From: an uncultured Kiritimatiellota bacterium
GTDB taxonomy: Bacteria; Verrucomicrobiota; Kiritimatiellia; RFP12; DVOR01
Direction: 5' to 3'
Length of the DNA stretch: 63,726 bases
Assembly: GCA_944391065.1 (NCBI GenBank)
Contig: CALXSH010000006.1
Span: 1-63,726 of the forward strand
Shown piece after piece: positions 1 through 63,726 of the stretch. Both the position numbers and the translations under genes were made by a program. Each line of letters starts with the position of its first letter. Positions within the stretch are counted from its first letter, which is position 1. The notes beneath the pieces were generated by a model. That model saw only the letters and a list, made by a program, of their open reading frames with translations. It did not search any database and had not been told where the DNA came from.

Positions 1-88
1 GTTCCCATTCCGAACACGGAAGTGAAGGGCCTCATCGGCGAGGGTACTGCGGGAGTTGCCCGTGGGAGAGTAGCACGTTGCCGGAGCT
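1..88 (+). rRNA. rrf: 5S ribosomal RNA, 3' part (5' end outside window)
   Basis: The first bases read as the middle of a bacterial 5S rRNA: the loop 'ttcccattccgaacacgga' at about 2-20, then the 3' half ending 'gtgggagagtagcacgttgc'. The 5' strand of helix I lies before the window, so the 3' end is estimated at about 86-88. A terminator follows at once, so this is the last gene of an rRNA operon. Confidence 0.93.
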
Positions 89-91
89 TTT

Positions 92-123
92 GAGCCTGAC
101 CGCAAGGTCAGGCTCTTTTTTTG
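92..123 (+). terminator. Rho-independent terminator of the rRNA operon
   Basis: Perfect 9-bp stem (92-100 with 107-115), 6-nt loop, then a run of eight T (116-123). It starts a few bases after the 5S 3' end. Confidence 0.92.
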
Positions 124-141
124 TGCCTTTGGCGCGCCCCG

Positions 142-405
142 GCGCGGCAAAGGCGGGCGCCCAAGGGTGCCCCGCAGAGACCGTACCGCCCCGGGCACCG
201 CGACCGGCAATGCGGGAGACACTGCGGAGCCCCGGACGAGCGGAGTGCTGCGCTGGGCATCACCTGCCGCAGCAGAGGCCGGGTGCCCGGGATACGCTTG
301 GCGAAGTGGGGCGCGGCAAAGGCGGGCGCCCAAGGGTGCCCCGCAGAGACCGTACGGCCCCGGGCGCCGCGACCGGCAATGCAGGAGACGCTGCGGAGCC
401 CCGGA
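142..405. repeat. Two-copy imperfect direct repeat of about 95 bp (142-236 and 311-405)
   Basis: The copies are offset by exactly 169 bp and differ at only a few positions. Each starts 'gcgcggcaaaggcgggcg' and ends 'gcggagccccgga'. The stretch between copies and after the second carries more degenerate, similar GC-rich phrases. The gap 124-575 between the rRNA terminator and thiE holds no convincing gene: open frames there are GC-rich artefacts without ribosome-binding sites. Function unknown; it could be a decaying tandem duplication or part of a dispersed repeat family. Confidence 0.8.
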
Positions 406-575
406 CTCTCGGGATACGGTGCTGAGCGGCGCCTGCCGCGGCGGAACCTGAGTGCCGGGCGGCGCGGGATGTGTCTGCCGCGGCGGAGGCTTGGATAATA
501 CGGCTACAGGGGGAGATTCGCCGCGCGTATTGCGGGGCGAAGGCGGGTGGGGGCTTCCTCCCGGGGCGCCCGTGG

Positions 576-1208
576 TCAGCGGAGGCTGAGCCAGAGGTCC
601 TGGAGGCGTCGGATGGCGTCGTAGGGACGGGGGGAGCGGCAGACGGCGCGGACGACGGAGAAGTTGACCGCGCCGGCGCCGATGACTTCGGGGAGGCGGG
701 TTTCGTCGATGCCGCCGATGGCGACAGTGGGCCAAGGGGAGGCCTGGACGATACGCCCTGCTTCGGTAGGGCCGAGGGTGGGGTCGGGGATCTCTTTGGT
801 GGGGGTGGCGTAGACGGGGCCGACGCCGGCATAGTCGGGCCGGATGGCCTTGGCGGCTTCCATTTGGGCGTAGGAGTGAGTGGAGAGACCGAAAATCCGG
901 AGCTCGGGATAGAGCCTGCGGGCTTCGGGAATGGGCATGTCGCCCTGTCCGAGGTGGACGCCGTCGGCTTCGGCTTCGGCGGCGAGGGCGGGGTCGTCAT
1001 TGACGATGAAGCGGGTCTCGGTGCCGCGGGTGACGGAGCGGAGGTCGCGGGCGTTGGCCAGGATCGCGTCGCGGGTGGCGTGCTTCATCCGGAGCTGGAT
1101 GTAGCGGAGCCCGGCGCGGACGGCGGCTTCGGCGACTGCGGCGTAGGAGGTGACCGGGTCGGTGATGACCAGGTAGAGGCCGAAGGCGTTCTCGGAGTCA
1201 GGGTTCAT
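576..1208 (-). CDS. thiE: Thiamine phosphate synthase
   Basis: A 210-residue TIM-barrel protein of the ThiE/TenI family, which joins the HMP-pyrophosphate and thiazole-phosphate moieties to give thiamine phosphate in the cytoplasm. Visible family signatures are the 'LYLVITDP' first strand, 'IQLRMK' (strand 2 with the diphosphate-binding Arg/Lys), 'RFIVNDDPALA' (Mg-binding Asp), 'DGVHLGQGD', 'GVGPVYATPTK' and 'VAIGGI'. Length is typical. It lies 12 bp downstream of thi4 on the same strand, so the two probably form a thiazole-plus-coupling operon. No TPP riboswitch was recognised upstream of the pair. Confidence 0.9.
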   Translation of the reverse strand: MNPDSENAFGLYLVITDPVTSYAAVAEAAVRAGLRYIQLRMKHATRDAILANARDLRSVTRGTETRFIVNDDPALAAEAEADGVHLGQGDMPIPEARRLYPELRIFGLSTHSYAQMEAAKAIRPDYAGVGPVYATPTKEIPDPTLGPTEAGRIVQASPWPTVAIGGIDETRLPEVIGAGAVNFSVVRAVCRSPRPYDAIRRLQDLWLSLR

Positions 1209-1220
1209 GCGTGAGGGGGC

Positions 1221-2003
1221 TTAGGCACGGAGGTCGGCGAGGATGAGCTCGGCGACTTTCTTGCCGGACTTGAACATGCCGCCGAAGATGGGGCCCATGC
1301 GGAAGCCGCCCTGGACGTTGTTGGCGGCCATGCCGGAGGCGTAGAGGCCGGGGAAGAGGCGCTTGGTATTGATGACGGTGGTGCGTTCGCCGTCTTCCAT
1401 CCACATGGGACGTTCGCCCATGATGCCGCCCGAGGGGGAGTCGACGTGCAGGCCGGCTTTGTCGACGGCCTTGTGGACGATTTCGGAGGGGTGGCCGGTG
1501 CCGTCAAGGACGGCGCGGGTGGTGATGACGAGGGGATCGACGTGCATGTCGAGGCGACGGACGGGATTCCAGTTGATGACGAGGCCATTGACGACGCCTT
1601 CGCGGACGCAGATGTCTTCGACGCAGACGGTGTTGAAGATGACCGCGCCGGCCTTGCGGGCGCCGAAGATCAGGCCGGAGGCGAGCTCGACGGTGTCGAA
1701 GGTGTGGTAGCCGTTGCCGAGGTCCTTCGTGGAGATGTTGAAGTCGTTGAGGATGGCGACGGCGTCGTCCTGGACGACGGCCTCATTGAAGAGCATGCCG
1801 CCGCCCCAAGTGCCGCCGCCGGGGGCGAGCTTGCTTTCGAAGACGGCGACTTTGAGGCCGGCGTCGGCGAGGTAGCGGGCGGCCACGAGGCCGGAGGGTC
1901 CGGCACCGACGATGCCGACATCGACGGAAAGGTGGTCTTCGAGTTTCTTGAAAAAGGAGCGGACGATAGCGCCGGAGATGGTCTCTTCCATGATGTTGGA
2001 CAT
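1221..2003 (-). CDS. thi4: Thi4-family thiazole synthase, sulfide-using type
   Basis: 260 residues from the ATG at 2003, chosen because an AAAGG-type site precedes it and the protein then starts at the usual family position; an in-frame extension to 2213 would add 70 residues unlike the family. The N-terminal FAD/NAD-binding motif '[17 protein letters not shown]' is at about 29-45, and a Gly-rich loop 'GGGTWGGGM' at 62-70. Thi4 makes the thiazole carboxylate from NAD and glycine. The yeast suicide enzyme donates sulfur from a Cys just before 'MDP'; here that position is His154 ('LDMHVDP'), as in archaeal enzymes that use free sulfide catalytically. First gene of the thi4-thiE pair. Confidence 0.9.
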
Positions 2004-2035
2004 GGGGGTATCCTTTCTGAATAAAAACGGGCGAT

Positions 2036-2041
2036 AGTGTA
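2036..2041 (-). promoter_or_regulatory. Possible -10 element for thi4-thiE (minus strand)
   Basis: On the minus strand this reads TACACT, 32 nt before the thi4 ATG, with a weak ATGCCG 17 bp upstream. It fits the -10 style seen elsewhere in the window and is divergent from the promoter of the next gene. Confidence 0.4.
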
Positions 2042-2086
2042 CCAAAAGCCCCCGCGGGCGGCATCCGTGGGGCAGGGCGGATTTGC

Positions 2087-2092
2087 TATACT
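2087..2092 (+). promoter_or_regulatory. Probable -10 element (TATACT) for the glycosyltransferase gene
   Basis: TATACT lies 53 nt before the ATG at 2146. No good -35 is visible at 17 bp. The same hexamer recurs before several genes in the window. Confidence 0.5.
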
Positions 2093-2145
2093 TCAGGACC
2101 GAACGGGGCGCTCTGCGCGTCTCGCGGAGCACGAACGGAGCCCTC

Positions 2146-3261
2146 ATGAAGATTGTGCAGATTCTCCCCTCCTTGGATGACGGCGGCGTCGAACGCGGCA
2201 CCGTCGACAGCAACCGTCTCTATCTGGCCGCGGGTCATGAGAGCTGGGTCATTTCCGCCGGGGGCAAACGGGTCTCGGCCATTGAGGCCGACGGCGGTCA
2301 TCATGTGACGGTGGACGTGCGCTCCAAAAATCCGCTGACGGCGTTGCCGCGCATGTTGGCGTTGCGTCGGGCGCTGCGTCGGATCCGGCCGGACGTGGTT
2401 CACTTCCGTAGCCGCGTGCCGGGGTGGCTGACGCTGTGGGCGAACCGCGCGAAGGACCTGCGCATTCCCGTCGTCTCTACGCTGCACGGGCTGAACCATC
2501 CGGGTTTCTACAGCTCCGTCATGATGCGCGCGGACCGCGTCATCGCCGTCTCGACGGCGGCGGCGGCTTTCATCCGCGAGCATTACCCGTGGGTGCCGGA
2601 GGGGCGGATTGCGGTCGTCCCGCGCGGCATCGACTTGGAGACCTTCGATCCGGCCAGACTCGACGCGGCCTGGACGGAGGGTTTCCGCGCCGGGCACGGG
2701 CTGAAGGGACGCTTTGTGGCGGCGGTGATCGGGCGCGTGTCGGCGCTCAAGGGCATCGACACGCTGATCCGCGCGGCGGCGCTGCTGAAGGATTGGCCGG
2801 AATTCATCGTGCTCGTGGTCGGCGGCCCGCAGAAACACCAGGAGCACGTCTTCGACGATCTGAAGGCGTTGGCCGCGGAACTCGGCGTGGCGGACCGCGT
2901 GCGCTTTGTCGGTTCGCAGAAGCATATTCCGGAGATTGACGCGCTGGCGGACGTGGTCTGCTCGTGCAATACGAAGAAGCCGGAGAGTTTCGGGCGCACG
3001 GTGGCCGAGGCGCTGGCGATGAATACGCCCGTCATTGCGGCGGCGCACGGCGGCGTGCTCGACATCGTGCGTGACGGGACGGACGGTTACCTCTTCCCGC
3101 CCGGCGACGCGGAAGCGCTGGCGGCGGCGCTGCGGCGTATTCCGGCGCTGCCGACGGACGGCCTGCGCGGCCACATTGAGGCGAATTTCACGGCCTCGGG
3201 CATGGCCGAGGCGACGCTCCGCGTTTACCGCGGGGCCATCGACGCGCGGCGTCGTTCCTAA
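2146..3261 (+). CDS. GT4-family glycosyltransferase (GT-B fold)
   Basis: 371 residues from ATG 2146, preceded by GGAG; a longer in-frame version from 2083 would start inside the -10 element. The N-terminal domain opens '[18 protein letters not shown]', the usual GT4 start with the acceptor-side glycine loop. The C-terminal domain has '[16 protein letters not shown]', '[10 protein letters not shown]' and the E-x7-E nucleotide-sugar motif '[20 protein letters not shown]'. Such enzymes transfer a sugar from a nucleotide donor to lipopolysaccharide core or exopolysaccharide acceptors at the inner membrane. WaaG-like in overall look, but donor and acceptor cannot be read from sequence. The nearby kdsB and lpxK and the EPS locus make an envelope-glycan role plausible. 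Confidence 0.85.
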
Positions 3262-3299
3262 GACCTTTTACACCTATCCCATTCAGAAAGGCATTCATC

Positions 3300-4223
3300 A
3301 TGGCACTTGTACGTTCCCTTCTCGAAACCATCGGCAACACGCCGCTCGTGACCTTGGGCCGCTTCAATGACGGCCAGGCCGAGATTCTGGCGAAGGCCGA
3401 GTATTTCAATCCCGGCGGCAGCGTGAAGGACCGCGTGGGGTTGGCGATGATTGAGGCGGCCGAACGCGAGGGCAGGCTGAAGCCTGGGGCGCTGATCATT
3501 GAGCCGACCAGCGGCAACACGGGCATCGGTCTGGCCTTGGCGGCGGCGCTGAAGGGTTACCGTCTCATTCTCACGATGCCCGAGACGATGAGCGTCGAGC
3601 GCCGCCGTCTTCTGGCGGCTTACGGGGCGGAACTGGTCTTGACCCCCGGCGCCGAGGGCATGGCCGGCGCAATCCGCCGCGCCGAGGCGCTGCGCGACGA
3701 ACATCCCGGCAGCCTGATTCCCCAGCAGTTCGAGAATCCCGCCAATCCGGCGGCGCACCGCGCGACGACGGCGAAGGAGATTCTGCGCGACACCGGTGGC
3801 CGCGTGGACGTCTTCGTCTCTGCCGTCGGCACCGGCGGCACGCTGACCGGCACCGCCCTGGGGCTGCGCGAGGCGCTTCCGGACCTTGAGGTCGTCGCGG
3901 TGGAGCCCGACGAGTCCCCGGTGCTCAGCGGGGGCAAGGCCGGCCCGCACCGCATTCAGGGGATCGGTGCGGGTTTCGTGCCCGCGATTCTGCGCACTGA
4001 CCTGATCACGCGCATTGTGCGCGTGACCTCCGATGACGCGGGCGCCGCGGCGCGCGAGGTGGCGAAGACCGACGGCCTGCTGGTGGGCATCTCCGCCGGC
4101 GCGGCGCTGCACGCGGCGCGGCTGCTCTCACGCGAGGCGGCTTACGCGGGCAAGCGGATCGTGGTGATGCTGCCCGACGGCGGCGACCGTTATCTCTCCA
4201 CGTGGCTTTTCTCGGGGGAATAA
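3300..4223 (+). CDS. cysK: Cysteine synthase (O-acetylserine sulfhydrylase)
   Basis: 307 residues, the usual size for CysK. It makes L-cysteine and acetate from O-acetylserine and sulfide with pyridoxal phosphate. The PLP lysine is Lys43 in 'NPGGSVKDR'. The acetylserine loop 'TSGNTG' (about 69-74), the phosphate-binding 'GTGGT' and 'VGISAGA' near the C-terminus are all present. An AAAGG site sits 10-14 nt before the ATG. It begins 38 bp after the glycosyltransferase stop; I saw no separate promoter, so co-transcription is possible. CysM/CysK assignment rests on the overall pattern and is not decisive. Confidence 0.92.
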   Translation: MALVRSLLETIGNTPLVTLGRFNDGQAEILAKAEYFNPGGSVKDRVGLAMIEAAEREGRLKPGALIIEPTSGNTGIGLALAAALKGYRLILTMPETMSVERRRLLAAYGAELVLTPGAEGMAGAIRRAEALRDEHPGSLIPQQFENPANPAAHRATTAKEILRDTGGRVDVFVSAVGTGGTLTGTALGLREALPDLEVVAVEPDESPVLSGGKAGPHRIQGIGAGFVPAILRTDLITRIVRVTSDDAGAAAREVAKTDGLLVGISAGAALHAARLLSREAAYAGKRIVVMLPDGGDRYLSTWLFSGE

Positions 4224-4256
4224 GCGCCCGCCCGGGCGTCCTTCGCGGCTTTCCGC

Positions 4257-4285
4257 TTGCGGGGGCGCGCCGAATTGCGTATACT
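4257..4285 (+). promoter_or_regulatory. Promoter of the pilus-like operon
   Basis: TTGCGG (4257-4262), 17-bp spacer, TATACT (4280-4285), about 50 nt before the ATG at 4339. Confidence 0.75.
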
Positions 4286-4338
4286 GTTTACAGTCTAATC
4301 TCAGCGAAGGGGCCGGTAGGGCCCGGAAGGAGCGTCAA

Positions 4339-5139
4339 ATGAAGCATTGGTTCATCGCCGTGGCTGCCGTTCTGGCTGCCGGGACCGTCTTTGCCCAGCG
4401 CAACGCGAAGAAGTCTGCGGAAGGCTCGGGCCTCATCAACATCATCGACATCACCGACGTGAAGAACGAGGGCGACTATTCGATGATGCCGCCGCTCGTC
4501 AGCCAGGACCTCAAGACCAAGATTCAGCACCGCGATTCCTGGCGCAAGGAGAGCAATCTTCGCGGGTGGCACTACTTCGAAGTGGCCTACGCCGTCGGAG
4601 ACGTCTACACCGACGACGCCGGCAAGAAGATGCCCGTCCTGGCGCTCCCCGAGGTGACCATCACCTATGCGCTTCTCTACGATATGACCAAGTCCCAGCT
4701 CGCCAGCCGCACCTACGGCATCATGAAGAAGGCCAAGAGCCCGGCGGTCGGTTGGGACGATCCCAACGTGCGCTACGCTCTCCTGATCAAGGAGATTACT
4801 TACGTCAACATCACGCCCAACCGCGAGCACTACGCCGCCGTCTGCGTGCCGCCGGCCTTCGCCGTGACCTACGGTCTGCCGATCTGCTACTCCGTGCGCA
4901 TCAGCGTCAACGGCGAACCCCAGGGCCCCATCGTCACCAAGGCCGCTCCCGGCGCCAAGGTTGACGGCAAGCCCCTCGCCCCGCTCTTGGTCAAGGACGG
5001 CGAACCGACGGCCTGGTGGGAGACCATCCGCAATCTCTCCGATGCCGTCGACACCCGCGACGGCGTGCTCCGCGACCGCAGCCTGACGCCCTTCTCCCTC
5101 GCCGGCGACGAGTACTACGATCCCGTCAAGGTGCTCTGA
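4339..5139 (+). CDS. Secreted pilus-cluster protein, positional counterpart of Amuc_1102
   Basis: 266 residues with a clear signal peptide (charged start, hydrophobic 'FIAVAAVLAAGTVFA', cleavage after about residue 19) and an AAGGAG site. The mature part is soluble and beta-rich by appearance, with 'GWHYFEVAYAVGD' and 'LPEVTITYALLYD'. No enzyme motif is visible. I assign it by synteny: it is the first gene of an operon whose next four genes match Amuc_1101, 1100, 1099 and 1098 in order. Amuc_1102 is known to have an immunoglobulin-like fold related to archaeal pilins; whether this protein shares that fold needs a structure prediction. Probably periplasmic or an outer-membrane-associated part of the machine. 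Confidence 0.7.
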   Translation: MKHWFIAVAAVLAAGTVFAQRNAKKSAEGSGLINIIDITDVKNEGDYSMMPPLVSQDLKTKIQHRDSWRKESNLRGWHYFEVAYAVGDVYTDDAGKKMPVLALPEVTITYALLYDMTKSQLASRTYGIMKKAKSPAVGWDDPNVRYALLIKEITYVNITPNREHYAAVCVPPAFAVTYGLPICYSVRISVNGEPQGPIVTKAAPGAKVDGKPLAPLLVKDGEPTAWWETIRNLSDAVDTRDGVLRDRSLTPFSLAGDEYYDPVKVL

Positions 5140-5176
5140 CCTGCCCCTCTCCTTCTAACCCCACGGAACCGACTCC

Positions 5177-6859
5177 ATGGAACGCATTCTGACTCTCAAT
5201 ATCGGTGGCTCACGGCTTGCCCTGGCGGAATTTGAGGTCCGTCCGGGCAAGGGGCCGAAGCTGCTCCGCTATGCCTTCGGCGAGATGGCCGAAGGCGTTG
5301 ATGTGCCCGACATGATGGCCGTCGAGCTTGAGCAGGCCGTCCGCGGCATGCTCGCCTCTTCCGGCATCCGTCCGGCCCGCACGATGGTCGCCCTCTCCGG
5401 GCAGATGGCCTTCCCGCGGTTTGTCAGGATTCTGGCCGACACGCCCGAGAAGATGCGCGAGCAGATCCGCTTCGAGGTCGAGCAGAATGTTCCCTTTCCG
5501 TTGGAGGAAGCCATTTGGTCCGACGCGCTGATTGGGGCGCCCGACGCAGGCGAACAGCACGTTATGATCGTGGCCACGCGCAGCGACACCGTCGGCGCCG
5601 TCACCAAGGCCCTGCTCAATGTCGGCATGGAGCCCGAAATCATTGACGTCGCCCCCGCCGCCCTCTACAACGCGGTCCGCTTCAACTATCCCGAAGCCGA
5701 CGGCTGCACGCTGGTCATCGACATCGGCGCGCGCTGCACCAACCTGGTCTTCGTCGAGGCCGAGCGTGTCTTTTACCGCACCATTCCTGTCGCCGGCAAC
5801 ACGATCACCTCCGAAATCGCCAAGGCCTTCGGGCTCTCCCACGAGGACGCCGAAACCTTCAAGTGCGAACGCGGCCTGGTCGCCCAAGGCGGCGCCTTCG
5901 CCGTTGACGACCCCGATGTCGATCGCCTCTCCAAGGTCATCCGCAACGTCATGACTCGCCTCCACGCCGAGGTGGCGCGTTCCGTTTCCTTCTACCGCAG
6001 CCAGCAGGGCGGTTCCGCCCCCGCGCGCGTCCTCCTCACCGGCGGCTCCGCGCAGCTGCCCTACATGCAGAATTTCTTTGAGGAGAAGCTTCAGCTCGAG
6101 GTTGACTTCCTCAATCCCTTCGTCGCCGTCGACTATCCCTCGGGCATCGATCCGGAAGTCTTCGGCCGCGATGCCTTCCGTCTGCCGGTGTTGGTGGGCC
6201 TGGCCCTCCGCCGCGGCATGACCTGCCCGGTCGAAGTCAACCTGGCCTCCGAGGAGCTGGCCGCGCGCAAGGAGTTCCGCGGACGTATTCCCTTCCTAGT
6301 GCTCTCGGCTGCCGGTCTGCTGGTCATCATGGGCATCTGGTGGCTCTTCTTCGGCAGCCTCCGCTCCCTCTACGAGCAGCAGCGCGAACGCATTGAGACC
6401 CGACTCAGCGCCGAACAGGCCCAGAAGGCCAGCTTCGATCGCGTCGACCGCGAGGCCAATCAGGCCAAGGATCGCGCCGCCGCCTATGCCGACCTGATGA
6501 AGCGTAAGGCCGTCTGGCCCTCCATGATGGTCGCCGTCGACGAGGCCGTCCGCCCCGGCCTCTGGGTCACCTCGCTCAAATCCGTCCGTACCGGCGAGAC
6601 CCTTCAGGGCCTGGCCCTCTCGGTCAGCGTCTGGCGCGACCTCGAGCCCGGCCTCTGCGAAGCCAACCGCACCATCGACGAGACCGTCGCCGCCCGCCTG
6701 TCCGCGACCGAACCCTTCTCGGATGACCTGAAGAATATCCCGATCAGCAAGAAGGATCAGAGTGCCTGGATCACGTCGTTTGACATTACCGCGCGCCTGG
6801 CCTCGCAGGATCAGCCTGCCGAGGACACCAAGTCCCGCCGTTCCGCCCGGAGGAGATAA
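5177..6859 (+). CDS. PilM-like pilus assembly protein with C-terminal PilN-like extension (Amuc_1101 family)
   Basis: 560 residues. The N-terminal ~350 residues are an actin-like ATPase domain of the PilM/FtsA type: 'LNIGGSRLALAEFE' (phosphate 1), 'GCTLVIDIGARCTNLVFV' around 178-194 (phosphate 2) and 'VLLTGGSAQLP' (adenosine motif). A single membrane segment follows at about 371-393 ('FLVLSAAGLLVIMGIWWLFF'), then a charged coiled-coil-like stretch and a periplasmic tail. That TM-plus-periplasmic layout is what PilN supplies as a separate protein in type IV pilus systems, so this looks like a PilM-PilN fusion. PilM is cytoplasmic and PilN spans the inner membrane; the fusion would link cytoplasm to the secretin. 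The ribosome-binding site is weak. Confidence 0.85.
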   Translation: MERILTLNIGGSRLALAEFEVRPGKGPKLLRYAFGEMAEGVDVPDMMAVELEQAVRGMLASSGIRPARTMVALSGQMAFPRFVRILADTPEKMREQIRFEVEQNVPFPLEEAIWSDALIGAPDAGEQHVMIVATRSDTVGAVTKALLNVGMEPEIIDVAPAALYNAVRFNYPEADGCTLVIDIGARCTNLVFVEAERVFYRTIPVAGNTITSEIAKAFGLSHEDAETFKCERGLVAQGGAFAVDDPDVDRLSKVIRNVMTRLHAEVARSVSFYRSQQGGSAPARVLLTGGSAQLPYMQNFFEEKLQLEVDFLNPFVAVDYPSGIDPEVFGRDAFRLPVLVGLALRRGMTCPVEVNLASEELAARKEFRGRIPFLVLSAAGLLVIMGIWWLFFGSLRSLYEQQRERIETRLSAEQAQKASFDRVDREANQAKDRAAAYADLMKRKAVWPSMMVAVDEAVRPGLWVTSLKSVRTGETLQGLALSVSVWRDLEPGLCEANRTIDETVAARLSATEPFSDDLKNIPISKKDQSAWITSFDITARLASQDQPAEDTKSRRSARRR

Positions 6860-6862
6860 CCT

Positions 6863-8008
6863 ATGGATCCCAACCAGAAAAAGATATTGGGCATCATCGG
6901 TGCCGTTTTCGGCGTCATCGTTGTCGCCCTGGCCGTGTTGCTTTTCCGCCAGTGCTCGGCCACGGAAGAGGCCGCCGCGGGCCGCGATGAGGCGAGCCAG
7001 TCGCTGGAGAACTGCTACCGGGTCAACCCGTATCCCAATACCGCCAACCTGAAGATCCGCCAGGCGGACGCCAAGGCCTATGCCGACTGGGCCGACCGCG
7101 CGCTTGCCACGCTGACGAAGAGCGCCAACGTCCTGAAGTTCCGGGCCGATGAGACGCCCTCCCAGTTCCTGGATCGCCTCAACTCCGGCGTCCGCCGCCT
7201 CAACGGCCGTCAGCAGGCTGAGCAGTTGGCCCTCTACGGCATCAACGCCGCCACGCTGGGCAAGCGCTCCGAGGGCGGCGAGGCCGCCGTCACCGACTAC
7301 AGCTTCGGCCGTTACGTCACGCAGGGCGAGATGCCGGCCGCGGCCAACGTCCCGCGTCTGGCCGAACAGTTCGCCGCCATCGATTTCGTCTGCACGCTGC
7401 TCTACGACAAAGGCGCCCTCTACATTTCCGACGTCACCCGCGAGGCCTTTGACGAAGTCAAGCAGGAGGAGCCCGCGAAGAACACGCGTGCCAACCGCCG
7501 CCGCCGCAATGCGCGCGAGGACGAAAAGGCCAAGGCCGCCGCGGCCGCGCCCGGCGTCCCAGAACTGCTGGTCAAGGACGGCGTCCGCCGCGAGATCTAC
7601 ACCATCCGCTTCCAAGCCCGCTACCGGACCCTCGTCGACGTGCTCAATACCCTGGCCACGACCACCGATGTCTTCTTCGTCATCGATGACATCTCCGTCA
7701 CCAGTCCCATGGACATCCGGGCCCGCGTCGCCGACCGCGTGAAGAAACGCGAGGCGGCCCTCCGTACGGCCCGCATGCGCGCCGAGCGCCGCGGTGAGAA
7801 GGTTGAGGCCGAGCAGCCCGATACCAACGAGGGGCTCTTCGCCGGGGCCACCCCCGCCGAGCGTCTCGTGAGCGATCCCGATCCCGAACGCTCCAGCCCG
7901 CTTGATATCACGCTCAAGTTTGAAATCTGGACCGCCCCCGCCCCCGAGGTGCCCGAGGCCGCTTCCGCGGCCCCTGAGGCGGCCGAAGGCACCCAGGAAG
8001 GAGTCTGA
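6863..8008 (+). CDS. Amuc_1100-family pilus-like protein (PilO-like)
   Basis: 381 residues starting 3 bp after the PilM gene stop. A short cytoplasmic start is followed by one membrane segment at about 8-28 and a periplasmic domain. 'ETPSQFLDRLNSGVRRLN' and 'IRFQARYRTLVDVLNTLA' are of the kind seen in Amuc_1100/PilO-like proteins, which form ferredoxin-like dimers aligning the inner-membrane platform with the secretin. A charged Arg/Lys/Ala linker (about 210-230) separates two subdomains, and the C-terminus ends in an Ala/Glu/Pro tail. Longer than Akkermansia Amuc_1100 (about 317 residues). Assignment rests on position plus these patterns. Confidence 0.75.
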   Translation: MDPNQKKILGIIGAVFGVIVVALAVLLFRQCSATEEAAAGRDEASQSLENCYRVNPYPNTANLKIRQADAKAYADWADRALATLTKSANVLKFRADETPSQFLDRLNSGVRRLNGRQQAEQLALYGINAATLGKRSEGGEAAVTDYSFGRYVTQGEMPAAANVPRLAEQFAAIDFVCTLLYDKGALYISDVTREAFDEVKQEEPAKNTRANRRRRNAREDEKAKAAAAAPGVPELLVKDGVRREIYTIRFQARYRTLVDVLNTLATTTDVFFVIDDISVTSPMDIRARVADRVKKREAALRTARMRAERRGEKVEAEQPDTNEGLFAGATPAERLVSDPDPERSSPLDITLKFEIWTAPAPEVPEAASAAPEAAEGTQEGV

Positions 8009-8013
8009 TCCCC

Positions 8014-9159
8014 ATGGCCTCTAAATCCTCCATCCTCCGACAGTACGACCGCCTCGCGGCCGTCGCCGTGCTCATCCTGCTCCTTGCCTCGCTCGGCTAC
8101 CTGCTGCTCAAGGGCCTCGGCCGTCAGCAGGAGGTCAAGGAGTACGACGATACCCTCGGCATGCAGCAGCCGACCAAGGCGCAGTGCGTCCCCGTCGACC
8201 TGACGGCCGACGAAGCCCTCCTGACCCGCAATGCCGACCCCGCCGCCGCCAAGCTTCTGCTGCAGCAGGCCCCCGCCGGCCAGGCCGACCTCTTCAGCCT
8301 CGAACGCCGCCTCCTTTGCGTCAAGTGCGGCTATCCCATCCCCTTCGAAGCCTCCGTCTGCCCCTTCCCCGCGTGCAAGGCGGTCCAGCCCAAGGAGAAG
8401 AAGATTGACCTCTCCACCATCGACAGCGACGGTGACGGCCTCCCCGACCTCTGGGAACGCAAGTACGGCTTCGACCCCCAGAACGAGAAGGACGCCGACG
8501 AAGACGCCGACGGGGACGGCTTCTCCAATATTGAGGAATACGAAGCCAAGACCGACCCGAAGGATCCGGCTTCCCACCCCGGTTACGAGACCCGCATCGG
8601 CCTGGTCGACATCTCCGGCACCAAGGTCCCGCTGCGCGCCATCAACAAGATGAAGCTCCCGGCGACCCCCGAGCATCCCAACCGTCACCGCGTCACCTTC
8701 GTCCAGGTCGATCCTGACGGCCGCGTCGGCAATGTCTCCCTTTTCGCCGCCGACGGTGAGGAGATTAAGAAGGATGACGCCCTCAATCCCGTAAAGACCG
8801 GCTTCCGCTTCGTCCGGTACAACGAACTCCCGACCCGACAGATCAAGCCCGACCCCAAGAAGGGCGGCCTGCCGAAGTTCGTCAACGTCTCGACCATCAC
8901 TCTCGAGCGCGTTTCGGACAAGAAGCAGATCGACATTGTCTTCTGGGATCCCAATAATCCTGAATGGCCCGGCGAACCGTTGCTGGAGCTCCAGGCAACC
9001 GTTTCCATCGACCTCCCCGGTGCCGAAAACGTTACCGTGGCCAATGGCGGGACCTTTAAGGTCAAGGGTGAAACCTTCAAAATCCGCTCGATTGACCCCG
9101 AAAAGAAGATCGTCAAGGTCGAAAAAGTTGCCACGAAAGCGATTTTCGACTTGAAATAA
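8014..9159 (+). CDS. Amuc_1099-family pilus-like system protein with zinc-ribbon and calcium-type repeats
   Basis: 381 residues, 5 bp after the previous stop. One membrane segment near the N-terminus (about 14-33), then periplasmic. Four cysteines (102, 105, 116, 121) form a CxxC...CxxxxC zinc-ribbon-like knuckle. Two Asp-rich thrombospondin-type-3/dockerin-like repeats follow ('DSDGDGLPDLWERKYGFDP' at 137-155 and 'DADGDGFSNIEEYEAKTDP' at 164-182), probable calcium sites. The C-terminal half carries beta-rich segments ending 'GETFKIRSIDPEKKIVKVEK', reminiscent of PilP-type periplasmic proteins that bind the secretin. Role inferred: connector between the inner-membrane platform and the secretin encoded next. 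Confidence 0.75.
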   Translation: MASKSSILRQYDRLAAVAVLILLLASLGYLLLKGLGRQQEVKEYDDTLGMQQPTKAQCVPVDLTADEALLTRNADPAAAKLLLQQAPAGQADLFSLERRLLCVKCGYPIPFEASVCPFPACKAVQPKEKKIDLSTIDSDGDGLPDLWERKYGFDPQNEKDADEDADGDGFSNIEEYEAKTDPKDPASHPGYETRIGLVDISGTKVPLRAINKMKLPATPEHPNRHRVTFVQVDPDGRVGNVSLFAADGEEIKKDDALNPVKTGFRFVRYNELPTRQIKPDPKKGGLPKFVNVSTITLERVSDKKQIDIVFWDPNNPEWPGEPLLELQATVSIDLPGAENVTVANGGTFKVKGETFKIRSIDPEKKIVKVEKVATKAIFDLK

Positions 9160-9179
9160 TCGCAGTGCTGGTCTATACT
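9151..9179 (+). promoter_or_regulatory. Internal promoter before the secretin gene
   Basis: TTGAAA (9151-9156, overlapping the end of the upstream gene), 17-bp spacer, TATACT (9174-9179), 55 nt before the secretin ATG. It would allow the secretin to be made separately from the rest of the operon. Confidence 0.75.
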
Positions 9180-9234
9180 GACGTCACGATTTAGAAACGG
9201 GCAAGGCGCCCGACTTATGCGGAGAAAACGTGCT

Positions 9235-12200
9235 ATGACACATTTCATGCGTTACACCCTACTGGGTACGATCGTCGCCGGCGGCGCTCTCGCCGTTGTC
9301 GCGCAGGATGACATCGATGCGCTCCTCGGCGATCTTATCATGGAACCACCGGCCGCCGAGCAGGAGCTTGGCGAGCCCGTTCCCGCCGATGACAGCGCCC
9401 TTGCCGACATTCTCGCCGCGGAGCCCGAAGCCGCAGCCGACGATCTGCTCGCGGACATGGCCGCCGAAGAGGTGCCTGCCGAGCAAGCCGCTCCCGAAAC
9501 GGTCGCCGACGCCGAGGTCTCAGTCGATGAGGCGCTGGACGCCCTGACCGCCGTCGACACCGCCGCCGCTGAGGCCGCCGCCGAGGCTCAGGCTGCCGCG
9601 GAAGCCGAAGCGCTGGCCGCCGCCGAGGCTGAAGCCCTGGCCGCCGCCGAGGCTCAGGCTGCCGCGGAAGCCGAAGCGTTGGCTGCCGCCGAAGCCGAAG
9701 CCGCCGAAGAGGACGTTGCCGAGGCTGAAGCCGCTGAGGAAGCCGTCGCCGAGGCCGAGCCTGAGGTTCCCGCCGAGGAACCGGCCGTCGAGCCCGAGGC
9801 CGTCGCTGAAGCCGCTCCCGCCGCCGAGCCTGCCGAACCCGTGGACGCGTTGCTCCCCAGTGAGGTGGAGACCGTCGTGACCGAGGAGGACCGCGCCTTC
9901 AGCGAACTGGCCACCCTCGAGCGCATCCGTCAGCAGGGCTTCGATGCTTACGCTCAGAGCTGTCTGGATGAGGCCATCGCCGCCCTGAACGCGCAGCCGC
10001 AGCCGCCCGTCGGCCAGGCCTTTGACTACTACAAGGGCGTTATCCGCAAGTTCGAGGACGCCAAGACCTACTTCGTTGAGCGTCCCGACAACGTCGAGAA
10101 CCGCAAGCTTTGCGATCAGGGTATCCGCGAGTGCGTCTACCGCCAGGCCAACGCGCTCTTCCAGCTCAAGCAGTATCCCGAGGCGCTCGACCTTGCCCAG
10201 CGCGCCCAGAAGAACGGCCACAAGTTTGGCAACGAACTCGTCGCCCGCATCACGGCGGCGATGAATGTCCCCAAGCAATATATCCCCGAAGCCCAGTATC
10301 CGGTCCACGCCGACCCCGATTACCGTCAGGCCCGTCTTGAGCGCATCGACCGCTTCCAGCGTGCCACCGTCTACTTCCACCTGGGCAACTACGACAAGGC
10401 CCTCGAGCAGGTCGACCTCATTCTCCGCGAGGATCCCGACAACGAGTCGGCCATCTCCCTCCGCGCCCGTATCGGCGAGCGTCAGCACAAGCGTGCCGAG
10501 CAGCTCCGTGCCTCCATGCACGACACCATGATTGCCCAGGTCAGCGCCAACTGGACCCCGCTCGGCTATCTCGCCGCCGACTCCGACGAAATCTCCGCCC
10601 CCAAGGTGACCTCCTCCGGCAACGAAGAGGTGACCGAGGACAAGGAGGCCAAGGCTGCCGCCCAGCGCGTTTACGAAAAGCTCGACTACATCATCCTGCC
10701 CGAATTCTCCGTCGGCGCGCCCAATACGCTGGATGACGTGGTCAAGTTCTTCGCCGAACTCTCCCGTACCTACGATAAGCCCGAGCTTCCCCCGGAAGAG
10801 CGCGGCGTCTCCTTCGTGCTCAACTGGGGCAAGCCTCAGGCCGCCGCTCCCGTCTCGGACGATCCCTTCGCCTCCGATTCCGGCAGCTCGGGCTCCGGTC
10901 TGCCTCCGATCCGCTCCATCTCCCTGAACTACGTGACTCTCCGCGAAGCCCTCAATACCGTCTGCACGGTGACCGGCGCCAAGTACGTCATCGAGGGCAA
11001 GACGGTCATGATCGTCCCGACCAACTACGTCGACGGCAAGCTGGAGGAACGCTGGTACAACGTGCTGCCCGAATTCGCCGATAAGATGTCGGGCATGTCC
11101 TCCGACATGGGCTCCTCCGGCGGCGACTCCGGCGGCTGGGGTGATGACACCTCCTTCTCTTCCGGCGGCGGCGACACCGACAGCTGGAAGTCCGTCTTCT
11201 CCCAGTTTGGCGTTTCCTTTGAGGGCAAGGCCTCCATCGCCTACTTCCCGCAGATTGGTAAAATCCGCGTCGAGAACACCCTCGAAAACCTCGCCCGCTT
11301 CGAGTCCGTCCTTGAGAAGCTGAATGTCACGCCCTTCCAGATTGAGGTCGAGGCCCGCTTCGTCGAAGTCAGCCAGACCGATCTGAACTCGCTCGGCTTT
11401 GAGTGGCGTCTGAATCAGAATATCACCGGCACCATCGGCTCGGGCATCGACTGGGCCTCCAGCGCCATCACCGGCAACAGCACCGGCGGCGACTTCGCCG
11501 GCGGTCAGGATGCCAACGGCGGCTACATTTTCCGCCGCGCAAGCCGTTCCACCGGCACCGACAATATCGGTATGCACGCCGGCACGATCAACAACGGCAT
11601 GCGCTTCCTCGGCGACAGCTCGCTCGCCGCCAACCGCGTCAATCTGGGCGGAGCCACCATCGCCCCGGACGACACCTTCGCCACCTTCTCGGCCGTCTTC
11701 GGCAAGCTGGACATGACCATGATTCTGCACATGCTCGCCCAGCGCTCCGACACCGATATGCTCTCCTCGCCGAAGGTCCTCGTCAAGTCCGGCCAGGAGG
11801 CCATCTTCAAGGTCGTGACCGAATGGATTTATCCGACTGAGTTCTCTGTCCGTGAACTCGACATGAACAACAATAGCAACAACGACTCCGGCGGCGGTAC
11901 CTCCATCATTCTGCCCTTCATGGTCGAGCCGCAGTCCTTTGAGAAGCGCGACGTCGGCATTACCATGCAGGTGGCTCCCGGCATCTCCCAGGAGGGGCAG
12001 ATGATTGAGCTCAGCATCGGTCAGCTTGAGGTGGTCGAATATCTCGGCGATTTCGATTACGGCATGGAGTATCCGTACTCCGAAATCCAGACCACGGGAC
12101 TTCCCGGTCTCGGCGATCTGGGCACGATTACGACCCAGTCTGAGGTTAAGTTCTTCCACATCCCGATGCCGCAGCCGAAGTTCCACATCCGCACGATTTC

Positions 12201-12486
12201 CACGCTGCTCTCCATCTACAACGGGGCGACCGTGGTCATGGGCGGCCTGATTACCGAAAACCGCGAGTCCTTTGAGGACAAGACCCCGATTCTCGGCGAC
12301 CTGCCCTTCATCGGCTTCCTCTTCCGCTCCGAGGGTGAGTGGAGCGAGAAGCGCAACCTCCTGGTCTTCCTCACCGCCCGTCTCGTTGACCCGGCCGGCC
12401 GTGCCATCCGCACTGCCACCGACGGCACGATGGGTGCCGCGGGCGATTTCGCCGGCGGCTCCTCGATGAGCGCCGCCGCGGAATAA
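9235..12486 (+). CDS. Secretin, Amuc_1098-family type IV pilus outer-membrane protein
   Basis: 1083 residues from ATG 9235, chosen because GGAGAA ends 8 nt before it; ATG 9217 is an alternative adding six residues. A signal peptide ends near 'ALAVVAQ'. Residues about 25-205 are an Ala/Glu/Pro low-complexity region. A helical, TPR-like region follows, then N-domains. The secretin domain shows 'EARFVEVSQTDLNSLGFEW' (about 704), 'MLSSPKVLVKSGQEAIF' (842), 'VMGGLITENR' (1001) and 'LPFIGFLF' (1023). Secretins form the outer-membrane channel for pili or type II secretion. Last gene of the operon, closed by a terminator. Confidence 0.92.
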   Translation: MTHFMRYTLLGTIVAGGALAVVAQDDIDALLGDLIMEPPAAEQELGEPVPADDSALADILAAEPEAAADDLLADMAAEEVPAEQAAPETVADAEVSVDEALDALTAVDTAAAEAAAEAQAAAEAEALAAAEAEALAAAEAQAAAEAEALAAAEAEAAEEDVAEAEAAEEAVAEAEPEVPAEEPAVEPEAVAEAAPAAEPAEPVDALLPSEVETVVTEEDRAFSELATLERIRQQGFDAYAQSCLDEAIAALNAQPQPPVGQAFDYYKGVIRKFEDAKTYFVERPDNVENRKLCDQGIRECVYRQANALFQLKQYPEALDLAQRAQKNGHKFGNELVARITAAMNVPKQYIPEAQYPVHADPDYRQARLERIDRFQRATVYFHLGNYDKALEQVDLILREDPDNESAISLRARIGERQHKRAEQLRASMHDTMIAQVSANWTPLGYLAADSDEISAPKVTSSGNEEVTEDKEAKAAAQRVYEKLDYIILPEFSVGAPNTLDDVVKFFAELSRTYDKPELPPEERGVSFVLNWGKPQAAAPVSDDPFASDSGSSGSGLPPIRSISLNYVTLREALNTVCTVTGAKYVIEGKTVMIVPTNYVDGKLEERWYNVLPEFADKMSGMSSDMGSSGGDSGGWGDDTSFSSGGGDTDSWKSVFSQFGVSFEGKASIAYFPQIGKIRVENTLENLARFESVLEKLNVTPFQIEVEARFVEVSQTDLNSLGFEWRLNQNITGTIGSGIDWASSAITGNSTGGDFAGGQDANGGYIFRRASRSTGTDNIGMHAGTINNGMRFLGDSSLAANRVNLGGATIAPDDTFATFSAVFGKLDMTMILHMLAQRSDTDMLSSPKVLVKSGQEAIFKVVTEWIYPTEFSVRELDMNNNSNNDSGGGTSIILPFMVEPQSFEKRDVGITMQVAPGISQEGQMIELSIGQLEVVEYLGDFDYGMEYPYSEIQTTGLPGLGDLGTITTQSEVKFFHIPMPQPKFHIRTISTLLSIYNGATVVMGGLITENRESFEDKTPILGDLPFIGFLFRSEGEWSEKRNLLVFLTARLVDPAGRAIRTATDGTMGAAGDFAGGSSMSAAAE
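9581..9690 (+). repeat. In-frame 66-bp tandem repeat in the secretin gene
   Basis: Sequence from 9581 recurs at 9647, offset 66 bp (22 codons), nearly identical over more than 35 bp. It encodes alternating AEA/AAAEAEAL runs predicted to be helical. Copy number could vary between strains. Confidence 0.75.
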
Positions 12487-12509
12487 GCCACCCCTCCGAT
12501 ACGAAAAAA

Positions 12510-12539
12510 GGGCTCCGGACTCTCCGGGGCCCTTTTTTT
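12510..12539 (+). terminator. Rho-independent terminator of the pilus-like operon
   Basis: 10-bp stem (12510-12519 with 12523-12532, one G-T pair), 3-nt loop, seven T. The A-run before the stem also makes it partly bidirectional. Confidence 0.9.
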
Positions 12540-12752
12540 CGTCCCCAGCGCTTCCAGGGTGTGATTGCGGTCAGTGGGTCTTTGCTCCTCCGGGTGCAGG
12601 GGCACGGTGCGTTCCGTGCCGTGGGGGCCTCTGCGTCGGGTTGTCGCTGTCGCTCCTGAGGCGTTGAGGTGCTCTGTCTTGGTCCCGCTGTCTGCTTCCG
12701 GCGTCAGGGGGATGGTTGCCTTGAGACGGGGAGCGTGGGGCGGTGGGTGTGC
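12540..12752. other. Intergenic stretch without a recognisable gene
   Basis: Between the secretin terminator and the -10 of the next gene. Open frames here lack ribosome-binding sites and resemble nothing I know. No repeat or stable hairpin stood out. Confidence 0.6.
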
Positions 12753-12758
12753 TACAAT
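12753..12758 (+). promoter_or_regulatory. Probable -10 element (TACAAT) for the ArsC/Spx-like gene
   Basis: In the context gtgcTACAATg, 63 nt before the ATG at 12822. No convincing -35 at 17-18 bp. Confidence 0.5.
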
Positions 12759-12821
12759 GTCTGCGTTCCGGAACGTCTGGAAATGGCTGCTCTGAAGTTC
12801 GTATCCTTATCGTGAGGCTGC

Positions 12822-13175
12822 ATGAATCTTGTGCTGATTTATCCGAAATGCACCACCTGCCAGAAGGCGGTCGCCTGGCTCGATGCCCGCGGTGTCGCCT
12901 ACGCCACGCGTCATATCAAGGAAGAGCCTCCGACGCGCGACGAACTTGCCGCCTGGTATGGCCGCTCCGGCGTGCCGCTGAAACGCTTCTTCAATACCTC
13001 AGGCCTGGTCTACCGCGGTCTCGGGCTCTCCGAGAAGCTCCCGGCGATGACCGAGGACGAACAGCTCGATCTGCTCGCCTCCGACGGCATGCTGGTTAAG
13101 CGGCCGCTGCTGATTACCGAGCGCGGCGTCTGCCCGGGCTTCAAAGCCGAGACCTGGGAGAGGCTGCTCGGGTGA
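12822..13175 (+). CDS. ArsC/Spx-family thioredoxin-fold protein
   Basis: 117 residues, the family size. The N-terminal strand leads into 'YPKCTTCQKA' with a CxxC at Cys10 and Cys13, followed by 'RHIKEEPPTRDEL' and 'KRFFNTSGLVYR', and near the end 'LLASDGMLVKRPLLI'; these are shared by arsenate reductase (ArsC), YffB and Spx/MgsR proteins. True ArsC uses one Cys with a downstream Arg; the CxxC pair is more like Spx/YffB. Biological role (redox regulator, thiol reductase, arsenate reductase) cannot be decided; no ars genes are nearby. GAGG lies 4 nt before the start. Confidence 0.82.
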   Translation: MNLVLIYPKCTTCQKAVAWLDARGVAYATRHIKEEPPTRDELAAWYGRSGVPLKRFFNTSGLVYRGLGLSEKLPAMTEDEQLDLLASDGMLVKRPLLITERGVCPGFKAETWERLLG

Positions 13176-13371
13176 ACGGCCGCCGTGCACGCGGCGGATG
13201 GGGCTGCGCTCCTGTCGCAGGCAGTGCGTCGGGATGCCGCCATGCTCCGTTGCCCTCACCGGGTGGCGATTGCCGTGCGCGGACACCGTCACGCTTCGCC
13301 ATGCCGCTTTTGCCGTGCGCAGACAGCAGCGCCGGCTTTGTGCGGTGATGTGTTTGAGTGCTGATTTTTGG

Positions 13372-13377
13372 TATGAT
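13372..13377 (+). promoter_or_regulatory. Possible -10 element (TATGAT) for the rubredoxin gene
   Basis: Context ttggTATGATt, 42 nt before the ATG at 13420. No good -35. Confidence 0.4.
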
Positions 13378-13419
13378 TACAACCGTCACTGACAACAACC
13401 CTTAACAAGGAGATTCCAC

Positions 13420-13557
13420 ATGAAGTACGTCTGCCAGGTTTGCGGCTACGTTTACGATCCCGCCGAAAATGACGGTATTGCCTTCGAAAACCTTCCCGAG
13501 GACTGGGTTTGCCCGGACTGCGGCGTGGGCAAGGATCAGTTCTCCGCGGCCGAGTAA
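13420..13557 (+). CDS. Rubredoxin (45 residues)
   Basis: ATG 13420 follows AAGGAG (13407-13412). The product has the two iron-binding knuckles of rubredoxin: Cys5-x2-Cys8 followed by 'GYVYDP', and Cys31-x2-Cys34 preceded by 'LPEDWV' and followed by 'GVGKDQF'. It binds one Fe in a Cys4 site and carries single electrons in the cytoplasm, typically to rubrerythrin, superoxide reductase or oxygen reductases in anaerobes. At 45 residues it is shorter than the usual 52-54, with a shortened segment between the knuckles. Monocistronic; a strong hairpin follows. The electron partner is not in the window. Confidence 0.95.
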
Positions 13558-13572
13558 ACCGACGCGGGACGT

Positions 13573-13627
13573 CCCCGATACAGCAAAAGCGGATGGCGCT
13601 GAGCCATCCGCTTTTGCTGTATCGGGG
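13573..13627. terminator. 25-bp perfect inverted repeat acting as terminator after the rubredoxin gene
   Basis: Arms 13573-13597 and 13603-13627 are exact reverse complements around a 5-nt loop. The inner part, a GC-rich 9-bp stem followed by TTTT, is a normal terminator core, but the palindrome runs on well beyond that. The A/T pairs within both arms let it work in either direction, possibly also for deoC on the minus strand. Confidence 0.8.
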
Positions 13628-13768
13628 GAGCTGCTTTTGCCTTTGGGGCGCCTTATCGTCCGGTCGCTCCATGCGACAGGCCGGCTGTGGGGGGAGCCGG
13701 CATAGGCAGGCGTGCGGCAGATCCGGCCGCCCTCCCATGCGGGAGGCGGGCTGTGTGGGGTAGGGGCT

Positions 13769-14551
13769 TCAGGCCTTTTGGGCTTTGGCGGCTTTTTTGG
13801 CTGCCGGCTTGGCCTCAGGCTCCGCGTCGTGGCAGCCGTCGCCGTGCTCTTGCGCCTCGGCCAGGGCTTGGGCCTCGATGGCCGCGAGGCTCTTGGATTC
13901 GGCGGGGGTGAGGAGGCAGCGGACGTTGCCGACGCCGAGGCGCGTACAGCCGAGGGCGAGGTAGGTCTCGGCGTCCTGACGGGTGCGGATACCGCCGGAG
14001 GCCTTGACCTGAATCTTTCCCTTGGCGGCGGCGATCATGGTCTTTACGGCCTCAGGCGTGGCGCCGTGGGCGGCGAAGCCGGTGGAGGTCTTGACGAAGG
14101 CCGCGCCGGCCTTGAGGGCGCAGGCCGTACCCTTGCGGATCTCCGCGGGGGTGAGGAGGGCGGTCTCGAGGATGACCTTGACGGGGCGCGGCCAGACGGC
14201 GGTGACGACGGCGTGGATTTCGTCGACGGCGGATTCGGTGTCGCCATCTTTCAGGGCGGCGATATTGATGACCATGTCGATTTCGTCGGCGCCCTCAGCG
14301 GCGGCGAGCTGGGCCTCGGCGGCCTTGAGGGTAGCGTGGGTGTTGCCGTGGGGGAAGCCGACGACGGCGGCGATTTTCGTTTCGCTTGCCTCCAGGAGGG
14401 CGGCGGCGAAGGCGACGTCGCAGCTCTTCACGCAGAGGCATCCGACGCCGAGGACGTCGGAGAGCCAGGCGGCCTCCCGGAGGTCGTTCAGGGTGGCGTC
14501 GGGCTTCAGGATGGCGTAGTCGAGGGTGGCGAGGAAGTCTTTTGTCTTCAT
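13769..14551 (-). CDS. deoC: Deoxyribose-phosphate aldolase
   Basis: 260 residues, class I aldolase TIM barrel that cleaves 2-deoxyribose 5-phosphate to glyceraldehyde 3-phosphate and acetaldehyde. The Schiff-base lysine is Lys154 in 'FVKTSTGF'; Lys183 in 'VKASGGIRT' and Asp92 in 'EIDMVINI' complete the usual active site. 'VGFPHGN' is the phosphate-side signature. The last ~20 residues are an Ala/Lys tail ('AKPAAKKAAKAQKA') not normally part of DeoC. Its ATG overlaps the stop of the upstream mutarotase gene (ATGA), so translation is probably coupled. Confidence 0.93.
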   Translation of the reverse strand: MKTKDFLATLDYAILKPDATLNDLREAAWLSDVLGVGCLCVKSCDVAFAAALLEASETKIAAVVGFPHGNTHATLKAAEAQLAAAEGADEIDMVINIAALKDGDTESAVDEIHAVVTAVWPRPVKVILETALLTPAEIRKGTACALKAGAAFVKTSTGFAAHGATPEAVKTMIAAAKGKIQVKASGGIRTRQDAETYLALGCTRLGVGNVRCLLTPAESKSLAAIEAQALAEAQEHGDGCHDAEPEAKPAAKKAAKAQKA

Positions 14552-15423
14552 TTGAGTTCCGTGGGCTGGATCCTGAGGGTGAGGGTGTGGGCGCGGCCGG
14601 GGGCCAGCGTGATGGGCGTGAGGCCCTGCTGGTGGGGATTGGCCGGTTCGACGCAGAGAAACTTTTTCGACCCGCCGGGCGGGATGTCGCCGATGCCGTT
14701 CTCCAGCGGCGGCTGCCAGACGATGAAGGCCGAGGCGTCCTCGCCGATGACATTGAGGTTGCGCTCCATGATGGGGTCGCGGATGACGGCCAGGCCGTGC
14801 TCGGTGGGATGGATGACGTCGTAGGGGTCGGCGTCGGTGAAGGTCAGGGGTTTCTCGGCCGGCCCGATAAGGGTGACGGCCGTGGCGTCGGCGACGCGCA
14901 GATAGGCGTGGAGGGCCTCGCTGTAGGTGAAGGGCACGCGGTCAAGGTTGCGCGTCTGCAGGTCGACGCGGAGCGAATCGCCCACCGTCACGGTCATGGT
15001 CAGCTGATAGCGGTAGGGCCAGGCGGGGTGGGTGGCGTCGCCGTCATCGAGCTCCAGGGTGAGTTCGCAGTCGGCCGCGGCGTAGGAGCTGCCCGTGACG
15101 CGCCAGAGCGTGCGTCGCGCGAAGCCGTGGGTCTGAACGCCGGGCGGGAAGCCCTCCGGCGCGGATCCGAACCACGGCCAGCAGACGGGGATGCCGCCGC
15201 GGATGGCCTTGCCGTCGGCGTACTCGGCCGTGGGGCTGAGCCAGAGGGCGTCCAGATAGCCCTTGGCGCGGTAGGAGAGGACGTGGCCGCCGTAGACCGA
15301 AATCTCGCAATAGCCGTTGGGCGCAGCCAGGACGGCGATGGGGTGGCCGCCGGGACCTTCGCGGAAGACGATGCGGCCGGGCGCGCCGTAACGGGCGTTG
15401 AGTTCCTCGGGTGTCTGAGGCAT
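14548..15423 (-). CDS. D-hexose-6-phosphate mutarotase (YeaD family)
   Basis: 291 residues from ATG 15423, preceded by AAAGGAG; an in-frame extension to 15654 would run through the upstream gene and is rejected. The aldose-1-epimerase fold is shown by 'GGHVLSYRAKG', 'IRGGIPVCWPWFG', 'THGFARRTLWRV' (catalytic His) and the 'SEALHAYLRV' strand with its His; 'CVEPAN' near the end is also typical. These enzymes interconvert alpha and beta anomers of hexose 6-phosphates. Middle gene of the operon fmdB-like / mutarotase / deoC. Confidence 0.88.
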   Translation of the reverse strand: MPQTPEELNARYGAPGRIVFREGPGGHPIAVLAAPNGYCEISVYGGHVLSYRAKGYLDALWLSPTAEYADGKAIRGGIPVCWPWFGSAPEGFPPGVQTHGFARRTLWRVTGSSYAAADCELTLELDDGDATHPAWPYRYQLTMTVTVGDSLRVDLQTRNLDRVPFTYSEALHAYLRVADATAVTLIGPAEKPLTFTDADPYDVIHPTEHGLAVIRDPIMERNLNVIGEDASAFIVWQPPLENGIGDIPPGGSKKFLCVEPANPHQQGLTPITLAPGRAHTLTLRIQPTELK

Positions 15424-15452
15424 GGATGCTCCTTTCGCTGGGCGCGGGGCGC

Positions 15453-15704
15453 TCAGTAGAGTTTTTCGAAGGCACCCTGGTCGACGCGCTTCAGTTTGTG
15501 GAAGCCGGCGGCCTTGGCGCGGTCGTCGAGTTTGGACTTGCTCCGGCCGATGGCCGGGGCGGAGATGAGTTTGACCACTTCGGCGCCGCAGTAGGGGCAG
15601 GTCCTGAGCGGCTCCTGGGTCAGCGAACGGACGGCTTCGAACCTGTCGCGGCAATAGGCGCAGGCGGCCTCGGGGTTTTTGGCGCGGTAATCGTAAACCG
15701 GCAT
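15453..15704 (-). CDS. FmdB-type zinc-ribbon protein
   Basis: 83 residues from ATG 15704 (MPVYDYRA), with GGAGAA just upstream on the minus strand; a longer start at 15737 lacks such a site. The FmdB-family pattern is present: an aromatic 'PVYDYRAK' start, a first pair CxxC ('CAYC') and a second pair CxxC ('CPYC') before 'GAEVVKLISAPAI'. The second half is charged and helical. FmdB-like proteins are small regulatory or zinc-binding proteins of unclear function. First gene of the minus-strand operon, 29 bp before the mutarotase gene. Confidence 0.78.
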   Translation of the reverse strand: MPVYDYRAKNPEAACAYCRDRFEAVRSLTQEPLRTCPYCGAEVVKLISAPAIGRSKSKLDDRAKAAGFHKLKRVDQGAFEKLY

Positions 15705-15735
15705 GACTGTTCTCCGGATTGTGGGGTTTGGCGCC

Positions 15736-15741
15736 ATTCTA
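15736..15741 (-). promoter_or_regulatory. Possible -10 element (TAGAAT) for the fmdB-like operon
   Basis: On the minus strand the context is gtgcTAGAATgg, 32 nt before the ATG at 15704. No -35 consensus at the expected distance. Confidence 0.45.
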
Positions 15742-15828
15742 GCACATCGTCGGCGGCCTTCGGGAAAATAGGGCCCTCTCTGCTCCGGACGTTGGCCGGG
15801 TTTTTCCGGCCTCTGCCGGGGCCCCTTT

Positions 15829-15910
15829 CAAAAGTGGGCGACAAACGAGTCAAAAGTGGGCGACAAACGAGTCAAAAGTGGGCGACAAACGAGTCAAACA
15901 TGGGCGATGT
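15829..15910. repeat. Three perfect 22-bp tandem repeats plus a degenerate fourth
   Basis: Units at 15829-15850, 15851-15872 and 15873-15894 are identical; each starts 'caaaagtgggcgacaaac' and ends 'gagt'. A fourth copy starting at 15895 diverges after a few bases. The array lies about 80 bp upstream of the prepilin promoter. On the minus strand each unit presents a TTGACT, so regularly spaced -35-like hexamers or protein-binding sites are possible. The spacing is two helical turns, as in operator or iteron arrays. Confidence 0.9.
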
Positions 15911-15975
15911 TTTTTGGAGGCCCCGCCGGGGTCGGGCGGGGGATGGATCCCGGGACGCGAAGGCGCGGCAGCAGG

Positions 15976-16005
15976 TTGCAAGCCCGTCCGTTTTTGGGGT
16001 ATACT
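15976..16005 (+). promoter_or_regulatory. Promoter of the prepilin / giant-protein operon
   Basis: TTGCAA (15976-15981), 18-bp spacer, TATACT (16000-16005), 24 nt before the ATG at 16030. Confidence 0.75.
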
Positions 16006-16029
16006 TTCCTCAATGTGAGAGGTATTGGT

Positions 16030-17178
16030 ATGACACAGATTTTCGCCTTCTTCCGTCGTGTCGTCCGTGGCACGCGTTTTGGCCGCCGTCATGGGTTCAC
16101 GATGATTGAACTTCTGGTGGTGATTGTCATTCTGGGTGTTTTGGCCACGGCGATGGTGCCGGTGGTGGGCCGTTTTCTCTCGGTCGGCGACGACGCCGAG
16201 AGCCGCAACAATCTGCGCCGTCTGGGCGCGGCGGCCATTGCGTACCGCAGCGACCATGACAACTGCTACCCCTCCGCGGGCGGTGTCTGCTTTGAATTTA
16301 TCTGGGATCCCGCCGGCAAGCGCGAGCGGAACTACGGCCGCTCCGCCGGCTGGGTCTACTTCGCCCACTCGGGCTGCCCGCGCGAGAACAATCCCGACGA
16401 CGTCTGCGACGGCAATCCGCTGTCGCAGGGGTGCGGTCAGATCAACTCCGACGACGGCACCGGGTGCGCGGCCAACCGCTATGTCAATGAGGCCGGCATC
16501 TGCACCTGCTTCAAGGCGACCGCCAACGAAGGCGGCATCTCGCCGCAGCCCTCCGGCTGGTACGTCTCCGGGGCCTCCTCGGCGCACGCTCCCGCCGAAG
16601 TTGACATCATGAACGGCGCCATCTATCCCTACATGGGCGGGGACACGCGCGCCTATTCCAACGGCGCCTTCGCCGAACGCGCCCGCGAGAAGCTCGGCAT
16701 CGCCGAGGACAAGGTCGTCCGCGCCTACGCGATGAACGTCATCACCGGCGCCGACGAGGACATCTACGACGTCTACAAGCAGTACAACAAGACCGGCGGC
16801 TCCGACGGCAACTCCGCCATCCGCTATGGCCTCGCCTCGCTTTATCCCAATATCGACAGCTCGCGCTCCAGCACGCGCGAAGCCCTCCCCGCCAAGACCG
16901 TCCTCTTCGTCGAGCTCGATCTGGACGACTCCGAGGTTAAGTCTTCAGGTTCCCTCTCCGGTGACCAGGTCTGGGACTGGGACAAGGGCAACGAGTCGAT
17001 GGGTTTCAATCATGAGAACAACGGGATCATGGAGGCGCACGTCTGCTTTGCCGACGGCCATGTCGAAGCCATCCGCGATCCCTCCCGCGATCCGACCTCT
17101 CCGGACACGGGGCGCCGTCAGCGACTCTCGAAGTGGTACGGGTCCGGCGGCCTGAACAGCAGCGCTTCCTTGGAGTAA
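16030..17178 (+). CDS. Prepilin/pseudopilin-like protein with N-terminal methylation motif
   Basis: 382 residues from ATG 16030, preceded by GAGAGG. A basic leader of about 22 residues precedes 'GFTMIELLVVIVILGVLA', the class III signal: cleavage after Gly, N-methyl-Phe, Glu at +5 and a long hydrophobic helix. The remainder is a large Cys-containing domain, far bigger than a structural pilin. The C-terminal 'AHVCFADGHVEAI' is of the type seen in the large H-x9-DG/DUF1559-like pseudopilin families abundant in PVC bacteria. The tail is Ser/Gly-rich. Likely needs a PilD-type peptidase, not in the window. It sits 4 bp before the giant-protein gene, so the two are almost certainly co-expressed. 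Confidence 0.85.
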   Translation: MTQIFAFFRRVVRGTRFGRRHGFTMIELLVVIVILGVLATAMVPVVGRFLSVGDDAESRNNLRRLGAAAIAYRSDHDNCYPSAGGVCFEFIWDPAGKRERNYGRSAGWVYFAHSGCPRENNPDDVCDGNPLSQGCGQINSDDGTGCAANRYVNEAGICTCFKATANEGGISPQPSGWYVSGASSAHAPAEVDIMNGAIYPYMGGDTRAYSNGAFAERAREKLGIAEDKVVRAYAMNVITGADEDIYDVYKQYNKTGGSDGNSAIRYGLASLYPNIDSSRSSTREALPAKTVLFVELDLDDSEVKSSGSLSGDQVWDWDKGNESMGFNHENNGIMEAHVCFADGHVEAIRDPSRDPTSPDTGRRQRLSKWYGSGGLNSSASLE

Positions 17179-17182
17179 GGAC

Positions 17183-20100
17183 ATGATGAGACGATTTCTT
17201 GCGGCATTCGTGCTGTCGGCAGGCCTGCTGAGCGGGTCTGCCGCTCTGGCACAGCTGACATTCCGTTATTCGGTGACGGGCCTGGAGCCCGCCGGAGAGA
17301 ATACCTACACGCTGACCCTTGAGACCAGCGCGCTGGGCGCCTCGAGCAGCCCCCCCTCCTCGCTCCCCAATGCCAACCCGGTCACCCTGCTGTGGCGCCG
17401 TCACAACGCGACCGATGACGCGGCCGCCTGGAACGGGTCTCTGCTGACACCGGTGCGCGGTTGGGAGCAGGTTTCGGCCGCGGAGACCGGCCGCGACCCC
17501 AGGCGCTGGTCCCGCGTCGACGCCGTCACGCTCACCGACGACCCCGCCGTCAGCGATGAGCTCATCGATGCCCTGCGCGGCGGTCTGGCGACCTACGAAT
17601 GGTACGTCTCCGCCGCCGGCCTCGGCGGCAGCTCCCAGATTTCCGACATTCAGGATCACGGCCGCAAACAGAATTTCGACGACGCCACCCTCTGGACCGG
17701 TGCGGCGGCGGGTGACCGCAAGCCTGCCGACCTCGCGGCTCTCGGTGAGGCCCGCAGCGTCAGCCTGAAGTCGATGGGCAGTGCTCCCGGCGGTGTCACC
17801 TGGGAGATTCGCAACGGCTCCGTCGGGACCAACGGCGCCTCCGGCGGCGGTGCCCTCGGCGCCCAGCTGCTCAATGTCGTCGACCTCGGCGACAACTACG
17901 CGACGGCCGCCCAGATTGTCTCGCCCTACTATCCCGACGGCGTCTCCGCGGTCGTCTTCGAAGCGGCGGCCACGCGGACCGATGACCTCGGCGTGCCGCT
18001 CCTCTTCCAGTACCGCACGCAGGGCTCGACGGACTGGATCACCCTCCCGCTGACCGCCGAAAATACCGCGGTCGCCACCACGGACGGCGCTTCCGTCGCC
18101 TTTCAGCCCGGCGCTGCCGTTCAGGGCAGCGTGATTCTCTCCGACGCCTTTCTCCGCTACACGGTTTCCCTCCCGCCGACCGCGCTGCCGGTGAACAGCG
18201 GCGCCCGCTTCCGCATCGTCCGCGCGGCCTATCAGCCCATCGCCTCCGAATACGAATACGAGACGACCTGCGTCATCCGCAATCTCCGCGTCCGCTCCGC
18301 GGCTCCCTCGGCGACCCTCGCCGCCGCGCCGACCTTCTCGGTCTCCGGCGCCGCGACCGGCTCCGAACCCTCCGGGCTCGATGACTTCACTGTCTCCTTC
18401 GCGCTGAGCGGCATCTCCTCCGATCCTGCTCCGACCGGCTACACCGGCCGCCTGACCGTTGCCCGCCGCGGCGACGACCTGACGGCGCAGCCCACCACGC
18501 TGGACATGGAGGTCACCTCCTCCGCCGGCGTGACCCGTCTGAGCACGACCTTCCTGGCGCGCGAACTCTCCTACAACGACGCGGACAACCGCCCCAACGT
18601 CGAGAGCGGCGCCTTCTTCACCCAGAGCGGCAGGACCGTCGGCCTCCTCCCCAATGTCTACGACCTCTCCGTCGCACTTGGCGTCCGGGGATCCTACCTC
18701 GCCGGGCGCACGGCCCTCAACGAACGCGAGACCGTCACGACCGTCTACGACGCCATTCCCGCCGCCGACGGCGATACCGCCGCGCCTTTCACCCTCGAGG
18801 TCCGCGAAAACCAGACGAAGCAGCGCGCCGTAGACCTCATGGTCTCCGTCCTGGATGAGACGGGGTCCCACGACCTCATCTCCACGCTGGCCTTCGCCTG
18901 CGAACCGGTCTCCGAGGAGGGCGCCTCCGATACCTGGCGCGTCCTGCTGCCGAAGGAGCTCCCCGAGGAGACTTACGCCGGCTACAGCTATGCCTGGGGC
19001 ACCAACAGGACCGTGACCGACAGCTCCGGCTCCTACCAGACCGTCAATCCCGATACCCTCGACAGCTCGGTCATCGCGGTCAAGATCCGCGTGACCACCG
19101 TCGGGGCCGACGGCTCCTTCTCCTACAGCTGGTACGGAGCCGAAGCCGCCGCCGAGGGCGCCGCGACCCCGCCCGAATCCGTCACGCTCGCGCAGGCCGT
19201 CCGCAAGGACCTGACCAAGGGCACCACCAACGGCGGCGACGATGTGAAGGCCTTCGGCATTGACGCCGCCTCTGTGACCCATCCCACCGTCCTGGCCGAA
19301 ATCGATCTCTCCGCCAATGGCGTCATCACCCTGACCTCCGCCGCGGAGCAGGACTTCAATACCTGGGTCGCCACCTCCGACGATTTCTCGGAATCCTCCT
19401 ATTCCGACTCCATGGTCTACGCCCGCACCAACTTCGACGCCCGCACCGGACTCGACGCCGACAGCGGCCGCTATGAGGTGCTCGGCGGGTGGTATCCCGA
19501 CGAAGGCCCCTTCGCCGGCGAGAACGCCCTCGAGGATGACTTCGCCGTCGGCCGCGCCGGCTTGGGCGAGAACGGTTCCGCCACCGGCGGCACCGTCGGT
19601 GCCGATGCCGCCCTCTACTATCCCGGTACCGCCACGGACGCCAATAACCTCTTCGCCTCCTGGGGCGCCTCCCATGCCCCCGGTCAGCCGTATTTGCTGA
19701 TTCGGGACGCCAACGACTACGATACCCGTACGGAAAACATGGCCCTCGGTCCCGGCGCCGAACTGCTCCTCTCCCGCGGCACCGCCATGGACAGCCAGAC
19801 CCGCTGGCTCCCCGACGCCCTGGTCCGCCTCCGCTCCAATACCGAGATGGGCCCGAACTACGCCGCCGACTCCCTGGTCACCCTCAACGGCATCGGCCAG
19901 GTCACCTTCACCATGGCCCTGTCGATTCCCTACGACATCCAGGGCCGTGTCGGCCTCTATCCGCTCGACGCGGGGGACAACTTCATGTCGGTCGCCCGCG
20001 GCGTGCAGTCGCGCATCCGCTTCACCACCCTGCCCGCCTCCTCGCTGCCCGGCTACTCCGTCTCCCTCTACCTGGCCAGCCAGTCGGGCACGACGGTTTC

Positions 20101-23100
20101 TGGAATCTATGAGGCCCGCTTCACCCAGATCTCCGACTTCTCGACCCGCGACGGCCAGCGTCCCGGCAATCAGGTGATCTGCGAACTCTATCGCTGGAAT
20201 TCCTCCGGCGATGCCTACGCGGCCACCCGCCTGCCGGTCTCCGGCACCGGCACCGTGAGCTCCCAGTACTTCGCCACCGCCGGTTCCCTCTCCGGCGCGA
20301 CCGTCGCCTTCTGGGTCGGCGCCGACGGCAAGCTCCGGGTCGGTTTCCGCTCCAATACGGCCGAGAGCGTCAGCAACGCGAACTTCACCTCCGCCAACCA
20401 AATCTTCACCAATCCGGGCACGGCCAACCTCTCCGTCGCCCTCGGTTCCGCCGAGTGCCTCCCCGTCTTCGACGCCGTGAGCTACACCACCGCGCCCAAG
20501 GACGGCGGCCTGACGGGAGATGATTGGAAGGGGTTCACGGGGGATACTTGGCTGATTGGCAATGAGGCGGCCTGGAATCCCTCCGCGCAGAGCACGTCGC
20601 TCAGCGTCACCCGCAGGACCCCCTCCACGGATACCGCCGGCGCCGTCCTGATTGAAGCCGTCGACAACGGCCTCGTCATCAACCGCAAGCGCGAAACGGC
20701 CGGGATGACCCCAAAGACCGTCTCCGTCGTCCTCGGCAACACCGGCGCGCAGCTCCGGATCCGCCCCGACGCCAATTCCAACGTCCTGATCGACAGCGTC
20801 CGCGTCACCTCCTGGTGCGGCGATGACAGGCTCCGCAACGGCAGCTACGTGCCGACCTACACCGACCCCGGCTTCCCCGGCGTCGCGGAGGGCAATACCG
20901 GCTTCGCCGCCGTCGGCGCCTGGATTACCCCGAAGTACACCGCCGAGCTCAATGGCTCCCAGGCCGGTTACTCCGGCGACCAGGTCATGCTGCTCCAGTA
21001 CTCCCGCCGCAACGAATCCTGCGGCACAGAGGGCGTCCTCAATGGGGTCCGCACCACGAATAACGGTCTGGCCGTCTACATGCCCTATACCAACAACGGC
21101 ATCGGCGCGGTCAACCTGCGCTACATGATCCCCGCGACGAACCCGGCGACCGGCCTTCCGAATCCCGACGTCGAGGTTCTCCTTCAGTACACCAGCTCGA
21201 GCTCCTACGTGAAGGACTTCCTCGGCACGCCCGGCGGTCCCTTCGGCGCCAACGCCTGGCAGCCCGCCTCTCAGGTCAAGCGCCTCTCCGCGACGGATGG
21301 CGAATGGCGGTCGGCCGCCATCGTGCCCGACCCCAACCTGCTTCCTGCGAACTTCTCCAACGGCTACATCCGTCTGGTCATGGTCACGACCAACCGCGGC
21401 GAGACCGACCCGATGGTCTACCTCGACCAGATCTTCCTGACGCAGAAGGCCGCGGCCTCCTCGGCTGTCTGGTACGGCACCAATACCAAGCTGACCTCCA
21501 CCCCGGCCGACGACCTCTACTGGAAGGACCGCGAGCCCAATAGCTCCCAGTCGCGCGACACCCCCTTCGCCGAGCGCTCCCGCCTGACCGCGGCCATGCA
21601 GTTCAATGACGTCAGTCAGGCCGACGGCACCGATTCCGCGGGCGACACGGCCGTCAGCGACACCTTCGCCATGACGGCTCTCGACTCGCCCTATATGGAC
21701 AAGGGTATCGGCCAGGTCACCTTCGCGGCCCGCCGCCTGGAGCCCGGCGCCTCCGTGCGCGTCTATGTCGCCGTCTCCCTGGACGGTGAGAACGTGCCGC
21801 GCAACGAGCGGACCTACCGCGTCGTCCACAGCGTCGACGTCCGCGGCGAAATCTGGCAGCCCTTCTCCCTCGATCTCGCCGGCATCTCCGCCTGGCCCGA
21901 TGACGGCTCGACCTTTGACTGCACGCAGGCCCGCTGGCTCCGCCTGATGGTGGGGCAGGAGGACAATCCCGATGCCGTGCCCGGAAACGAGGACGCCCAG
22001 AACCGCACCGGCCGCATCCTTGTCGACCGCGTCGTGGTCTCCGACCCCGTTGTCCCGACGGTCGATGCCGCGAGCATTGTCTTCGCCAATGGCGACAACG
22101 ACTTCGCCGGCCGCACCTCGCCGCTCTCCCAGCCCGTCCATGGGGCGCCTGAGGTCCGCGTCCGCGTGACCCTCGAACCCTACGACGCCGACCGCATCGA
22201 TTCCGATTCCGTCCGCGTCTTCCTCTCCTGCATCCTCTCGACGCCCGGCGCCGCGGATGGGAGGCTGGCGGCCGTCACCGACGGCAATGTCTCCTACACC
22301 GACGTGCTGGGCAATGACGTCTCCGGCTCCGCCGACGCGCCGATCTACGTCTGGAATGACCTGGAGAACTGGCCGGTCAGCAAGTGGCTGACCCCCAATC
22401 TTCCCTCCGACGAGGTCTCCGCCGATCCGGCCGACGTCGCTGGCGTGGTGTCCGGCGCCCTGACCATCGAGCTGACCCGCTCGGGTGACGGCAGCTCCGT
22501 CTACGAAGGCACGCTCCCCGACGAAATTGCCACGGCCGACGTGAATTCGCTGGTCCGCTATGCCGCCTGGTTCTCCTACGTCGTCACCGACGATGCCGGC
22601 GGGGGCGACGGCACGGGCACGCGCCGCACCATGGCCATGACCGCCACCTCTTACCGCGAGTTTCCCTGGTACTTCCCGCGCAGCCTCAATGAGGAGAACC
22701 GCTCGCGCTACGAGGCGGCTTCCGGCGCGGAGTCCGCCGGCGCGGCCTACTTCTCGCCCTACTACTGGGTCTATGAGACGGTGCCCGGCGAAGTCTTCGT
22801 GAATGAGTTCAACCTCAATGACGGCACGCAGATCCCGACGGATACGAAGGAGCACGTCTTCGTCGAAGTCTGCGCCCCGGCGGAGACCTCGCTCGGCGGC
22901 TGGCGTCTGGGTCTGACGGTCAATACGTCGACGACCCTCGACACCCTCAATCCGATTCCGACCCTGACCGATCCCGAGGGCGGCAAGCTGCCCACCCCGG
23001 ATGTCGGCGCCGTGCCTGCTGCGCGCAATCCCGCGATCGCTTCGGACCGCGCCTTCCACACCCTCTTTGCGAGCCGTCCGTCCTTCTATCAGACGGTGAC

Positions 23101-26100
23101 TGCGGGCGGCGGGGAGACCTCCGCCCTCGTCGGCAGTGCGAAGAATGCCGGTATCGGTTCGGAAATGGGCAGCTTCAGCCCCTCCAACCGAATCTCTGTG
23201 GCCAACAGCATCCTCCTCTACCGCCCGACCGGCGGCGCCGAGCACATCCTGGTCTACTCCAACGGCGATGCCTCCGGTAATGCCGCGACGATGCAGGGCG
23301 AGGTCACGAAGGTGATGGGCTACTACAAGGCCGGCTACAGCGGCCACGGCTTCGACTTCGACGACGCCACCGGCGCCTGGTCTCAGACCTTCGCCAGCGG
23401 CGACTGGGCCAAGAAGCTCGAGAGCGAGACCAATCCCGACACGACCCTGACCATCCTGAAGGCCAAGTCCGACGGCTCCCGTCTGGTCTCCGTCCTGGTG
23501 AAGCCGGACGCGACCAATACCGACGAGGCGAACAACGCCAACTTCATGTTTGACTTCGCCGGCGGCGACGACGCGAGCTCCACCGCCAACTCCTTCTCCA
23601 CCATCGATATGGGTACCGTCTGGGTGCAGACCGACAATGCTGTCAGCGCCAAGGCCACTGCCGGCCCGACCGATCTCTCCGACCTTTTCCAGACGACTTG
23701 GCCAGGGTACAATCCGACGGAGCGCGCGCGCTCCGGCGACGATACCCATACCATCATGGTCACGCCCCGCCAGATCAACGTCAATCAGTACCTGATCCCC
23801 TACGAGGGCATCCGCCAGATCAGCGTGACCTCGAATATCGCGGGTCTCGGCTCCCACCTGCTCAGCGTCACGTCCACGAATACGACCCGTTACGGCGGTC
23901 TGAGTGCCGCGACCTGGTCCGTTCCCGAGACGGCCTACGATCTGGAGCTGACCTACCGTCCGGTGGTCTATCAGAAGCTGACCGGCCTCACGGTCTCCTT
24001 CGTCGACCGCGTCTCCCGCGAGACCGTCACGGATGAGGCTACCGTCCGCACGCTCCTGGCCGACGCCCTGGATGCCGACTTCGGCATTGCCTCCTTCGAC
24101 GCGGGCCTGGTAACCCTCACCATCCCGGACGCTGCCTTCCAGGATGACGGGTCCGTCACGGTGCCCTTTGACGTCTTCATCACGGACGGCGGGACGACGA
24201 CGACCTACAATCCGACCTTCACCGCCACCTTCACGCTGGATCCCGAGACGGTCGGCGGCGGCATTACCTCGGTCCGCACCTACTGCGGCGACGGCGCCGA
24301 ACTGCCGGGATACGCCAAGTATCAGCCTTGGTGGGGCAGCGCCTTCGGCTTCGAGGTCACCTATGACACCGCGGAGGACCTGCCCGCTGCGGCTCAGCCG
24401 CGCGGCGTCCTGGTCGTCTATCCCGACGGCGCCCATCGCCCTGACAACTGGGATACCGCATCGGACGCCTACGCTTGGGCCGGCCTGAATGTCATGACCG
24501 GAATGCCCCTCGATCAGGCACTGGCGTGGCTCAACAGCATGTCTGTCGAGGACGCCGCCGCCGGGACCATTGCCGGCGGCGTGACGCTCGGCGCGCGCTT
24601 CGCCCGCATCGACGGTGCCGCGGACGGCCGCATTGCTTCGGCTAACGTGGTGCCGATCCTCGGCCGTGAATATGAGGCTTCCGCTCCGACCGTCGCCCCG
24701 GCCGAACCGCCCGTCCCCTACATCGTGTGGGGTATCTACACCGATTCGGCCGCGAATGACCGTGGCGGCATGGATGAGGTCACCTTCGTCCTGCCCCAGA
24801 AGCTCGGTGCCGACAGCACCGTCTTCACGAAGCCCGACTGGTACCGTGGCCCGGACTACGCTGTCGAGAGCGCCGGCGTCCCGTACTTCCACCTCTACTC
24901 CACGCCGCCGCAGTCGGCGTGGGTGAGCGAACTCGACCTGGACGGTACGGCGGGTGCCGCTGCCCCTGTCACCGGGCAGTCCTTTGTCGAAGTGGCGATG
25001 CCGAAGCTCCGTGAGGCGCTGACTGAGGCCGGCGTTCCTCAGACGGACCCGAAGGCCTGGTCGGTCGCCTTCTGCGGCGACGACGGTGTGGCCGAAGCGA
25101 CGGTCTCTCTGCCTGAGACCGGAACGGACTCGGGCATCCCATCGTACGGTTACCATGTGGTCACACCGTTGCCCGGGAGCGTGGATTTTGCGGCCCCGAC
25201 GGCCGCGGTCCTGATTCGTCCCGCCGGCATCGCCGAGGGCGGCGTCTGGACGCAGCGCAGTGACGCCGTCAACCCCGGCACGCGCGTGGAGATCCCGGAT
25301 GCGGCCAAGAGCACTTGGCTGGCCCCCGCTGCCGACGAGGTCGGCGCGGATGGCGCGACCGTGATCGGCACCTACATCTATCCCGGTGTGGCCGACGGTC
25401 CCGAGGGCTCCGTCCAGCTGGTCGGGCAGCGGGTCCCCGTTTCCGTCACCGATCAGATTACAGCCTACTACCTCTCTTCCGATGCGTCGCTCCGCGATGA
25501 GTGGGCCTATCAGACGGTCGTGACCCCCGGCGCCGACAACAGCGAGGACGGCTCCACCGTCACGCCGGAGCCTCCGGCCTGGAACCAGGTCACCCTCGTC
25601 TCCCGCATGCGCAACGCGGCGACCGGCTTTGAAGCCTCCGAGTGCGGTTACTGGACCGAGGGCCTCTTCCTCTCGGCCTCCGCCGGCAATCCGGGCTCGC
25701 AGGTCTTCCGCCAGACCCGTGAGGGTGCGAACTGGATTTACGGCAATGGCGCTTTCAGTCTCTCCTACCGCAACCGCTCCGGATACGTCTTCGGGTCGAT
25801 AGCCCTTCCGCCGGACATGGTCGGCCGCGTGATGCTCTTCGGCGGCACCAGCCGCATCGTCGAGCGGGCCGACCTGGAGCGCCGCATCACGGAGTACAGA
25901 AATCTCGCCGCCGTCAACCCCGACGCGAAGGAGACGACGTGGCTGAGTCTGGGCGGTCTCTGCGACGTCGACGCCGACCGCGGCGTGATCACCTTCAAGC
26001 CCGACACCGTCTTTGACAAGACCGACGGGACGACCTTCGCCGACCTGGAAAACTACTATGTGACCCTGGTCATCGTCGAGGAGCCGATTTCCGCCGTCAG

Positions 26101-28789
26101 CGAAATCACGGTCTCGATGAACCGCGGCAACGTCGTGCCCGGCCTCTGGCTCTATACGCAGTCCTTCTTCGGCTGGGAGGCGGAGAACGATCCGGATCCT
26201 GACATGGCCAAGGGCGGCACTGCGTTTTACAAGCCGATCTGGACCGATGCCGACGGCAACGCGGACGGTGAGTACAAGGATGTCCACGGCTGGGTCTATC
26301 AGCCGCGTGTCGGCGACACGCTCGGCATGACGGCGGTCATCGTGCCCGAGGAGGGCCTGACGGCCAACGCCTCGCTCACGGCCGCGCAGCTGCGCGAGCG
26401 CCTCACGGCGCCCTCCACCGAGACTTCCGTCCGTCCCTTCCTGGTCTGGAACCTGATTCCCGCCTCGCGGGTCAATACCGATACCGGCAGCGACGCCGCG
26501 GCGGACTTCTTCTCGACCTGGAATACCGACTCCTGGCTCGGCCGCGACCCGCGCGCAATGCTCCTGACGGATCTGCGCCGGAACCTGGGCAACGTCACCG
26601 GCAGCCTCAACGGCACCTTCACCCGGGCCGGGGTCGTCCCGATGATTTATGATCGCGGGACGGCGGACAATCCGAAGACCGACCCGGTGACGAGCCGCGA
26701 CGCGCTTTTCTTCCGCACGATGACGCCGGAGGAATTCAGTGCCGCCGCGGCGGCCTCGGCGGCGACGGGTATCTCGCTCACGTCCGACGACACGCTCGCG
26801 CCCTTTGAGCAGAGCATCGTCATGAAGAATGACACCGAGAACCGTGACTGGACGGACGGCGCCGTCCTCCGCTTCGCCATCGTCGTGGCCGATGCCCGCA
26901 CCGGCACGATTTACGACTGGCAGTCCGTCTCCAACTTCACGAGCGACAACATGCCGGCCTACTGCCCGTGGTATCTGCCGGCCGAGACGGCCGACCTCAA
27001 TACGATTTCGCGTTCCCGCGGACGCGGCGAATCGCCCTACGTCTGGGTCTACGAGGTGCCGCAGGGCGTGGCGTGGATCAATGAGTTCCGTCCTTTCCGC
27101 GGCGCGGACGACAACGCCGTTCCGGCCTTCGAGCTGGCCATGTACCGCTCTGCGGTCGACGTGGACACCACGGCAGACTCCACGCGTTATCTGCCCGAGT
27201 GGTCGCTGGACGGCTGGGAGCTGGTCATGCAGAAGGCCCCCCTGCCCAGGCTTAAGACGCCGTATATCTCCGGTCAGTCCTTCGATGTCAGCACGGCCGA
27301 GCTCGTCTCCGAGGTGGAGTGGGAGGATGTCGGCTCCGTGGAGCTCCGGGGCTGGATTCCCTCCCAGCGCCTCGGCCACAATCCGGACGACCCGGCTTAC
27401 GCGGACGGCGGCGACCCTTGGGGCGGCCTGGACTTCTATCCGATTACCTCCGACGCGGCTTGGCTGAACAAGGGCCAGACGCCCGCTTGGATTGCCTACG
27501 ACGGGACGGTCGGCACGGCCGGGACCACGGATCGCTTCAACTATCTGCGGATCTCCGAGTCGGCCTTCCCCTATCAGGCGCCTGAGGGCGCTTACGCCGA
27601 CGGCGTCATCTACGCCCTCAGCCTGCGCCGCAACAACGGTGTCGTCGAGGACCGCGTCCTCTTCTGCTTCGAGAAGGTTGAGGACCAGCCGGTGGCGCTC
27701 ACGCACTGGGGCTCCCGCATGAAGGTGGCGCTGGCTGCCGAGAACCGCCGTCTCACCTCCGCCGGTCTGGTCCGCGGACTGACCGACAAGGCGATGGCGG
27801 AGAGCGATGGCAGGGCCACGGCGCAGTTCCTGCGTCACCGCGAGACCGACTCCGCCCCGTATGCGCTCTATTGGGCTTACGACCGGATGGGGAACCAGAT
27901 TTCGACGCTGCCCGGTCCGAACGCAATCGACCTCGGCACCGGCGATGTCGGCGCGCAGCCCAACAGCTCCTATGAGCCGAGTGCCAATCAGTCGCGTTAC
28001 TACACCCTCGGGGCACAGCTCCAGGGCGCGGCGGCCGACCTGCTCATGACGCTCAACGGGGCGGAGAGTTCCGCCGGTGCCAACGGCATGGTCCTCGGGT
28101 CCGCCCTCTCGGGCTCGGCCTACACGCTCAGCGTGACCGGGTGGGACAGCGATTGGTTCCGCTTCGGCGGGGCCACCCGCAACGGCGAGTCCGTCTCCGT
28201 GACGCCCGCGAAGACCTACGTCTCCGGCGGTCTCAACACACTCGCCGAGACCGACAGCCTGACCTTCGGCGGCACCCTCGAGGGCGATACCGAGTATGTC
28301 ATCAGCTTCCTCTACACCGATGCCGCCCGCAGGCTCGCCGACTCCGGCGTCCTGGACGGTTCGGCCGACGACGGCTTCCTGGCGTGGCTGATGCAGGCCG
28401 CCCCCGACGCGGTGATTGCCGCGCAGGGCGACGGCGTGACCGCCGCCGAGAAGTACTGGGTCGGCCTGAGCAGCGCGGACGTCGATGCCTCCGATGTCGA
28501 GCTCAGTGTCCGCTCGGTCGCGTTCGACACCGAGGCTTCCACCGACGGGTCCGCGGCGCTCTCGACCTTCGCCTTCTCCTTCACCAAGGGCGGCGAACCG
28601 ATTGAGACGCTGAGGGGCGACGGCCGTCTGGTCCTCCTGGGCAAGGCGGAGCTCGACGGGCCGTGGAGCTATGTCACGACGCTCAGCCCAGACGATATCG
28701 CCAGGGAGCGCTACTACGTCATCGATACCGACCTGCGCTTCTTCAAGGCCGTCCTCATCTCCGCCCGCGACACGGACGCGCTGAAGTAA
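17183..28789 (+). CDS. Giant secreted modular protein of unknown function (3868 residues)
   Basis: The protein opens with a signal peptide ('FLAAFVLSAGLLSGSAALA') and has GGAG/AAGG upstream. No transmembrane segment or cell-wall anchor is obvious. It looks beta-rich, built of Ser/Thr/Asp/Gly-rich domains. The N-terminal half carries repeated beta-sandwich-like phrases 'GIGQVTF' (about 903 and 1508) and 'GIGAVNLRYMI' (1306). The C-terminal half shows a module recurring every ~710 residues, each with an aromatic lead-in then 'VFVNEFNLND' (1871), 'AWVSELDLDG' (2579) or 'AWINEFRPFRG' (3297), resembling the first strand of a lamin-tail domain; the first copy continues 'HVFVEV...LGGWRLGL'. The end, 'ERYYVIDTDLRFFKAVLI', is a compact beta motif. 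Probable surface adhesin, sheath or matrix protein exported with the adjacent prepilin; no enzymatic motif seen. Confidence 0.85.
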   Translation: MMRRFLAAFVLSAGLLSGSAALAQLTFRYSVTGLEPAGENTYTLTLETSALGASSSPPSSLPNANPVTLLWRRHNATDDAAAWNGSLLTPVRGWEQVSAAETGRDPRRWSRVDAVTLTDDPAVSDELIDALRGGLATYEWYVSAAGLGGSSQISDIQDHGRKQNFDDATLWTGAAAGDRKPADLAALGEARSVSLKSMGSAPGGVTWEIRNGSVGTNGASGGGALGAQLLNVVDLGDNYATAAQIVSPYYPDGVSAVVFEAAATRTDDLGVPLLFQYRTQGSTDWITLPLTAENTAVATTDGASVAFQPGAAVQGSVILSDAFLRYTVSLPPTALPVNSGARFRIVRAAYQPIASEYEYETTCVIRNLRVRSAAPSATLAAAPTFSVSGAATGSEPSGLDDFTVSFALSGISSDPAPTGYTGRLTVARRGDDLTAQPTTLDMEVTSSAGVTRLSTTFLARELSYNDADNRPNVESGAFFTQSGRTVGLLPNVYDLSVALGVRGSYLAGRTALNERETVTTVYDAIPAADGDTAAPFTLEVRENQTKQRAVDLMVSVLDETGSHDLISTLAFACEPVSEEGASDTWRVLLPKELPEETYAGYSYAWGTNRTVTDSSGSYQTVNPDTLDSSVIAVKIRVTTVGADGSFSYSWYGAEAAAEGAATPPESVTLAQAVRKDLTKGTTNGGDDVKAFGIDAASVTHPTVLAEIDLSANGVITLTSAAEQDFNTWVATSDDFSESSYSDSMVYARTNFDARTGLDADSGRYEVLGGWYPDEGPFAGENALEDDFAVGRAGLGENGSATGGTVGADAALYYPGTATDANNLFASWGASHAPGQPYLLIRDANDYDTRTENMALGPGAELLLSRGTAMDSQTRWLPDALVRLRSNTEMGPNYAADSLVTLNGIGQVTFTMALSIPYDIQGRVGLYPLDAGDNFMSVARGVQSRIRFTTLPASSLPGYSVSLYLASQSGTTVSGIYEARFTQISDFSTRDGQRPGNQVICELYRWNSSGDAYAATRLPVSGTGTVSSQYFATAGSLSGATVAFWVGADGKLRVGFRSNTAESVSNANFTSANQIFTNPGTANLSVALGSAECLPVFDAVSYTTAPKDGGLTGDDWKGFTGDTWLIGNEAAWNPSAQSTSLSVTRRTPSTDTAGAVLIEAVDNGLVINRKRETAGMTPKTVSVVLGNTGAQLRIRPDANSNVLIDSVRVTSWCGDDRLRNGSYVPTYTDPGFPGVAEGNTGFAAVGAWITPKYTAELNGSQAGYSGDQVMLLQYSRRNESCGTEGVLNGVRTTNNGLAVYMPYTNNGIGAVNLRYMIPATNPATGLPNPDVEVLLQYTSSSSYVKDFLGTPGGPFGANAWQPASQVKRLSATDGEWRSAAIVPDPNLLPANFSNGYIRLVMVTTNRGETDPMVYLDQIFLTQKAAASSAVWYGTNTKLTSTPADDLYWKDREPNSSQSRDTPFAERSRLTAAMQFNDVSQADGTDSAGDTAVSDTFAMTALDSPYMDKGIGQVTFAARRLEPGASVRVYVAVSLDGENVPRNERTYRVVHSVDVRGEIWQPFSLDLAGISAWPDDGSTFDCTQARWLRLMVGQEDNPDAVPGNEDAQNRTGRILVDRVVVSDPVVPTVDAASIVFANGDNDFAGRTSPLSQPVHGAPEVRVRVTLEPYDADRIDSDSVRVFLSCILSTPGAADGRLAAVTDGNVSYTDVLGNDVSGSADAPIYVWNDLENWPVSKWLTPNLPSDEVSADPADVAGVVSGALTIELTRSGDGSSVYEGTLPDEIATADVNSLVRYAAWFSYVVTDDAGGGDGTGTRRTMAMTATSYREFPWYFPRSLNEENRSRYEAASGAESAGAAYFSPYYWVYETVPGEVFVNEFNLNDGTQIPTDTKEHVFVEVCAPAETSLGGWRLGLTVNTSTTLDTLNPIPTLTDPEGGKLPTPDVGAVPAARNPAIASDRAFHTLFASRPSFYQTVTAGGGETSALVGSAKNAGIGSEMGSFSPSNRISVANSILLYRPTGGAEHILVYSNGDASGNAATMQGEVTKVMGYYKAGYSGHGFDFDDATGAWSQTFASGDWAKKLESETNPDTTLTILKAKSDGSRLVSVLVKPDATNTDEANNANFMFDFAGGDDASSTANSFSTIDMGTVWVQTDNAVSAKATAGPTDLSDLFQTTWPGYNPTERARSGDDTHTIMVTPRQINVNQYLIPYEGIRQISVTSNIAGLGSHLLSVTSTNTTRYGGLSAATWSVPETAYDLELTYRPVVYQKLTGLTVSFVDRVSRETVTDEATVRTLLADALDADFGIASFDAGLVTLTIPDAAFQDDGSVTVPFDVFITDGGTTTTYNPTFTATFTLDPETVGGGITSVRTYCGDGAELPGYAKYQPWWGSAFGFEVTYDTAEDLPAAAQPRGVLVVYPDGAHRPDNWDTASDAYAWAGLNVMTGMPLDQALAWLNSMSVEDAAAGTIAGGVTLGARFARIDGAADGRIASANVVPILGREYEASAPTVAPAEPPVPYIVWGIYTDSAANDRGGMDEVTFVLPQKLGADSTVFTKPDWYRGPDYAVESAGVPYFHLYSTPPQSAWVSELDLDGTAGAAAPVTGQSFVEVAMPKLREALTEAGVPQTDPKAWSVAFCGDDGVAEATVSLPETGTDSGIPSYGYHVVTPLPGSVDFAAPTAAVLIRPAGIAEGGVWTQRSDAVNPGTRVEIPDAAKSTWLAPAADEVGADGATVIGTYIYPGVADGPEGSVQLVGQRVPVSVTDQITAYYLSSDASLRDEWAYQTVVTPGADNSEDGSTVTPEPPAWNQVTLVSRMRNAATGFEASECGYWTEGLFLSASAGNPGSQVFRQTREGANWIYGNGAFSLSYRNRSGYVFGSIALPPDMVGRVMLFGGTSRIVERADLERRITEYRNLAAVNPDAKETTWLSLGGLCDVDADRGVITFKPDTVFDKTDGTTFADLENYYVTLVIVEEPISAVSEITVSMNRGNVVPGLWLYTQSFFGWEAENDPDPDMAKGGTAFYKPIWTDADGNADGEYKDVHGWVYQPRVGDTLGMTAVIVPEEGLTANASLTAAQLRERLTAPSTETSVRPFLVWNLIPASRVNTDTGSDAAADFFSTWNTDSWLGRDPRAMLLTDLRRNLGNVTGSLNGTFTRAGVVPMIYDRGTADNPKTDPVTSRDALFFRTMTPEEFSAAAAASAATGISLTSDDTLAPFEQSIVMKNDTENRDWTDGAVLRFAIVVADARTGTIYDWQSVSNFTSDNMPAYCPWYLPAETADLNTISRSRGRGESPYVWVYEVPQGVAWINEFRPFRGADDNAVPAFELAMYRSAVDVDTTADSTRYLPEWSLDGWELVMQKAPLPRLKTPYISGQSFDVSTAELVSEVEWEDVGSVELRGWIPSQRLGHNPDDPAYADGGDPWGGLDFYPITSDAAWLNKGQTPAWIAYDGTVGTAGTTDRFNYLRISESAFPYQAPEGAYADGVIYALSLRRNNGVVEDRVLFCFEKVEDQPVALTHWGSRMKVALAAENRRLTSAGLVRGLTDKAMAESDGRATAQFLRHRETDSAPYALYWAYDRMGNQISTLPGPNAIDLGTGDVGAQPNSSYEPSANQSRYYTLGAQLQGAAADLLMTLNGAESSAGANGMVLGSALSGSAYTLSVTGWDSDWFRFGGATRNGESVSVTPAKTYVSGGLNTLAETDSLTFGGTLEGDTEYVISFLYTDAARRLADSGVLDGSADDGFLAWLMQAAPDAVIAAQGDGVTAAEKYWVGLSSADVDASDVELSVRSVAFDTEASTDGSAALSTFAFSFTKGGEPIETLRGDGRLVLLGKAELDGPWSYVTTLSPDDIARERYYVIDTDLRFFKAVLISARDTDALK

Positions 28790-28807
28790 GCCCGGCCCCC
28801 GGACCTC

Positions 28808-28847
28808 AACGGCAGGCGGCTGCCTTCGGGCGGCCGCCTGCCGTTTT
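28808..28847 (+). terminator. Terminator of the prepilin / giant-protein operon
   Basis: A 17-bp stem (28808-28824 with 28829-28845, including one T-G pair) capped by a TTCG tetraloop and followed by TTTT. Confidence 0.9.
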
Positions 28848-28927
28848 GACGGGTAGGGCCTTCCCCGGCACGTGACCGGCCTCACCCCCGCGTGCCGCGC
28901 GGCGGGGTGGGGGCGCGGCGGGCGCCG

Positions 28928-28956
28928 TTGCGTGACGGGACGGAATGTGCTACAGT
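28928..28956 (+). promoter_or_regulatory. Promoter of the tRNA-Gly/Leu/Val cluster
   Basis: TTGCGT (28928-28933), 17-bp spacer, TACAGT (28951-28956), 14 nt before the first tRNA. Confidence 0.75.
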
Positions 28957-28970
28957 ATCGCCCATTCCCC

Positions 28971-29044
28971 GCGGGTGTAGCTCAATGGCAGAGCTCCAGC
29001 CTTCCAAGCTGGCTACGAGGGTTCGATTCCCTTCACCCGCTCCA
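28971..29044 (+). tRNA. tRNA-Gly (anticodon TCC)
   Basis: 74 nt including encoded CCA. Acceptor gcgggtg/cacccgc, anticodon loop cttccaa (29001-29007) giving TCC, T-loop ttcgatt. Confidence 0.96.
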
Positions 29045-29049
29045 TCTCC

Positions 29050-29134
29050 GCCGGGGTGGTGAAATGGCAGACACAGCAGACTCAAAATCTGCCGCCCCTA
29101 AAGCGTGAGGGTTCGAGTCCCTCCCCCGGCACCA
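29050..29134 (+). tRNA. tRNA-Leu (anticodon CAA)
   Basis: 85 nt with encoded CCA and the long variable arm expected of tRNA-Leu. Anticodon loop ctcaaaa (29081-29087) gives CAA, which reads UUG. It lies 5 nt after tRNA-Gly. Confidence 0.96.
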
Positions 29135-29155
29135 TCTTCTCGGTCGGTAGACCCT

Positions 29156-29232
29156 GGGCGGTTAACTCAGTTGGTTAGAGTTCCTGATTTACACTCAGGC
29201 TGTCGGCAGTTCGAGTCTGTCACCGCCCACCA
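29156..29232 (+). tRNA. tRNA-Val (anticodon TAC)
   Basis: 77 nt with encoded CCA. Acceptor gggcggt with accgccc, anticodon stem cctga/tcagg, loop tttacac (29188-29194) giving TAC. Confidence 0.95.
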
Positions 29233-29244
29233 TTCTCCCCTTTC

Positions 29245-29276
29245 GGCATCCGCATCCCCGCGGGTGCCCCTTTTTT
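29245..29276 (+). terminator. Terminator of the tRNA cluster
   Basis: 9-bp stem (29245-29253 with 29260-29268, one T-G pair), 6-nt loop, then six T. Confidence 0.85.
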
Positions 29277-29310
29277 GGGCCTCCGACTGAGCGCCGGGCG
29301 GGCGGAAATG

Positions 29311-29339
29311 TTGCATCTTGCTTGAAAATGTGGGATACT
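29311..29339 (+). promoter_or_regulatory. Promoter of the fab operon
   Basis: TTGCAT (29311-29316), 17-bp spacer, GATACT (29334-29339), 37 nt before the fabH start. Confidence 0.75.
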
Positions 29340-29376
29340 TTGACCAAATTGCTTTTACGGAAGGAGTGAATCCCAA

Positions 29377-30348
29377 GTGTATACGCACATCGCCGGTATC
29401 GGATCCGCGGTTCCGAGCCGTATTCTGACGAACGATGACCTGTCGAAGATGGTGGATACGAGCGACGAATGGATCGTCTCGCATACCGGCATCCGTCAGC
29501 GTCACATTGTTTCCCCCGAAGACAGCGCGGCCACGCTGGGCTGCGAGGCGGCGCGCAGGGCGCTGTCCGACGCGGGGGTCGATCCTGAGGAGCTCGGCGG
29601 CATCATCGTGACCTCTACGACGCCCGATTACGCCGTTTATCCTTCCACGGCCTGCGTCATTCAGGGGATGCTGGGCGCCAAGAACGCCTCCGCCTTCGAT
29701 CTGAGCGCGGCCTGTCCCGGGTTTGTCTACGGTCTCTCCGTGGCTCACGGCATGATGCAGCTCGATCCGCGCCCCATGTTGGTCGTCTCCACCGAGGTGA
29801 TGAGCCGCACGATTGACTGGACCGACCGCAATACCTGCTGCCTCTTCGGCGACGGCGCCGGCGCCGCGGTGCTGAAGAACAGCGAGGAGCCCGGCGGTCT
29901 GGGCTTCCACATTATCGGTGCCGACGGCACGGGCGCGCGTGCGCTCTACCGCGAGGGCGGCGTGCGCACCGAAGAGACGGCGCGCAACGCCCCCGGCGCG
30001 CTGCACATGGACGGCCGCGCGGTCTTCAACTTCGCCGTCCGCAGTTTCTGCGAACTGGTCACCAAATCCTTCGAGCACTACGGCTACACCGAGAAGGATT
30101 ACGCCTGGGTCGTCCCCCACCAGGCCAATACCCGCATCATCGACGCCGCCGTCAAGCGCATCGACGTGCCGGTCGGGAAGTTCTATGTCAACATCCAGAA
30201 TTTTGCCAATACCTCCAGCGCATCCATCCCGATCGCCCTCGACGAGATGCAGCGGAATGGCGTGCTGAAGCGCGGCGACCGCATCATTCTGGTGGCCTTC
30301 GGTGCCGGCCTCGTCTACGGCGGCATCACGGTCGAATGGACGAAGTAA
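29377..30348 (+). CDS. fabH: Beta-ketoacyl-ACP synthase III
   Basis: 323 residues starting at a GTG codon (29377) with AAGGAG 10 nt upstream; there is no better ATG. It starts fatty-acid synthesis by condensing acetyl-CoA (or another acyl-CoA) with malonyl-ACP. The thiolase-fold catalytic triad is complete: Cys113 in 'SAACPGF', His248 in 'PHQANTR' and Asn278 in 'NFANTS'. The C-terminal 'LVAFGAGLVYGG' is the usual glycine-rich end. First gene of fabH-fabF-fabZ-fabV. Primer specificity (straight or branched chain) cannot be read off. Confidence 0.96.
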   Translation: MYTHIAGIGSAVPSRILTNDDLSKMVDTSDEWIVSHTGIRQRHIVSPEDSAATLGCEAARRALSDAGVDPEELGGIIVTSTTPDYAVYPSTACVIQGMLGAKNASAFDLSAACPGFVYGLSVAHGMMQLDPRPMLVVSTEVMSRTIDWTDRNTCCLFGDGAGAAVLKNSEEPGGLGFHIIGADGTGARALYREGGVRTEETARNAPGALHMDGRAVFNFAVRSFCELVTKSFEHYGYTEKDYAWVVPHQANTRIIDAAVKRIDVPVGKFYVNIQNFANTSSASIPIALDEMQRNGVLKRGDRIILVAFGAGLVYGGITVEWTK

Positions 30349-30369
30349 GCTTTAGGAAAGGACACGCAC

Positions 30370-31668
30370 ATGGACAAGAAGAAAGTTGTTGTCACCGGTC
30401 TCGGCTGCGTCACGCCCCTCGGCAATGATGTGAAGACCTTCTGGGAAGGCATCCGCGCGGGCCGCTGCGGAATCAACACCATCACGCGTTTTGACACCTC
30501 CCGCCTCAATGTCAAGGTGGCCGGCGAAGTCAAGGACTTCGACGTCGCCCGGTATATCGACCCGCGGGAAGCCAAACGCCTGGCGCTCTTTGCCCAGTAT
30601 GCCGTGGCGGCGGCCAAGCAGGCCTGGGTCGATGCCGGCTTCGCCACCGTTGAACCCGCCACCGAAGAGAATCCCAATCCCTGGCAGAAGGTCGGCACGG
30701 AGCCGGCCATCGGCGCCGATCCGGCCCGCGTGGGCTGCATCCTCGGCGTCGGCATCGGCGGCAAGGAGGTCGACTCCGCCGGTTACAAGACCCTCTTCGA
30801 GAAGGGCCCCCGCCGTCTCAGCCCGATGACCATCCCGATGCTCATTGCCAACGAAGGCCCGGGCAACGTCTCCATCTACCTCAAGGCCAAGGGGCCCGTC
30901 CTGACCGTCTCCACCGCCTGCTCGGCCTCCACCGACGCCATCGGCGTGGCGATGGACATGATCCGCGCCGGCCGCGCCGACGTCATCATCGCCGGCGGCA
31001 CCGAGTCCACGATTGAGGAGTACTGCGTCGGCGGCTTCCAGGCCATGCACGCGCTCTCCACCAATCCCGACCCGCTCACGGCCTGCCGTCCCTTTGACAA
31101 GGACCGCAACGGCTTCATCATGTCCGAAGGTGCCGCCATGCTCATCCTCGAGTCCGAGGAGCACGCCAAGGCCCGCGGCGCGAAGATCTACGCCGAGCTC
31201 GCCGGTTACGGCGCCGGCGGCGACGCCCACCACGTCTGTGCCCCCGATCCCGAGGCCTCCGGCATCATCCTCGCCGAGAAGATGGCCATCGCCGACGCCG
31301 GCATCAGGCCCGAGGACGTCCAGTACATCAACGCCCACGGCACCTCCACCGGCCTCAATGACCCGATGGAAACCCGCGCCTGCAAGGCTGTCTTCGGGGA
31401 GCATGCCTACAAGCTGAAGATGAGCTCGACCAAGTCCATGACCGGTCACCTCCTCGGCGCCACCGGCGCCCTCGAGGCCCTCGTCTGCGTGAAGGCCATC
31501 AACGACAACTTCTACCCGCCCACCATCAACTACCACACCCCCGATCCCGACTGCGATCTGGATGTCGTGCCCAATACGGGCGTCGAGGCGCCGCTCGACA
31601 TTGCGATGACCAATACGCTCGGCTTCGGCGGCCACAACTCCTCGCTCATCGTCCGCCGTTACGCCTGA
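30370..31668 (+). CDS. fabF: Beta-ketoacyl-ACP synthase II
   Basis: 432 residues, 21 bp after fabH. It elongates acyl-ACP with malonyl-ACP. Catalytic residues are visible: Cys184 in 'STACSAS', His323 in 'NAHGTSTG', Lys355 and His360 in 'SSTKSMTGHLLGATG'. The protein is about 20 residues longer than E. coli FabF; an extra segment lies around residues 94-118. A FabB-type role (unsaturated fatty acids) cannot be excluded, but FabF is the better match. Confidence 0.95.
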   Translation: MDKKKVVVTGLGCVTPLGNDVKTFWEGIRAGRCGINTITRFDTSRLNVKVAGEVKDFDVARYIDPREAKRLALFAQYAVAAAKQAWVDAGFATVEPATEENPNPWQKVGTEPAIGADPARVGCILGVGIGGKEVDSAGYKTLFEKGPRRLSPMTIPMLIANEGPGNVSIYLKAKGPVLTVSTACSASTDAIGVAMDMIRAGRADVIIAGGTESTIEEYCVGGFQAMHALSTNPDPLTACRPFDKDRNGFIMSEGAAMLILESEEHAKARGAKIYAELAGYGAGGDAHHVCAPDPEASGIILAEKMAIADAGIRPEDVQYINAHGTSTGLNDPMETRACKAVFGEHAYKLKMSSTKSMTGHLLGATGALEALVCVKAINDNFYPPTINYHTPDPDCDLDVVPNTGVEAPLDIAMTNTLGFGGHNSSLIVRRYA

Positions 31669-31679
31669 TGAGCCGGAGA

Positions 31680-31724
31680 GCCGCCGCGGACCCTTCGGGC
31701 GACGCGGCGGCCCTTTCCCTTTTA
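31680..31724 (+). promoter_or_regulatory. Hairpin with pyrimidine tract between fabF and fabZ
   Basis: 9-bp GC stem (31680-31688 with 31703-31711) enclosing a small cccTTCGggc hairpin, followed by a C/T-rich tract ending TTTT. It resembles a leaky terminator or RNA-processing stem inside the operon and could lower expression of fabZ-fabV relative to fabHF. Confidence 0.5.
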
Positions 31725-31766
31725 GAGCCTGTCCGCGGGCACTCCCCGCCTGACGAAAGGATTCCC

Positions 31767-32240
31767 ATGTACGATCAAGAAGTCATCAAAACCGTCCTGC
31801 CGCACCGCGACCCCTTCCTCTTCTGCGACCGCGTGATCGAGGCGACCCCCGAGCGCATCGTGGCTGAGGTTGACTACGGACCCGAGCGCTACTTCTTCAA
31901 GGGCCACTTCCCGTCCTATCCGGTCTGCCCGGGCGTGATCCTGGTCGAGTCCATGGCCCAGTGCGGCGGTGCCGGTTACCGTCTCGCCGCGGTCGACGAG
32001 GAGAAGAAGCTCTTCCTTTTCGCCAAGCTGATGGAGGTCCGTTTCGTCAATCAGGTCCGCCCCGGCGACACCGTCCGCTACGAGATCGAGACGATCAAGG
32101 CCACCGGCCGCCGTCTCGAGCAGAAGGGTGTCGGCGTCATCGTCGGCAAGACCGACCGCCATGGCAAGCCCATGGTCGCCGTCGAGGCCCAGTGGTTCTG
32201 CCTCGTCGTCCCCGAAAACTCCCTCTCCGGCGCCAACTGA
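31767..32240 (+). CDS. fabZ: 3-hydroxyacyl-ACP dehydratase
   Basis: 157 residues from ATG 31767, chosen because GAAAGG lies 6 nt upstream and the protein then begins at the normal family position. It is a hotdog-fold dehydratase that removes water from 3-hydroxyacyl-ACP. The catalytic His47 is in 'FFKGHFPSYPVCPGV' and Glu61 in 'VESMAQ'. Slightly longer than E. coli FabZ at the C-terminus. It is third in the fab operon, after a 98-bp gap with a hairpin. Confidence 0.93.
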   Translation: MYDQEVIKTVLPHRDPFLFCDRVIEATPERIVAEVDYGPERYFFKGHFPSYPVCPGVILVESMAQCGGAGYRLAAVDEEKKLFLFAKLMEVRFVNQVRPGDTVRYEIETIKATGRRLEQKGVGVIVGKTDRHGKPMVAVEAQWFCLVVPENSLSGAN

Positions 32241-32273
32241 GCGCCTTCACCCTCTCCAGGAAGGAATCTTCCC

Positions 32274-33419
32274 ATGTCCGAAGCTCCCAAAGTCCGCGGC
32301 GGTCTCTGCCTGAATGTCGACGGCGAAGGCTGCAAGCGTTTCACCGACCGCTACATTGCCCGCGAAAAGGCCCTGCCCCCCATCCAGAACGGCCCCAAGA
32401 GCGTGCTCGTGCTCGGCTGCTCCGGCGGCTACGGCCTGGCCTCGCGCATCGCCGTTGCCTTCGGCGGCCCCAGGGCCGAGACCCTCGGCGTCTCTTTCGA
32501 GCGCGCCCCGACCGACCGCAAGGCCGGCTCTCCCGGCTGGTACAACAACGAAGCCTTTGACGCCGCAGCCAAGGCCGACGGTCTCAAGGCCTTCACCCTC
32601 TCCGCCGACGCCTTTGCCGACGAGACCCGCGAAACCGTCGCCCGCCTCGCCGCCGAGAATGGCTTCGCGCCCTTCGACCTGGTCGTCTACTCCCTCGCTT
32701 CGCCCCTGCGCACCGACCCCAAGGACGGCGTGACCTACCGCTCCGCCATCAAGCCCATCGGCAAGCCCCATGTCGCCCGTACCCTCGACATCATGACCTG
32801 CGAGATGAAGGAGGTTTCCGTCGAGCCCGCCACCGACGACGAAATCAAGGCCACCGTCAAGGTCATGGGCGGCGAAGACTGGGTCATCTGGATGGACTTC
32901 CTCCGTGACCGCGGCCTCCTCGCCCGGGGCTGCAAGACCGTCGCTTACTCCTACATCGGCCCCAAGTGCACGCAGGAAATCTACCGCAGCGGCACCCTCG
33001 GCCGCGCCAAGGAGAATCTGGAGGCCGCCGCCAAGACCATCACGGCCGCCCTCGCCCCGCTTGGCGGCGTCGGTGTCGTCTCGGTCAACAAGGCCCTCGT
33101 CACCCGCGCCTCGGCCGTGATCCCTGCCATGCCTCCCTACATCTCCTGCCTCTTCAAGGTCATGAAGGAGAAGGGGCTCCACGAGGACTGCCAGGATCAG
33201 ATCGACCGCCTCCTCCGCGAATTCCTTTACCGTCCCGACGGCACCATCCCCACCGACTCCGAAGGTCGCGTCCGCATCGACGACTGGGAAATGCGCCCCG
33301 AGGTCCAGGCCGCCGTCGACGAACTTATGGAGAAGCTCTCCCCCGAGAACGTCGAGGCCCTCACCGACATCGCCGGTTACCGCACCGACTTCCTTGCGCT
33401 CCACGGCTTCGAAGGCTGA
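32274..33419 (+). CDS. fabV: Trans-2-enoyl-ACP (CoA) reductase, FabV type
   Basis: 381 residues. It reduces the enoyl-ACP double bond with NADH, the last step of the elongation cycle. It is recognised by the long FabV-type Rossmann motif 'VLGCSGGYGLASRIA' (about 46-60) and the Tyr-x8-Lys active site in 'IYRSGTLGRAKENLE'. FabV enzymes are much larger than FabI (about 260) and generally insensitive to triclosan. The N-terminus is some 15-20 residues shorter than in many FabV proteins. No other enoyl reductase lies in the window. Last gene of the fab operon. Confidence 0.93.
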   Translation: MSEAPKVRGGLCLNVDGEGCKRFTDRYIAREKALPPIQNGPKSVLVLGCSGGYGLASRIAVAFGGPRAETLGVSFERAPTDRKAGSPGWYNNEAFDAAAKADGLKAFTLSADAFADETRETVARLAAENGFAPFDLVVYSLASPLRTDPKDGVTYRSAIKPIGKPHVARTLDIMTCEMKEVSVEPATDDEIKATVKVMGGEDWVIWMDFLRDRGLLARGCKTVAYSYIGPKCTQEIYRSGTLGRAKENLEAAAKTITAALAPLGGVGVVSVNKALVTRASAVIPAMPPYISCLFKVMKEKGLHEDCQDQIDRLLREFLYRPDGTIPTDSEGRVRIDDWEMRPEVQAAVDELMEKLSPENVEALTDIAGYRTDFLALHGFEG

Positions 33420-33442
33420 GCGTAAGCCCGCGCGGCACGAAT

Positions 33443-33470
33443 GCGGCCCGGATGCCCGGGCCGCTTTTTT
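33443..33470 (+). terminator. Terminator of the fab operon
   Basis: 9-bp GC stem (33443-33451 with 33456-33464), 4-nt loop, six T. Confidence 0.92.
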
Positions 33471-33571
33471 GTGCCCGCGGCCTTCCCCGCGGCGGTCGGC
33501 GCGCGGCCGGCCTTTCCGCCGCTTTGCGCGAAAAGCGGTCGTGCGGGCTAGGCGCCGCCTGCGGAATCGGC

Positions 33572-33577
33572 TATAAT
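33572..33577 (+). promoter_or_regulatory. -10 element (TATAAT) for ilvA and following genes
   Basis: Perfect TATAAT preceded by ggc, 27 nt before the ATG at 33604. The -35 region is weak. Confidence 0.65.
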
Positions 33578-33603
33578 ACCGATATCAAACGAAAGAGGTT
33601 CCT

Positions 33604-34809
33604 ATGTCAGAACTGTCCATGGATCTGATCCGCCGGGCCGCCGAGACGCTCAAGGCCGTCGCCCGCCGCACGGATATGATTTTCGCTCCCAAGCTCTCGG
33701 TCAACAGCCAGGTTTACCTCAAGACCGAGAATCTTCAGATTACCGGCTCCTTCAAGGTCCGCGGGGCCTTCTTCAAAGTCTCCACCCTCACCCAGGAAGA
33801 GCTCGACCACGGCATCGTCGCCTGCTCGGCCGGCAACCACGCCCAGGGCGTGGCCCTCAGCGCTCAGCGCGCCAAGGCCAAGGCCATCATCTGCATGCCC
33901 GATATCGCCCCGATCTCCAAGATTGAGGCCACCAAGAGCTACGGCGCCGAAGTCCATCTGGTGCCCGGCACCTACGATGACGCCGGCGCCTACGCCAAGG
34001 GGCTCTGCGACGAACGCCACATGACCTTCGTCCATCCCTTCGACGATCCCAAGGTCATCGCCGGCCAGGGCACCGTCGGTCTGGAGATCCTCGAGCAGCT
34101 GCCCGATGTCGATGCGGTCCTCGTGCCGGTCGGCGGCGGCGGCCTCATCTCCGGCGTCTCTTACGCCATCAAGCATCTCAAGCCCTCCTGCAGGGTCTAC
34201 GGCGTGCAGGCGGCCGAGGCCCCCTCCATGCTGCGCTCCATCGAGGCGCAGGACAAGCTCACCCTCTCCACCGTCAACACCTTCGCCGACGGCATCGCCG
34301 TCAAGCACCCCGGCGACCTCACCTTTGAGCTCGTCAATCAGTATGTCGACGGCATCGTCACCGTCTCCGAGGACGAGATCGCCGCCGCCATCCTCTTCCT
34401 GATCGAGCAGCGCAAGCTCGTCTGCGAGGGTGCCGGCGCCGTCACCGTCGCGGCCATGATCTATGACCGCATCCCCGAGCTCCGCGGCAAGAAGGTCTGC
34501 TGCGTCCTCTCCGGCGGCAATATCGACGTCAATATCCTCAGCCGCGTCATCTACCGCGGCCTCCAGGCCAACGGCCGCCGCACTGAGCTCCGTCTGGCGC
34601 TGCCCGACAAACCCGGGCAGCTCGCCGCCGTCACCGCCATCATCTCCAGGGCCGGCGGCAACGTCATCGGCGTCTCCTACGGCCCCTCGGCCATGGAAAC
34701 GGCCCTCGCCTCCTGCGTCCTCAGCCTCCAGCTTGAGACGCGCGACTTCGAGCAGATCGGCCGCATCCACATGGACCTTGAGGCGGCCGGGTACACCCTG
34801 GTCCGCTGA
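33604..34809 (+). CDS. ilvA: Threonine ammonia-lyase (threonine deaminase) with ACT domain
   Basis: 401 residues. It converts L-threonine to 2-oxobutyrate and ammonia with PLP, feeding isoleucine synthesis or catabolism. The PLP lysine is Lys51 in 'GSFKVRGAF', the substrate loop is 'SAGNHAQG', the phosphate loop 'GGGGLISG', and 'LSGGNIDVN' closes the site. The last ~75 residues form one ACT domain ('ELRLALPDKPGQLAAVTAI'), matching the short form (about 400 residues, one ACT) rather than the 514-residue E. coli IlvA. So it could equally be called TdcB-like; no other isoleucine genes are in the window. Confidence 0.9.
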   Translation: MSELSMDLIRRAAETLKAVARRTDMIFAPKLSVNSQVYLKTENLQITGSFKVRGAFFKVSTLTQEELDHGIVACSAGNHAQGVALSAQRAKAKAIICMPDIAPISKIEATKSYGAEVHLVPGTYDDAGAYAKGLCDERHMTFVHPFDDPKVIAGQGTVGLEILEQLPDVDAVLVPVGGGGLISGVSYAIKHLKPSCRVYGVQAAEAPSMLRSIEAQDKLTLSTVNTFADGIAVKHPGDLTFELVNQYVDGIVTVSEDEIAAAILFLIEQRKLVCEGAGAVTVAAMIYDRIPELRGKKVCCVLSGGNIDVNILSRVIYRGLQANGRRTELRLALPDKPGQLAAVTAIISRAGGNVIGVSYGPSAMETALASCVLSLQLETRDFEQIGRIHMDLEAAGYTLVR

Positions 34810-34832
34810 TTCACCCTCTCTCGGAGAGCCGG

Positions 34833-35600
34833 ATGCTCGAACTGACCGACGCGACCTTCCTCTACGCCCCCGGCCGCGGCATCGACGGAGCCAACCTCCG
34901 CGCGGTGTCCGGCGAGTGCGTCGGCGTGATCGGCCCCAACGGCGCCGGCAAGAGTACCCTCCTGGGACTCGCCGCCGCGGCCCTCGTGCCGCAGTCCGGA
35001 CGCGTCCGTCTCACGCTTACCGACGCCGGCGGCCGAGGCCGCCAGCGTCGCTATGATTCCGACATCGGCATCGGTTACCGGCGCCACGTCGGCTATCTGC
35101 CCGAGCGCGCCCCGGTCTGTCCCGAGATGACCGTCGCGGGCTATCTCCGCTTCCGCGCCGCCCTGCGCGGCGAGAGCTTCCTGCGCGTCCGCCGCCGCGT
35201 CGAGGACATTCTGGAGCGCTGCGCTCTGCGGCCGCTGCGCAAGACCCGCCTGGCCGGTCTCTCCTTCGGCGTCATCCGCCGCGTGGCGGTGGCTGAGGCG
35301 ATGCTCACCCATCCCGCCCTCCTGGTGCTGGACGATCCCTTTGCCGGCGCCGACCTGGCCTTCCGCGAGTCTTTCGCGGAGCTCCTCCGCGCCGTCGCCC
35401 AGCGTTCCTGCGTCCTGATCGGCGGCCATGACCCCGAACTCCTCGCGACCTGCTGCAACCGCTTTGTCCTGGTCGAGCGTGCCCGCGTCACCGCCGTCGT
35501 CGACGACTACGGCGAGGCCGTCGGGCGCCTCCGCGAGGCCGAGGCCCGGCCCGCCGCCGAGGAGGTCCCGGCGCCGGGCCGGAAGGGAGGCCGCCCATGA
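34833..35600 (+). CDS. ABC transporter ATP-binding protein
   Basis: 255 residues. Walker A is 'GPNGAGKST' at 34-42. The signature motif is degenerate ('LSFGVIRRVAVAEA' instead of LSGGQ), and Walker B reads 'LLVLDDPFAGAD', with Asp in place of the usual catalytic Glu. ATP hydrolysis may therefore be slow or altered. The C-terminal tail is Ala/Pro/Arg-rich. The stop overlaps the start of the permease gene (ATGA), so the two form one transporter of the ABC-2 type. Substrate unknown. Confidence 0.88.
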   Translation: MLELTDATFLYAPGRGIDGANLRAVSGECVGVIGPNGAGKSTLLGLAAAALVPQSGRVRLTLTDAGGRGRQRRYDSDIGIGYRRHVGYLPERAPVCPEMTVAGYLRFRAALRGESFLRVRRRVEDILERCALRPLRKTRLAGLSFGVIRRVAVAEAMLTHPALLVLDDPFAGADLAFRESFAELLRAVAQRSCVLIGGHDPELLATCCNRFVLVERARVTAVVDDYGEAVGRLREAEARPAAEEVPAPGRKGGRP

Positions 35601-36349
35601 TGCCCCTCACCGTCGCCCGGCGCGACTTCAGCCGCCTCTTCCGTTCCTCCCAGGGCGTTCTGGCCCTCTTTCTGGCGCTGGTCGGCGGCAACGGCCTCCT
35701 CCTCTTCCTCCTGCGCCGCGCCGAAGGCACTGCCGAATCCTTCGCCTCCCTTCTCGGGCTCACCGTCTCCTTCGGCATGCCCCTCCTGGCCGCCGCGGCT
35801 GCCTCGCGCGGGTTTACCCGCGACCGCGAGAGCGGCATGATGCGCCTCATGTTCTCCACGCCCGTCCGCGCCCGTACCTGGGTCCTCGGCAAGGCCTTCG
35901 CCTCCTGGTGGCTCCAGTGCCTCTATCTTATCGCCATGGGCGTCTGCGGGTGGATTCTGGCCCGTTGGGGGCTGCCCGCCGGGGCCGAGCTTCCCGGCAT
36001 GTGGGAGGGCTACCTCTTCGCGGGCGTCATGCTGGTCCTGCAGGCTCTCCTCTGGGCCGGCGTCGGGACCTTGGTCTCCCTGCTCACCTTCGGTGCCGCG
36101 GCGGCGGCCTTCCTCACCCTGCTCATCTGCGCCATTGTGCCGCCCTGCTTTGCCTGGGCCACGGCGGCGGTCTTCCCCGAGCTGCAGACCCAGTGGGCCT
36201 GGCTCCCCATGCAGGAGGCCGTTTACGACAGCGCCGGCGGCATCTTTGACCTCCGTCTGGCCGTCGGCTGCCTCTCCTTCGCCGCCGTCATGCTCTATGC
36301 CGCGGGTTTCCTCTTCGATGCCCTGCGCGTCTGCGGAAGGGAACGCTGA
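35597..36349 (+). CDS. ABC-2-type transporter permease
   Basis: 250 residues with about six hydrophobic segments. The cytoplasmic element 'FTRDRESGMMRLMFSTPVRARTW' before the third segment is typical of ABC-2 permeases (it reads like the 'E.e.GTl..ll..P' coupling region). It overlaps the ATPase gene by four bases. Such pairs export lipids, polysaccharides, bacteriocins or drugs; the context (envelope genes downstream) hints at an envelope role but does not fix it. Confidence 0.82.
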   Translation: MMPLTVARRDFSRLFRSSQGVLALFLALVGGNGLLLFLLRRAEGTAESFASLLGLTVSFGMPLLAAAAASRGFTRDRESGMMRLMFSTPVRARTWVLGKAFASWWLQCLYLIAMGVCGWILARWGLPAGAELPGMWEGYLFAGVMLVLQALLWAGVGTLVSLLTFGAAAAAFLTLLICAIVPPCFAWATAAVFPELQTQWAWLPMQEAVYDSAGGIFDLRLAVGCLSFAAVMLYAAGFLFDALRVCGRER

Positions 36350-36352
36350 GCG

Positions 36353-37279
36353 ATGGTCTCCGAAACCGTCCTCGACAGCCTCCGCCAGGCTTTCGCCGCC
36401 GGCCGTCCGGCCAACGGCTACATTGTCCTCGGCCCCGTCCGCTCCGAAGGCACCCAACTCGCCGAATGGCTCGGCCGCCACCTCCTCGGCGACCTCCCCA
36501 CCGTCGCCGAACACACCCATCCCGACATGCCGTGGTTCGAACCCGTCAAGAAGAGCCGCGTCATCGACGTCGAGACGATGAAGGAGAAGATCCTCCCTTT
36601 CCTCCAGCAGACCTCCCTCTCCGGCGGCTGGAAGATCGCCGTCATCGTCTCCGCCGACCGCATGAACTCCGCCGCGGCCAATGCCTTCCTCAAGACCCTC
36701 GAGGAGCCTGCCCCCAAGACCGTCTCCCTCCTGCTGGCCGATTCCCCCGACGACTTTCTGCCCACAATCGTCTCCCGCTGCCAGGTCATCCAGGCCGGCG
36801 GTGACCGCCGCCTCCCCGAGCCCTGGCGTACCCGCGTCCTCGGGCTCCTCGCCCGCGAGGGCCGCAAGGGTGTCTGGGAGGCCGCCTGCCTGGCCGACGG
36901 GTTCTGCGCCGTCCTCGACGATATGGCCGCCGCCGCCGAAAAGGAGGTCACCGCCGGAGTCCGCGCCAACGACGCCATCGACACCGACAAGGACGTCCTC
37001 ACGGCCATGGTCGCCGCCCGCGCCAAGGCGCTCCGCGCCGAACTCTTCCTGACCGTCGAGCAGTGGATGGGCGACCTCATTCGCCTCCGTGCCGGCGGCG
37101 GGGAGGCCCCGCTGCGCTTTCCCGAATACCGTTCCGTCCTGGCCGTCCAGGCCGCGCGTCATCCCCTGGCACGCCTGTTGGACAATCCCGCGCTGCTCGA
37201 CACGCTGCAGACCTGGCTCGAGCGCAACATCCCGCCGGCCCAGATCCTGCCCTACTGGACGGACCGCTTCTATCTCTGA
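36353..37279 (+). CDS. holB: DNA polymerase III delta' subunit
   Basis: 308 residues. Delta' is the stator of the clamp loader. Recognisable parts are 'FVLGPVR'-like start (here 'IVLGPVRSEG'), 'HPDMPWFEP', 'IDVETMKEKILPFLQ', 'WKIAVIVSADRMNSAAANAFLKTLEEP' (split here by me into the delta'-typical run ending 'LKTLEEP') and 'LPTIVSRCQVI' with the SRC arginine-finger motif. There is no Walker A, as in E. coli delta', and the Cys4 zinc module present in many homologues is absent. It starts 3 bp after the permease stop. Confidence 0.85.
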   Translation: MVSETVLDSLRQAFAAGRPANGYIVLGPVRSEGTQLAEWLGRHLLGDLPTVAEHTHPDMPWFEPVKKSRVIDVETMKEKILPFLQQTSLSGGWKIAVIVSADRMNSAAANAFLKTLEEPAPKTVSLLLADSPDDFLPTIVSRCQVIQAGGDRRLPEPWRTRVLGLLAREGRKGVWEAACLADGFCAVLDDMAAAAEKEVTAGVRANDAIDTDKDVLTAMVAARAKALRAELFLTVEQWMGDLIRLRAGGGEAPLRFPEYRSVLAVQAARHPLARLLDNPALLDTLQTWLERNIPPAQILPYWTDRFYL

Positions 37280-37289
37280 GGTACCCGCT

Positions 37290-37745
37290 ATGAAACTGCT
37301 CCTGCTCAATGGCCCCAATCTCCGCCTCCTCGGCACCCGCGAACCCGAAATCTACGGCCGTTTCACCCTGGCCGACGCCGAGGCCCTTGCCTGTGAGACC
37401 GCCGAACGCCTCGGCGCCGAGATGGACTGCTTCCAGAGCGACATCGAGGGCGAGCTCGTCTCCGTCATCGGTGCGGCCCGCGGCGAATACGACGGCATCG
37501 TCATCAATCCCGCCGCCTACACCCATACCTCCGTCGCTCTCCGCGACGCCATCGCCGCCTCCGAACTCCCCGCCGTCGAGCTCCATATCTCCAATACCCA
37601 CCGCCGCGAGGAATTCCGCCGTGTCAGCTTCACCGCCCCCGTCTGCGTCGCGCAGATTCAGGGCTTCGGCCTCAAGGGCTACGAACTCGCCGTCGAGGGC
37701 CTCGTCGACTTTATCCGCGCCAACGGCAAGGAGGCCGCAAAATGA
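37290..37745 (+). CDS. aroQ: 3-dehydroquinate dehydratase, type II
   Basis: 151 residues from ATG 37290, 10 bp after holB. It dehydrates 3-dehydroquinate to 3-dehydroshikimate. Type II signatures are 'LLLNGPNLRLLGTREPEIYG' (with the catalytic Tyr and Arg loop), 'SDIEGELVSVIGAA', 'GIVINPAAYTHTSVALRDA' and 'VELHISNTHRREEFR'. Normally a dodecamer. Its last codons overlap the plsY start by four bases. Confidence 0.94.
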   Translation: MKLLLLNGPNLRLLGTREPEIYGRFTLADAEALACETAERLGAEMDCFQSDIEGELVSVIGAARGEYDGIVINPAAYTHTSVALRDAIAASELPAVELHISNTHRREEFRRVSFTAPVCVAQIQGFGLKGYELAVEGLVDFIRANGKEAAK

Positions 37746-38425
37746 GCCCTTGGTACACCGTCCTTCCCCTGGCCTACCTCATCGGCGCCATTCCCTTCGG
37801 CCTCCTCATCGGCCTCGCCCGCGGGACCGATATCCGCACCGTCGGCAGCCGCAATATCGGCGCGACCAACGCCTTCCGCTGCCTCGGCGCCAAGTGGGGC
37901 ATCCTCGTCTTCCTCCTTGACATGGTCAAGGGTCTCACCGGTACCCTCTGCGCCTGGCTCCCCCTTCTCTGGCTCGCACCGGAGGCCTACGGCCCCTGTG
38001 ACCTGCTCCTCTTCCGCGTCCTCGGCGGCGCGGCGGCCATGATCGGCCACATCTTTCCTATTTACCTGAAATTCCGCGGCGGCAAGGGCATCTCCACGGC
38101 CCTCGGCCTTCTCTTCGGCGTCGCCCCCGCCGCCGCCGGCATCGGCTTCGGCGGCTGGGTTATCCTCTTCGTGCTCTCGCGGTATGTCTCGCTGGCCAGC
38201 TGCCTGGCGGCGGTCATTGTCGGCACGGTGGTCTGGACGCCGCTTTACGGCGGCGTCCCCCGCTGGTTCCCGATTCTGATCACGGTGCTGGCCGTCCTGG
38301 CCGTCCTGAAGCATGCCAAGAACATCGTCCGCCTCGTCCGCGGCACGGAAAACCGGTTCGCCTTCACCGCGGCGCAGCGTGCCGCCCGTGACGCGGGCAA
38401 ACAGAAAGGGGAGGTCTCCGAATGA
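37742..38425 (+). CDS. plsY: Acyl-phosphate:glycerol-3-phosphate acyltransferase
   Basis: 227 residues with about five membrane segments. It makes lysophosphatidic acid from acyl phosphate and glycerol 3-phosphate. The three conserved loops are visible: 'GSRNIGATNAFR', 'GHIFPIYLKFRGGKGISTALG' (here a long block with the FRGGKG motif) and 'KNIVRLVRGTENR' near the C-terminus. It overlaps aroQ upstream and gpsA downstream (both ATGA). Pairing with gpsA, which makes its substrate, is a sensible operon. PlsX is not in the window. Confidence 0.94.
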   Translation: MSPWYTVLPLAYLIGAIPFGLLIGLARGTDIRTVGSRNIGATNAFRCLGAKWGILVFLLDMVKGLTGTLCAWLPLLWLAPEAYGPCDLLLFRVLGGAAAMIGHIFPIYLKFRGGKGISTALGLLFGVAPAAAGIGFGGWVILFVLSRYVSLASCLAAVIVGTVVWTPLYGGVPRWFPILITVLAVLAVLKHAKNIVRLVRGTENRFAFTAAQRAARDAGKQKGEVSE

Positions 38426-39411
38426 ACATCGCGGTTATCGGTGACGGCGGATGGGGCTCTGCCATCGCCTCCATGCTTGACGCCTACGGGCACAACGTCA
38501 CCGTCTGGGGGCCCTTCCCCGACTACATCGACGAAGTCCGTTCGACCCGTCAGAACCCCCGTTACCTCCCCGGCATCATCTTCTCCGAGAGCCTTCGCTG
38601 GACCTCGGACCTGAAGACCTGCGTCCCCGATGCCGACGTCGTCGTCCTGGCCTCCCCCTCGAAGTTCTACAAGGGCGTCTGCGAACAGGTCGCGCCCCTC
38701 CTCGACAGGGTCAATACCATCGTCGTCAGCCTCACCAAGGGCGTCTGCCCCGTCACCTGCCAGCGCATGAGCGAGGTCGCCCGCAGCGTCCTCGGCACCG
38801 ACCGCGTCGTCGTTCTCTCCGGCCCCTCCCACGCCGAGGAGGTCGCCCGCCGCATACCCACGGCCGTCACCTGCGCCTGCGAGGACTATGACCTCGCCGT
38901 CACCGTCCAGCACCTCTTCAACGGCCCCCGCTTCCGCGTCTACACCACCGACGACGTCGTCGGTGTCGAGATCGGCGGTCTCGTCAAGAATGTCCTCGCC
39001 ATCGCCGTCGGCGCCTCGGACGGTTTCGGCTTCGGCGACAATACCCGCGCCGCCCTCATCACCCGCGGTCTCGCCGAGATGACCCGCCTCGCCCTGGCCA
39101 TGGGCGCCAAGCGTCAGACCCTCAGCGGCCTTGCCGGCATCGGCGACCTCATCGTCACCTGCACCTCCGAGCACAGCCGCAACCACACCGTCGGCCGCCG
39201 CCTCGGCCGCGGCGAATCCATCGAGGCCATCACCGGCTCCATGCAGATGGTCGCCGAAGGCGTCGACAACGCCCGGCTCCTCCATGAGCTCGCCGTCCAG
39301 TACGGCGTCGAAATGCCCATCTCCAATCTCGTCTACAGAATCTGTTACGAATCCCTCGCAACCGACGACGCCGTCATGATTCTCATGGAGCGCGCCGTCA
39401 AGCCCGAATAA
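38422..39411 (+). CDS. gpsA: Glycerol-3-phosphate dehydrogenase (NAD(P)+)
   Basis: 329 residues. It reduces dihydroxyacetone phosphate to sn-glycerol 3-phosphate for phospholipid synthesis. The nucleotide site is 'VIGDGGWGSAIA' at 5-16; 'LSGPSHAEEVA' and the catalytic lysine in 'GGLVKNVLAIAVG' follow. The C-terminal domain has 'GLAGIGDLIVTCTSEHSRN'. The start overlaps the plsY stop. Confidence 0.95.
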   Translation: MNIAVIGDGGWGSAIASMLDAYGHNVTVWGPFPDYIDEVRSTRQNPRYLPGIIFSESLRWTSDLKTCVPDADVVVLASPSKFYKGVCEQVAPLLDRVNTIVVSLTKGVCPVTCQRMSEVARSVLGTDRVVVLSGPSHAEEVARRIPTAVTCACEDYDLAVTVQHLFNGPRFRVYTTDDVVGVEIGGLVKNVLAIAVGASDGFGFGDNTRAALITRGLAEMTRLALAMGAKRQTLSGLAGIGDLIVTCTSEHSRNHTVGRRLGRGESIEAITGSMQMVAEGVDNARLLHELAVQYGVEMPISNLVYRICYESLATDDAVMILMERAVKPE

Positions 39412-39426
39412 CGAAAGGAATCCCCC

Positions 39427-40161
39427 ATGGCCGTCATCGGCGTCATCCCCTCCCGCTGGGGCTCCACCCGTTTCCCCGGAAAACCCCTCTCGCCCATCCT
39501 GGGCAAACCTCTCATCCGCTGGGTCGTCGAAGCCGCCAGGCGCGCCAAGCGCCTCGACCGTGTCCTCGTCGCCACCGATGACGACCGTATCCGCGAAGCC
39601 GTCGGCGACGCCTGCGGCGTCGTCATGACCGACAGCGCCCTCCCTTCCGGCACCGACCGTGTCGCCGTCGCCGCCCAGGCCGGCCCCGCCGACATCGTCA
39701 TCAATATCCAGGGCGACGAGCCCCTCATGGATCCTGCCCTCATCGATGCCCTCGCCGAGCGCATGATCAGGACCGGCGAGGAGATGGCCACCGCCGCCTG
39801 CCCCATCCGCACCCCGGAGAACCTCATGGCCCGCACCGTCGTCAAGGTCGTTCTCCGCGCCGACGACAGCGCCATCTACTTCTCCCGTCTTCCCATCCCC
39901 TGCCGCCGCGACGGCGACCCCGACCTGAGCTCCGGCCTCTACTGGCGCCATCTCGGCATCTATGCCTACCGCGGCGACTTCCTTGCCCGCCTCATCGCCA
40001 CGCCGCCCTGCCCGCTTGAGAAGACCGAGTCTCTCGAGCAGCTCCGCGCCCTCTGGCTCGGCGGCCGCATCGGCGTCATCCGCTGCGAGGATGAAGGCGT
40101 CGGCGTCGACACGCCCGCCGATGTCCCCGTCGTCGAGAAACTGCTCCGGGAGCGCCTCTGA
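39427..40161 (+). CDS. kdsB: 3-deoxy-manno-octulosonate cytidylyltransferase (CMP-Kdo synthetase)
   Basis: 244 residues. It activates Kdo with CTP for lipopolysaccharide inner-core assembly. Family motifs: 'IPSRWGSTRFPGKPL' (CTP-binding loop), 'VATDDDRI', 'GTDRVA' and 'INIQGDEPLM' (metal site), 'YFSRLPIP', 'HLGIYAY' and 'LEKTESLEQLRAL'. Together with lpxK and murJ further on it shows a Gram-negative envelope with Kdo-lipid A. It is followed after one base by the next gene. Confidence 0.95.
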   Translation: MAVIGVIPSRWGSTRFPGKPLSPILGKPLIRWVVEAARRAKRLDRVLVATDDDRIREAVGDACGVVMTDSALPSGTDRVAVAAQAGPADIVINIQGDEPLMDPALIDALAERMIRTGEEMATAACPIRTPENLMARTVVKVVLRADDSAIYFSRLPIPCRRDGDPDLSSGLYWRHLGIYAYRGDFLARLIATPPCPLEKTESLEQLRALWLGGRIGVIRCEDEGVGVDTPADVPVVEKLLRERL

Positions 40162-40162
40162 G

Positions 40163-40471
40163 ATGGGCCTCGCGTCCGAGCTCTTCGCGGCCGTCCCCAA
40201 GCGGCACAACTGCGCCCAGGCGGTCATGGCCGGCTGCGGCGACCCTGACCGCGTCGCCGAAATGGCGGCCTGCGGCGGCGGCCGCGCGCCCGGCGGACTT
40301 TGCGGCGCCCTTCATGCCGCCATGCTCATCCGCCCCGACCGCGCCGAGGCGCTGCGCCGGGCTTTCGGCGAAGCCGTCGGCGACGTGACCTGCCGCGGCA
40401 TCAAGACCGGAACGGGCACCCCCTGCGCCGTCTGTGTCGCCACGGCCGAACGGCTGCTTGAAACCCTGTAA
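40163..40471 (+). CDS. C_GCAxxG_C_C-type Cys-rich protein
   Basis: 102 residues from ATG 40163, one base after the kdsB stop. Its cysteines follow the pattern of the C_GCAxxG_C_C family: 'NCAQAVMAGCG', 'ACGGGRAPGGLCGALHAAM', 'VTCRGIK' and 'PCAVCVATAERLLE'. Such proteins are small, helical and thought to bind a metal or cluster, often near redox proteins; no activity is established. It lacks its own visible promoter, so expression is likely with kdsB. Confidence 0.75.
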   Translation: MGLASELFAAVPKRHNCAQAVMAGCGDPDRVAEMAACGGGRAPGGLCGALHAAMLIRPDRAEALRRAFGEAVGDVTCRGIKTGTGTPCAVCVATAERLLETL

Positions 40472-40503
40472 CCACAATCCAATCCGAAAGGTTTAACCGT
40501 ACC

Positions 40504-40875
40504 ATGGATATTATCGCCACCGACAACGCTCCCGCCGCCATCGGCCCTTACTCCCAGGCCGTCCGCGTCAACGGCATGCTCTTTGCCTCCGGGCAGATTC
40601 CCGTCGACCCTGCCACCGGCATCATCCCCGAGGGCATCGCTGCCCAGGCCGAGCAGTCCTGCCGCAATGTCGGCGCCCTTCTGGCCGCAGCCGGCCTCGG
40701 CTTCGAGGATGTCGTCAAGACGACCTGTTTCCTCGCCGACATCGCCGACTTCGCGGCCTTCAACGAGGTCTATGCCCGCTACTTCGTCTCCAAGCCCGCC
40801 CGTTCCTGCGTCGCCGTCCGCGACATCCCCAAGGGCTGCCTCTGCGAGATTGAAATCCTCGCCAAAACCCGCTGA
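40504..40875 (+). CDS. ridA: RidA-family enamine/imine deaminase
   Basis: 123 residues. RidA hydrolyses reactive 2-aminoacrylate/enamine intermediates released by PLP enzymes such as threonine dehydratase, here encoded 6 kb upstream. Motifs: 'PAAIGPYSQAV', 'LFASGQIPVDP', 'VVKTTCFLADI', 'PARSCVAV' (the carboxylate-binding Arg) and 'EIEIL'. AAAGG lies before the ATG. Confidence 0.93.
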   Translation: MDIIATDNAPAAIGPYSQAVRVNGMLFASGQIPVDPATGIIPEGIAAQAEQSCRNVGALLAAAGLGFEDVVKTTCFLADIADFAAFNEVYARYFVSKPARSCVAVRDIPKGCLCEIEILAKTR

Positions 40876-40974
40876 AAACCGCGCCAACCTCTGCTTCCCC
40901 GAAGGAAAACCGTGCCATGACGCCCTTTTGGGGACATAAAAGACCGCAAATCCCTGTCACACTGCATTTTCCGC

Positions 40975-41004
40975 TTGCAAAAACCTCCCCGAAAGCCGCA
41001 TAAT
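40975..41004 (+). promoter_or_regulatory. Promoter of the HU gene
   Basis: TTGCAA (40975-40980), 18-bp spacer, CATAAT (40999-41004), 58 nt before the ATG at 41063. Confidence 0.7.
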
Positions 41005-41062
41005 AGCGTCGTCGGGCGGATTTCCCGCCCGGACGCATAACACAAAAGGAGTCATACACACC

Positions 41063-41359
41063 ATGCCCAAAGCCCCCAAGAAGCCCATGACCAAGGCCGA
41101 GATCGTCGAAGCCGTCGCCAAGGAAGCCGGCACCACCAAGGTCACCGTCGAGACCGTCTACAACGCCCTTGTCACCGTCACCGGCAAGTGCGCCAAGAAG
41201 GGTCCCTTCACCCTCCCCGGCCTCGGCAAGTTCACCGTCGTCACCCGCTCCGCCCGTACCGGCCGCAATCCCCGTACCGGCGAAGAGATGAAGATCCCTG
41301 CCAAGAAGGCCGTCAAGTTCACCCTCTCCAAGAACATCAAGGACAAGATCCTTGACTGA
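41063..41359 (+). CDS. HU-family nucleoid protein
   Basis: 98 residues, basic. The N-terminal helices start 'MTKAEIVEAVAKEAG' after a short Lys/Pro-rich extension. The DNA-binding arm is seen in 'FTLPGLGKFTVV' and 'RTGRNPRTGEEMKIPAKKA', then 'VKFTLSKNIKDKIL'. HU binds and bends DNA as a dimer. HU versus IHF subunit cannot be fixed, though the single gene suggests HU. Monocistronic with its own promoter and terminator. Confidence 0.94.
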   Translation: MPKAPKKPMTKAEIVEAVAKEAGTTKVTVETVYNALVTVTGKCAKKGPFTLPGLGKFTVVTRSARTGRNPRTGEEMKIPAKKAVKFTLSKNIKDKILD

Positions 41360-41375
41360 ACGGCATGCGCCGCGT

Positions 41376-41414
41376 ACAAAGAAGGCCCCGCTTTGCCGCG
41401 GGGCTTTTCTTTGT
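41376..41414 (+). terminator. Terminator of the HU gene
   Basis: Inner 7-bp GC stem (41385-41391 with 41398-41404) extended by an A/T-rich outer stem reaching 41376 and 41414 with one bulged base; TTTT follows the GC part. Confidence 0.85.
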
Positions 41415-41542
41415 CATGTGGCGTCGCCCCGTCTGTGACTCGCCTGCGGCCCGTCTGCAGGCGCCGTCGTCTTGGCCAGGCTTTGGTCCCTCCCCGGCGT
41501 ATGCGGTCAGCACCCGTCCGTCACCCTGCCTTAAATTGTGGC

Positions 41543-41572
41543 TTGACTTTGCTTTGTGGGGTGTGGTATTAT
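41543..41572 (+). promoter_or_regulatory. Strong promoter of the small basic protein gene
   Basis: TTGACT (41543-41548), 18-bp spacer, TATTAT (41567-41572), 45 nt before the ATG at 41618. One of the best matches to consensus in the window. Confidence 0.8.
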
Positions 41573-41617
41573 CACCGGACTTTTTGAACCCCTTTTATTC
41601 ATTTGGAGGATCGAGCG

Positions 41618-41821
41618 ATGGGAACAGGTCGTACCCTTAATAAGAAGCCGGCTACGCGTCCGGTGAAGTCTGCCGGTGAACGTCGCCGCCGTGATGCCGT
41701 TCAGCGCAAGCGTCTGGTTGCCCTGGGCATGGACGAGGCCGTCGTGTCCAAGCTGAACGCCGTGCAGATCCGCGATTATCTGCGCACCCCGGCGAAGACG
41801 CGCGCGGCTTTCGCGAAGTAA
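41618..41821 (+). CDS. Small basic protein of unknown function (67 residues)
   Basis: ATG 41618 follows TTGGAGGA. The product begins 'MGTGRTLNKKPATRPVKSAG', continues with an 'ERRRRDAVQRKRLVALGMDE' basic helix, and ends with 'KLNAVQIRDYLRTPAKTRAA'. It is rich in Arg and Lys, with no Cys or membrane segment, which suggests nucleic-acid or ribosome binding. I do not recognise the family. A strong promoter, a good ribosome-binding site and its own terminator indicate an abundant protein. Confidence 0.8.
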   Translation: MGTGRTLNKKPATRPVKSAGERRRRDAVQRKRLVALGMDEAVVSKLNAVQIRDYLRTPAKTRAAFAK

Positions 41822-41844
41822 GCGGCAGTCCGTCACAACGAGCG

Positions 41845-41886
41845 AAGCACATCCGCGGCGCAAGCGCGGGTGTGCTTTGTTTTTTC
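41845..41886 (+). terminator. Terminator after the small basic protein gene
   Basis: 13-bp stem (41845-41857 with 41865-41877, one T-G pair), 7-nt loop and a T-rich tail to 41886. The folC ribosome-binding site begins only a few bases later, so folC either uses read-through or an unseen promoter. Confidence 0.88.
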
Positions 41887-41905
41887 AGCAGGGAGGGACG
41901 TTCGT

Positions 41906-43237
41906 ATGGCGAGGGAGTTTCTGGATCGGCTGGCGGCGCGTCGGGTCTTCGGGATCCGTCCGGGGCTGGAGACGATGTCGGCGCTGTGTGAGGCGCTGGG
42001 GCATCCGGAGCGGGAGTTCGCGGTGATCCATATCGCGGGTACGAACGGCAAGGGGAGCGTGGCGGCGCTGTGCGACGCGGCGCTGCGCGCGTCGGGTTAC
42101 CGCGTGGGGCGCTATACATCGCCCCATCTGGTGCGGGTGAACGAACGGTTCACGGTCGACGGGGAGGATGTCTCGGATGAGACGCTGGGGCGGGCGTTGG
42201 ACCGCGTGGAGGCGGTGTGCGCGGCCAAAGGGCTGGAGCCGACCTTCTTTGAGGTGCTGACGGCCTGCGCGTGGGTGATTTTCCAAGAGGCCGGGGTACA
42301 GCTCGCGGTGGCCGAGGTCGGCATGGGGGGCCGTTGGGACGCGACGAATACGATTGAGGCGCCGCTGGTGTCGGTGATTACCCATGTGGCGCTGGACCAC
42401 TGCGCGATTCTGGGCGACACGCTTGAGGCCATCGCGGGGGAGAAGGCGGGGATCGTCAAGCCCGGCCGTCCCGCGGTGATGGGCGCGATGGATCCGCTCG
42501 CAAAGGCGGTGATCTCGGCGAAGGCCGCGGACTGCGGGGCGCCGCTCCATGACGCGTCGGAGGAAATTTCCGTGGCGGTGTCGCGGCGGACGGTGCACGG
42601 TCAGACGCTGACGTGCGAGTCGCCGCGCGGGACCTATCCGGCCGGCCTGACGCGTCTCACGGGGACCTATCAGACGGAGAACGCGGCGACGGCGCTCTGC
42701 GCCTTGGAGCGCCTGATGGAGCAGGGGCTGGAGATTCCGCCGAAGGCTTTCACCGAGGCGCTGCGCACGGTGCGGTGGCCCGGCCGGTGCCAATTGATCG
42801 CGTCCGACCCGCCGACCTTCCTGGACGGCGGCCACAATCCCGACGCGCTGCGGGCGCTCCGTGAGTCGCTGAAGTCGCTCCACGTGCGGCGTCGGGTCGC
42901 CCTGGTCTGCGGCTTCTGCGGGGACAAGGCGGTGAAGGACGCGCTGCACGAGATTGCGCCGCTCGTCGAGGCCGCGTGGACGACGCGGATCGCCAATCCG
43001 CGCACCCTGCCGGCCGAGGAGACGGCGGTGTTGGCGCGCGCGGCGGGCATCCGCAGGGCGGTGCCCGCGGAGAGCCTGGAGGCGGCGCTGGAGGCAGCCT
43101 CCGATTGGGCGCAGGGATGCCAGGGGACCGTGGTCATCTGCGGTTCGCTTTTCCTCGTGGGCGAGGTGCTGGCGCTACGCGGCGAGGACGGCGGGGCTGA
43201 GGGGCTGGACCCGAGCGAGGCGGTCCGTGCGCCTTGA
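41906..43237 (+). CDS. folC: Dihydrofolate synthase / folylpolyglutamate synthase
   Basis: 443 residues from ATG 41906, preceded by GGAGGG. It adds glutamate to dihydropteroate and to folates using ATP. Mur-ligase-type motifs: the P-loop 'HIAGTNGKGSVAAL', 'GRYTSPHLVRVNER', 'EVGMGGRWDATN', 'ITHVALDHCAILG' with 'GEKAGIVKPG' (carbamylated-Lys region), and 'LDGGHNPDALRAL' in the C-terminal domain. The end of the gene overlaps the following pseudouridine synthase by 11 bases. Whether it has both activities cannot be told, but a single copy usually does. Confidence 0.92.
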   Translation: MAREFLDRLAARRVFGIRPGLETMSALCEALGHPEREFAVIHIAGTNGKGSVAALCDAALRASGYRVGRYTSPHLVRVNERFTVDGEDVSDETLGRALDRVEAVCAAKGLEPTFFEVLTACAWVIFQEAGVQLAVAEVGMGGRWDATNTIEAPLVSVITHVALDHCAILGDTLEAIAGEKAGIVKPGRPAVMGAMDPLAKAVISAKAADCGAPLHDASEEISVAVSRRTVHGQTLTCESPRGTYPAGLTRLTGTYQTENAATALCALERLMEQGLEIPPKAFTEALRTVRWPGRCQLIASDPPTFLDGGHNPDALRALRESLKSLHVRRRVALVCGFCGDKAVKDALHEIAPLVEAAWTTRIANPRTLPAEETAVLARAAGIRRAVPAESLEAALEAASDWAQGCQGTVVICGSLFLVGEVLALRGEDGGAEGLDPSEAVRAP

Positions 43238-43979
43238 CCCGCCGGTCAATACGGACATCCGCTGGATTTACGAAGACGCGCGGATGATCGTCCTGGACAA
43301 ACCCGCCGACCTGCCGGTACACAGCAGCGGCAGTTACCGCCTGCATACCCTAGATACGCTGCTGAAGCGCTACCGGCCAGCCGACACGATCCATCTGATT
43401 TCGCGGCTGGACCGGGAGACGAGCGGGTTGGTGCTGGTGGCGAAGGACCGCGTGACGGCGGCTATCCTGGGGAAAACCCCGAAACGCAAGATTTATGAGG
43501 TGTTGGTGGAGGGGCTCTTTCCCGCGGGACGCTACGCGGCGGTGGGGGAGATTCACCGGACCAATGAGCCGCCGGTTTATTCGATGCGGCGGCTGGACCA
43601 TGCGTCGCTCCTGAGTGCGATGCCGGAGAGCCTTTCGCCCGACCGCGGGGCGGCGACGTGGCTGGAGGCGGTCGGACCGGGCCCGTGGCCGGGGACGACG
43701 CGGCTCCGGGCGGAGTTGGTGACGGGGCGGACCCACCAGATCCGTGCGACGCTCCGCACGCTGGGCTATCCCGTGGTGGGCGACAAGATCTACGGCCCGG
43801 ACCCGGAAATCTTCCTGCGGTTTCGCGAGGGCACCCTCACGGAGGCCGACAGGACGGCCCTGCGTCTCCCCAATCAGGCTCTCCGCGCCGTGGTGCTCTC
43901 CTTCAACGGCTTCACCTTCCGCTCCGTCCGTCCGCCCCTGGGGGCTCCGGATATCACAGAGATGTGGCCCATCGGGTGA
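43227..43979 (+). CDS. RluA-family pseudouridine synthase
   Basis: 250 residues from GTG 43227, chosen because GAGG lies 6 nt upstream and the next in-frame starts would cut into the domain. The catalytic motif is 'ISRLDRETSGLVLVAKD' with the conserved Asp, preceded by 'IVLDKPADLPVHSSG' and followed by 'LVTGRTHQIRATLRTLGYP'. Enzymes of this type isomerise uridine in rRNA or tRNA. No S4 domain is present, so it resembles RluA/TruC-like short forms; the target base is unknown. It overlaps folC, indicating coupling. Confidence 0.88.
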   Translation: MRLDPPVNTDIRWIYEDARMIVLDKPADLPVHSSGSYRLHTLDTLLKRYRPADTIHLISRLDRETSGLVLVAKDRVTAAILGKTPKRKIYEVLVEGLFPAGRYAAVGEIHRTNEPPVYSMRRLDHASLLSAMPESLSPDRGAATWLEAVGPGPWPGTTRLRAELVTGRTHQIRATLRTLGYPVVGDKIYGPDPEIFLRFREGTLTEADRTALRLPNQALRAVVLSFNGFTFRSVRPPLGAPDITEMWPIG

Positions 43980-43986
43980 GGCGCCC

Positions 43987-44015
43987 GTGCGGGGTGGGGG
44001 CTTTTTTGGTAAAAT
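43987..44015 (+). promoter_or_regulatory. Probable promoter for the PurF-like gene
   Basis: GTGCGG (43987-43992), 17-bp spacer, TAAAAT (44010-44015), 28 nt before the ATG at 44044. Confidence 0.55.
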
Positions 44016-44043
44016 CCGAGCCCAACACTTCGGAGGAGCAACT

Positions 44044-45537
44044 ATGGGCGGCTTTTTTGGTGTCGTTTCGCAGCAGACCTGTGTTTCCGATGTATTTTTC
44101 GGCACGGACTACCATTCGCATATGGGTACCGTGCGCGGCGGCATCGCGGTTTTCGCGGGCAACGCGTTTCATCGTTCGAGTCACAATCTGGCCAACGCGC
44201 AGTTCCGCGCGCGCTTTGAACGGGCCGCGACGAGGTTCGCTGGCCTTAACCCCCATTATGGCCTGGGCGTCATCAGCGATCAGGACGATCAGCCGATCTT
44301 CGTGCAGTCGCACCTGGGTCGGTACGCGTTGGCGCTGGTCGGCCTGGTGACGAACCTTCAGGAGTTGGCCGAGCAGTTGCTCAGGGACAACCGCGGCCAC
44401 TTCTGCGCGTTGGGCAAGGACGGCGAACTGAACGCGCTGGAAATCCTGACGATGCTGATCAATACGCAGGATACCTTTGAGGATGGTCTGCGGTATGTGC
44501 AGGAGCATGTGGAGGGGTCCGCGTCGCTGCTGCTGCTCTCGGACAAGGGCGTTCTCTACGCCGCGCGCGACCGCTTCGGCCGCACGCCGGTGATTCTGGG
44601 CCGCCGCGAGTCGGACGGTGCCGTCGCGGTGACGATGGAGTCCTGCGCTCTGTCGAACCTGGGCTACGCCTATGACCGCGACCTGAAGGCCGGCGAGGTG
44701 GTGGCCATCACGCTCGACGGCGTGCGGACGCTGGTCGAGGGCCATGAGGAGCAGGCGATCTGCTCTTTCCTTTATGTCTATTACGGTTATCCGGCGAGCA
44801 CGTACGAGAATGTCGGCGTGGAGCGCGTCCGCTACCGTTGCGGCGCCTATCTGGCGCGCCGCAATCCGGTGGATGCCGACATCGTGGCGGGCATTCCGGA
44901 TTCGGGTGTGGCGCACGCGTTGGGGTATGCCTTTGAGAGCGGGATCCGTTATGCCCGGCCCTTCGTGAAATACACGCCGACCTGGCCGCGCAGCTTCATG
45001 CCGCCGGATCAGAGCCTCCGTCAGAAGATCGCCAACATGAAGCTTCTGCCGGTGCCGGAACTCATCCGCGACAAGCGTCTGGTCTTCTGCGACGACTCCA
45101 TCGTGCGCGGCACGCAGCTGCGCAATCAGGTGAAGCGCCTCTTTGACGCCGGGGCGAAGGACATTCATGTCCGCATCGCCTGCCCGCCGCTGATTTACAA
45201 GTGCAAGTTTCTCACCTTCTCGCGCACCGAGAGCGTGATGGACCTAATGACGCGCCGCATCATTCAGGAGATCGGCGGGAGCGACGCGGATGTCGAGTCT
45301 TTCCGCGATCCTGACGGGGCGCCCTATAAGGCGATGGTCGAGGAGATGCGCCGCCGTCTGGGCATGACTTCGCTGGTCTTCGCCCGCGTGCCTGACGTGG
45401 AGAAGGCGATCGGCATCGGTCCGCGCATCTGCACCTACTGCTGGACGGGCGAAGACATTTCGCTCAGGGGCAACGGCGGCTGCAAGGGCCACTGCGCCTG
45501 CTGCGCCGAACGCTGCGCGATGACCCCCAAGGCCTAA
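44044..45537 (+). CDS. PurF-like amidophosphoribosyltransferase without the glutaminase nucleophile
   Basis: 497 residues with GGAGGAG upstream. The C-terminal phosphoribosyltransferase domain is intact: 'VAGIPDSGVAHALG', 'KYTPTWPRSFMPPDQ' and the PRPP motif 'LVFCDDSIVRGTQL' (about 346-359). The N-terminal Ntn glutaminase domain begins 'MGGFFGVVSQQ': the Cys that must follow Met in PurF is Gly, and no in-frame start supplies it. The usual 'HRGQxSAG' is replaced by 'MGTVRGGIAVF' and the 'GHNGNLTN' region by 'LVGLVTNLQEL'. The enzyme may use free ammonia or an external partner. The C-terminus has Cys463/Cys466 ('CTYCWTG', as in Fe-S PurF) plus five more cysteines between 480 and 491. Confidence 0.85.
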   Translation: MGGFFGVVSQQTCVSDVFFGTDYHSHMGTVRGGIAVFAGNAFHRSSHNLANAQFRARFERAATRFAGLNPHYGLGVISDQDDQPIFVQSHLGRYALALVGLVTNLQELAEQLLRDNRGHFCALGKDGELNALEILTMLINTQDTFEDGLRYVQEHVEGSASLLLLSDKGVLYAARDRFGRTPVILGRRESDGAVAVTMESCALSNLGYAYDRDLKAGEVVAITLDGVRTLVEGHEEQAICSFLYVYYGYPASTYENVGVERVRYRCGAYLARRNPVDADIVAGIPDSGVAHALGYAFESGIRYARPFVKYTPTWPRSFMPPDQSLRQKIANMKLLPVPELIRDKRLVFCDDSIVRGTQLRNQVKRLFDAGAKDIHVRIACPPLIYKCKFLTFSRTESVMDLMTRRIIQEIGGSDADVESFRDPDGAPYKAMVEEMRRRLGMTSLVFARVPDVEKAIGIGPRICTYCWTGEDISLRGNGGCKGHCACCAERCAMTPKA

Positions 45538-45572
45538 ACCCTGCCCCCAAGCCCCTCCTCGGTCACACCGCC

Positions 45573-46823
45573 ATGGCCCGCAACAAGGTCCGCTTCATCG
45601 AACGCCTGGAGAGTTCCGTCATCCCGCTGATTCAGCAGGAGGGCGCGGACAGGAAGGTGACGGAGTTCTGGCCGAAGGTGCTGCTGGCGGTGCTGAAGGG
45701 GATTTCGAAGATCTTCGCCGGGGTGGTGTGGCTGCGGATGTGGTTCTTCCGCATCGGCGTGCTGCGCCGCTGGCCGCTGGGATGTCAGGTGATCAGCGTC
45801 GGCAACGTCACGGCCGGCGGCACGGGCAAGACTCCGGTGGTGGAGAAGTTCGCCCGCGAACTCACCAAGGAGGGGCGCAGGGTGGCGATTCTCTCGCGCG
45901 GTTACCGCCGCAAGGAGAAGCCCTTCCTGCAGCGCCTCTTCTCGTCGACGGACGAGCCGCCGCTGATCGTGAGCGACGGGCGGCGCGTGCTGCTCGATTC
46001 CGAGACGGGCGGTGACGAACCCTACATGCTGGCGAGCAATCTGCCCGGCGTAGTGGTGCTGGTGGACCGCAACCGCGTAAAGTCCGGCCGCTACGCGACG
46101 CAGAAGCTCGGCTGTGACACGCTGATTCTCGACGACGGCTTTCAGTATCAGAAGCTGCGTCACTCCCACGACATCGTGCTGGTCGACAAGACCAATCCCT
46201 TCGGCAACGGCAATCTGCTGCCGCGCGGCGTGCTGCGCGAGGGCATCCACAACATCCGCCGGGCCGACTTCATCTTCATCACCAAGTCCGACGGCAATTC
46301 CGAGGCGCTGCGCAAGCGCATTCGGCAGTACAATAACCACGCCGAAATCATCGAGTGCCGCCATGCGCCCAAGTGCCTGCGGAACGTTTACGGTCCGGAG
46401 ACCCTCGATCTGACCTGGCTCAGGGGCAAACGCGTCGTGGCCCTCTCGGGTATCGCGGTGCCGCAGAGCTTCGAGAACTTTCTGCGCGGTTACGGTGCGG
46501 AGATCGCCGAGTGCGTCCGTTACGCCGACCACCACCGTTACGCCACGCAGGAAGTCATCAACGTGGTCAACCATACGGCCGACCTGGAGTGCGACGCGCT
46601 GATCACGACCGAAAAGGACGCGGTGCGTTTCCCGCGCCTGACGACGACGGCCGTGCCGGTCTATTACCTGCGCATCGAAATCGAGATTCTCAAGGGCGCC
46701 GACAGTTTCCGCGACGCGGTGCTCCATATCTGCTTCAAGGACGAACCCCGCGGGCACCGGGCCTCGGCCGAACCCGCCAAGGCCGCCCCGGCGAAACCCG
46801 TCACGGCTCAGGAGAAGGCGTGA
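45573..46823 (+). CDS. lpxK: Tetraacyldisaccharide 4'-kinase
   Basis: 416 residues. It phosphorylates the 4' position of the lipid A precursor at the inner membrane. An N-terminal hydrophobic segment (about 36-60) is followed by the P-loop '[16 protein letters not shown]' with Lys86, then '[11 protein letters not shown]', 'GDEPYMLA', '[19 protein letters not shown]' and '[11 protein letters not shown]'. '[11 protein letters not shown]' lies in the C-terminal part. It ends in an Ala/Pro/Lys tail that overlaps the murJ start. Confidence 0.94.
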
Positions 46824-48439
46824 GCGAGAGCCTTCCGACAGCTTCCGCCGCCGACGGCGCGGCGCCCGCCCCGCGTCCGCGCGGCAGGCTGCTGGGCAAG
46901 GTCGGTATCGTCAGCGCCATGACGGGCATCAGCCGCATCTTCGGTCTGGTGCGTGAGATGGTGATGGCCTGGTTTTTCGGGACGTCGACTCTCCAGAGCG
47001 CCTTCGTCATCGCCTTCCGCATCCCCAATCTCTTCCGTCGCCTTTTCGGTGAGGGGGCGCTCGGTGCGGCCTTTCTGCCGATCTTTGTGGAGGTGGAGAA
47101 GACGCAGGGACGCGAACGGGCCCAACGCTTCCTGGCGCGCATTCTGGGATTGCTTGTCTGCGCCCTGGGCGTGCTGGTCGGCATCGGCATCGCGGTCTCT
47201 TACGGCATCGAGGCGGCGTGCGGGGAGGGTTCGCGCTGGACCGAGGCCATGCCGCTGCTGCGCATTATGCTGCCCTACGCGGTGCTGATCTGCGCGGCGG
47301 CAATCGTGTCGGCGGTGCTGACGGTCCATGACAGGTTCGCGGTTTCGTCGCTGACGCCGGTCATTCTTAATCTCGTCTGGATTGCGGTGCTGCTGGGGGT
47401 CTGCCCCTTCCTGCCGGCGGAGGGTTACTGGCGCATCGGCGCGGTGAGCTGGGGCATCGTTCTGGGCGGTGCGGTGCAGATTCTCTTCCAGTTGCCCGAA
47501 CTGAGGCGTGTCGGGTATCGGTTTCGGCTGAGCGTGACGGGGTGGGGGAGTTCGCCCTACATCCGTCAGGTGCTGCTGCAGATGGGCCCGGCCTCGCTGG
47601 GCATCGCGCTGGCGCAGATCAATATCTGTCTGGACGGCGTGCTGGCCTTCTACGGGGCGGCGTGGGCGCCGTCGGCGCTGGAGTACGCCGACCGCATCAT
47701 CTATCTGCCGCTGGGGCTCTTCGCGACGGCCTTCGCCACGGTGCTGCTGCCGACCTACAGCCGCCAGGTGGCCGAGGGCGACACGGATGCGCTGAAGACG
47801 ACGATGAACCGCGCGCTGCGGAGCCTGGCACTGATTATGATGCCGACAGCGATCGGTCTGATGGCGCTGGCCCTGCCTACGGTTGAACTCATCTACCGCC
47901 GCGGCGCCTTCGGGGCCGATTCGGCGGTCTGGACGGCGCGCGCGGTATTGGCCTACGCGCCGGGATTGCTCGTCTTCGCGCTGAACAAGGCGGTGGTGCC
48001 GGTCTTCTACGCGCTCAAGGATCTGCGCACGCCCGTGAAGGTGGCGTCGTGGTGTATCGGGGCGAACTGCCTGATGAACGTCTCCTCGGTAATCTTCCTG
48101 CCGGAGGGGTGGCGTCACGCGGGCATCGCCTTCTCGACGGTGATCAGTTCGGTGCTGAACTCCGTGGCGCTGGTGGCCATTCTGCGGCGCCGGGGCATGG
48201 CACCGGAACTGCGCAGCCTGGCGTCGGTGGGCACGCGCGTCCTCCTGGCGGCCCTCGCGATGGGCGGCGCGGTCTGGGCACTGCACCGTTTGCTGGCGGG
48301 CCATGTGCCGCTGATTGTCTCGGTGCCGCTCTGCGTGGCGGTGGGCGCGGCGGTCTATCTGCCGGCGGTGGCGCTCCTGGCGCCGAAGGCGACGCGCGAG
48401 GCCTTGGCCGATTTGCCGCTCCGCCGCCGCAGGACCTGA
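46820..48439 (+). CDS. murJ: Lipid II flippase MurJ
   Basis: 539 residues from GTG 46820, overlapping the lpxK stop (GTGA) with GGAGAA just upstream. About 13-14 membrane segments. MVF/MurJ motifs: 'SAMTGISRIFGLVREMVMAWFFG' at the start (given here as its recognisable parts 'SRIFGLVRE' and 'AFRIPNLFRRLFGEGA'), 'YADRIIYLPLGLFATAFATV', and 'PTVELIYRRGAFGADS'. It moves lipid II across the inner membrane for peptidoglycan synthesis. Charged, Pro/Ala-rich N-terminal ~28 residues are cytoplasmic. No terminator was evident after it. Confidence 0.93.
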   Translation: MSESLPTASAADGAAPAPRPRGRLLGKVGIVSAMTGISRIFGLVREMVMAWFFGTSTLQSAFVIAFRIPNLFRRLFGEGALGAAFLPIFVEVEKTQGRERAQRFLARILGLLVCALGVLVGIGIAVSYGIEAACGEGSRWTEAMPLLRIMLPYAVLICAAAIVSAVLTVHDRFAVSSLTPVILNLVWIAVLLGVCPFLPAEGYWRIGAVSWGIVLGGAVQILFQLPELRRVGYRFRLSVTGWGSSPYIRQVLLQMGPASLGIALAQINICLDGVLAFYGAAWAPSALEYADRIIYLPLGLFATAFATVLLPTYSRQVAEGDTDALKTTMNRALRSLALIMMPTAIGLMALALPTVELIYRRGAFGADSAVWTARAVLAYAPGLLVFALNKAVVPVFYALKDLRTPVKVASWCIGANCLMNVSSVIFLPEGWRHAGIAFSTVISSVLNSVALVAILRRRGMAPELRSLASVGTRVLLAALAMGGAVWALHRLLAGHVPLIVSVPLCVAVGAAVYLPAVALLAPKATREALADLPLRRRRT

Positions 48440-48548
48440 CGGCGCGCGAAACCCGGCCCGTAACCCCGTCTCCCGGGGAGGAGCAAGGGGACGGGAACTC
48501 CTTAAATCCGTGTCAGCGCGTGAAAAATCGCAGCGCGCGGAAAAAGGG

Positions 48549-48577
48549 TTGACAGGGAGAGGCGGGCTTTGTTATTT
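48549..48577 (+). promoter_or_regulatory. Promoter of the first tRNA-Thr gene
   Basis: Perfect TTGACA (48549-48554), 17-bp spacer, TTATTT (48572-48577), 16 nt before the tRNA. Confidence 0.75.
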
Positions 48578-48593
48578 TGTGCCCCACTTTTGC

Positions 48594-48669
<76 letters not shown>

Positions 48670-48685
48670 TTTTGCGTGAAGGTAG

Positions 48686-48715
48686 TTGACTCCTTGGGTG
48701 GGGTTATGCTACATT
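48686..48715 (+). promoter_or_regulatory. Promoter of the second tRNA-Thr and tuf
   Basis: TTGACT (48686-48691), 18-bp spacer, TACATT (48710-48715). The transcript would carry a leader of about 75 nt with a possible small hairpin (gatcccgcgaggggtc, around 48775-48790) before the tRNA. Confidence 0.7.
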
Positions 48716-48796
48716 CGTGCGACTTCTTCACAGAAAAGCCGCCGCTAGGCAGCCGGAATGGGAAGGAGAGCGGTGATCCCGCGAGGGGTCAGTTGC

Positions 48797-48872
<76 letters not shown>

Positions 48873-48914
48873 TTACAACACCAAACCCAAACTTCTGCTC
48901 ACAGGAGAAGAAAA

Positions 48915-50120
<1,206 letters not shown>

Positions 50121-50142
50121 GATCTCCTCCTGTGAACAGCTG

Positions 50143-50178
50143 AGCCTGGGGCGGCAAGCCCCGCCCCAGGCTGCTTTT
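50143..50178 (+). terminator. Terminator after tuf
   Basis: 12-bp perfect GC-rich stem (50143-50154 with 50161-50172), 6-nt loop, then gcTTTT. It separates tuf from the rpmG-secE-nusG-ribosomal block, or attenuates read-through into it. Confidence 0.85.
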
Positions 50179-50220
50179 CCAAGACCCGGATCTTAACGCT
50201 TCGTAAGAAGGATTCATACG

Positions 50221-50373
50221 ATGCCCCGCGAACTCGCTATTTTGGCCTGCACCGAGTGCAAGCGCCGCAACTACACGACGACCCGCAACAAAAAGACGCA
50301 GACCGAACGTGTCGAACTCATGAAGTTCTGCCCGTTTGAGCGCAAGCGCACGCTCCACCGCGAGACCAAGTAA
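50221..50373 (+). CDS. rpmG: Large-subunit ribosomal protein L33
   Basis: 50 residues, basic. It begins '[20 protein letters not shown]' and ends '[14 protein letters not shown]'. Zinc-type L33 has CxxC...CxxC; here Cys10, Cys13 and Cys37 are present but the fourth position is Phe40, so the zinc site is incomplete. Position between tuf and tRNA-Trp/secE is the usual one in many bacteria. AAGAAGG precedes the ATG. Confidence 0.95.
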
Positions 50374-50401
50374 TCCTCGCCTCGCGGCTACTCCAAATTT
50401 T

Positions 50402-50475
50402 AGGGTGGTAGTTCAATGGCAGAGCAGCGGTCTCCAAAACCGCCAATGGGGGTTCGACTCCCTCCCACCCTGCCA
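50402..50475 (+). tRNA. tRNA-Trp (anticodon CCA)
   Basis: 74 nt with encoded CCA. Acceptor agggtgg/ccaccct, anticodon stem gcggt/accgc, loop ctccaaa (50432-50438) giving CCA. Usual neighbour of secE. Confidence 0.96.
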
Positions 50476-50483
50476 ATTTTCGG

Positions 50484-50687
50484 ATGACGATCATGTTTGA
50501 CAAAGTAAAACGGTTCTTCGGAGAGGTTGCCTTGGAAGCCAAGCGCATCGCCTGGCCGGCCCGCCGCGAACTGGTGGATTCCGCGATTGTGGTGCTTTGC
50601 TTCATCGTGATCCTCGCCGTGGTCATCATGTGCTGCGACGAAATCATCCGTACGGCCCTGAGGCTTGTCCTCGGCGGCCAGGCCTGA
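50484..50687 (+). CDS. secE: Preprotein translocase subunit SecE
   Basis: 67 residues, the short single-span form. An amphipathic helix 'KVKRFFGEVALEAKRIAWPA' precedes the conserved 'WP..RE' element ('AWPARRELVDSAIVV') and one membrane segment (about 34-53). It stabilises SecY in the inner membrane. ATG 50484 or the next Met at 50493 could be the start. It sits between tRNA-Trp and nusG as in most bacteria. Confidence 0.94.
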   Translation: MTIMFDKVKRFFGEVALEAKRIAWPARRELVDSAIVVLCFIVILAVVIMCCDEIIRTALRLVLGGQA

Positions 50688-50730
50688 TCAGGCCGTAACC
50701 CTCCCCTCTTCCCCGACAGGACAAACGACA

Positions 50731-51363
50731 ATGTCTGAAATGCGCAAAGAATGGTATGTGCTGCAAGCCCTCACCGGTCAGGAGCAGAAGGCGCAGCGTC
50801 AGATTGTCGCCCAGGCGCGTACCGCCGGTATGTGCGGGTACTTTGACATCCCCGAGGAAGGCAAGCGCGGCGAGGTGCTCAACGACTTCAACGTGGTGGT
50901 CCCGACGGAGAAGGTCGCTGAGCTCAAGGACGGCAAGAAGCGCATCGTCACGCGCAAGCTCTGCCCCGGTTACGTCCTCGTCCACATGGCTCTCTACGCT
51001 GATGAAGCGCGTCGCCAGATCAACCTTGAGCTCTGGCAGTTCATTCAGCAGATTCCCGGGATCATCGGCTTCCTCGGCGGCACCAGCACCAAGCCCCGCC
51101 CGATCAGCGACGAACAGGCCGCTGACCTCTTGAACCGCGTCGAGGCCAAGGACACCAAGCCGAAACTCAAGGTCAATTTCCAAGTCGGCGAAACCGTGCG
51201 CGTGACGGATGGTCCGTTCATGAACTTCAACGGCACGGTTGAGCAAATCGATCCTGACAGCGGTCGCCTGCAGATATCCGTTTCGATTTTCGGACGCAGT
51301 GCCCCTGTTACGCTGGAATACTGGCAGGTTGAACGCATTGTCGATCACCCCGAAGGCGTCTGA
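50731..51363 (+). CDS. nusG: Transcription termination/antitermination factor NusG
   Basis: 210 residues from ATG 50731 (ACAGGA upstream). The NGN domain starts 'EWYVLQALTGQEQKAQRQI' and contains 'KLCPGYVLVHM' and 'IPGIIGFLGG'; the KOW domain has 'VGETVRVTDGPFMNFNGTVEQID'. Slightly longer than E. coli NusG because of an insert around residues 45-65. It binds RNA polymerase and couples to the ribosome or Rho. The stop codon lies in the loop of a hairpin (51351-51373). Confidence 0.96.
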   Translation: MSEMRKEWYVLQALTGQEQKAQRQIVAQARTAGMCGYFDIPEEGKRGEVLNDFNVVVPTEKVAELKDGKKRIVTRKLCPGYVLVHMALYADEARRQINLELWQFIQQIPGIIGFLGGTSTKPRPISDEQAADLLNRVEAKDTKPKLKVNFQVGETVRVTDGPFMNFNGTVEQIDPDSGRLQISVSIFGRSAPVTLEYWQVERIVDHPEGV

Positions 51364-51373
51364 GACGCCTTCG
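51351..51373 (+). promoter_or_regulatory. Hairpin whose loop is the nusG stop codon
   Basis: 10-bp perfect inverted repeat (51351-51360 with 51364-51373) with TGA as the 3-nt loop. Only a weak T-rich stretch follows, so it is more likely an attenuator, RNA-processing site or mRNA-stabilising stem than a full terminator. It lies between nusG and rplK. Confidence 0.7.
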
Positions 51374-51467
51374 TTCTGTCTGTAGACACAGCGTCATGTT
51401 GACGGTCGTGCGTCTGTACCGGGCAAGGATCCCCGGGAGCGCGGCATAAAACACAAAGGTCACGAAA

Positions 51468-51893
51468 ATGGCTAAAAAAGTTACTGGGATGATCAAGCTC
51501 CAGATTCCCGCCGGAGCCGCCAATCCCGCGCCGCCCGTCGGTCCGGCTCTCGGTTCGCAGGGCGTGAACATCATGGCGTTCTGCAAGGAATTCAACGCCA
51601 AGACCCAGGACAAGGGGGGGATGATCATCCCCGTGGTGATCACGGTCTACGCCGACCGCTCCTTCACCTTCATCCTGAAGAGCCCGCCCGCCTCCGCTCT
51701 CATCAAGAAGTTTGCCAACATCCAGAAGGGTGCCGGCAAGCCCAATACCGAGAAGGCCGGCAAGATCACCCGCGCCCAGATTGCCGAGATTGTCAAGATC
51801 AAGGCCGCCGATCTGAACGCGACCGATCCCGAAGCCGCTGCCCGCATGATTGAAGGCACCGCCCGTCAGATGGGCGTGGAAGTGGTTGACTGA
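51468..51893 (+). CDS. rplK: Large-subunit ribosomal protein L11
   Basis: 141 residues, standard length. '[20 protein letters not shown]' and '[18 protein letters not shown]' are the N-terminal signature with the flexible Pro-rich linker; 'KTPPAS'-type loop reads '[11 protein letters not shown]'; it ends '[12 protein letters not shown]'. Part of the GTPase-associated centre. Confidence 0.97.
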
Positions 51894-51907
51894 GGAGCGT
51901 ACGAATC

Positions 51908-52591
51908 ATGGCTAAGCACAGCAAGAAGTATCAGGACGCCCTCAAGAAGGTCCCCCAGGCCGCCGTCTCCCTCGAAGAGGCCGTTGCCTTCATCAAGGCC
52001 AATCCGGGCGCCAAGTTTGACGAAACCGTCGATGTGGGTATCCGCCTCGGCGCCGATCCGACCAAGGGCGACCAGGCCGTCCGCGGCGTGGTGCATCTGC
52101 CCCACGGCACCGGTAAGCACGTCCGCGTCGTCGTCTTCGCCGCGGGCGACCAGGCCGATGCCGCCGTCGCCGCCGGCGCCGATGCCGTTGGTCTCGACGA
52201 TCTGATTGAGAAGATCAAGGGCGGTTGGGTCGACTTCGACGTCGCCATCGCCACCACCGACGCGATGAAGCAGGTCCGCACCGTCGCCCGCGTTCTCGGT
52301 CCCCGCGGCCTCATGCCGAACCCGAAGACCGGCACCGTCACCGACGATGTGGCCGCCGCCGTCAAGGCCGCCCAGGCCGGTAAGGTGGACTTCCGCATGG
52401 ACCGCACCGGCAACGTCTGCGTTCCCGCCGGCAAGCTCAGCTTCGACGCCGACAAGCTCGTGGATAACATCCGCGCGATCATCGACGCCGTCGAGCACGA
52501 GCGTCCCGCCGCGGCCAAGGGCGTCTTCGTCCGCAGCTGCACGATCAGCCCGACCATGGGTGTCGGCGTGCGCGTCATCGTTAAGGAGTAA
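51908..52591 (+). CDS. rplA: Large-subunit ribosomal protein L1
   Basis: 227 residues, 14 bp after rplK. 'KFDETVDVGIRLGADPTKGD', 'VRGVVHLPHGTGK', 'GPRGLMPNPKTGTVTDDV' and 'GVFVRSCTISPTMGVGV' are L1 hallmarks. It forms the L1 stalk and in many bacteria represses the L11-L1 mRNA. Confidence 0.97.
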   Translation: MAKHSKKYQDALKKVPQAAVSLEEAVAFIKANPGAKFDETVDVGIRLGADPTKGDQAVRGVVHLPHGTGKHVRVVVFAAGDQADAAVAAGADAVGLDDLIEKIKGGWVDFDVAIATTDAMKQVRTVARVLGPRGLMPNPKTGTVTDDVAAAVKAAQAGKVDFRMDRTGNVCVPAGKLSFDADKLVDNIRAIIDAVEHERPAAAKGVFVRSCTISPTMGVGVRVIVKE

Positions 52592-52596
52592 GACCG

Positions 52597-53124
52597 ATGT
52601 CCAATCAGAAGAAACGCCCCGAAGTCGTTGCCATCTACAAGGAAGTCTCTGAGTTCCTGACCGGCAAGGAATTTTCGTTCCTCCTCAATTTCGGCGGTCT
52701 TACCGTCGCGAAGATGTCTGAGCTCCGCCGCGCCCTCGCTGAGAAGGGTGCCGCCCTCATGGTCATCAAGAACACCTTCATTGCCAAGGTCGCCGCCGAT
52801 CAGGGCATCACCTTCCCCGAAGGCGTTCTCACCGGCCCGACCGCGGTCATCACCGGCAACGGCGATATCGCCGACGCCGCCAAGACCGTCGTCGACTTCG
52901 TGAAGAAGAATGAGCAGTGCACCGTCAAGGCCGGCCTCATGGAGAAGAACGTCATCTCCGACGCCGAGGTCAAGACGCTCTCCGAGCTCATCTCCCTCGC
53001 GGCCCAGCAGGCCCGCCTGCTCGGCACCCTCCAGGCTCCCGCCTCCAAGATGGCCCGCGTCCTCCAGGCGAAGATCGACCAGGAAGGCGAAGGCTCCGCT
53101 CCCGCTTCCGCCGACGCTCAGTAA
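52597..53124 (+). CDS. rplJ: Large-subunit ribosomal protein L10
   Basis: 175 residues, 5 bp after rplA. 'LNFGGLTVAKMSELRRALAE' and 'MVIKNTFIAKVAAD' are the rRNA-binding part; the C-terminal helix that carries L7/L12 dimers is 'LGTLQAPASKMARVLQAKID'. A 97-bp spacer with a small CCGGT hairpin separates it from rplL. Confidence 0.96.
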   Translation: MSNQKKRPEVVAIYKEVSEFLTGKEFSFLLNFGGLTVAKMSELRRALAEKGAALMVIKNTFIAKVAADQGITFPEGVLTGPTAVITGNGDIADAAKTVVDFVKKNEQCTVKAGLMEKNVISDAEVKTLSELISLAAQQARLLGTLQAPASKMARVLQAKIDQEGEGSAPASADAQ

Positions 53125-53221
53125 GCGTCGGCACCCTGCGGCCTAAACCGCCGTGTCGTAAAACAACCCAAAAATCCTCCCGGTCCCGAACCGGGCGGTT
53201 GCACAAAGAAAGAAGACTAAC

Positions 53222-53587
53222 ATGACCCAGGAAGAAATCATTGACGCCCTCTCCGGCATGACCGTGCTCCAGATCGCCGACCTCGTGAAGGCCCTCGAAG
53301 AGAAGTGGGGCGTTTCCGCCGCCGCTCCCGTCGCCGTCGCTGCCGCCGGTGCCGCTGCCGCTCCCGCCGAAGAGAAGACCGAATTCGACGTCATCCTCGC
53401 CGAAGTCGGCGCCAACAAGATCGCCGTCATCAAGGAAGTCCGCACCATCACCGGTCTGGGCCTCAAGGATGCCAAGGACCTCGTCGAAGGCGCTCCGAAG
53501 CCCGTCAAGCAGGGCGTCGCCAAGGACGAAGCCGCCAAGATCAAGGAAGCCCTTGAGAAGGCCGGCGCCAAGATCGAAATCAAGTAA
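53222..53587 (+). CDS. rplL: Large-subunit ribosomal protein L7/L12
   Basis: 121 residues. N-terminal dimerisation domain ('[20 protein letters not shown]'), Ala-rich hinge (about 37-52), and factor-binding C-terminal domain ('[20 protein letters not shown]', '[20 protein letters not shown]'). Last gene of the ribosomal block; a terminator follows, and rpoB is not next. Confidence 0.97.
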
Positions 53588-53610
53588 GGTCCTCCCTTAC
53601 GCGTTTCCCG

Positions 53611-53641
53611 AAAGGAGCCCGCGGCGACGCGGGCTCCTTTC
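53611..53641 (+). terminator. Terminator after rplL
   Basis: 13-bp perfect stem (53611-53623 with 53628-53640) with a 4-nt gcga loop, followed by a C/T tract. Confidence 0.9.
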
Positions 53642-53747
53642 TTCTTCCGGCAATCCTGCGCGGCCTCGCTTGTCGGGCAGGGGCCTACACCGGACTACAG
53701 GGCGGGGAAAGGCGCCGGGGAGGGAGGTGCGGGGCAGGGCGCTGTGC

Positions 53748-53753
53748 TATACT
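53748..53753 (+). promoter_or_regulatory. Probable -10 element (TATACT) for the first AsmA-like gene
   Basis: Context gtgcTATACTc, 91 nt before the ATG at 53845; the -35 region is GC-rich and unconvincing. Confidence 0.5.
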
Positions 53754-53844
53754 CAGAGGCGGACGGGAGTCTGGGGTGACGGAGAGCACCTCTCCTTCCG
53801 GGTAAGATCTTTTCTGCCGCATATTCTGAATGAAGGAGTGAATT

Positions 53845-54924
53845 ATGGCCGAGCAAAATCCTGTTCCCCCCGTCGCCGAAGAAGCCACCGAACCGAAGCG
53901 TCCCGGAATCGGCGGGATTCTGATCCGTTGGATTCTCTTTTTCCCGTCCCGTCTGCTGCAGCTCCACCGTATCCGCAAGCCGGCGTTCATCCGCTGGATC
54001 GCGAATCTCCTCGCGCTGCTCCTCAATCTCTGCTACTGGCTGATTCTCTTTGTCTGCCTGGGCGGTCTGGGGCCGACGGTCCGTTTCGTCGGCGTTCCGG
54101 TCGCCCGCAAGATCGGCATCCCGGTCACGATGGAGAGCTGCTCGGTGTGGCCGCTGGCCGGCACGGTTCGGATCGGCGGGCTGCGCGTCGACAACCCCGA
54201 GAGCTTCGTCACGGCTGACGCGGAGCGTTACGGCAAAACGCCGCTCCTTGAGCTGCAGGATCTCAATGTCAGCGTCGACCTGTGCGCGCTGATGAAGCAG
54301 GAGATACATGTCCGTGACCTGACCGTCTGCGGCACATCGCTCTTCTACGCACGCGACGCGAAGCTCGGCACCGACAATGTCAGCGCCCTCCTGGCGCAGT
54401 TCATGCCGCCGCCCGCCCCGCCCGAAGCGCCCGCCGAAGTACCTGTCGAAACGCCCGCCGAGGTGCCCGCGGGGCAGCCCGGCCCGACGCTCGGCGAACG
54501 CCTGAGCTCCACGGTTGACGCCGCCGAGAGCGCCATGGACAGGCTCTCCAACCTGCCAAAGTTCCGTATCGACAACCTGGACATCTCCGACAATTCGGTG
54601 AAGGCCTACCTCGATCTTGGCATTCCCGGCTTCAAGCCCGAGTTCACCCTGGCTCAGCCTCCGCTGAAACGCACCGACTATGACAACGCAGCCCTCGTGG
54701 CCGATGTCCGTGCCTTCTCCGAGACCCTCACCTCCGGCGGTCAGGGGCTGCTGGAGAATACGAAGGAGGAGCTTAGGGCCGCCGGTGAGGAGATCCGTCA
54801 GTCTGTCCGCGACGCGCTGGAAACCGATGACGCCGGGGCAGCCAAGAAGAATATCGAAGATACCGTCAAGGAGCTGAAGAAGTCCGCCGACGATCTCCGC
54901 AGCACCCTGAAGGGCCTCTTCTGA
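53845..54924 (+). CDS. AsmA-like membrane-anchored protein, paralogue 1
   Basis: 359 residues with AAGGAG upstream. A cytoplasmic start is followed by hydrophobic segments (about 24-38 and 50-75), then a periplasmic domain. 'VTMESCSVWPLAGTVRIGGL' and 'VDNPESFVTADAERYGKTPL' resemble the N-terminal beta-groove of AsmA/DUF748-type proteins, which bridge membranes and move lipids. A Pro/Ala/Glu linker (about 190-212) precedes a helical C-terminal region ending in Lys/Glu-rich coiled coil. Residues 70-185 align well with the gene at 55570. Function inferred only: envelope maintenance or lipid transfer. Confidence 0.65.
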   Translation: MAEQNPVPPVAEEATEPKRPGIGGILIRWILFFPSRLLQLHRIRKPAFIRWIANLLALLLNLCYWLILFVCLGGLGPTVRFVGVPVARKIGIPVTMESCSVWPLAGTVRIGGLRVDNPESFVTADAERYGKTPLLELQDLNVSVDLCALMKQEIHVRDLTVCGTSLFYARDAKLGTDNVSALLAQFMPPPAPPEAPAEVPVETPAEVPAGQPGPTLGERLSSTVDAAESAMDRLSNLPKFRIDNLDISDNSVKAYLDLGIPGFKPEFTLAQPPLKRTDYDNAALVADVRAFSETLTSGGQGLLENTKEELRAAGEEIRQSVRDALETDDAGAAKKNIEDTVKELKKSADDLRSTLKGLF

Positions 54925-54937
54925 CCGGAGGTCCTCC

Positions 54938-55504
54938 GTGAAGCTGTCCGTCCGTGATGTCCGAACCCTCTTCGCCACGCTCCTGGCTCTGGCCGTCATC
55001 TGCGGGGGTGTCGCCGCGCCAGAGCTTTACGCCCGTTACGGCGTCCGTCCCTTCGGTGCCGGTGTCGGACGGAGCGGACACGGCGGCGGTTCCGCTTCGC
55101 TGGGCCGCTACCGCGCCGTGCATCGGGAGCACCGCGCGCGCTATGAGGTCAACCGCGCCCGCGCCGATCTCAACGATCTGCGCCGCGAGGCCTCCCGCCG
55201 GAACATGGATTCGCACATGCGCGTCTTCAACGATCCCGACATGGACGGACTGGACCGTCTCAACGAGATGCGTCGCCGCATGGAGATGCAGGATGCCGTC
55301 AACCGGGCCGAACGGGAAGTCAACCGCTTAATCAACGCGTACAACCGCCGCGCGGCTGAACGCTCTCAGCGCCGTCGCGACCGTGAGCTCGGCATCGAAC
55401 CGCTTCCCGGCACACCCCGCCGCGGCGGCAGCCTGCGCGACGACCTCCGCCGTGCCGACCGCGCCCTGCGTGAGGCCCGTGACGAACTCGATTCACCGCT
55501 GTAA
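54938..55504 (+). CDS. Secreted Arg-rich helical protein of unknown function
   Basis: 188 residues from GTG 54938, with GGAGG upstream, 13 bp after the AsmA-like stop. An N-terminal hydrophobic segment (about 9-27) is probably a signal peptide or anchor. The rest is very rich in Arg, Asp and Glu and predicted helical ('RARADLNDLRREASRR', 'DAVNRAEREVNRLINAYNRR'), with a short Gly-rich patch 'GRSGHGGGSASLG'. No family recognised. Its place between two paralogues suggests a shared envelope function. Confidence 0.6.
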   Translation: MKLSVRDVRTLFATLLALAVICGGVAAPELYARYGVRPFGAGVGRSGHGGGSASLGRYRAVHREHRARYEVNRARADLNDLRREASRRNMDSHMRVFNDPDMDGLDRLNEMRRRMEMQDAVNRAEREVNRLINAYNRRAAERSQRRRDRELGIEPLPGTPRRGGSLRDDLRRADRALREARDELDSPL

Positions 55505-55569
55505 ACCCGTTCCCCGCGGCGCGGTTCTGTCGCCATTGGGATACGCCTCTTTGCAAAAGGATAGTGCCT

Positions 55570-56634
55570 ATGTCCGCCAAATCCCGTACGTCGCGTCCGC
55601 GGAAGCCGAGGGCGAGGGGAAGTAACCCCGCCTTGGCCGCGCTGACGCTCATTTTCACCTGGCCCTCCCGTCTCCTCTTCCTGCGCCGTGTTGGCCGGGT
55701 GAGGGGACTGAGGGTCGTGTCCCGGCTCCTGGCCTTCGTGCTGAACACGGTGGTGCTGCTGGTCGAGTTGGCCTGCTTGGGGGCGTTGGGGCCGATCGTG
55801 ACCTACGTGGTCTGTCCGGCGGCGAATGCCTTTCTGGACCTGCCGGTCTCCGTGGAGCGCTGTTCGGTGTGGCCGCTGAGAGGGTACGTCTCCGTCACAG
55901 GACTGCGCGTCGGCAATCCGAGATCCTTCGAGGCTGCCGATGAATACTATACCGAGACCCCGCTGGTGACCCTGCGCCGCGCCGTCGTCGACATCGGCGT
56001 CATGGACTTGCTGGCGGATCGGGTCACGATTGAGCGAATCGAAGCCGAAGGGCTCCGTTTCCTCTATGCCGTCGAAGGCGACGAATCCAACCTCGACGCC
56101 CTTCTGGTCCAAGCCGGTCTGAAGGGCGGCAGTGAACCCGAAGCCGCCGACGCGGGCGCTGCCGCGGATGCGCCAGGGGCACCTCCCGCGCCCGAGGCCG
56201 ACGCGGAGTCTTCTCCCGAACCGCGCCTGCTCGCGTTGCGCCTGGAGGACAACAGCGTCACGATCCGCTATCCGTTGGTGGGGATGATGGCGACGCTGCC
56301 CGTCCCGCTGCCGCCGATGGATAGAGTCGATGAGGAGGGACAAGGCCTCTTCCGGACGCTGCAGACGACTGTTCGCGGCGTGAGGCAGGCCGTCTCCGTG
56401 ACCGTCGGCGGCATCAGTACCGGCAGCCAGACCGTTCTGGATGCCGGCAGCGCCGTTTGGGACGGCGCCGGAACGGTTGGCGACGCGGCCCTGGATGCCG
56501 GCGGCGCTGTGATTGACGGGGTCGGTTCGGTCGGCGGCACTCTCGTCGACGGGGTCTTTTCGCTCTTCGGGTCCGACCCGAAGCCGGAATCGGAACCCGC
56601 GGAGCCCCCCGCGCCCGGCGCGGACGGCCGCTGA
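55570..56634 (+). CDS. AsmA-like membrane-anchored protein, paralogue 2
   Basis: 354 residues from ATG 55570 (AAAGGA upstream; the in-frame GTG two codons earlier is less likely). A basic N-terminus, two hydrophobic stretches (about 22-40 and 50-75), then 'VSVERCSVWPLRGYVSVTGL' and 'VGNPRSFEAADEYYTETPL', clearly related to the gene at 53845. An Ala/Pro/Glu linker (about 188-220) precedes a Gly/Val/Ala-rich C-terminal part with repeated 'DAGSAVWDGAGTVGDAALDAG'-like phrases (cut here to its parts) and a Pro/Glu tail. Same inferred role as paralogue 1. Confidence 0.62.
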   Translation: MSAKSRTSRPRKPRARGSNPALAALTLIFTWPSRLLFLRRVGRVRGLRVVSRLLAFVLNTVVLLVELACLGALGPIVTYVVCPAANAFLDLPVSVERCSVWPLRGYVSVTGLRVGNPRSFEAADEYYTETPLVTLRRAVVDIGVMDLLADRVTIERIEAEGLRFLYAVEGDESNLDALLVQAGLKGGSEPEAADAGAAADAPGAPPAPEADAESSPEPRLLALRLEDNSVTIRYPLVGMMATLPVPLPPMDRVDEEGQGLFRTLQTTVRGVRQAVSVTVGGISTGSQTVLDAGSAVWDGAGTVGDAALDAGGAVIDGVGSVGGTLVDGVFSLFGSDPKPESEPAEPPAPGADGR

Positions 56635-56771
56635 CGCCGCAGGCCCGCGGAGGGTCCCCGGGAGAGGCGCGGATACCCGCCGAGGCCTGTTCCCGGGCCG
56701 CCGGAGTGGGCGTCGGAATGGCTCCGGACTGCGGAGGGATTCTACGGAAGAATCTGAAAACGCGTTGCCAT

Positions 56772-56800
56772 TTGTTATTTTTTGACGGGTGTGATATAGT
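56772..56800 (+). promoter_or_regulatory. Promoter of the exopolysaccharide locus
   Basis: TTGTTA (56772-56777), 17-bp spacer, TATAGT (56795-56800), 27 nt before the ATG at 56828. The local sequence is AT-richer than its surroundings. Confidence 0.65.
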
Positions 56801-56827
56801 TACCCCCGTTTTCTAGACGGAGAAAGA

Positions 56828-57475
56828 ATGTTTCGGTTTCTGAGTGCTTTGACAATCATGCTCTCCTGCTTGCTGACAGGCTGCTTTTCGTTTACGCCCG
56901 ATGGGACGTATGACGTCAGCGTAGAGCAGCTTAAGCCCGGTGTGATTACCCCGCAGCTGCGCGTCGGGGTTAAGGTCCGCGTGTCTCTGGTGGCTTTGGG
57001 CGAATCTGTTTTCCAGGAGGAAATCAAAGAGGTCTCCGCCTCCGGCGACCTTGTTCTCCCGCTGATCAACAGCGTCCAGTGCGCCGGCATGACCATCGAG
57101 GAATTCCAGCGCACAATCACCGAGCGCTACAAAGAATTCTATCGTGATCCCGTCGTTTCCGCCTATTACGTGCCGATGTCCGAGGGCGGTTCATCCCCTT
57201 ACGGTTCGGTGTTGGTGACCGGCAGTGTCGGTACGCCCGGTGTGGTCAATATTCCCCAGACCTGCGATCTCACCGTCATGCAGGCCCTTCAGGCCGCGGG
57301 CGGCTTGGGGATGTGGGCTGACAAGGGACGTGTTCGCCTGACCCGCAATCTGGCCGACGGCACCAAGCAGCGCCTGATTATTGACACCGAAAGCATCGGT
57401 ACCCACGGCGATACGGCACAGAACGTGATTCTGATGCCGGGGGATGTGTTGTACGTTCCTGAAAGCAATTGGTAA
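56828..57475 (+). CDS. Wza-like polysaccharide export lipoprotein
   Basis: 215 residues with a lipoprotein signal: hydrophobic 'ALTIMLSCLLTGC' with a lipobox LLTGC, Cys19 as the acylated residue. 'SASGDLVLPLINSVQCAGMT' and 'EEFQRTITERYKEFYRDPVV' form the poly_export (PES) domain, followed by a SLBB-type domain ('VLVTGSVGTPGVVNIPQ', 'TVMQALQAAGGL') and 'VILMPGDVLYVPE'. Such proteins form the periplasmic/outer-membrane conduit for exopolysaccharide. Shorter than Wza (about 360), with one SLBB domain, so an outer-membrane barrel partner (58589) may complete the pore. Confidence 0.88.
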   Translation: MFRFLSALTIMLSCLLTGCFSFTPDGTYDVSVEQLKPGVITPQLRVGVKVRVSLVALGESVFQEEIKEVSASGDLVLPLINSVQCAGMTIEEFQRTITERYKEFYRDPVVSAYYVPMSEGGSSPYGSVLVTGSVGTPGVVNIPQTCDLTVMQALQAAGGLGMWADKGRVRLTRNLADGTKQRLIIDTESIGTHGDTAQNVILMPGDVLYVPESNW

Positions 57476-57518
57476 GCAATCCCTTTACAATTTTACAATG
57501 TATGAAAGGAGAATTCTG

Positions 57519-58556
57519 ATGAATCGTTCCCTGTTAGTTTACACGCTGGTGTTGGCCCTTGGGGCTACCTCCGCGTTTGCCGCGCTGAGCGCCCGCGACC
57601 TGGAGCCGGCCAACGTCAAGAGCGCCGTCGCCGCTCTCCCGGTCGCCCAGCGCCGCGCCTACACCGCTCAGGTTATTCAGGCCATCGGCGCGATGCCCGC
57701 CGATGCCCAGACCCGCAGCGCTGACATCGTCTCGGCCGCCCGCGCGGCCATCGGCGGTGCCTCCAACGGCGGCGCGACCGCCGTCATCGCCGAGGTCTTC
57801 ATTTCGACGCCGATTGATCTGCTGCCGGGCGTGGCCGAGCTTCTTCAGCCCAACTTCTCGCAGGAAGTCAACGGCATGGACGACGCGCGGTATGACGCGT
57901 TCTGCACCGGCCTGATCAAGAACGCTTCCGAGGCCATTGAGATTTCCGGCGCCGACGCGCCGTCCACCCGTATGGCCATCCTCGTGGCAACTTTCGTCAA
58001 GGGCGCCAAGGACCCGGCCCGCGTGCAGGAGACCTACACCCGCGCGCTGCCGAGCTCCGTCTCTGAAGTGGCACCGACCCTTGTCGCCGCCGCCCTCTCC
58101 GGCAACGTCGATCAGCTTGCCGTCAGTGCCGGCGTCGATGAAGTCGCCGAGACGCCTGCCGATCCCGACACGGTCACCACGGCCGCCCCCGGCGAGTTGC
58201 CCTTCGATTCGCCCGCCCCTGCCGGCGATTCGACGGTCTCCGCCTCCGGTGAGGAGAAGCCCGTGGCCGTCCCGCTGATCGCCCGCTTCACCGACGATAT
58301 TCGCGGTATGAATGCCGATGTCCATGCCGCCCTCTATTTCGACTGGGAGGCCGCCAACGTCAATGGCCAGGATGTCCTCGGCCGCGATGTTCCGATCCCG
58401 ACCTACCCCGGTCTTGACGTGACGACCGTCCCCGGATTCGCCGAATACGCGGTCCCCGGTGGCGTCGACCTGGGGCGCTACAATACGCCCGCGGTCTCGC
58501 TCCCTGAAGCCAGCCCGGGATACGGCAATCAGTATATCGCCCCTGGGATGCCTTGA
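57519..58556 (+). CDS. Secreted protein of unknown function in the EPS locus
   Basis: 345 residues from ATG 57519, with GAAAGGAG upstream; a longer in-frame start at 57444 overlaps the previous gene and is rejected. It has a signal peptide ('LLVYTLVLALGATSAFA'), then a helical, Ala-rich region (about 25-210) and a Pro/Gly/Asp-rich C-terminal part ending 'GYGNQYIAPGMP'. No enzyme motif or known domain recognised. Its place between the export lipoprotein and the outer-membrane barrel suggests a periplasmic helper. Confidence 0.65.
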   Translation: MNRSLLVYTLVLALGATSAFAALSARDLEPANVKSAVAALPVAQRRAYTAQVIQAIGAMPADAQTRSADIVSAARAAIGGASNGGATAVIAEVFISTPIDLLPGVAELLQPNFSQEVNGMDDARYDAFCTGLIKNASEAIEISGADAPSTRMAILVATFVKGAKDPARVQETYTRALPSSVSEVAPTLVAAALSGNVDQLAVSAGVDEVAETPADPDTVTTAAPGELPFDSPAPAGDSTVSASGEEKPVAVPLIARFTDDIRGMNADVHAALYFDWEAANVNGQDVLGRDVPIPTYPGLDVTTVPGFAEYAVPGGVDLGRYNTPAVSLPEASPGYGNQYIAPGMP

Positions 58557-58588
58557 GCGTGTGTGTCGCAATGAATGAGGACTGAACA

Positions 58589-59815
58589 ATGAAATACTCT
58601 CTGCTTACGCTTGGTCTGACGGTTTGCGGTCTCTTTGCCGCCAATACCGCCCGTGCTGCCCAGCCGGGTTTCCGCTTCGGCCGTGACCTCACCATGAACC
58701 CCGTCGTCAATGCCGGCATCTTCTGGGAATCCAACGCCCGCAACACGACGAGCGACGAAGAGTCCGGAGCCGGTTGGCGTGTCCAGCCTGCCGTCTCCTT
58801 CGGCTTCGCGGCCAACCGCACGACCATCGGCCTGAACGTCTTTTACACCCTCGAGCGCGGCTTTGACAGCGACGACGGCCAGGACTCCGACTCCTTCGGC
58901 GAATCGCTGACCATCAACCACCAGCTCTCCCGTAAGTGGACGGTCTCCGTCTCGCAGTTCTACCGTCACTCCGAGGATGACCAGTTCATCCCGGGCTTCG
59001 GTACCCTTTACGCTCCGACGATCGATACCAATGAAAGCGACAACTACGGTCTGACCGTCGGCGTCGGTTATCATCCGAACGATCGCTGGAACTTCTCCGG
59101 TACCGTCGGCTGGAATATGTCCGATTACAAGGGCTACAACGACGGCGACAGCCAGTCCCTCTCCGCCAGCGTGATGGTCGGACGTTCCGTCTTCGGCGGC
59201 CGGGCGAACTGGAATACCTCCTTCAGCATGGTCGTGGACGATCCGGATTACGGTGATACGTCCACGAGCTACACGCTCATGACCGGTTACGGCGCGCCGC
59301 TTTCCGCCAAGCTCTCCTGGAACGCGATGGTCGGTGTCGGCATCTATGACTACAGCGGCTACAATGACGACCTCGCTGTCGGCCCGAGCTACAGCGTCTC
59401 CGGCGCGTGGCGCGTCACCCGCCGCCTGGCCCTCTCCCTGGCGCTCTCCTCCAACTATCAGCCTGAATACGGCTCCCGTTACGAGCAGAAGTCCTACTAC
59501 ATCTGGAACCACTCCCTCACGGCCGGTGCCAACTATCAGTGGGACGATCGCAACAACACCCGTCTCGATGTTGCCTTCCGCTACGAGATGCACGTCAATG
59601 ACGGCAACTACAGCGATGAAGGCGTCGCCGGGACCGCCGATTGCGATGACTACGAGCGTACCTACGTCAACGTCCGCCTGAGCCACTACTACAACGTCAC
59701 CGAGAGCCTCTCCGTCTACGGTAGCGTCTCCTACAACAAGGATATGTACTCCGGCGACGATGACGACGATTCCGATGACTTCCGCGCGGATATCGGACTC
59801 TCCTACAGGTTCTGA
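58589..59815 (+). CDS. Outer-membrane beta-barrel protein of the EPS locus
   Basis: 408 residues with a signal peptide ending 'TARA'. The mature protein alternates short polar turns and amphipathic strands with many aromatic residues ('FGFAANRTTIGLNVFYTLER', 'YGLTVGVGYHPNDRWNFSG', 'YVNVRLSHYYNVTESLSVYG'), and ends with Phe after 'IGLSYRF', the usual C-terminal signal of barrels. It resembles the BBP2-type outer-membrane barrels found in exopolysaccharide clusters. An acidic loop of Asp residues precedes the last strand. Likely exporter or anchor for the polymer. Confidence 0.8.
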   Translation: MKYSLLTLGLTVCGLFAANTARAAQPGFRFGRDLTMNPVVNAGIFWESNARNTTSDEESGAGWRVQPAVSFGFAANRTTIGLNVFYTLERGFDSDDGQDSDSFGESLTINHQLSRKWTVSVSQFYRHSEDDQFIPGFGTLYAPTIDTNESDNYGLTVGVGYHPNDRWNFSGTVGWNMSDYKGYNDGDSQSLSASVMVGRSVFGGRANWNTSFSMVVDDPDYGDTSTSYTLMTGYGAPLSAKLSWNAMVGVGIYDYSGYNDDLAVGPSYSVSGAWRVTRRLALSLALSSNYQPEYGSRYEQKSYYIWNHSLTAGANYQWDDRNNTRLDVAFRYEMHVNDGNYSDEGVAGTADCDDYERTYVNVRLSHYYNVTESLSVYGSVSYNKDMYSGDDDDDSDDFRADIGLSYRF

Positions 59816-59833
59816 TAAGGGAGCCCCCCGACT

Positions 59834-61198
59834 GTGGTGCAGCTTCTGCTCACAAAGTTCTGGGTGCTTGCCCACCTTCTGGTGACGGCAGGCACCCTTT
59901 GCTTTTTCCCGGAGTCCGCCGGTTTGGCGCTCTGGGCCGCGGTCGCGTCGTTCATGGCGCTCCTCCTCCTGCCGCCGGTCCATACCGACGAGGGTTTTTT
60001 CTCGGCCCGGACGCGGGCTTGGCACGCGCTCAGGCGCGATGCCTTCTTCTACGCGTCGCTGCTGGCCGTGACTTATCTCGGCATTCAGTTGCTGAATGCG
60101 CCCCGTCTGCTCACCTTCGATCCGGAGCTGAAGCGGTGGGTTTTTGCGGCTGCGCCGCTGCCGCTCTTTCCCTCCTCGCTTGCGGGTGAGGGGGCTGGCC
60201 ACTGGGCCGGTCTGATCGGCGGTCTGACGGCCGCCGTGGCGGTCCGCACCGTGCTGCCGCGCCGGCAGCGCGTCCTGCTGCTGACGGGGCTTGCGCTTTT
60301 GGTCGGCGCGGTCGGGACGCTGATTGCCCTGGCGCCGGGGGACATCTCCGACGCGCTCTTGGCAGGATGCGGCGGCGCCTCCGTGTGGGCGCTGGCGGCC
60401 TTTCTCATGGGCTGCGTGGCGATGGGCTTGGCCGTCGGGAGTTTTCTCGAGGGGCATCGGGTCTCGCTGGTCTTTACGCTGGTGGCGCTCTTCCTGGATT
60501 TCGCCGCTCTGGCGGCGATGGCCTTTCACGCCCTGTGGCTGGCGGTGGCCTTGGTCCTGGCGGTCTGGATTGTCTTCGTGCCGGTCGCGGTCCGCCTGAG
60601 CGCCCGTTTCCCGCGGATGGTGTGGATGCTGGTGCTGCTGCTGCCGCCGTTGGCCGGCGCTGCCCTGGGCCTCGTGGCCGACGGCGCGCTGGAGCCCCTC
60701 CTTGCGCTTTTCGAGCCCTCCTCCCTGAGTGAACCGATGGCGGCCTTCTGGGAGCAGTGGGGCTTTCGTTGCGGCTTGGCCACCCAGGTCTTCGGCGCCA
60801 ATCCGATGCTTGGCATCGGCCCCGAGGGCTTCGGCGAGGTGGCCCGCTTCTTCGTCAAGGGCCGCGCGGAGTGGGCCCTCTGGAATGCCGGCGGCACCGG
60901 CGTCCCCTGCGATTTCATGCTGCTCCTGGCCGAACAGGGCATGATGGGCACCCTGCTGCTCCTGTTGCCCGGCGCCACCCTGATTGGGTCCCTGCTGATG
61001 GGTTCGGCCGAGGTCCTCCAAGACCGCCGCGGTCACTACAGTTATCGTTACGTTTTTGTTCTCTTCGGGTCCCTTCTCGGCGTGATTGGCGTCCTGCTCT
61101 TCTCGTTGATCGGGAACCCGCTTCACGCACCGCTGACCCTGTGCGTTTTTCTGACCGTTTGTGCATGTATGACGGGCTGGTTGCCCCGTCGCCGATAA
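59834..61198 (+). CDS. Polytopic membrane protein, O-antigen ligase/polymerase-like
   Basis: 454 residues from GTG 59834 (a second GTG follows at once; GGGAG about 10 nt upstream). About 11-12 membrane segments. A large periplasmic loop near the C-terminus contains 'FGANPMLGIGPEGFGEVAR', similar in style to the 'PxxGxGxGxF' element of O-antigen ligases and Wzy polymerases, followed by 'LLLAEQGMMGTLLLL', which also matches that family ('E.G..G...f'). Overall similarity is low, so the role (polymerising or attaching repeat units) is inferred from this motif and from its place before the Wzz-type kinase. Confidence 0.65.
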   Translation: MVQLLLTKFWVLAHLLVTAGTLCFFPESAGLALWAAVASFMALLLLPPVHTDEGFFSARTRAWHALRRDAFFYASLLAVTYLGIQLLNAPRLLTFDPELKRWVFAAAPLPLFPSSLAGEGAGHWAGLIGGLTAAVAVRTVLPRRQRVLLLTGLALLVGAVGTLIALAPGDISDALLAGCGGASVWALAAFLMGCVAMGLAVGSFLEGHRVSLVFTLVALFLDFAALAAMAFHALWLAVALVLAVWIVFVPVAVRLSARFPRMVWMLVLLLPPLAGAALGLVADGALEPLLALFEPSSLSEPMAAFWEQWGFRCGLATQVFGANPMLGIGPEGFGEVARFFVKGRAEWALWNAGGTGVPCDFMLLLAEQGMMGTLLLLLPGATLIGSLLMGSAEVLQDRRGHYSYRYVFVLFGSLLGVIGVLLFSLIGNPLHAPLTLCVFLTVCACMTGWLPRRR

Positions 61199-61216
61199 AA
61201 GATAAGGACTTCCGCA

Positions 61217-63610
61217 ATGGCTGATACCAAGGAAAAGGGCAGGAGCCTCTATTACCATCGCTACACGCCTCAGATGATGGGTTCCGGCGCGCCCGCCTAC
61301 GGCGCTCCCGCTTATGGGGCGTCGGCTTACGGGGCCTCCTCGTACGGCGCCTCCGGCGCCGGAGACGGGGAGGGTGAGGGGGGCGGCGCGCTCAGCGTCG
61401 GCCGCATCATCCGCGTCTGCGCCACCCACTGGATGACGATCTTCGTCTTCCTGATCCTCGGTCTTCTGGCGGCTTTTGTGCTTTACCAGCTGCTTCCGCA
61501 GCGCTTTGAGGCCGAGGCCTACTACGAAATGTCCGTCCGCGGCCAGTCCATGGTCATGGGCCAGGTCTACGTTGACGAGGGCGGCAGCACCGCGCCCACC
61601 CTCCGCGAAGTCTTCAATACCCGTAAGGCCCAGTTCGACACCGACCGCGTCCGCAAGGCCGTCATCGACCTCTACCGCACCGAGCACAGCGGTTCCAATG
61701 TCTCCACCGAAACCCTCGTCGAGACTCTCAAGAAGTACACCGAGATGGATCTCGTCCCGATGTCCCGTCTGGTCAAGGTCGTCGTCGAAACCGGCGATCC
61801 CACCCTCTCGGCCGACCTGGCCAACTGCTACGTCTCGGTCTGCAAGACCTTCATGGACGAGCAGAACCGCGCCCAGGCCGAGGCCGCCGTCGCCTTCCTC
61901 GCTGCCTCGCTCGACAATGAGGAGCATGTCCTCCGTCAGCTTGACGGTGAACTGCTTGACCTGCGCAAGAGCCGCAATATTGAGACCCTCAACCGCGAAC
62001 GCGAGACCGTCCAAGCCAGCCTCTCCGCCCTCGACAGCCAGGTCATCGAACTGACCACCCAAATCCGTCAGTCCAAGGAAATCCAGGCCGGCCTCGAAAT
62101 CGTTCGCCAGGATCCCAGCCAGTTTGGCTCCCTGCCTGAGAGCTTCCCCCGTTCCGGTGAGATCGGTACCGCCTACCAGCGTTGGCAGGAGGCTTCCACG
62201 GAGCGCAAGACCCTCCTGATCAAGCTCACCGAGAATCATCCCGACGTCAAGCTCAAGACCCGCGAGGAGGAGGTCTACCGCGAACAGTTCGCCGAGGCCG
62301 CCCAGCGCGCCTACAGCACCGGCAAGGCTACCCTTGAGATGCTCGAACGCCAGGTCGACCCCCTCCGTCAGCGCGCCGAGGAAATCCGCGCGAAACTCGT
62401 TGAACTCGACACCCAGGTCATCGCCGCCGAAATGGCCATCCAGCAGCTCGAGCGCGCCCGTGAGACCGAAGTGAGCAAGATTACCGATCTCCGCAGCCGT
62501 ATGCGCGTGGCTGAACTCAAGGCCGACGAAAACGCCGCCACCATCCGTCCCATCGCGCCCGCCCTGCCCCCCGAGGAGCAGAGCAGCCCCAATCCCTACA
62601 TCATCTTCACCGCCGGCACTCTCATCGGCATTGCCTTCGGCACCCTCTTCGTGCTCCTGCTCGACCGTATGGAGGATAAGCTCACCGACGTCACCGACAT
62701 CGAGAAGCGCCTCCATCAGAAGGCTCTTGCAGTCTTCCCGCACCTCCGCCGCAAGCAGCGCGCCCAGGTCGCCACCACCGTCCGTGACGACCCCTTCTCC
62801 CAGTATGCCGAATCGATGGCCGGTCTGCGTAACCTCCTCGACTCCCCGCGCTATCATGACATGACCCGGGCCATCCTCTGCGTCTCCACGCAGCCGGCCG
62901 AAGGCAAGACCTGTACCTCGACCAACATCGCCATCTCCTACGCCCAGTCCGGTCAGAAGACCCTGCTCGTCGATTTCGACCTCCGCCGTCCCCGCATGGC
63001 CGGAATCTTCGGCCGTCAGCCGGGCTCCTTCCCCTCGCTGCCCCACATTCTGGCCCGTAACGACGCCTCCCTCTTTGAGACGCTGCCCCAGGAAACCGAC
63101 GTCCCCAGTCTCCATGTGATCCTCGCGCGCGCCTCCAATTCCATCAGCCCCTCCATGCTGATGGGCACCAACATCATCACCGACTTCTTTGCCTGGGCCC
63201 GGGCCAATTATGACCGCGTCATCATCGACTCTCCGCCTTTCGGCCTTGTCGGTGACGTGATTATGCTGGCCAACCTCGTCGACTCTGTCATCCTCGTGGC
63301 GACGCCCGACAAGACCCGCTTCGGGCCGATCAATTTCGCCGTCCGCCGCCTGACCGATGTCGGCGCGCGCATCCTCGGCGTTGTCGTCAACAACGTCGAC
63401 TTTGGCCGCTGGGCCGGCTTCAGCCGTTACGAAACCCGTTACGGCTACTCCGCCTACGGTTACGCTCCCAAGGCCTCCGGTAAGGAAAACCCCGACGAAC
63501 TCAAGTCCGCCGTCTTCACCGTCAAACCCGGCGACGTTGCCGACAAGGCCGACGACACCCCGGATGACAAACCCCTCGACGGCAAAATGGCCTCCTCAGA
63601 GGAAGACTGA
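61217..63610 (+). CDS. Wzz/BY-kinase: polysaccharide co-polymerase with tyrosine autokinase domain
   Basis: 797 residues. The N-terminal cytoplasmic tail has YGA/YGAS repeats (about 25-47). Membrane segments at about 72-92 and 461-483 flank a periplasmic Wzz domain with long coiled coils. The C-terminal kinase has Walker A 'STQPAEGKTCTS' (Lys564), Walker A' 'LLVDFDLRRP' and Walker B 'VIIDSPPFG' (about 668). A Tyr cluster follows at 738, 742, 744, 747 and 749, the autophosphorylation site type of BY-kinases. These proteins control polymer length and export by cyclic phosphorylation. A charged tail ends the protein. Last gene of the locus. Confidence 0.92.
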   Translation: MADTKEKGRSLYYHRYTPQMMGSGAPAYGAPAYGASAYGASSYGASGAGDGEGEGGGALSVGRIIRVCATHWMTIFVFLILGLLAAFVLYQLLPQRFEAEAYYEMSVRGQSMVMGQVYVDEGGSTAPTLREVFNTRKAQFDTDRVRKAVIDLYRTEHSGSNVSTETLVETLKKYTEMDLVPMSRLVKVVVETGDPTLSADLANCYVSVCKTFMDEQNRAQAEAAVAFLAASLDNEEHVLRQLDGELLDLRKSRNIETLNRERETVQASLSALDSQVIELTTQIRQSKEIQAGLEIVRQDPSQFGSLPESFPRSGEIGTAYQRWQEASTERKTLLIKLTENHPDVKLKTREEEVYREQFAEAAQRAYSTGKATLEMLERQVDPLRQRAEEIRAKLVELDTQVIAAEMAIQQLERARETEVSKITDLRSRMRVAELKADENAATIRPIAPALPPEEQSSPNPYIIFTAGTLIGIAFGTLFVLLLDRMEDKLTDVTDIEKRLHQKALAVFPHLRRKQRAQVATTVRDDPFSQYAESMAGLRNLLDSPRYHDMTRAILCVSTQPAEGKTCTSTNIAISYAQSGQKTLLVDFDLRRPRMAGIFGRQPGSFPSLPHILARNDASLFETLPQETDVPSLHVILARASNSISPSMLMGTNIITDFFAWARANYDRVIIDSPPFGLVGDVIMLANLVDSVILVATPDKTRFGPINFAVRRLTDVGARILGVVVNNVDFGRWAGFSRYETRYGYSAYGYAPKASGKENPDELKSAVFTVKPGDVADKADDTPDDKPLDGKMASSEED

Positions 63611-63627
63611 GCCCATCCGAAGGACAC

Positions 63628-63655
63628 GGCCCCGGCATCCGCCGGGGCCTTCCTT
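63628..63655 (+). terminator. Terminator of the EPS locus
   Basis: 9-bp perfect GC stem (63628-63636 with 63641-63649), 4-nt loop, then ttcctt. The putative intron begins directly behind it. Confidence 0.85.
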
Positions 63656-63726
63656 GTGTGCTCGGCATGTACTCAATCTAAAAGGTGAAAGTCCCTAAGT
63701 CAGGAGATAGCGCCAAGACAATAGCC
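63656..63726 (+). mobile_element. Probable 5' end of a group II intron (runs off the window)
   Basis: After the terminator the sequence changes to an AT-richer stretch that begins 'gtgtgctcggcatgt' and continues 'aaaggtgaaagtcccta'. GTGYG is the conserved 5' end of group II introns, and the 'ggtgaaagtcc' phrase about 35-45 nt further in is typical of domain I in bacterial introns. Location right behind a terminator hairpin is the known preference of group IIC introns. The reverse transcriptase and domains V/VI would lie outside the window. Strand assumed from the 5' motif. Confidence 0.6.

Follow-up and report, generated by a model that had tools for sequence, protein, structure and literature searches.

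A large prepilin and a giant exported protein are encoded side by side in an uncultured, gut-type Kiritimatiellota bacterium; the pair is conserved in relatives, and the genome context of the giant's family across the class supports a link with the machinery of type IV filaments. Our preferred reading, to which we give an even chance, is that such a machine displays or exports the giant as a binding protein, and that the prepilin is a subunit devoted to the giant, for its coupling or at the tip. Kiritimatiellota occur widely in the guts of animals and in marine sediments and, to our knowledge, little is known of how they attach to their substrate. A single-copy pair that has been passed down across families and is linked with one of the several filament machines of the genome offers a concrete candidate both for surface attachment and for the machine involved.

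The window, i.e., the whole stretch of 63,726 nucleotides that was analysed, contains the following elements relevant to the pair:

5177-12486, + strand: operon of PilM, two further genes and a TPR/secretin gene, 3.5 kb 5' of the prepilin gene (in four other families, orthologous genes are neighbours of giants)
15976-16005, + strand: putative sigma-70-type promoter, TTGCAA-18-TATACT (9/12 positions; consensus match only)
16030-17178, + strand: prepilin-type protein P0001, 382 aa (sequence, PF07963/TIGR02532, orthologues 5' of the giant in relatives)
17183-28789, + strand: giant exported protein P0002, 3868 aa, ~400 kDa (sequence, orthologues, profile comparison)
17183-17254, + strand: predicted type I (Sec) signal peptide of P0002, residues 1-24 (sequence; N-terminus alike in all orthologues)
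20765-21982, + strand: tandem predicted jelly-roll modules, residues ~1195-1600 (poor model, weak PDB fold matches)
22784-23287, + strand: lamin-tail-like module 1, residues ~1868-2035 (profile self-comparison)
24911-25252, + strand: lamin-tail-like module 2, residues ~2577-2690 (profile self-comparison)
27065-27667, + strand: lamin-tail-like module 3, residues ~3295-3495 (profile self-comparison)
28580-28774, + strand: conserved C-terminal domain of the giant, residues ~3800-3864, GDG.LVLLGK..L..W..V....FF.A.L (orthologues)
28808-28845, + strand: TTCG-capped hairpin 3' of the giant gene, probable terminator (17 pairs, UUCG loop, -39 kcal/mol, z = -4.5)

The initial annotation had described a class III prepilin of 382 residues followed, after a gap of 4 nt, by a 3868-residue protein with a signal peptide, and its coordinates proved exact. 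It had also placed the two genes between one promoter and one TTCG-capped terminator. The promoter-like site, a consensus match, ends 24 nt 5' of the prepilin start, and the hairpin 3' of the giant was missed by a stricter terminator scan because only four T's follow it. Both signals have a candidate in the sequence, and the two genes would probably be read as a single transcript. Further 5' of the promoter, a 22-bp unit (AAAAGTGGGCGACAAACGAG plus 2 bases) is repeated head to tail in three exact copies at positions 15830-15893; the unit is absent from every other locus examined that does not overlap this site, relatives included, and is possibly a regulatory or mobile repeat.

The leader of P0001 is of class III (RRHG↓FTMIELLVV, cut after Gly22, with Glu at +5), and is followed by a hydrophobic helix and by a large C-terminal domain with the motif GFNH...HVCFADGHVE. 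The protein passes the cut-offs of PF07963 (N_methyl; 32.6 bits vs 21.2) and TIGR02532 (31.7 bits vs 16.3). Its matches to PF07596 (DUF1559; 16.9 bits, cut-off 23.3) and to TIGR04294 (H-X9-DG; 16 bits, cut-off 19), the latter at the expected C-terminal place, are weak. By the NCBIfam equivalogs it is not a member of GspG/H/I/J (TIGR01710, 29.4 vs 88.85; TIGR01708, 23.7 vs 80), the matches to these two models being restricted to the N-terminal part, and it lies far under the cut-offs of the Verru_Chthon models (TIGR02599, 17.2 vs 256.5 bits; TIGR02596, 15.3 vs 70).

The initial annotation had made its reading of the two genes as a unit depend on their conservation in relatives, which was indeed found. 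The prepilin is present in 15 of the 16 other genomes of the genus, at 45-59% identity, and the only genome that lacks it is half-complete. Wherever the contig continues (14/14 same-genus cases), a giant frame lies directly 3' of the prepilin, within a few nucleotides. The intact giants of the genus (3828-4026 aa) are 33-37% identical to that of the window in one colinear, full-length alignment with many invariant residues. Profile searches recovered a homologous giant in 76 of the 95 genomes of the order that were searched, a number that takes in the genus; more than one copy in a genome is exceptional. In one other family of the order (f3), a prepilin precedes the giant at 12 loci, by 8-104 nt and once with an overlap; the giants at these loci have 1824-2796 aa, and the prepilins bear the same C-terminal signature (GFNH...HV.FADGHVE). 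Since the f3 giants align with the window giant over 1410 columns (E = 9.8e-60, profile to profile), and since P0001 is the best match among the source genome's own prepilins for all 12 of the f3 upstream prepilins, the pair is most likely ancestral and was not assembled twice.

The prepilin is neither obligatory nor universal, because no such gene was recognised directly 5' of the giant in 22 of the 34 outgroup loci with the start of the giant on the contig. Paralogues may be among these giants. Giants of one other genus (g11, L098 and L104 included) reach 2900-3850 aa without an adjacent prepilin. In two genomes of the window genus, the gene for a further large exported protein, with the predicted signal peptide MKSKSNLLIAMGAVLGLF, starts ~1-2 kb after the giant (L044, from 18065; L045, from 18462) and is incomplete, as it runs to the end of the stretch examined.

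The giant itself has no Pfam, NCBIfam or PADLOC match. The initial annotation had seen no known toxin, protease or S-layer protein in it, and this stands: no characterised family covers most of its length. Profile self-comparison revealed a module in three copies ~720 residues apart (around 1868, 2577 and 3295), whose pattern, WINEF...FVE...L.GW...RP.G, recalls the lamin tail domain (LTD). Related modules with a weaker signal lie in the N-terminal half, around 165-330 and 1200-1560. A search of the source genome with PF00932 (LTD) did not hit the giant's modules; the same model matches one orthologue weakly (6e-4) and is well over the cut-off in two class-level members of the family (L139 and L141). 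One of these two also carries F5/8 type C modules over the cut-off, and PA14 is over the cut-off in another class-level member. Matches of single orthologues to other Pfam families (MtrF, PEX6, SURF1, CHAP and others) were scattered and were taken as chance.

Profile searches against PDB sequences returned no match. Structure prediction of both proteins with AlphaFold, suggested as an approach by the initial annotation, yielded poor models, each from an alignment of three rows. The model of P0001 (pLDDT 40) gave no match in a fold search. That of P0002 residues 1195-2045 (pLDDT 36) is best in the two jelly-roll stretches, where pLDDT locally reaches 75; a fold search with it retrieved only jelly-roll-type structures from the PDB, the closest being tandem CBM22, MAM, reelin and the gingipain cleaved-adhesin domain. 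These serve as a lead only because the TM-scores are low. Given the poor models, the domain assignments in P0002 depend on repeats in its sequence and on fold matches that are weak. Class-level members of the family bear LTD, F5/8 type C or PA14 domains, and the structural matches of the giant are glycan-binding or adhesin jelly rolls. The module content of the giant suggests a binding protein more than a fibre that assembles itself. The initial annotation had offered a fibre, a sheath or an adhesin; of these, neither the fibre nor the sheath is supported by what was observed.

We then considered the family across the class. Of 289 genomes sampled across the phylum, a profile of the f3 giants matches 55, all of which belong to the same class. 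The class-level set comprised 20 loci (18 outside the order and 2 from a further family within it), and 20 random regions of the same genomes served as control, as a check on the readings of chance adjacency and of a lone substrate. Four to eight pseudopilin genes lie within a few kb of the giant at 8/20 loci, vs 1/20 of the random regions; the eight loci span six families, and two of the loci come from one genus. These clusters include genes for GspF and for GspG-like, PilV/GspI-like, Verru_Chthon-C/GspJ-like and GspK/Verru_Chthon-A-like proteins. Their GspF is 54-77% identical to the GspF encoded on one contig of the source genome (C7), vs 21-32% to the two other GspF compared. On that contig (L167, 6727-16290), GspF is followed by a run of prepilins and by a GspK/Verru_Chthon-A-like protein of 1116 aa; the cluster is probably the main pseudopilin operon of the organism.

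Orthologues of the PilM of the window operon (5177-12486) lie 1-4 kb from the giant at four loci of four families, vs 0/20 of the random regions. Two of these loci also have a detectable secretin, and in the four families the operon is divergent from the giant rather than in tandem with it. At one locus (L130), both a pseudopilin cluster and the PilM operon flank the giant. In all, one or the other adjoins the giant at 11/20 loci vs 1/20 random regions (Fisher p = 6e-4), a modest count from loci that are not all independent, the weaker ones (L136-L142) being homologous at the level of modules only. Two separate components of the same type of machine are in agreement here, which supports, by genome context, a link of the giant to pilus or type II secretion machinery, as the initial annotation had drawn in general terms from the pseudopilin and the secretin.

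More specifically, the initial annotation had tentatively proposed the secretin encoded 4 kb upstream as the export machine. This arrangement is not conserved near the pair in the genus: the PilM-secretin operon is absent from the flanks examined at 17/17 same-genus loci (15 genomes), and the secretin lies 54 kb from the pair in one genome; in three genomes of genus g11 it lies ~20 kb from the giant on the same contig. What stands is the adjacency of orthologous operons to giants in four families. The source genome has nine matches to T2SSE-type ATPases and secretins at five places. One gene of the window operon (8014-9159) encodes bacterial TSP3 (calcium-binding type) repeats, which are unusual for the PilN/PilO position, and is kept in the orthologous operons.

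How does the pair compare with known systems? In the Verru_Chthon cassette of the PVC group (TIGR02596, TIGR02598-TIGR02600), a large protein A is encoded with the prepilin-like proteins B, C and D. The resemblance of the pseudopilin clusters beside giants in the sister families to these models is weak and N-terminal, but the window giant has no match to protein A (TIGR02600), P0001 matches C and D in the leader region only, far under the cut-offs, and the window has one prepilin and one giant. With the H-X9-DG/DUF1559 prepilins of the PVC group (TIGR04294, PF07596), P0001 shares the leader and a large domain with a C-terminal H...ADGHVE-type motif; it differs by its scores, which lie under both curated cut-offs, by the longer H...DG spacing and by its fixed partnership with a giant. 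Pseudopilin clusters of type II secretion systems (T2SS; GspF, GspG-K) adjoin the giant family in several families and have a counterpart on contig C7, whereas in the window genus the giant adjoins its own prepilin and not a cluster. Bacterial LTD and CBM/jelly-roll extracellular proteins resemble the family in that some members match LTD, F5/8 type C or PA14 and the window giant has three related modules, but this giant lacks a Pfam match and differs in size and partner. There is also a likeness in gene organisation with the PilY1/FimU-PilV-PilW-PilX tip complex of type IVa pili, where a large protein with a type I signal peptide is co-encoded with pilin-like proteins with class III leaders. 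PilY1 is a proposed tip or priming adhesin, a role that the window giant may share. The window giant lacks the PilY1 beta-propeller domain (P0002 matches no Pfam model, and none of 12 orthologues matches PilY1), is 3-4 times longer, appears to be made of lamin-tail-like and jelly-roll-like modules, and has a single H-X9-DG-like prepilin as its companion where PilY1 has four minor pilins. By its family matches, the pair is neither PilY1 nor a Verru_Chthon cassette, and its prepilin is not a GspG-J. In our reading, it would work like a minor pilin-adhesin pair.

Under the display reading put forward at the outset, prepilin and giant would form one functional unit. The giant, presumably a non-enzymatic protein with multiple jelly-roll-like and lamin-tail-like binding modules, would cross the inner membrane via Sec and then be taken over by a pseudopilus machine (secretin, PilM/GspL-like protein, GspF, pseudopilins and GspK-like protein), so as to cross the outer membrane or be held at it. 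The prepilin would be a minor pseudopilin with an unusually large globular domain that binds the giant and brings it as far as the secretin or across it. The giant would most likely sit at the tip of a short pseudopilus, displayed as an adhesin, as PilY1 is on minor pilins. PilY1 primes the filament, sits at its tip with the minor pilins and, in a published description, is analogous to the substrates of T2SS (PMC7541494). For the unit proposed here, we infer the export route, the contact between prepilin and giant, the tip position and the ligand, probably glycans. We found no description of a prepilin-giant pair in Kiritimatiellia in the literature (open-licence PMC full text). More tentatively, and with doubt somewhat outweighing belief, we suggest an ancient, undescribed display system of Kiritimatiellia in which the prepilin mounts a binding protein of 200-430 kDa on a T2SS/T4P-like machine, forming a second, unrelated PilY1-type tip and the main surface adhesin. 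If the display reading holds, giant proteins borne at the tip of pili or on pseudopili would have evolved outside the PilY1 family too.

The main rival, which we consider rather unlikely, is that type II secretion frees the giant to the medium or matrix like any ordinary substrate, the prepilin being a substrate-specific pseudopilin that helps in its loading and not its carrier on a filament. The clusters that adjoin giants in other families are GspF-GspG/H/I/J/K-like, as such a role would suggest; the numbers of T2SSE-type ATPases and secretins in the source genome fit as well, and an analogy with T2SS substrates has been drawn for PilY1 itself (PMC7541494). On the other hand, an ordinary substrate would not need to be maintained, once per genome, together with a prepilin of its own, and no catalytic domain was detected in the giant. 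Sequence alone does not separate a free substrate from a displayed one.

It is less probable still that the giant has a structural role at the surface, as an S-layer, a sheath or a matrix scaffold, and that the prepilin is merely co-transcribed with it or serves another pilus. Size, modularity and single copy would suit a structural protein, as would the existence of giants without an adjacent prepilin, but neither the giant nor its orthologues match any S-layer or anchoring family in Pfam or NCBIfam. The ancestral, orthologous pairing in two families, together with the separate association with T2SS/T4P genes elsewhere, also argues against this explanation. We give little credence to the idea that the giant is some other sort of adhesion or effector protein, such as a polymorphic toxin or an extracellular enzyme, that happens to use the pseudopilus. 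The window proteins have no enzyme, toxin or PADLOC match, the trusted orthologue matches include no enzyme or toxin family, and the conserved C-terminus of the giant is unlike that of polymorphic toxins, even if the lack of any annotation over the giant leaves room for another activity. Finally, GC-rich DNA keeps long frames open on both strands, but a chance adjacency or a spurious giant frame is practically discounted, being refuted by a frame kept over 3800-4000 codons at ~35% identity with many invariant residues, and paired with a prepilin at 14/14 same-genus loci and at 12 loci of another family.

An open frame of 3952 codons does lie antisense to the giant (window 17027-28885, - strand), as a result of the high GC at third codon positions of GC-rich coding DNA. 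The GC content by codon position in the + frame of the giant (0.62/0.52/0.87) fits coding on the + strand only, and this frame is kept by 13 orthologues; together they rule out the antisense frame as a real gene and make it a trap for gene callers. Another gene of the - strand, at 14548-15654, resembles an aldose 1-epimerase by eye. Its homologues also occur near giants at three other loci (L071, L082 and L133; 34-50% identity), and it may be there by chance or as a conserved neighbour.
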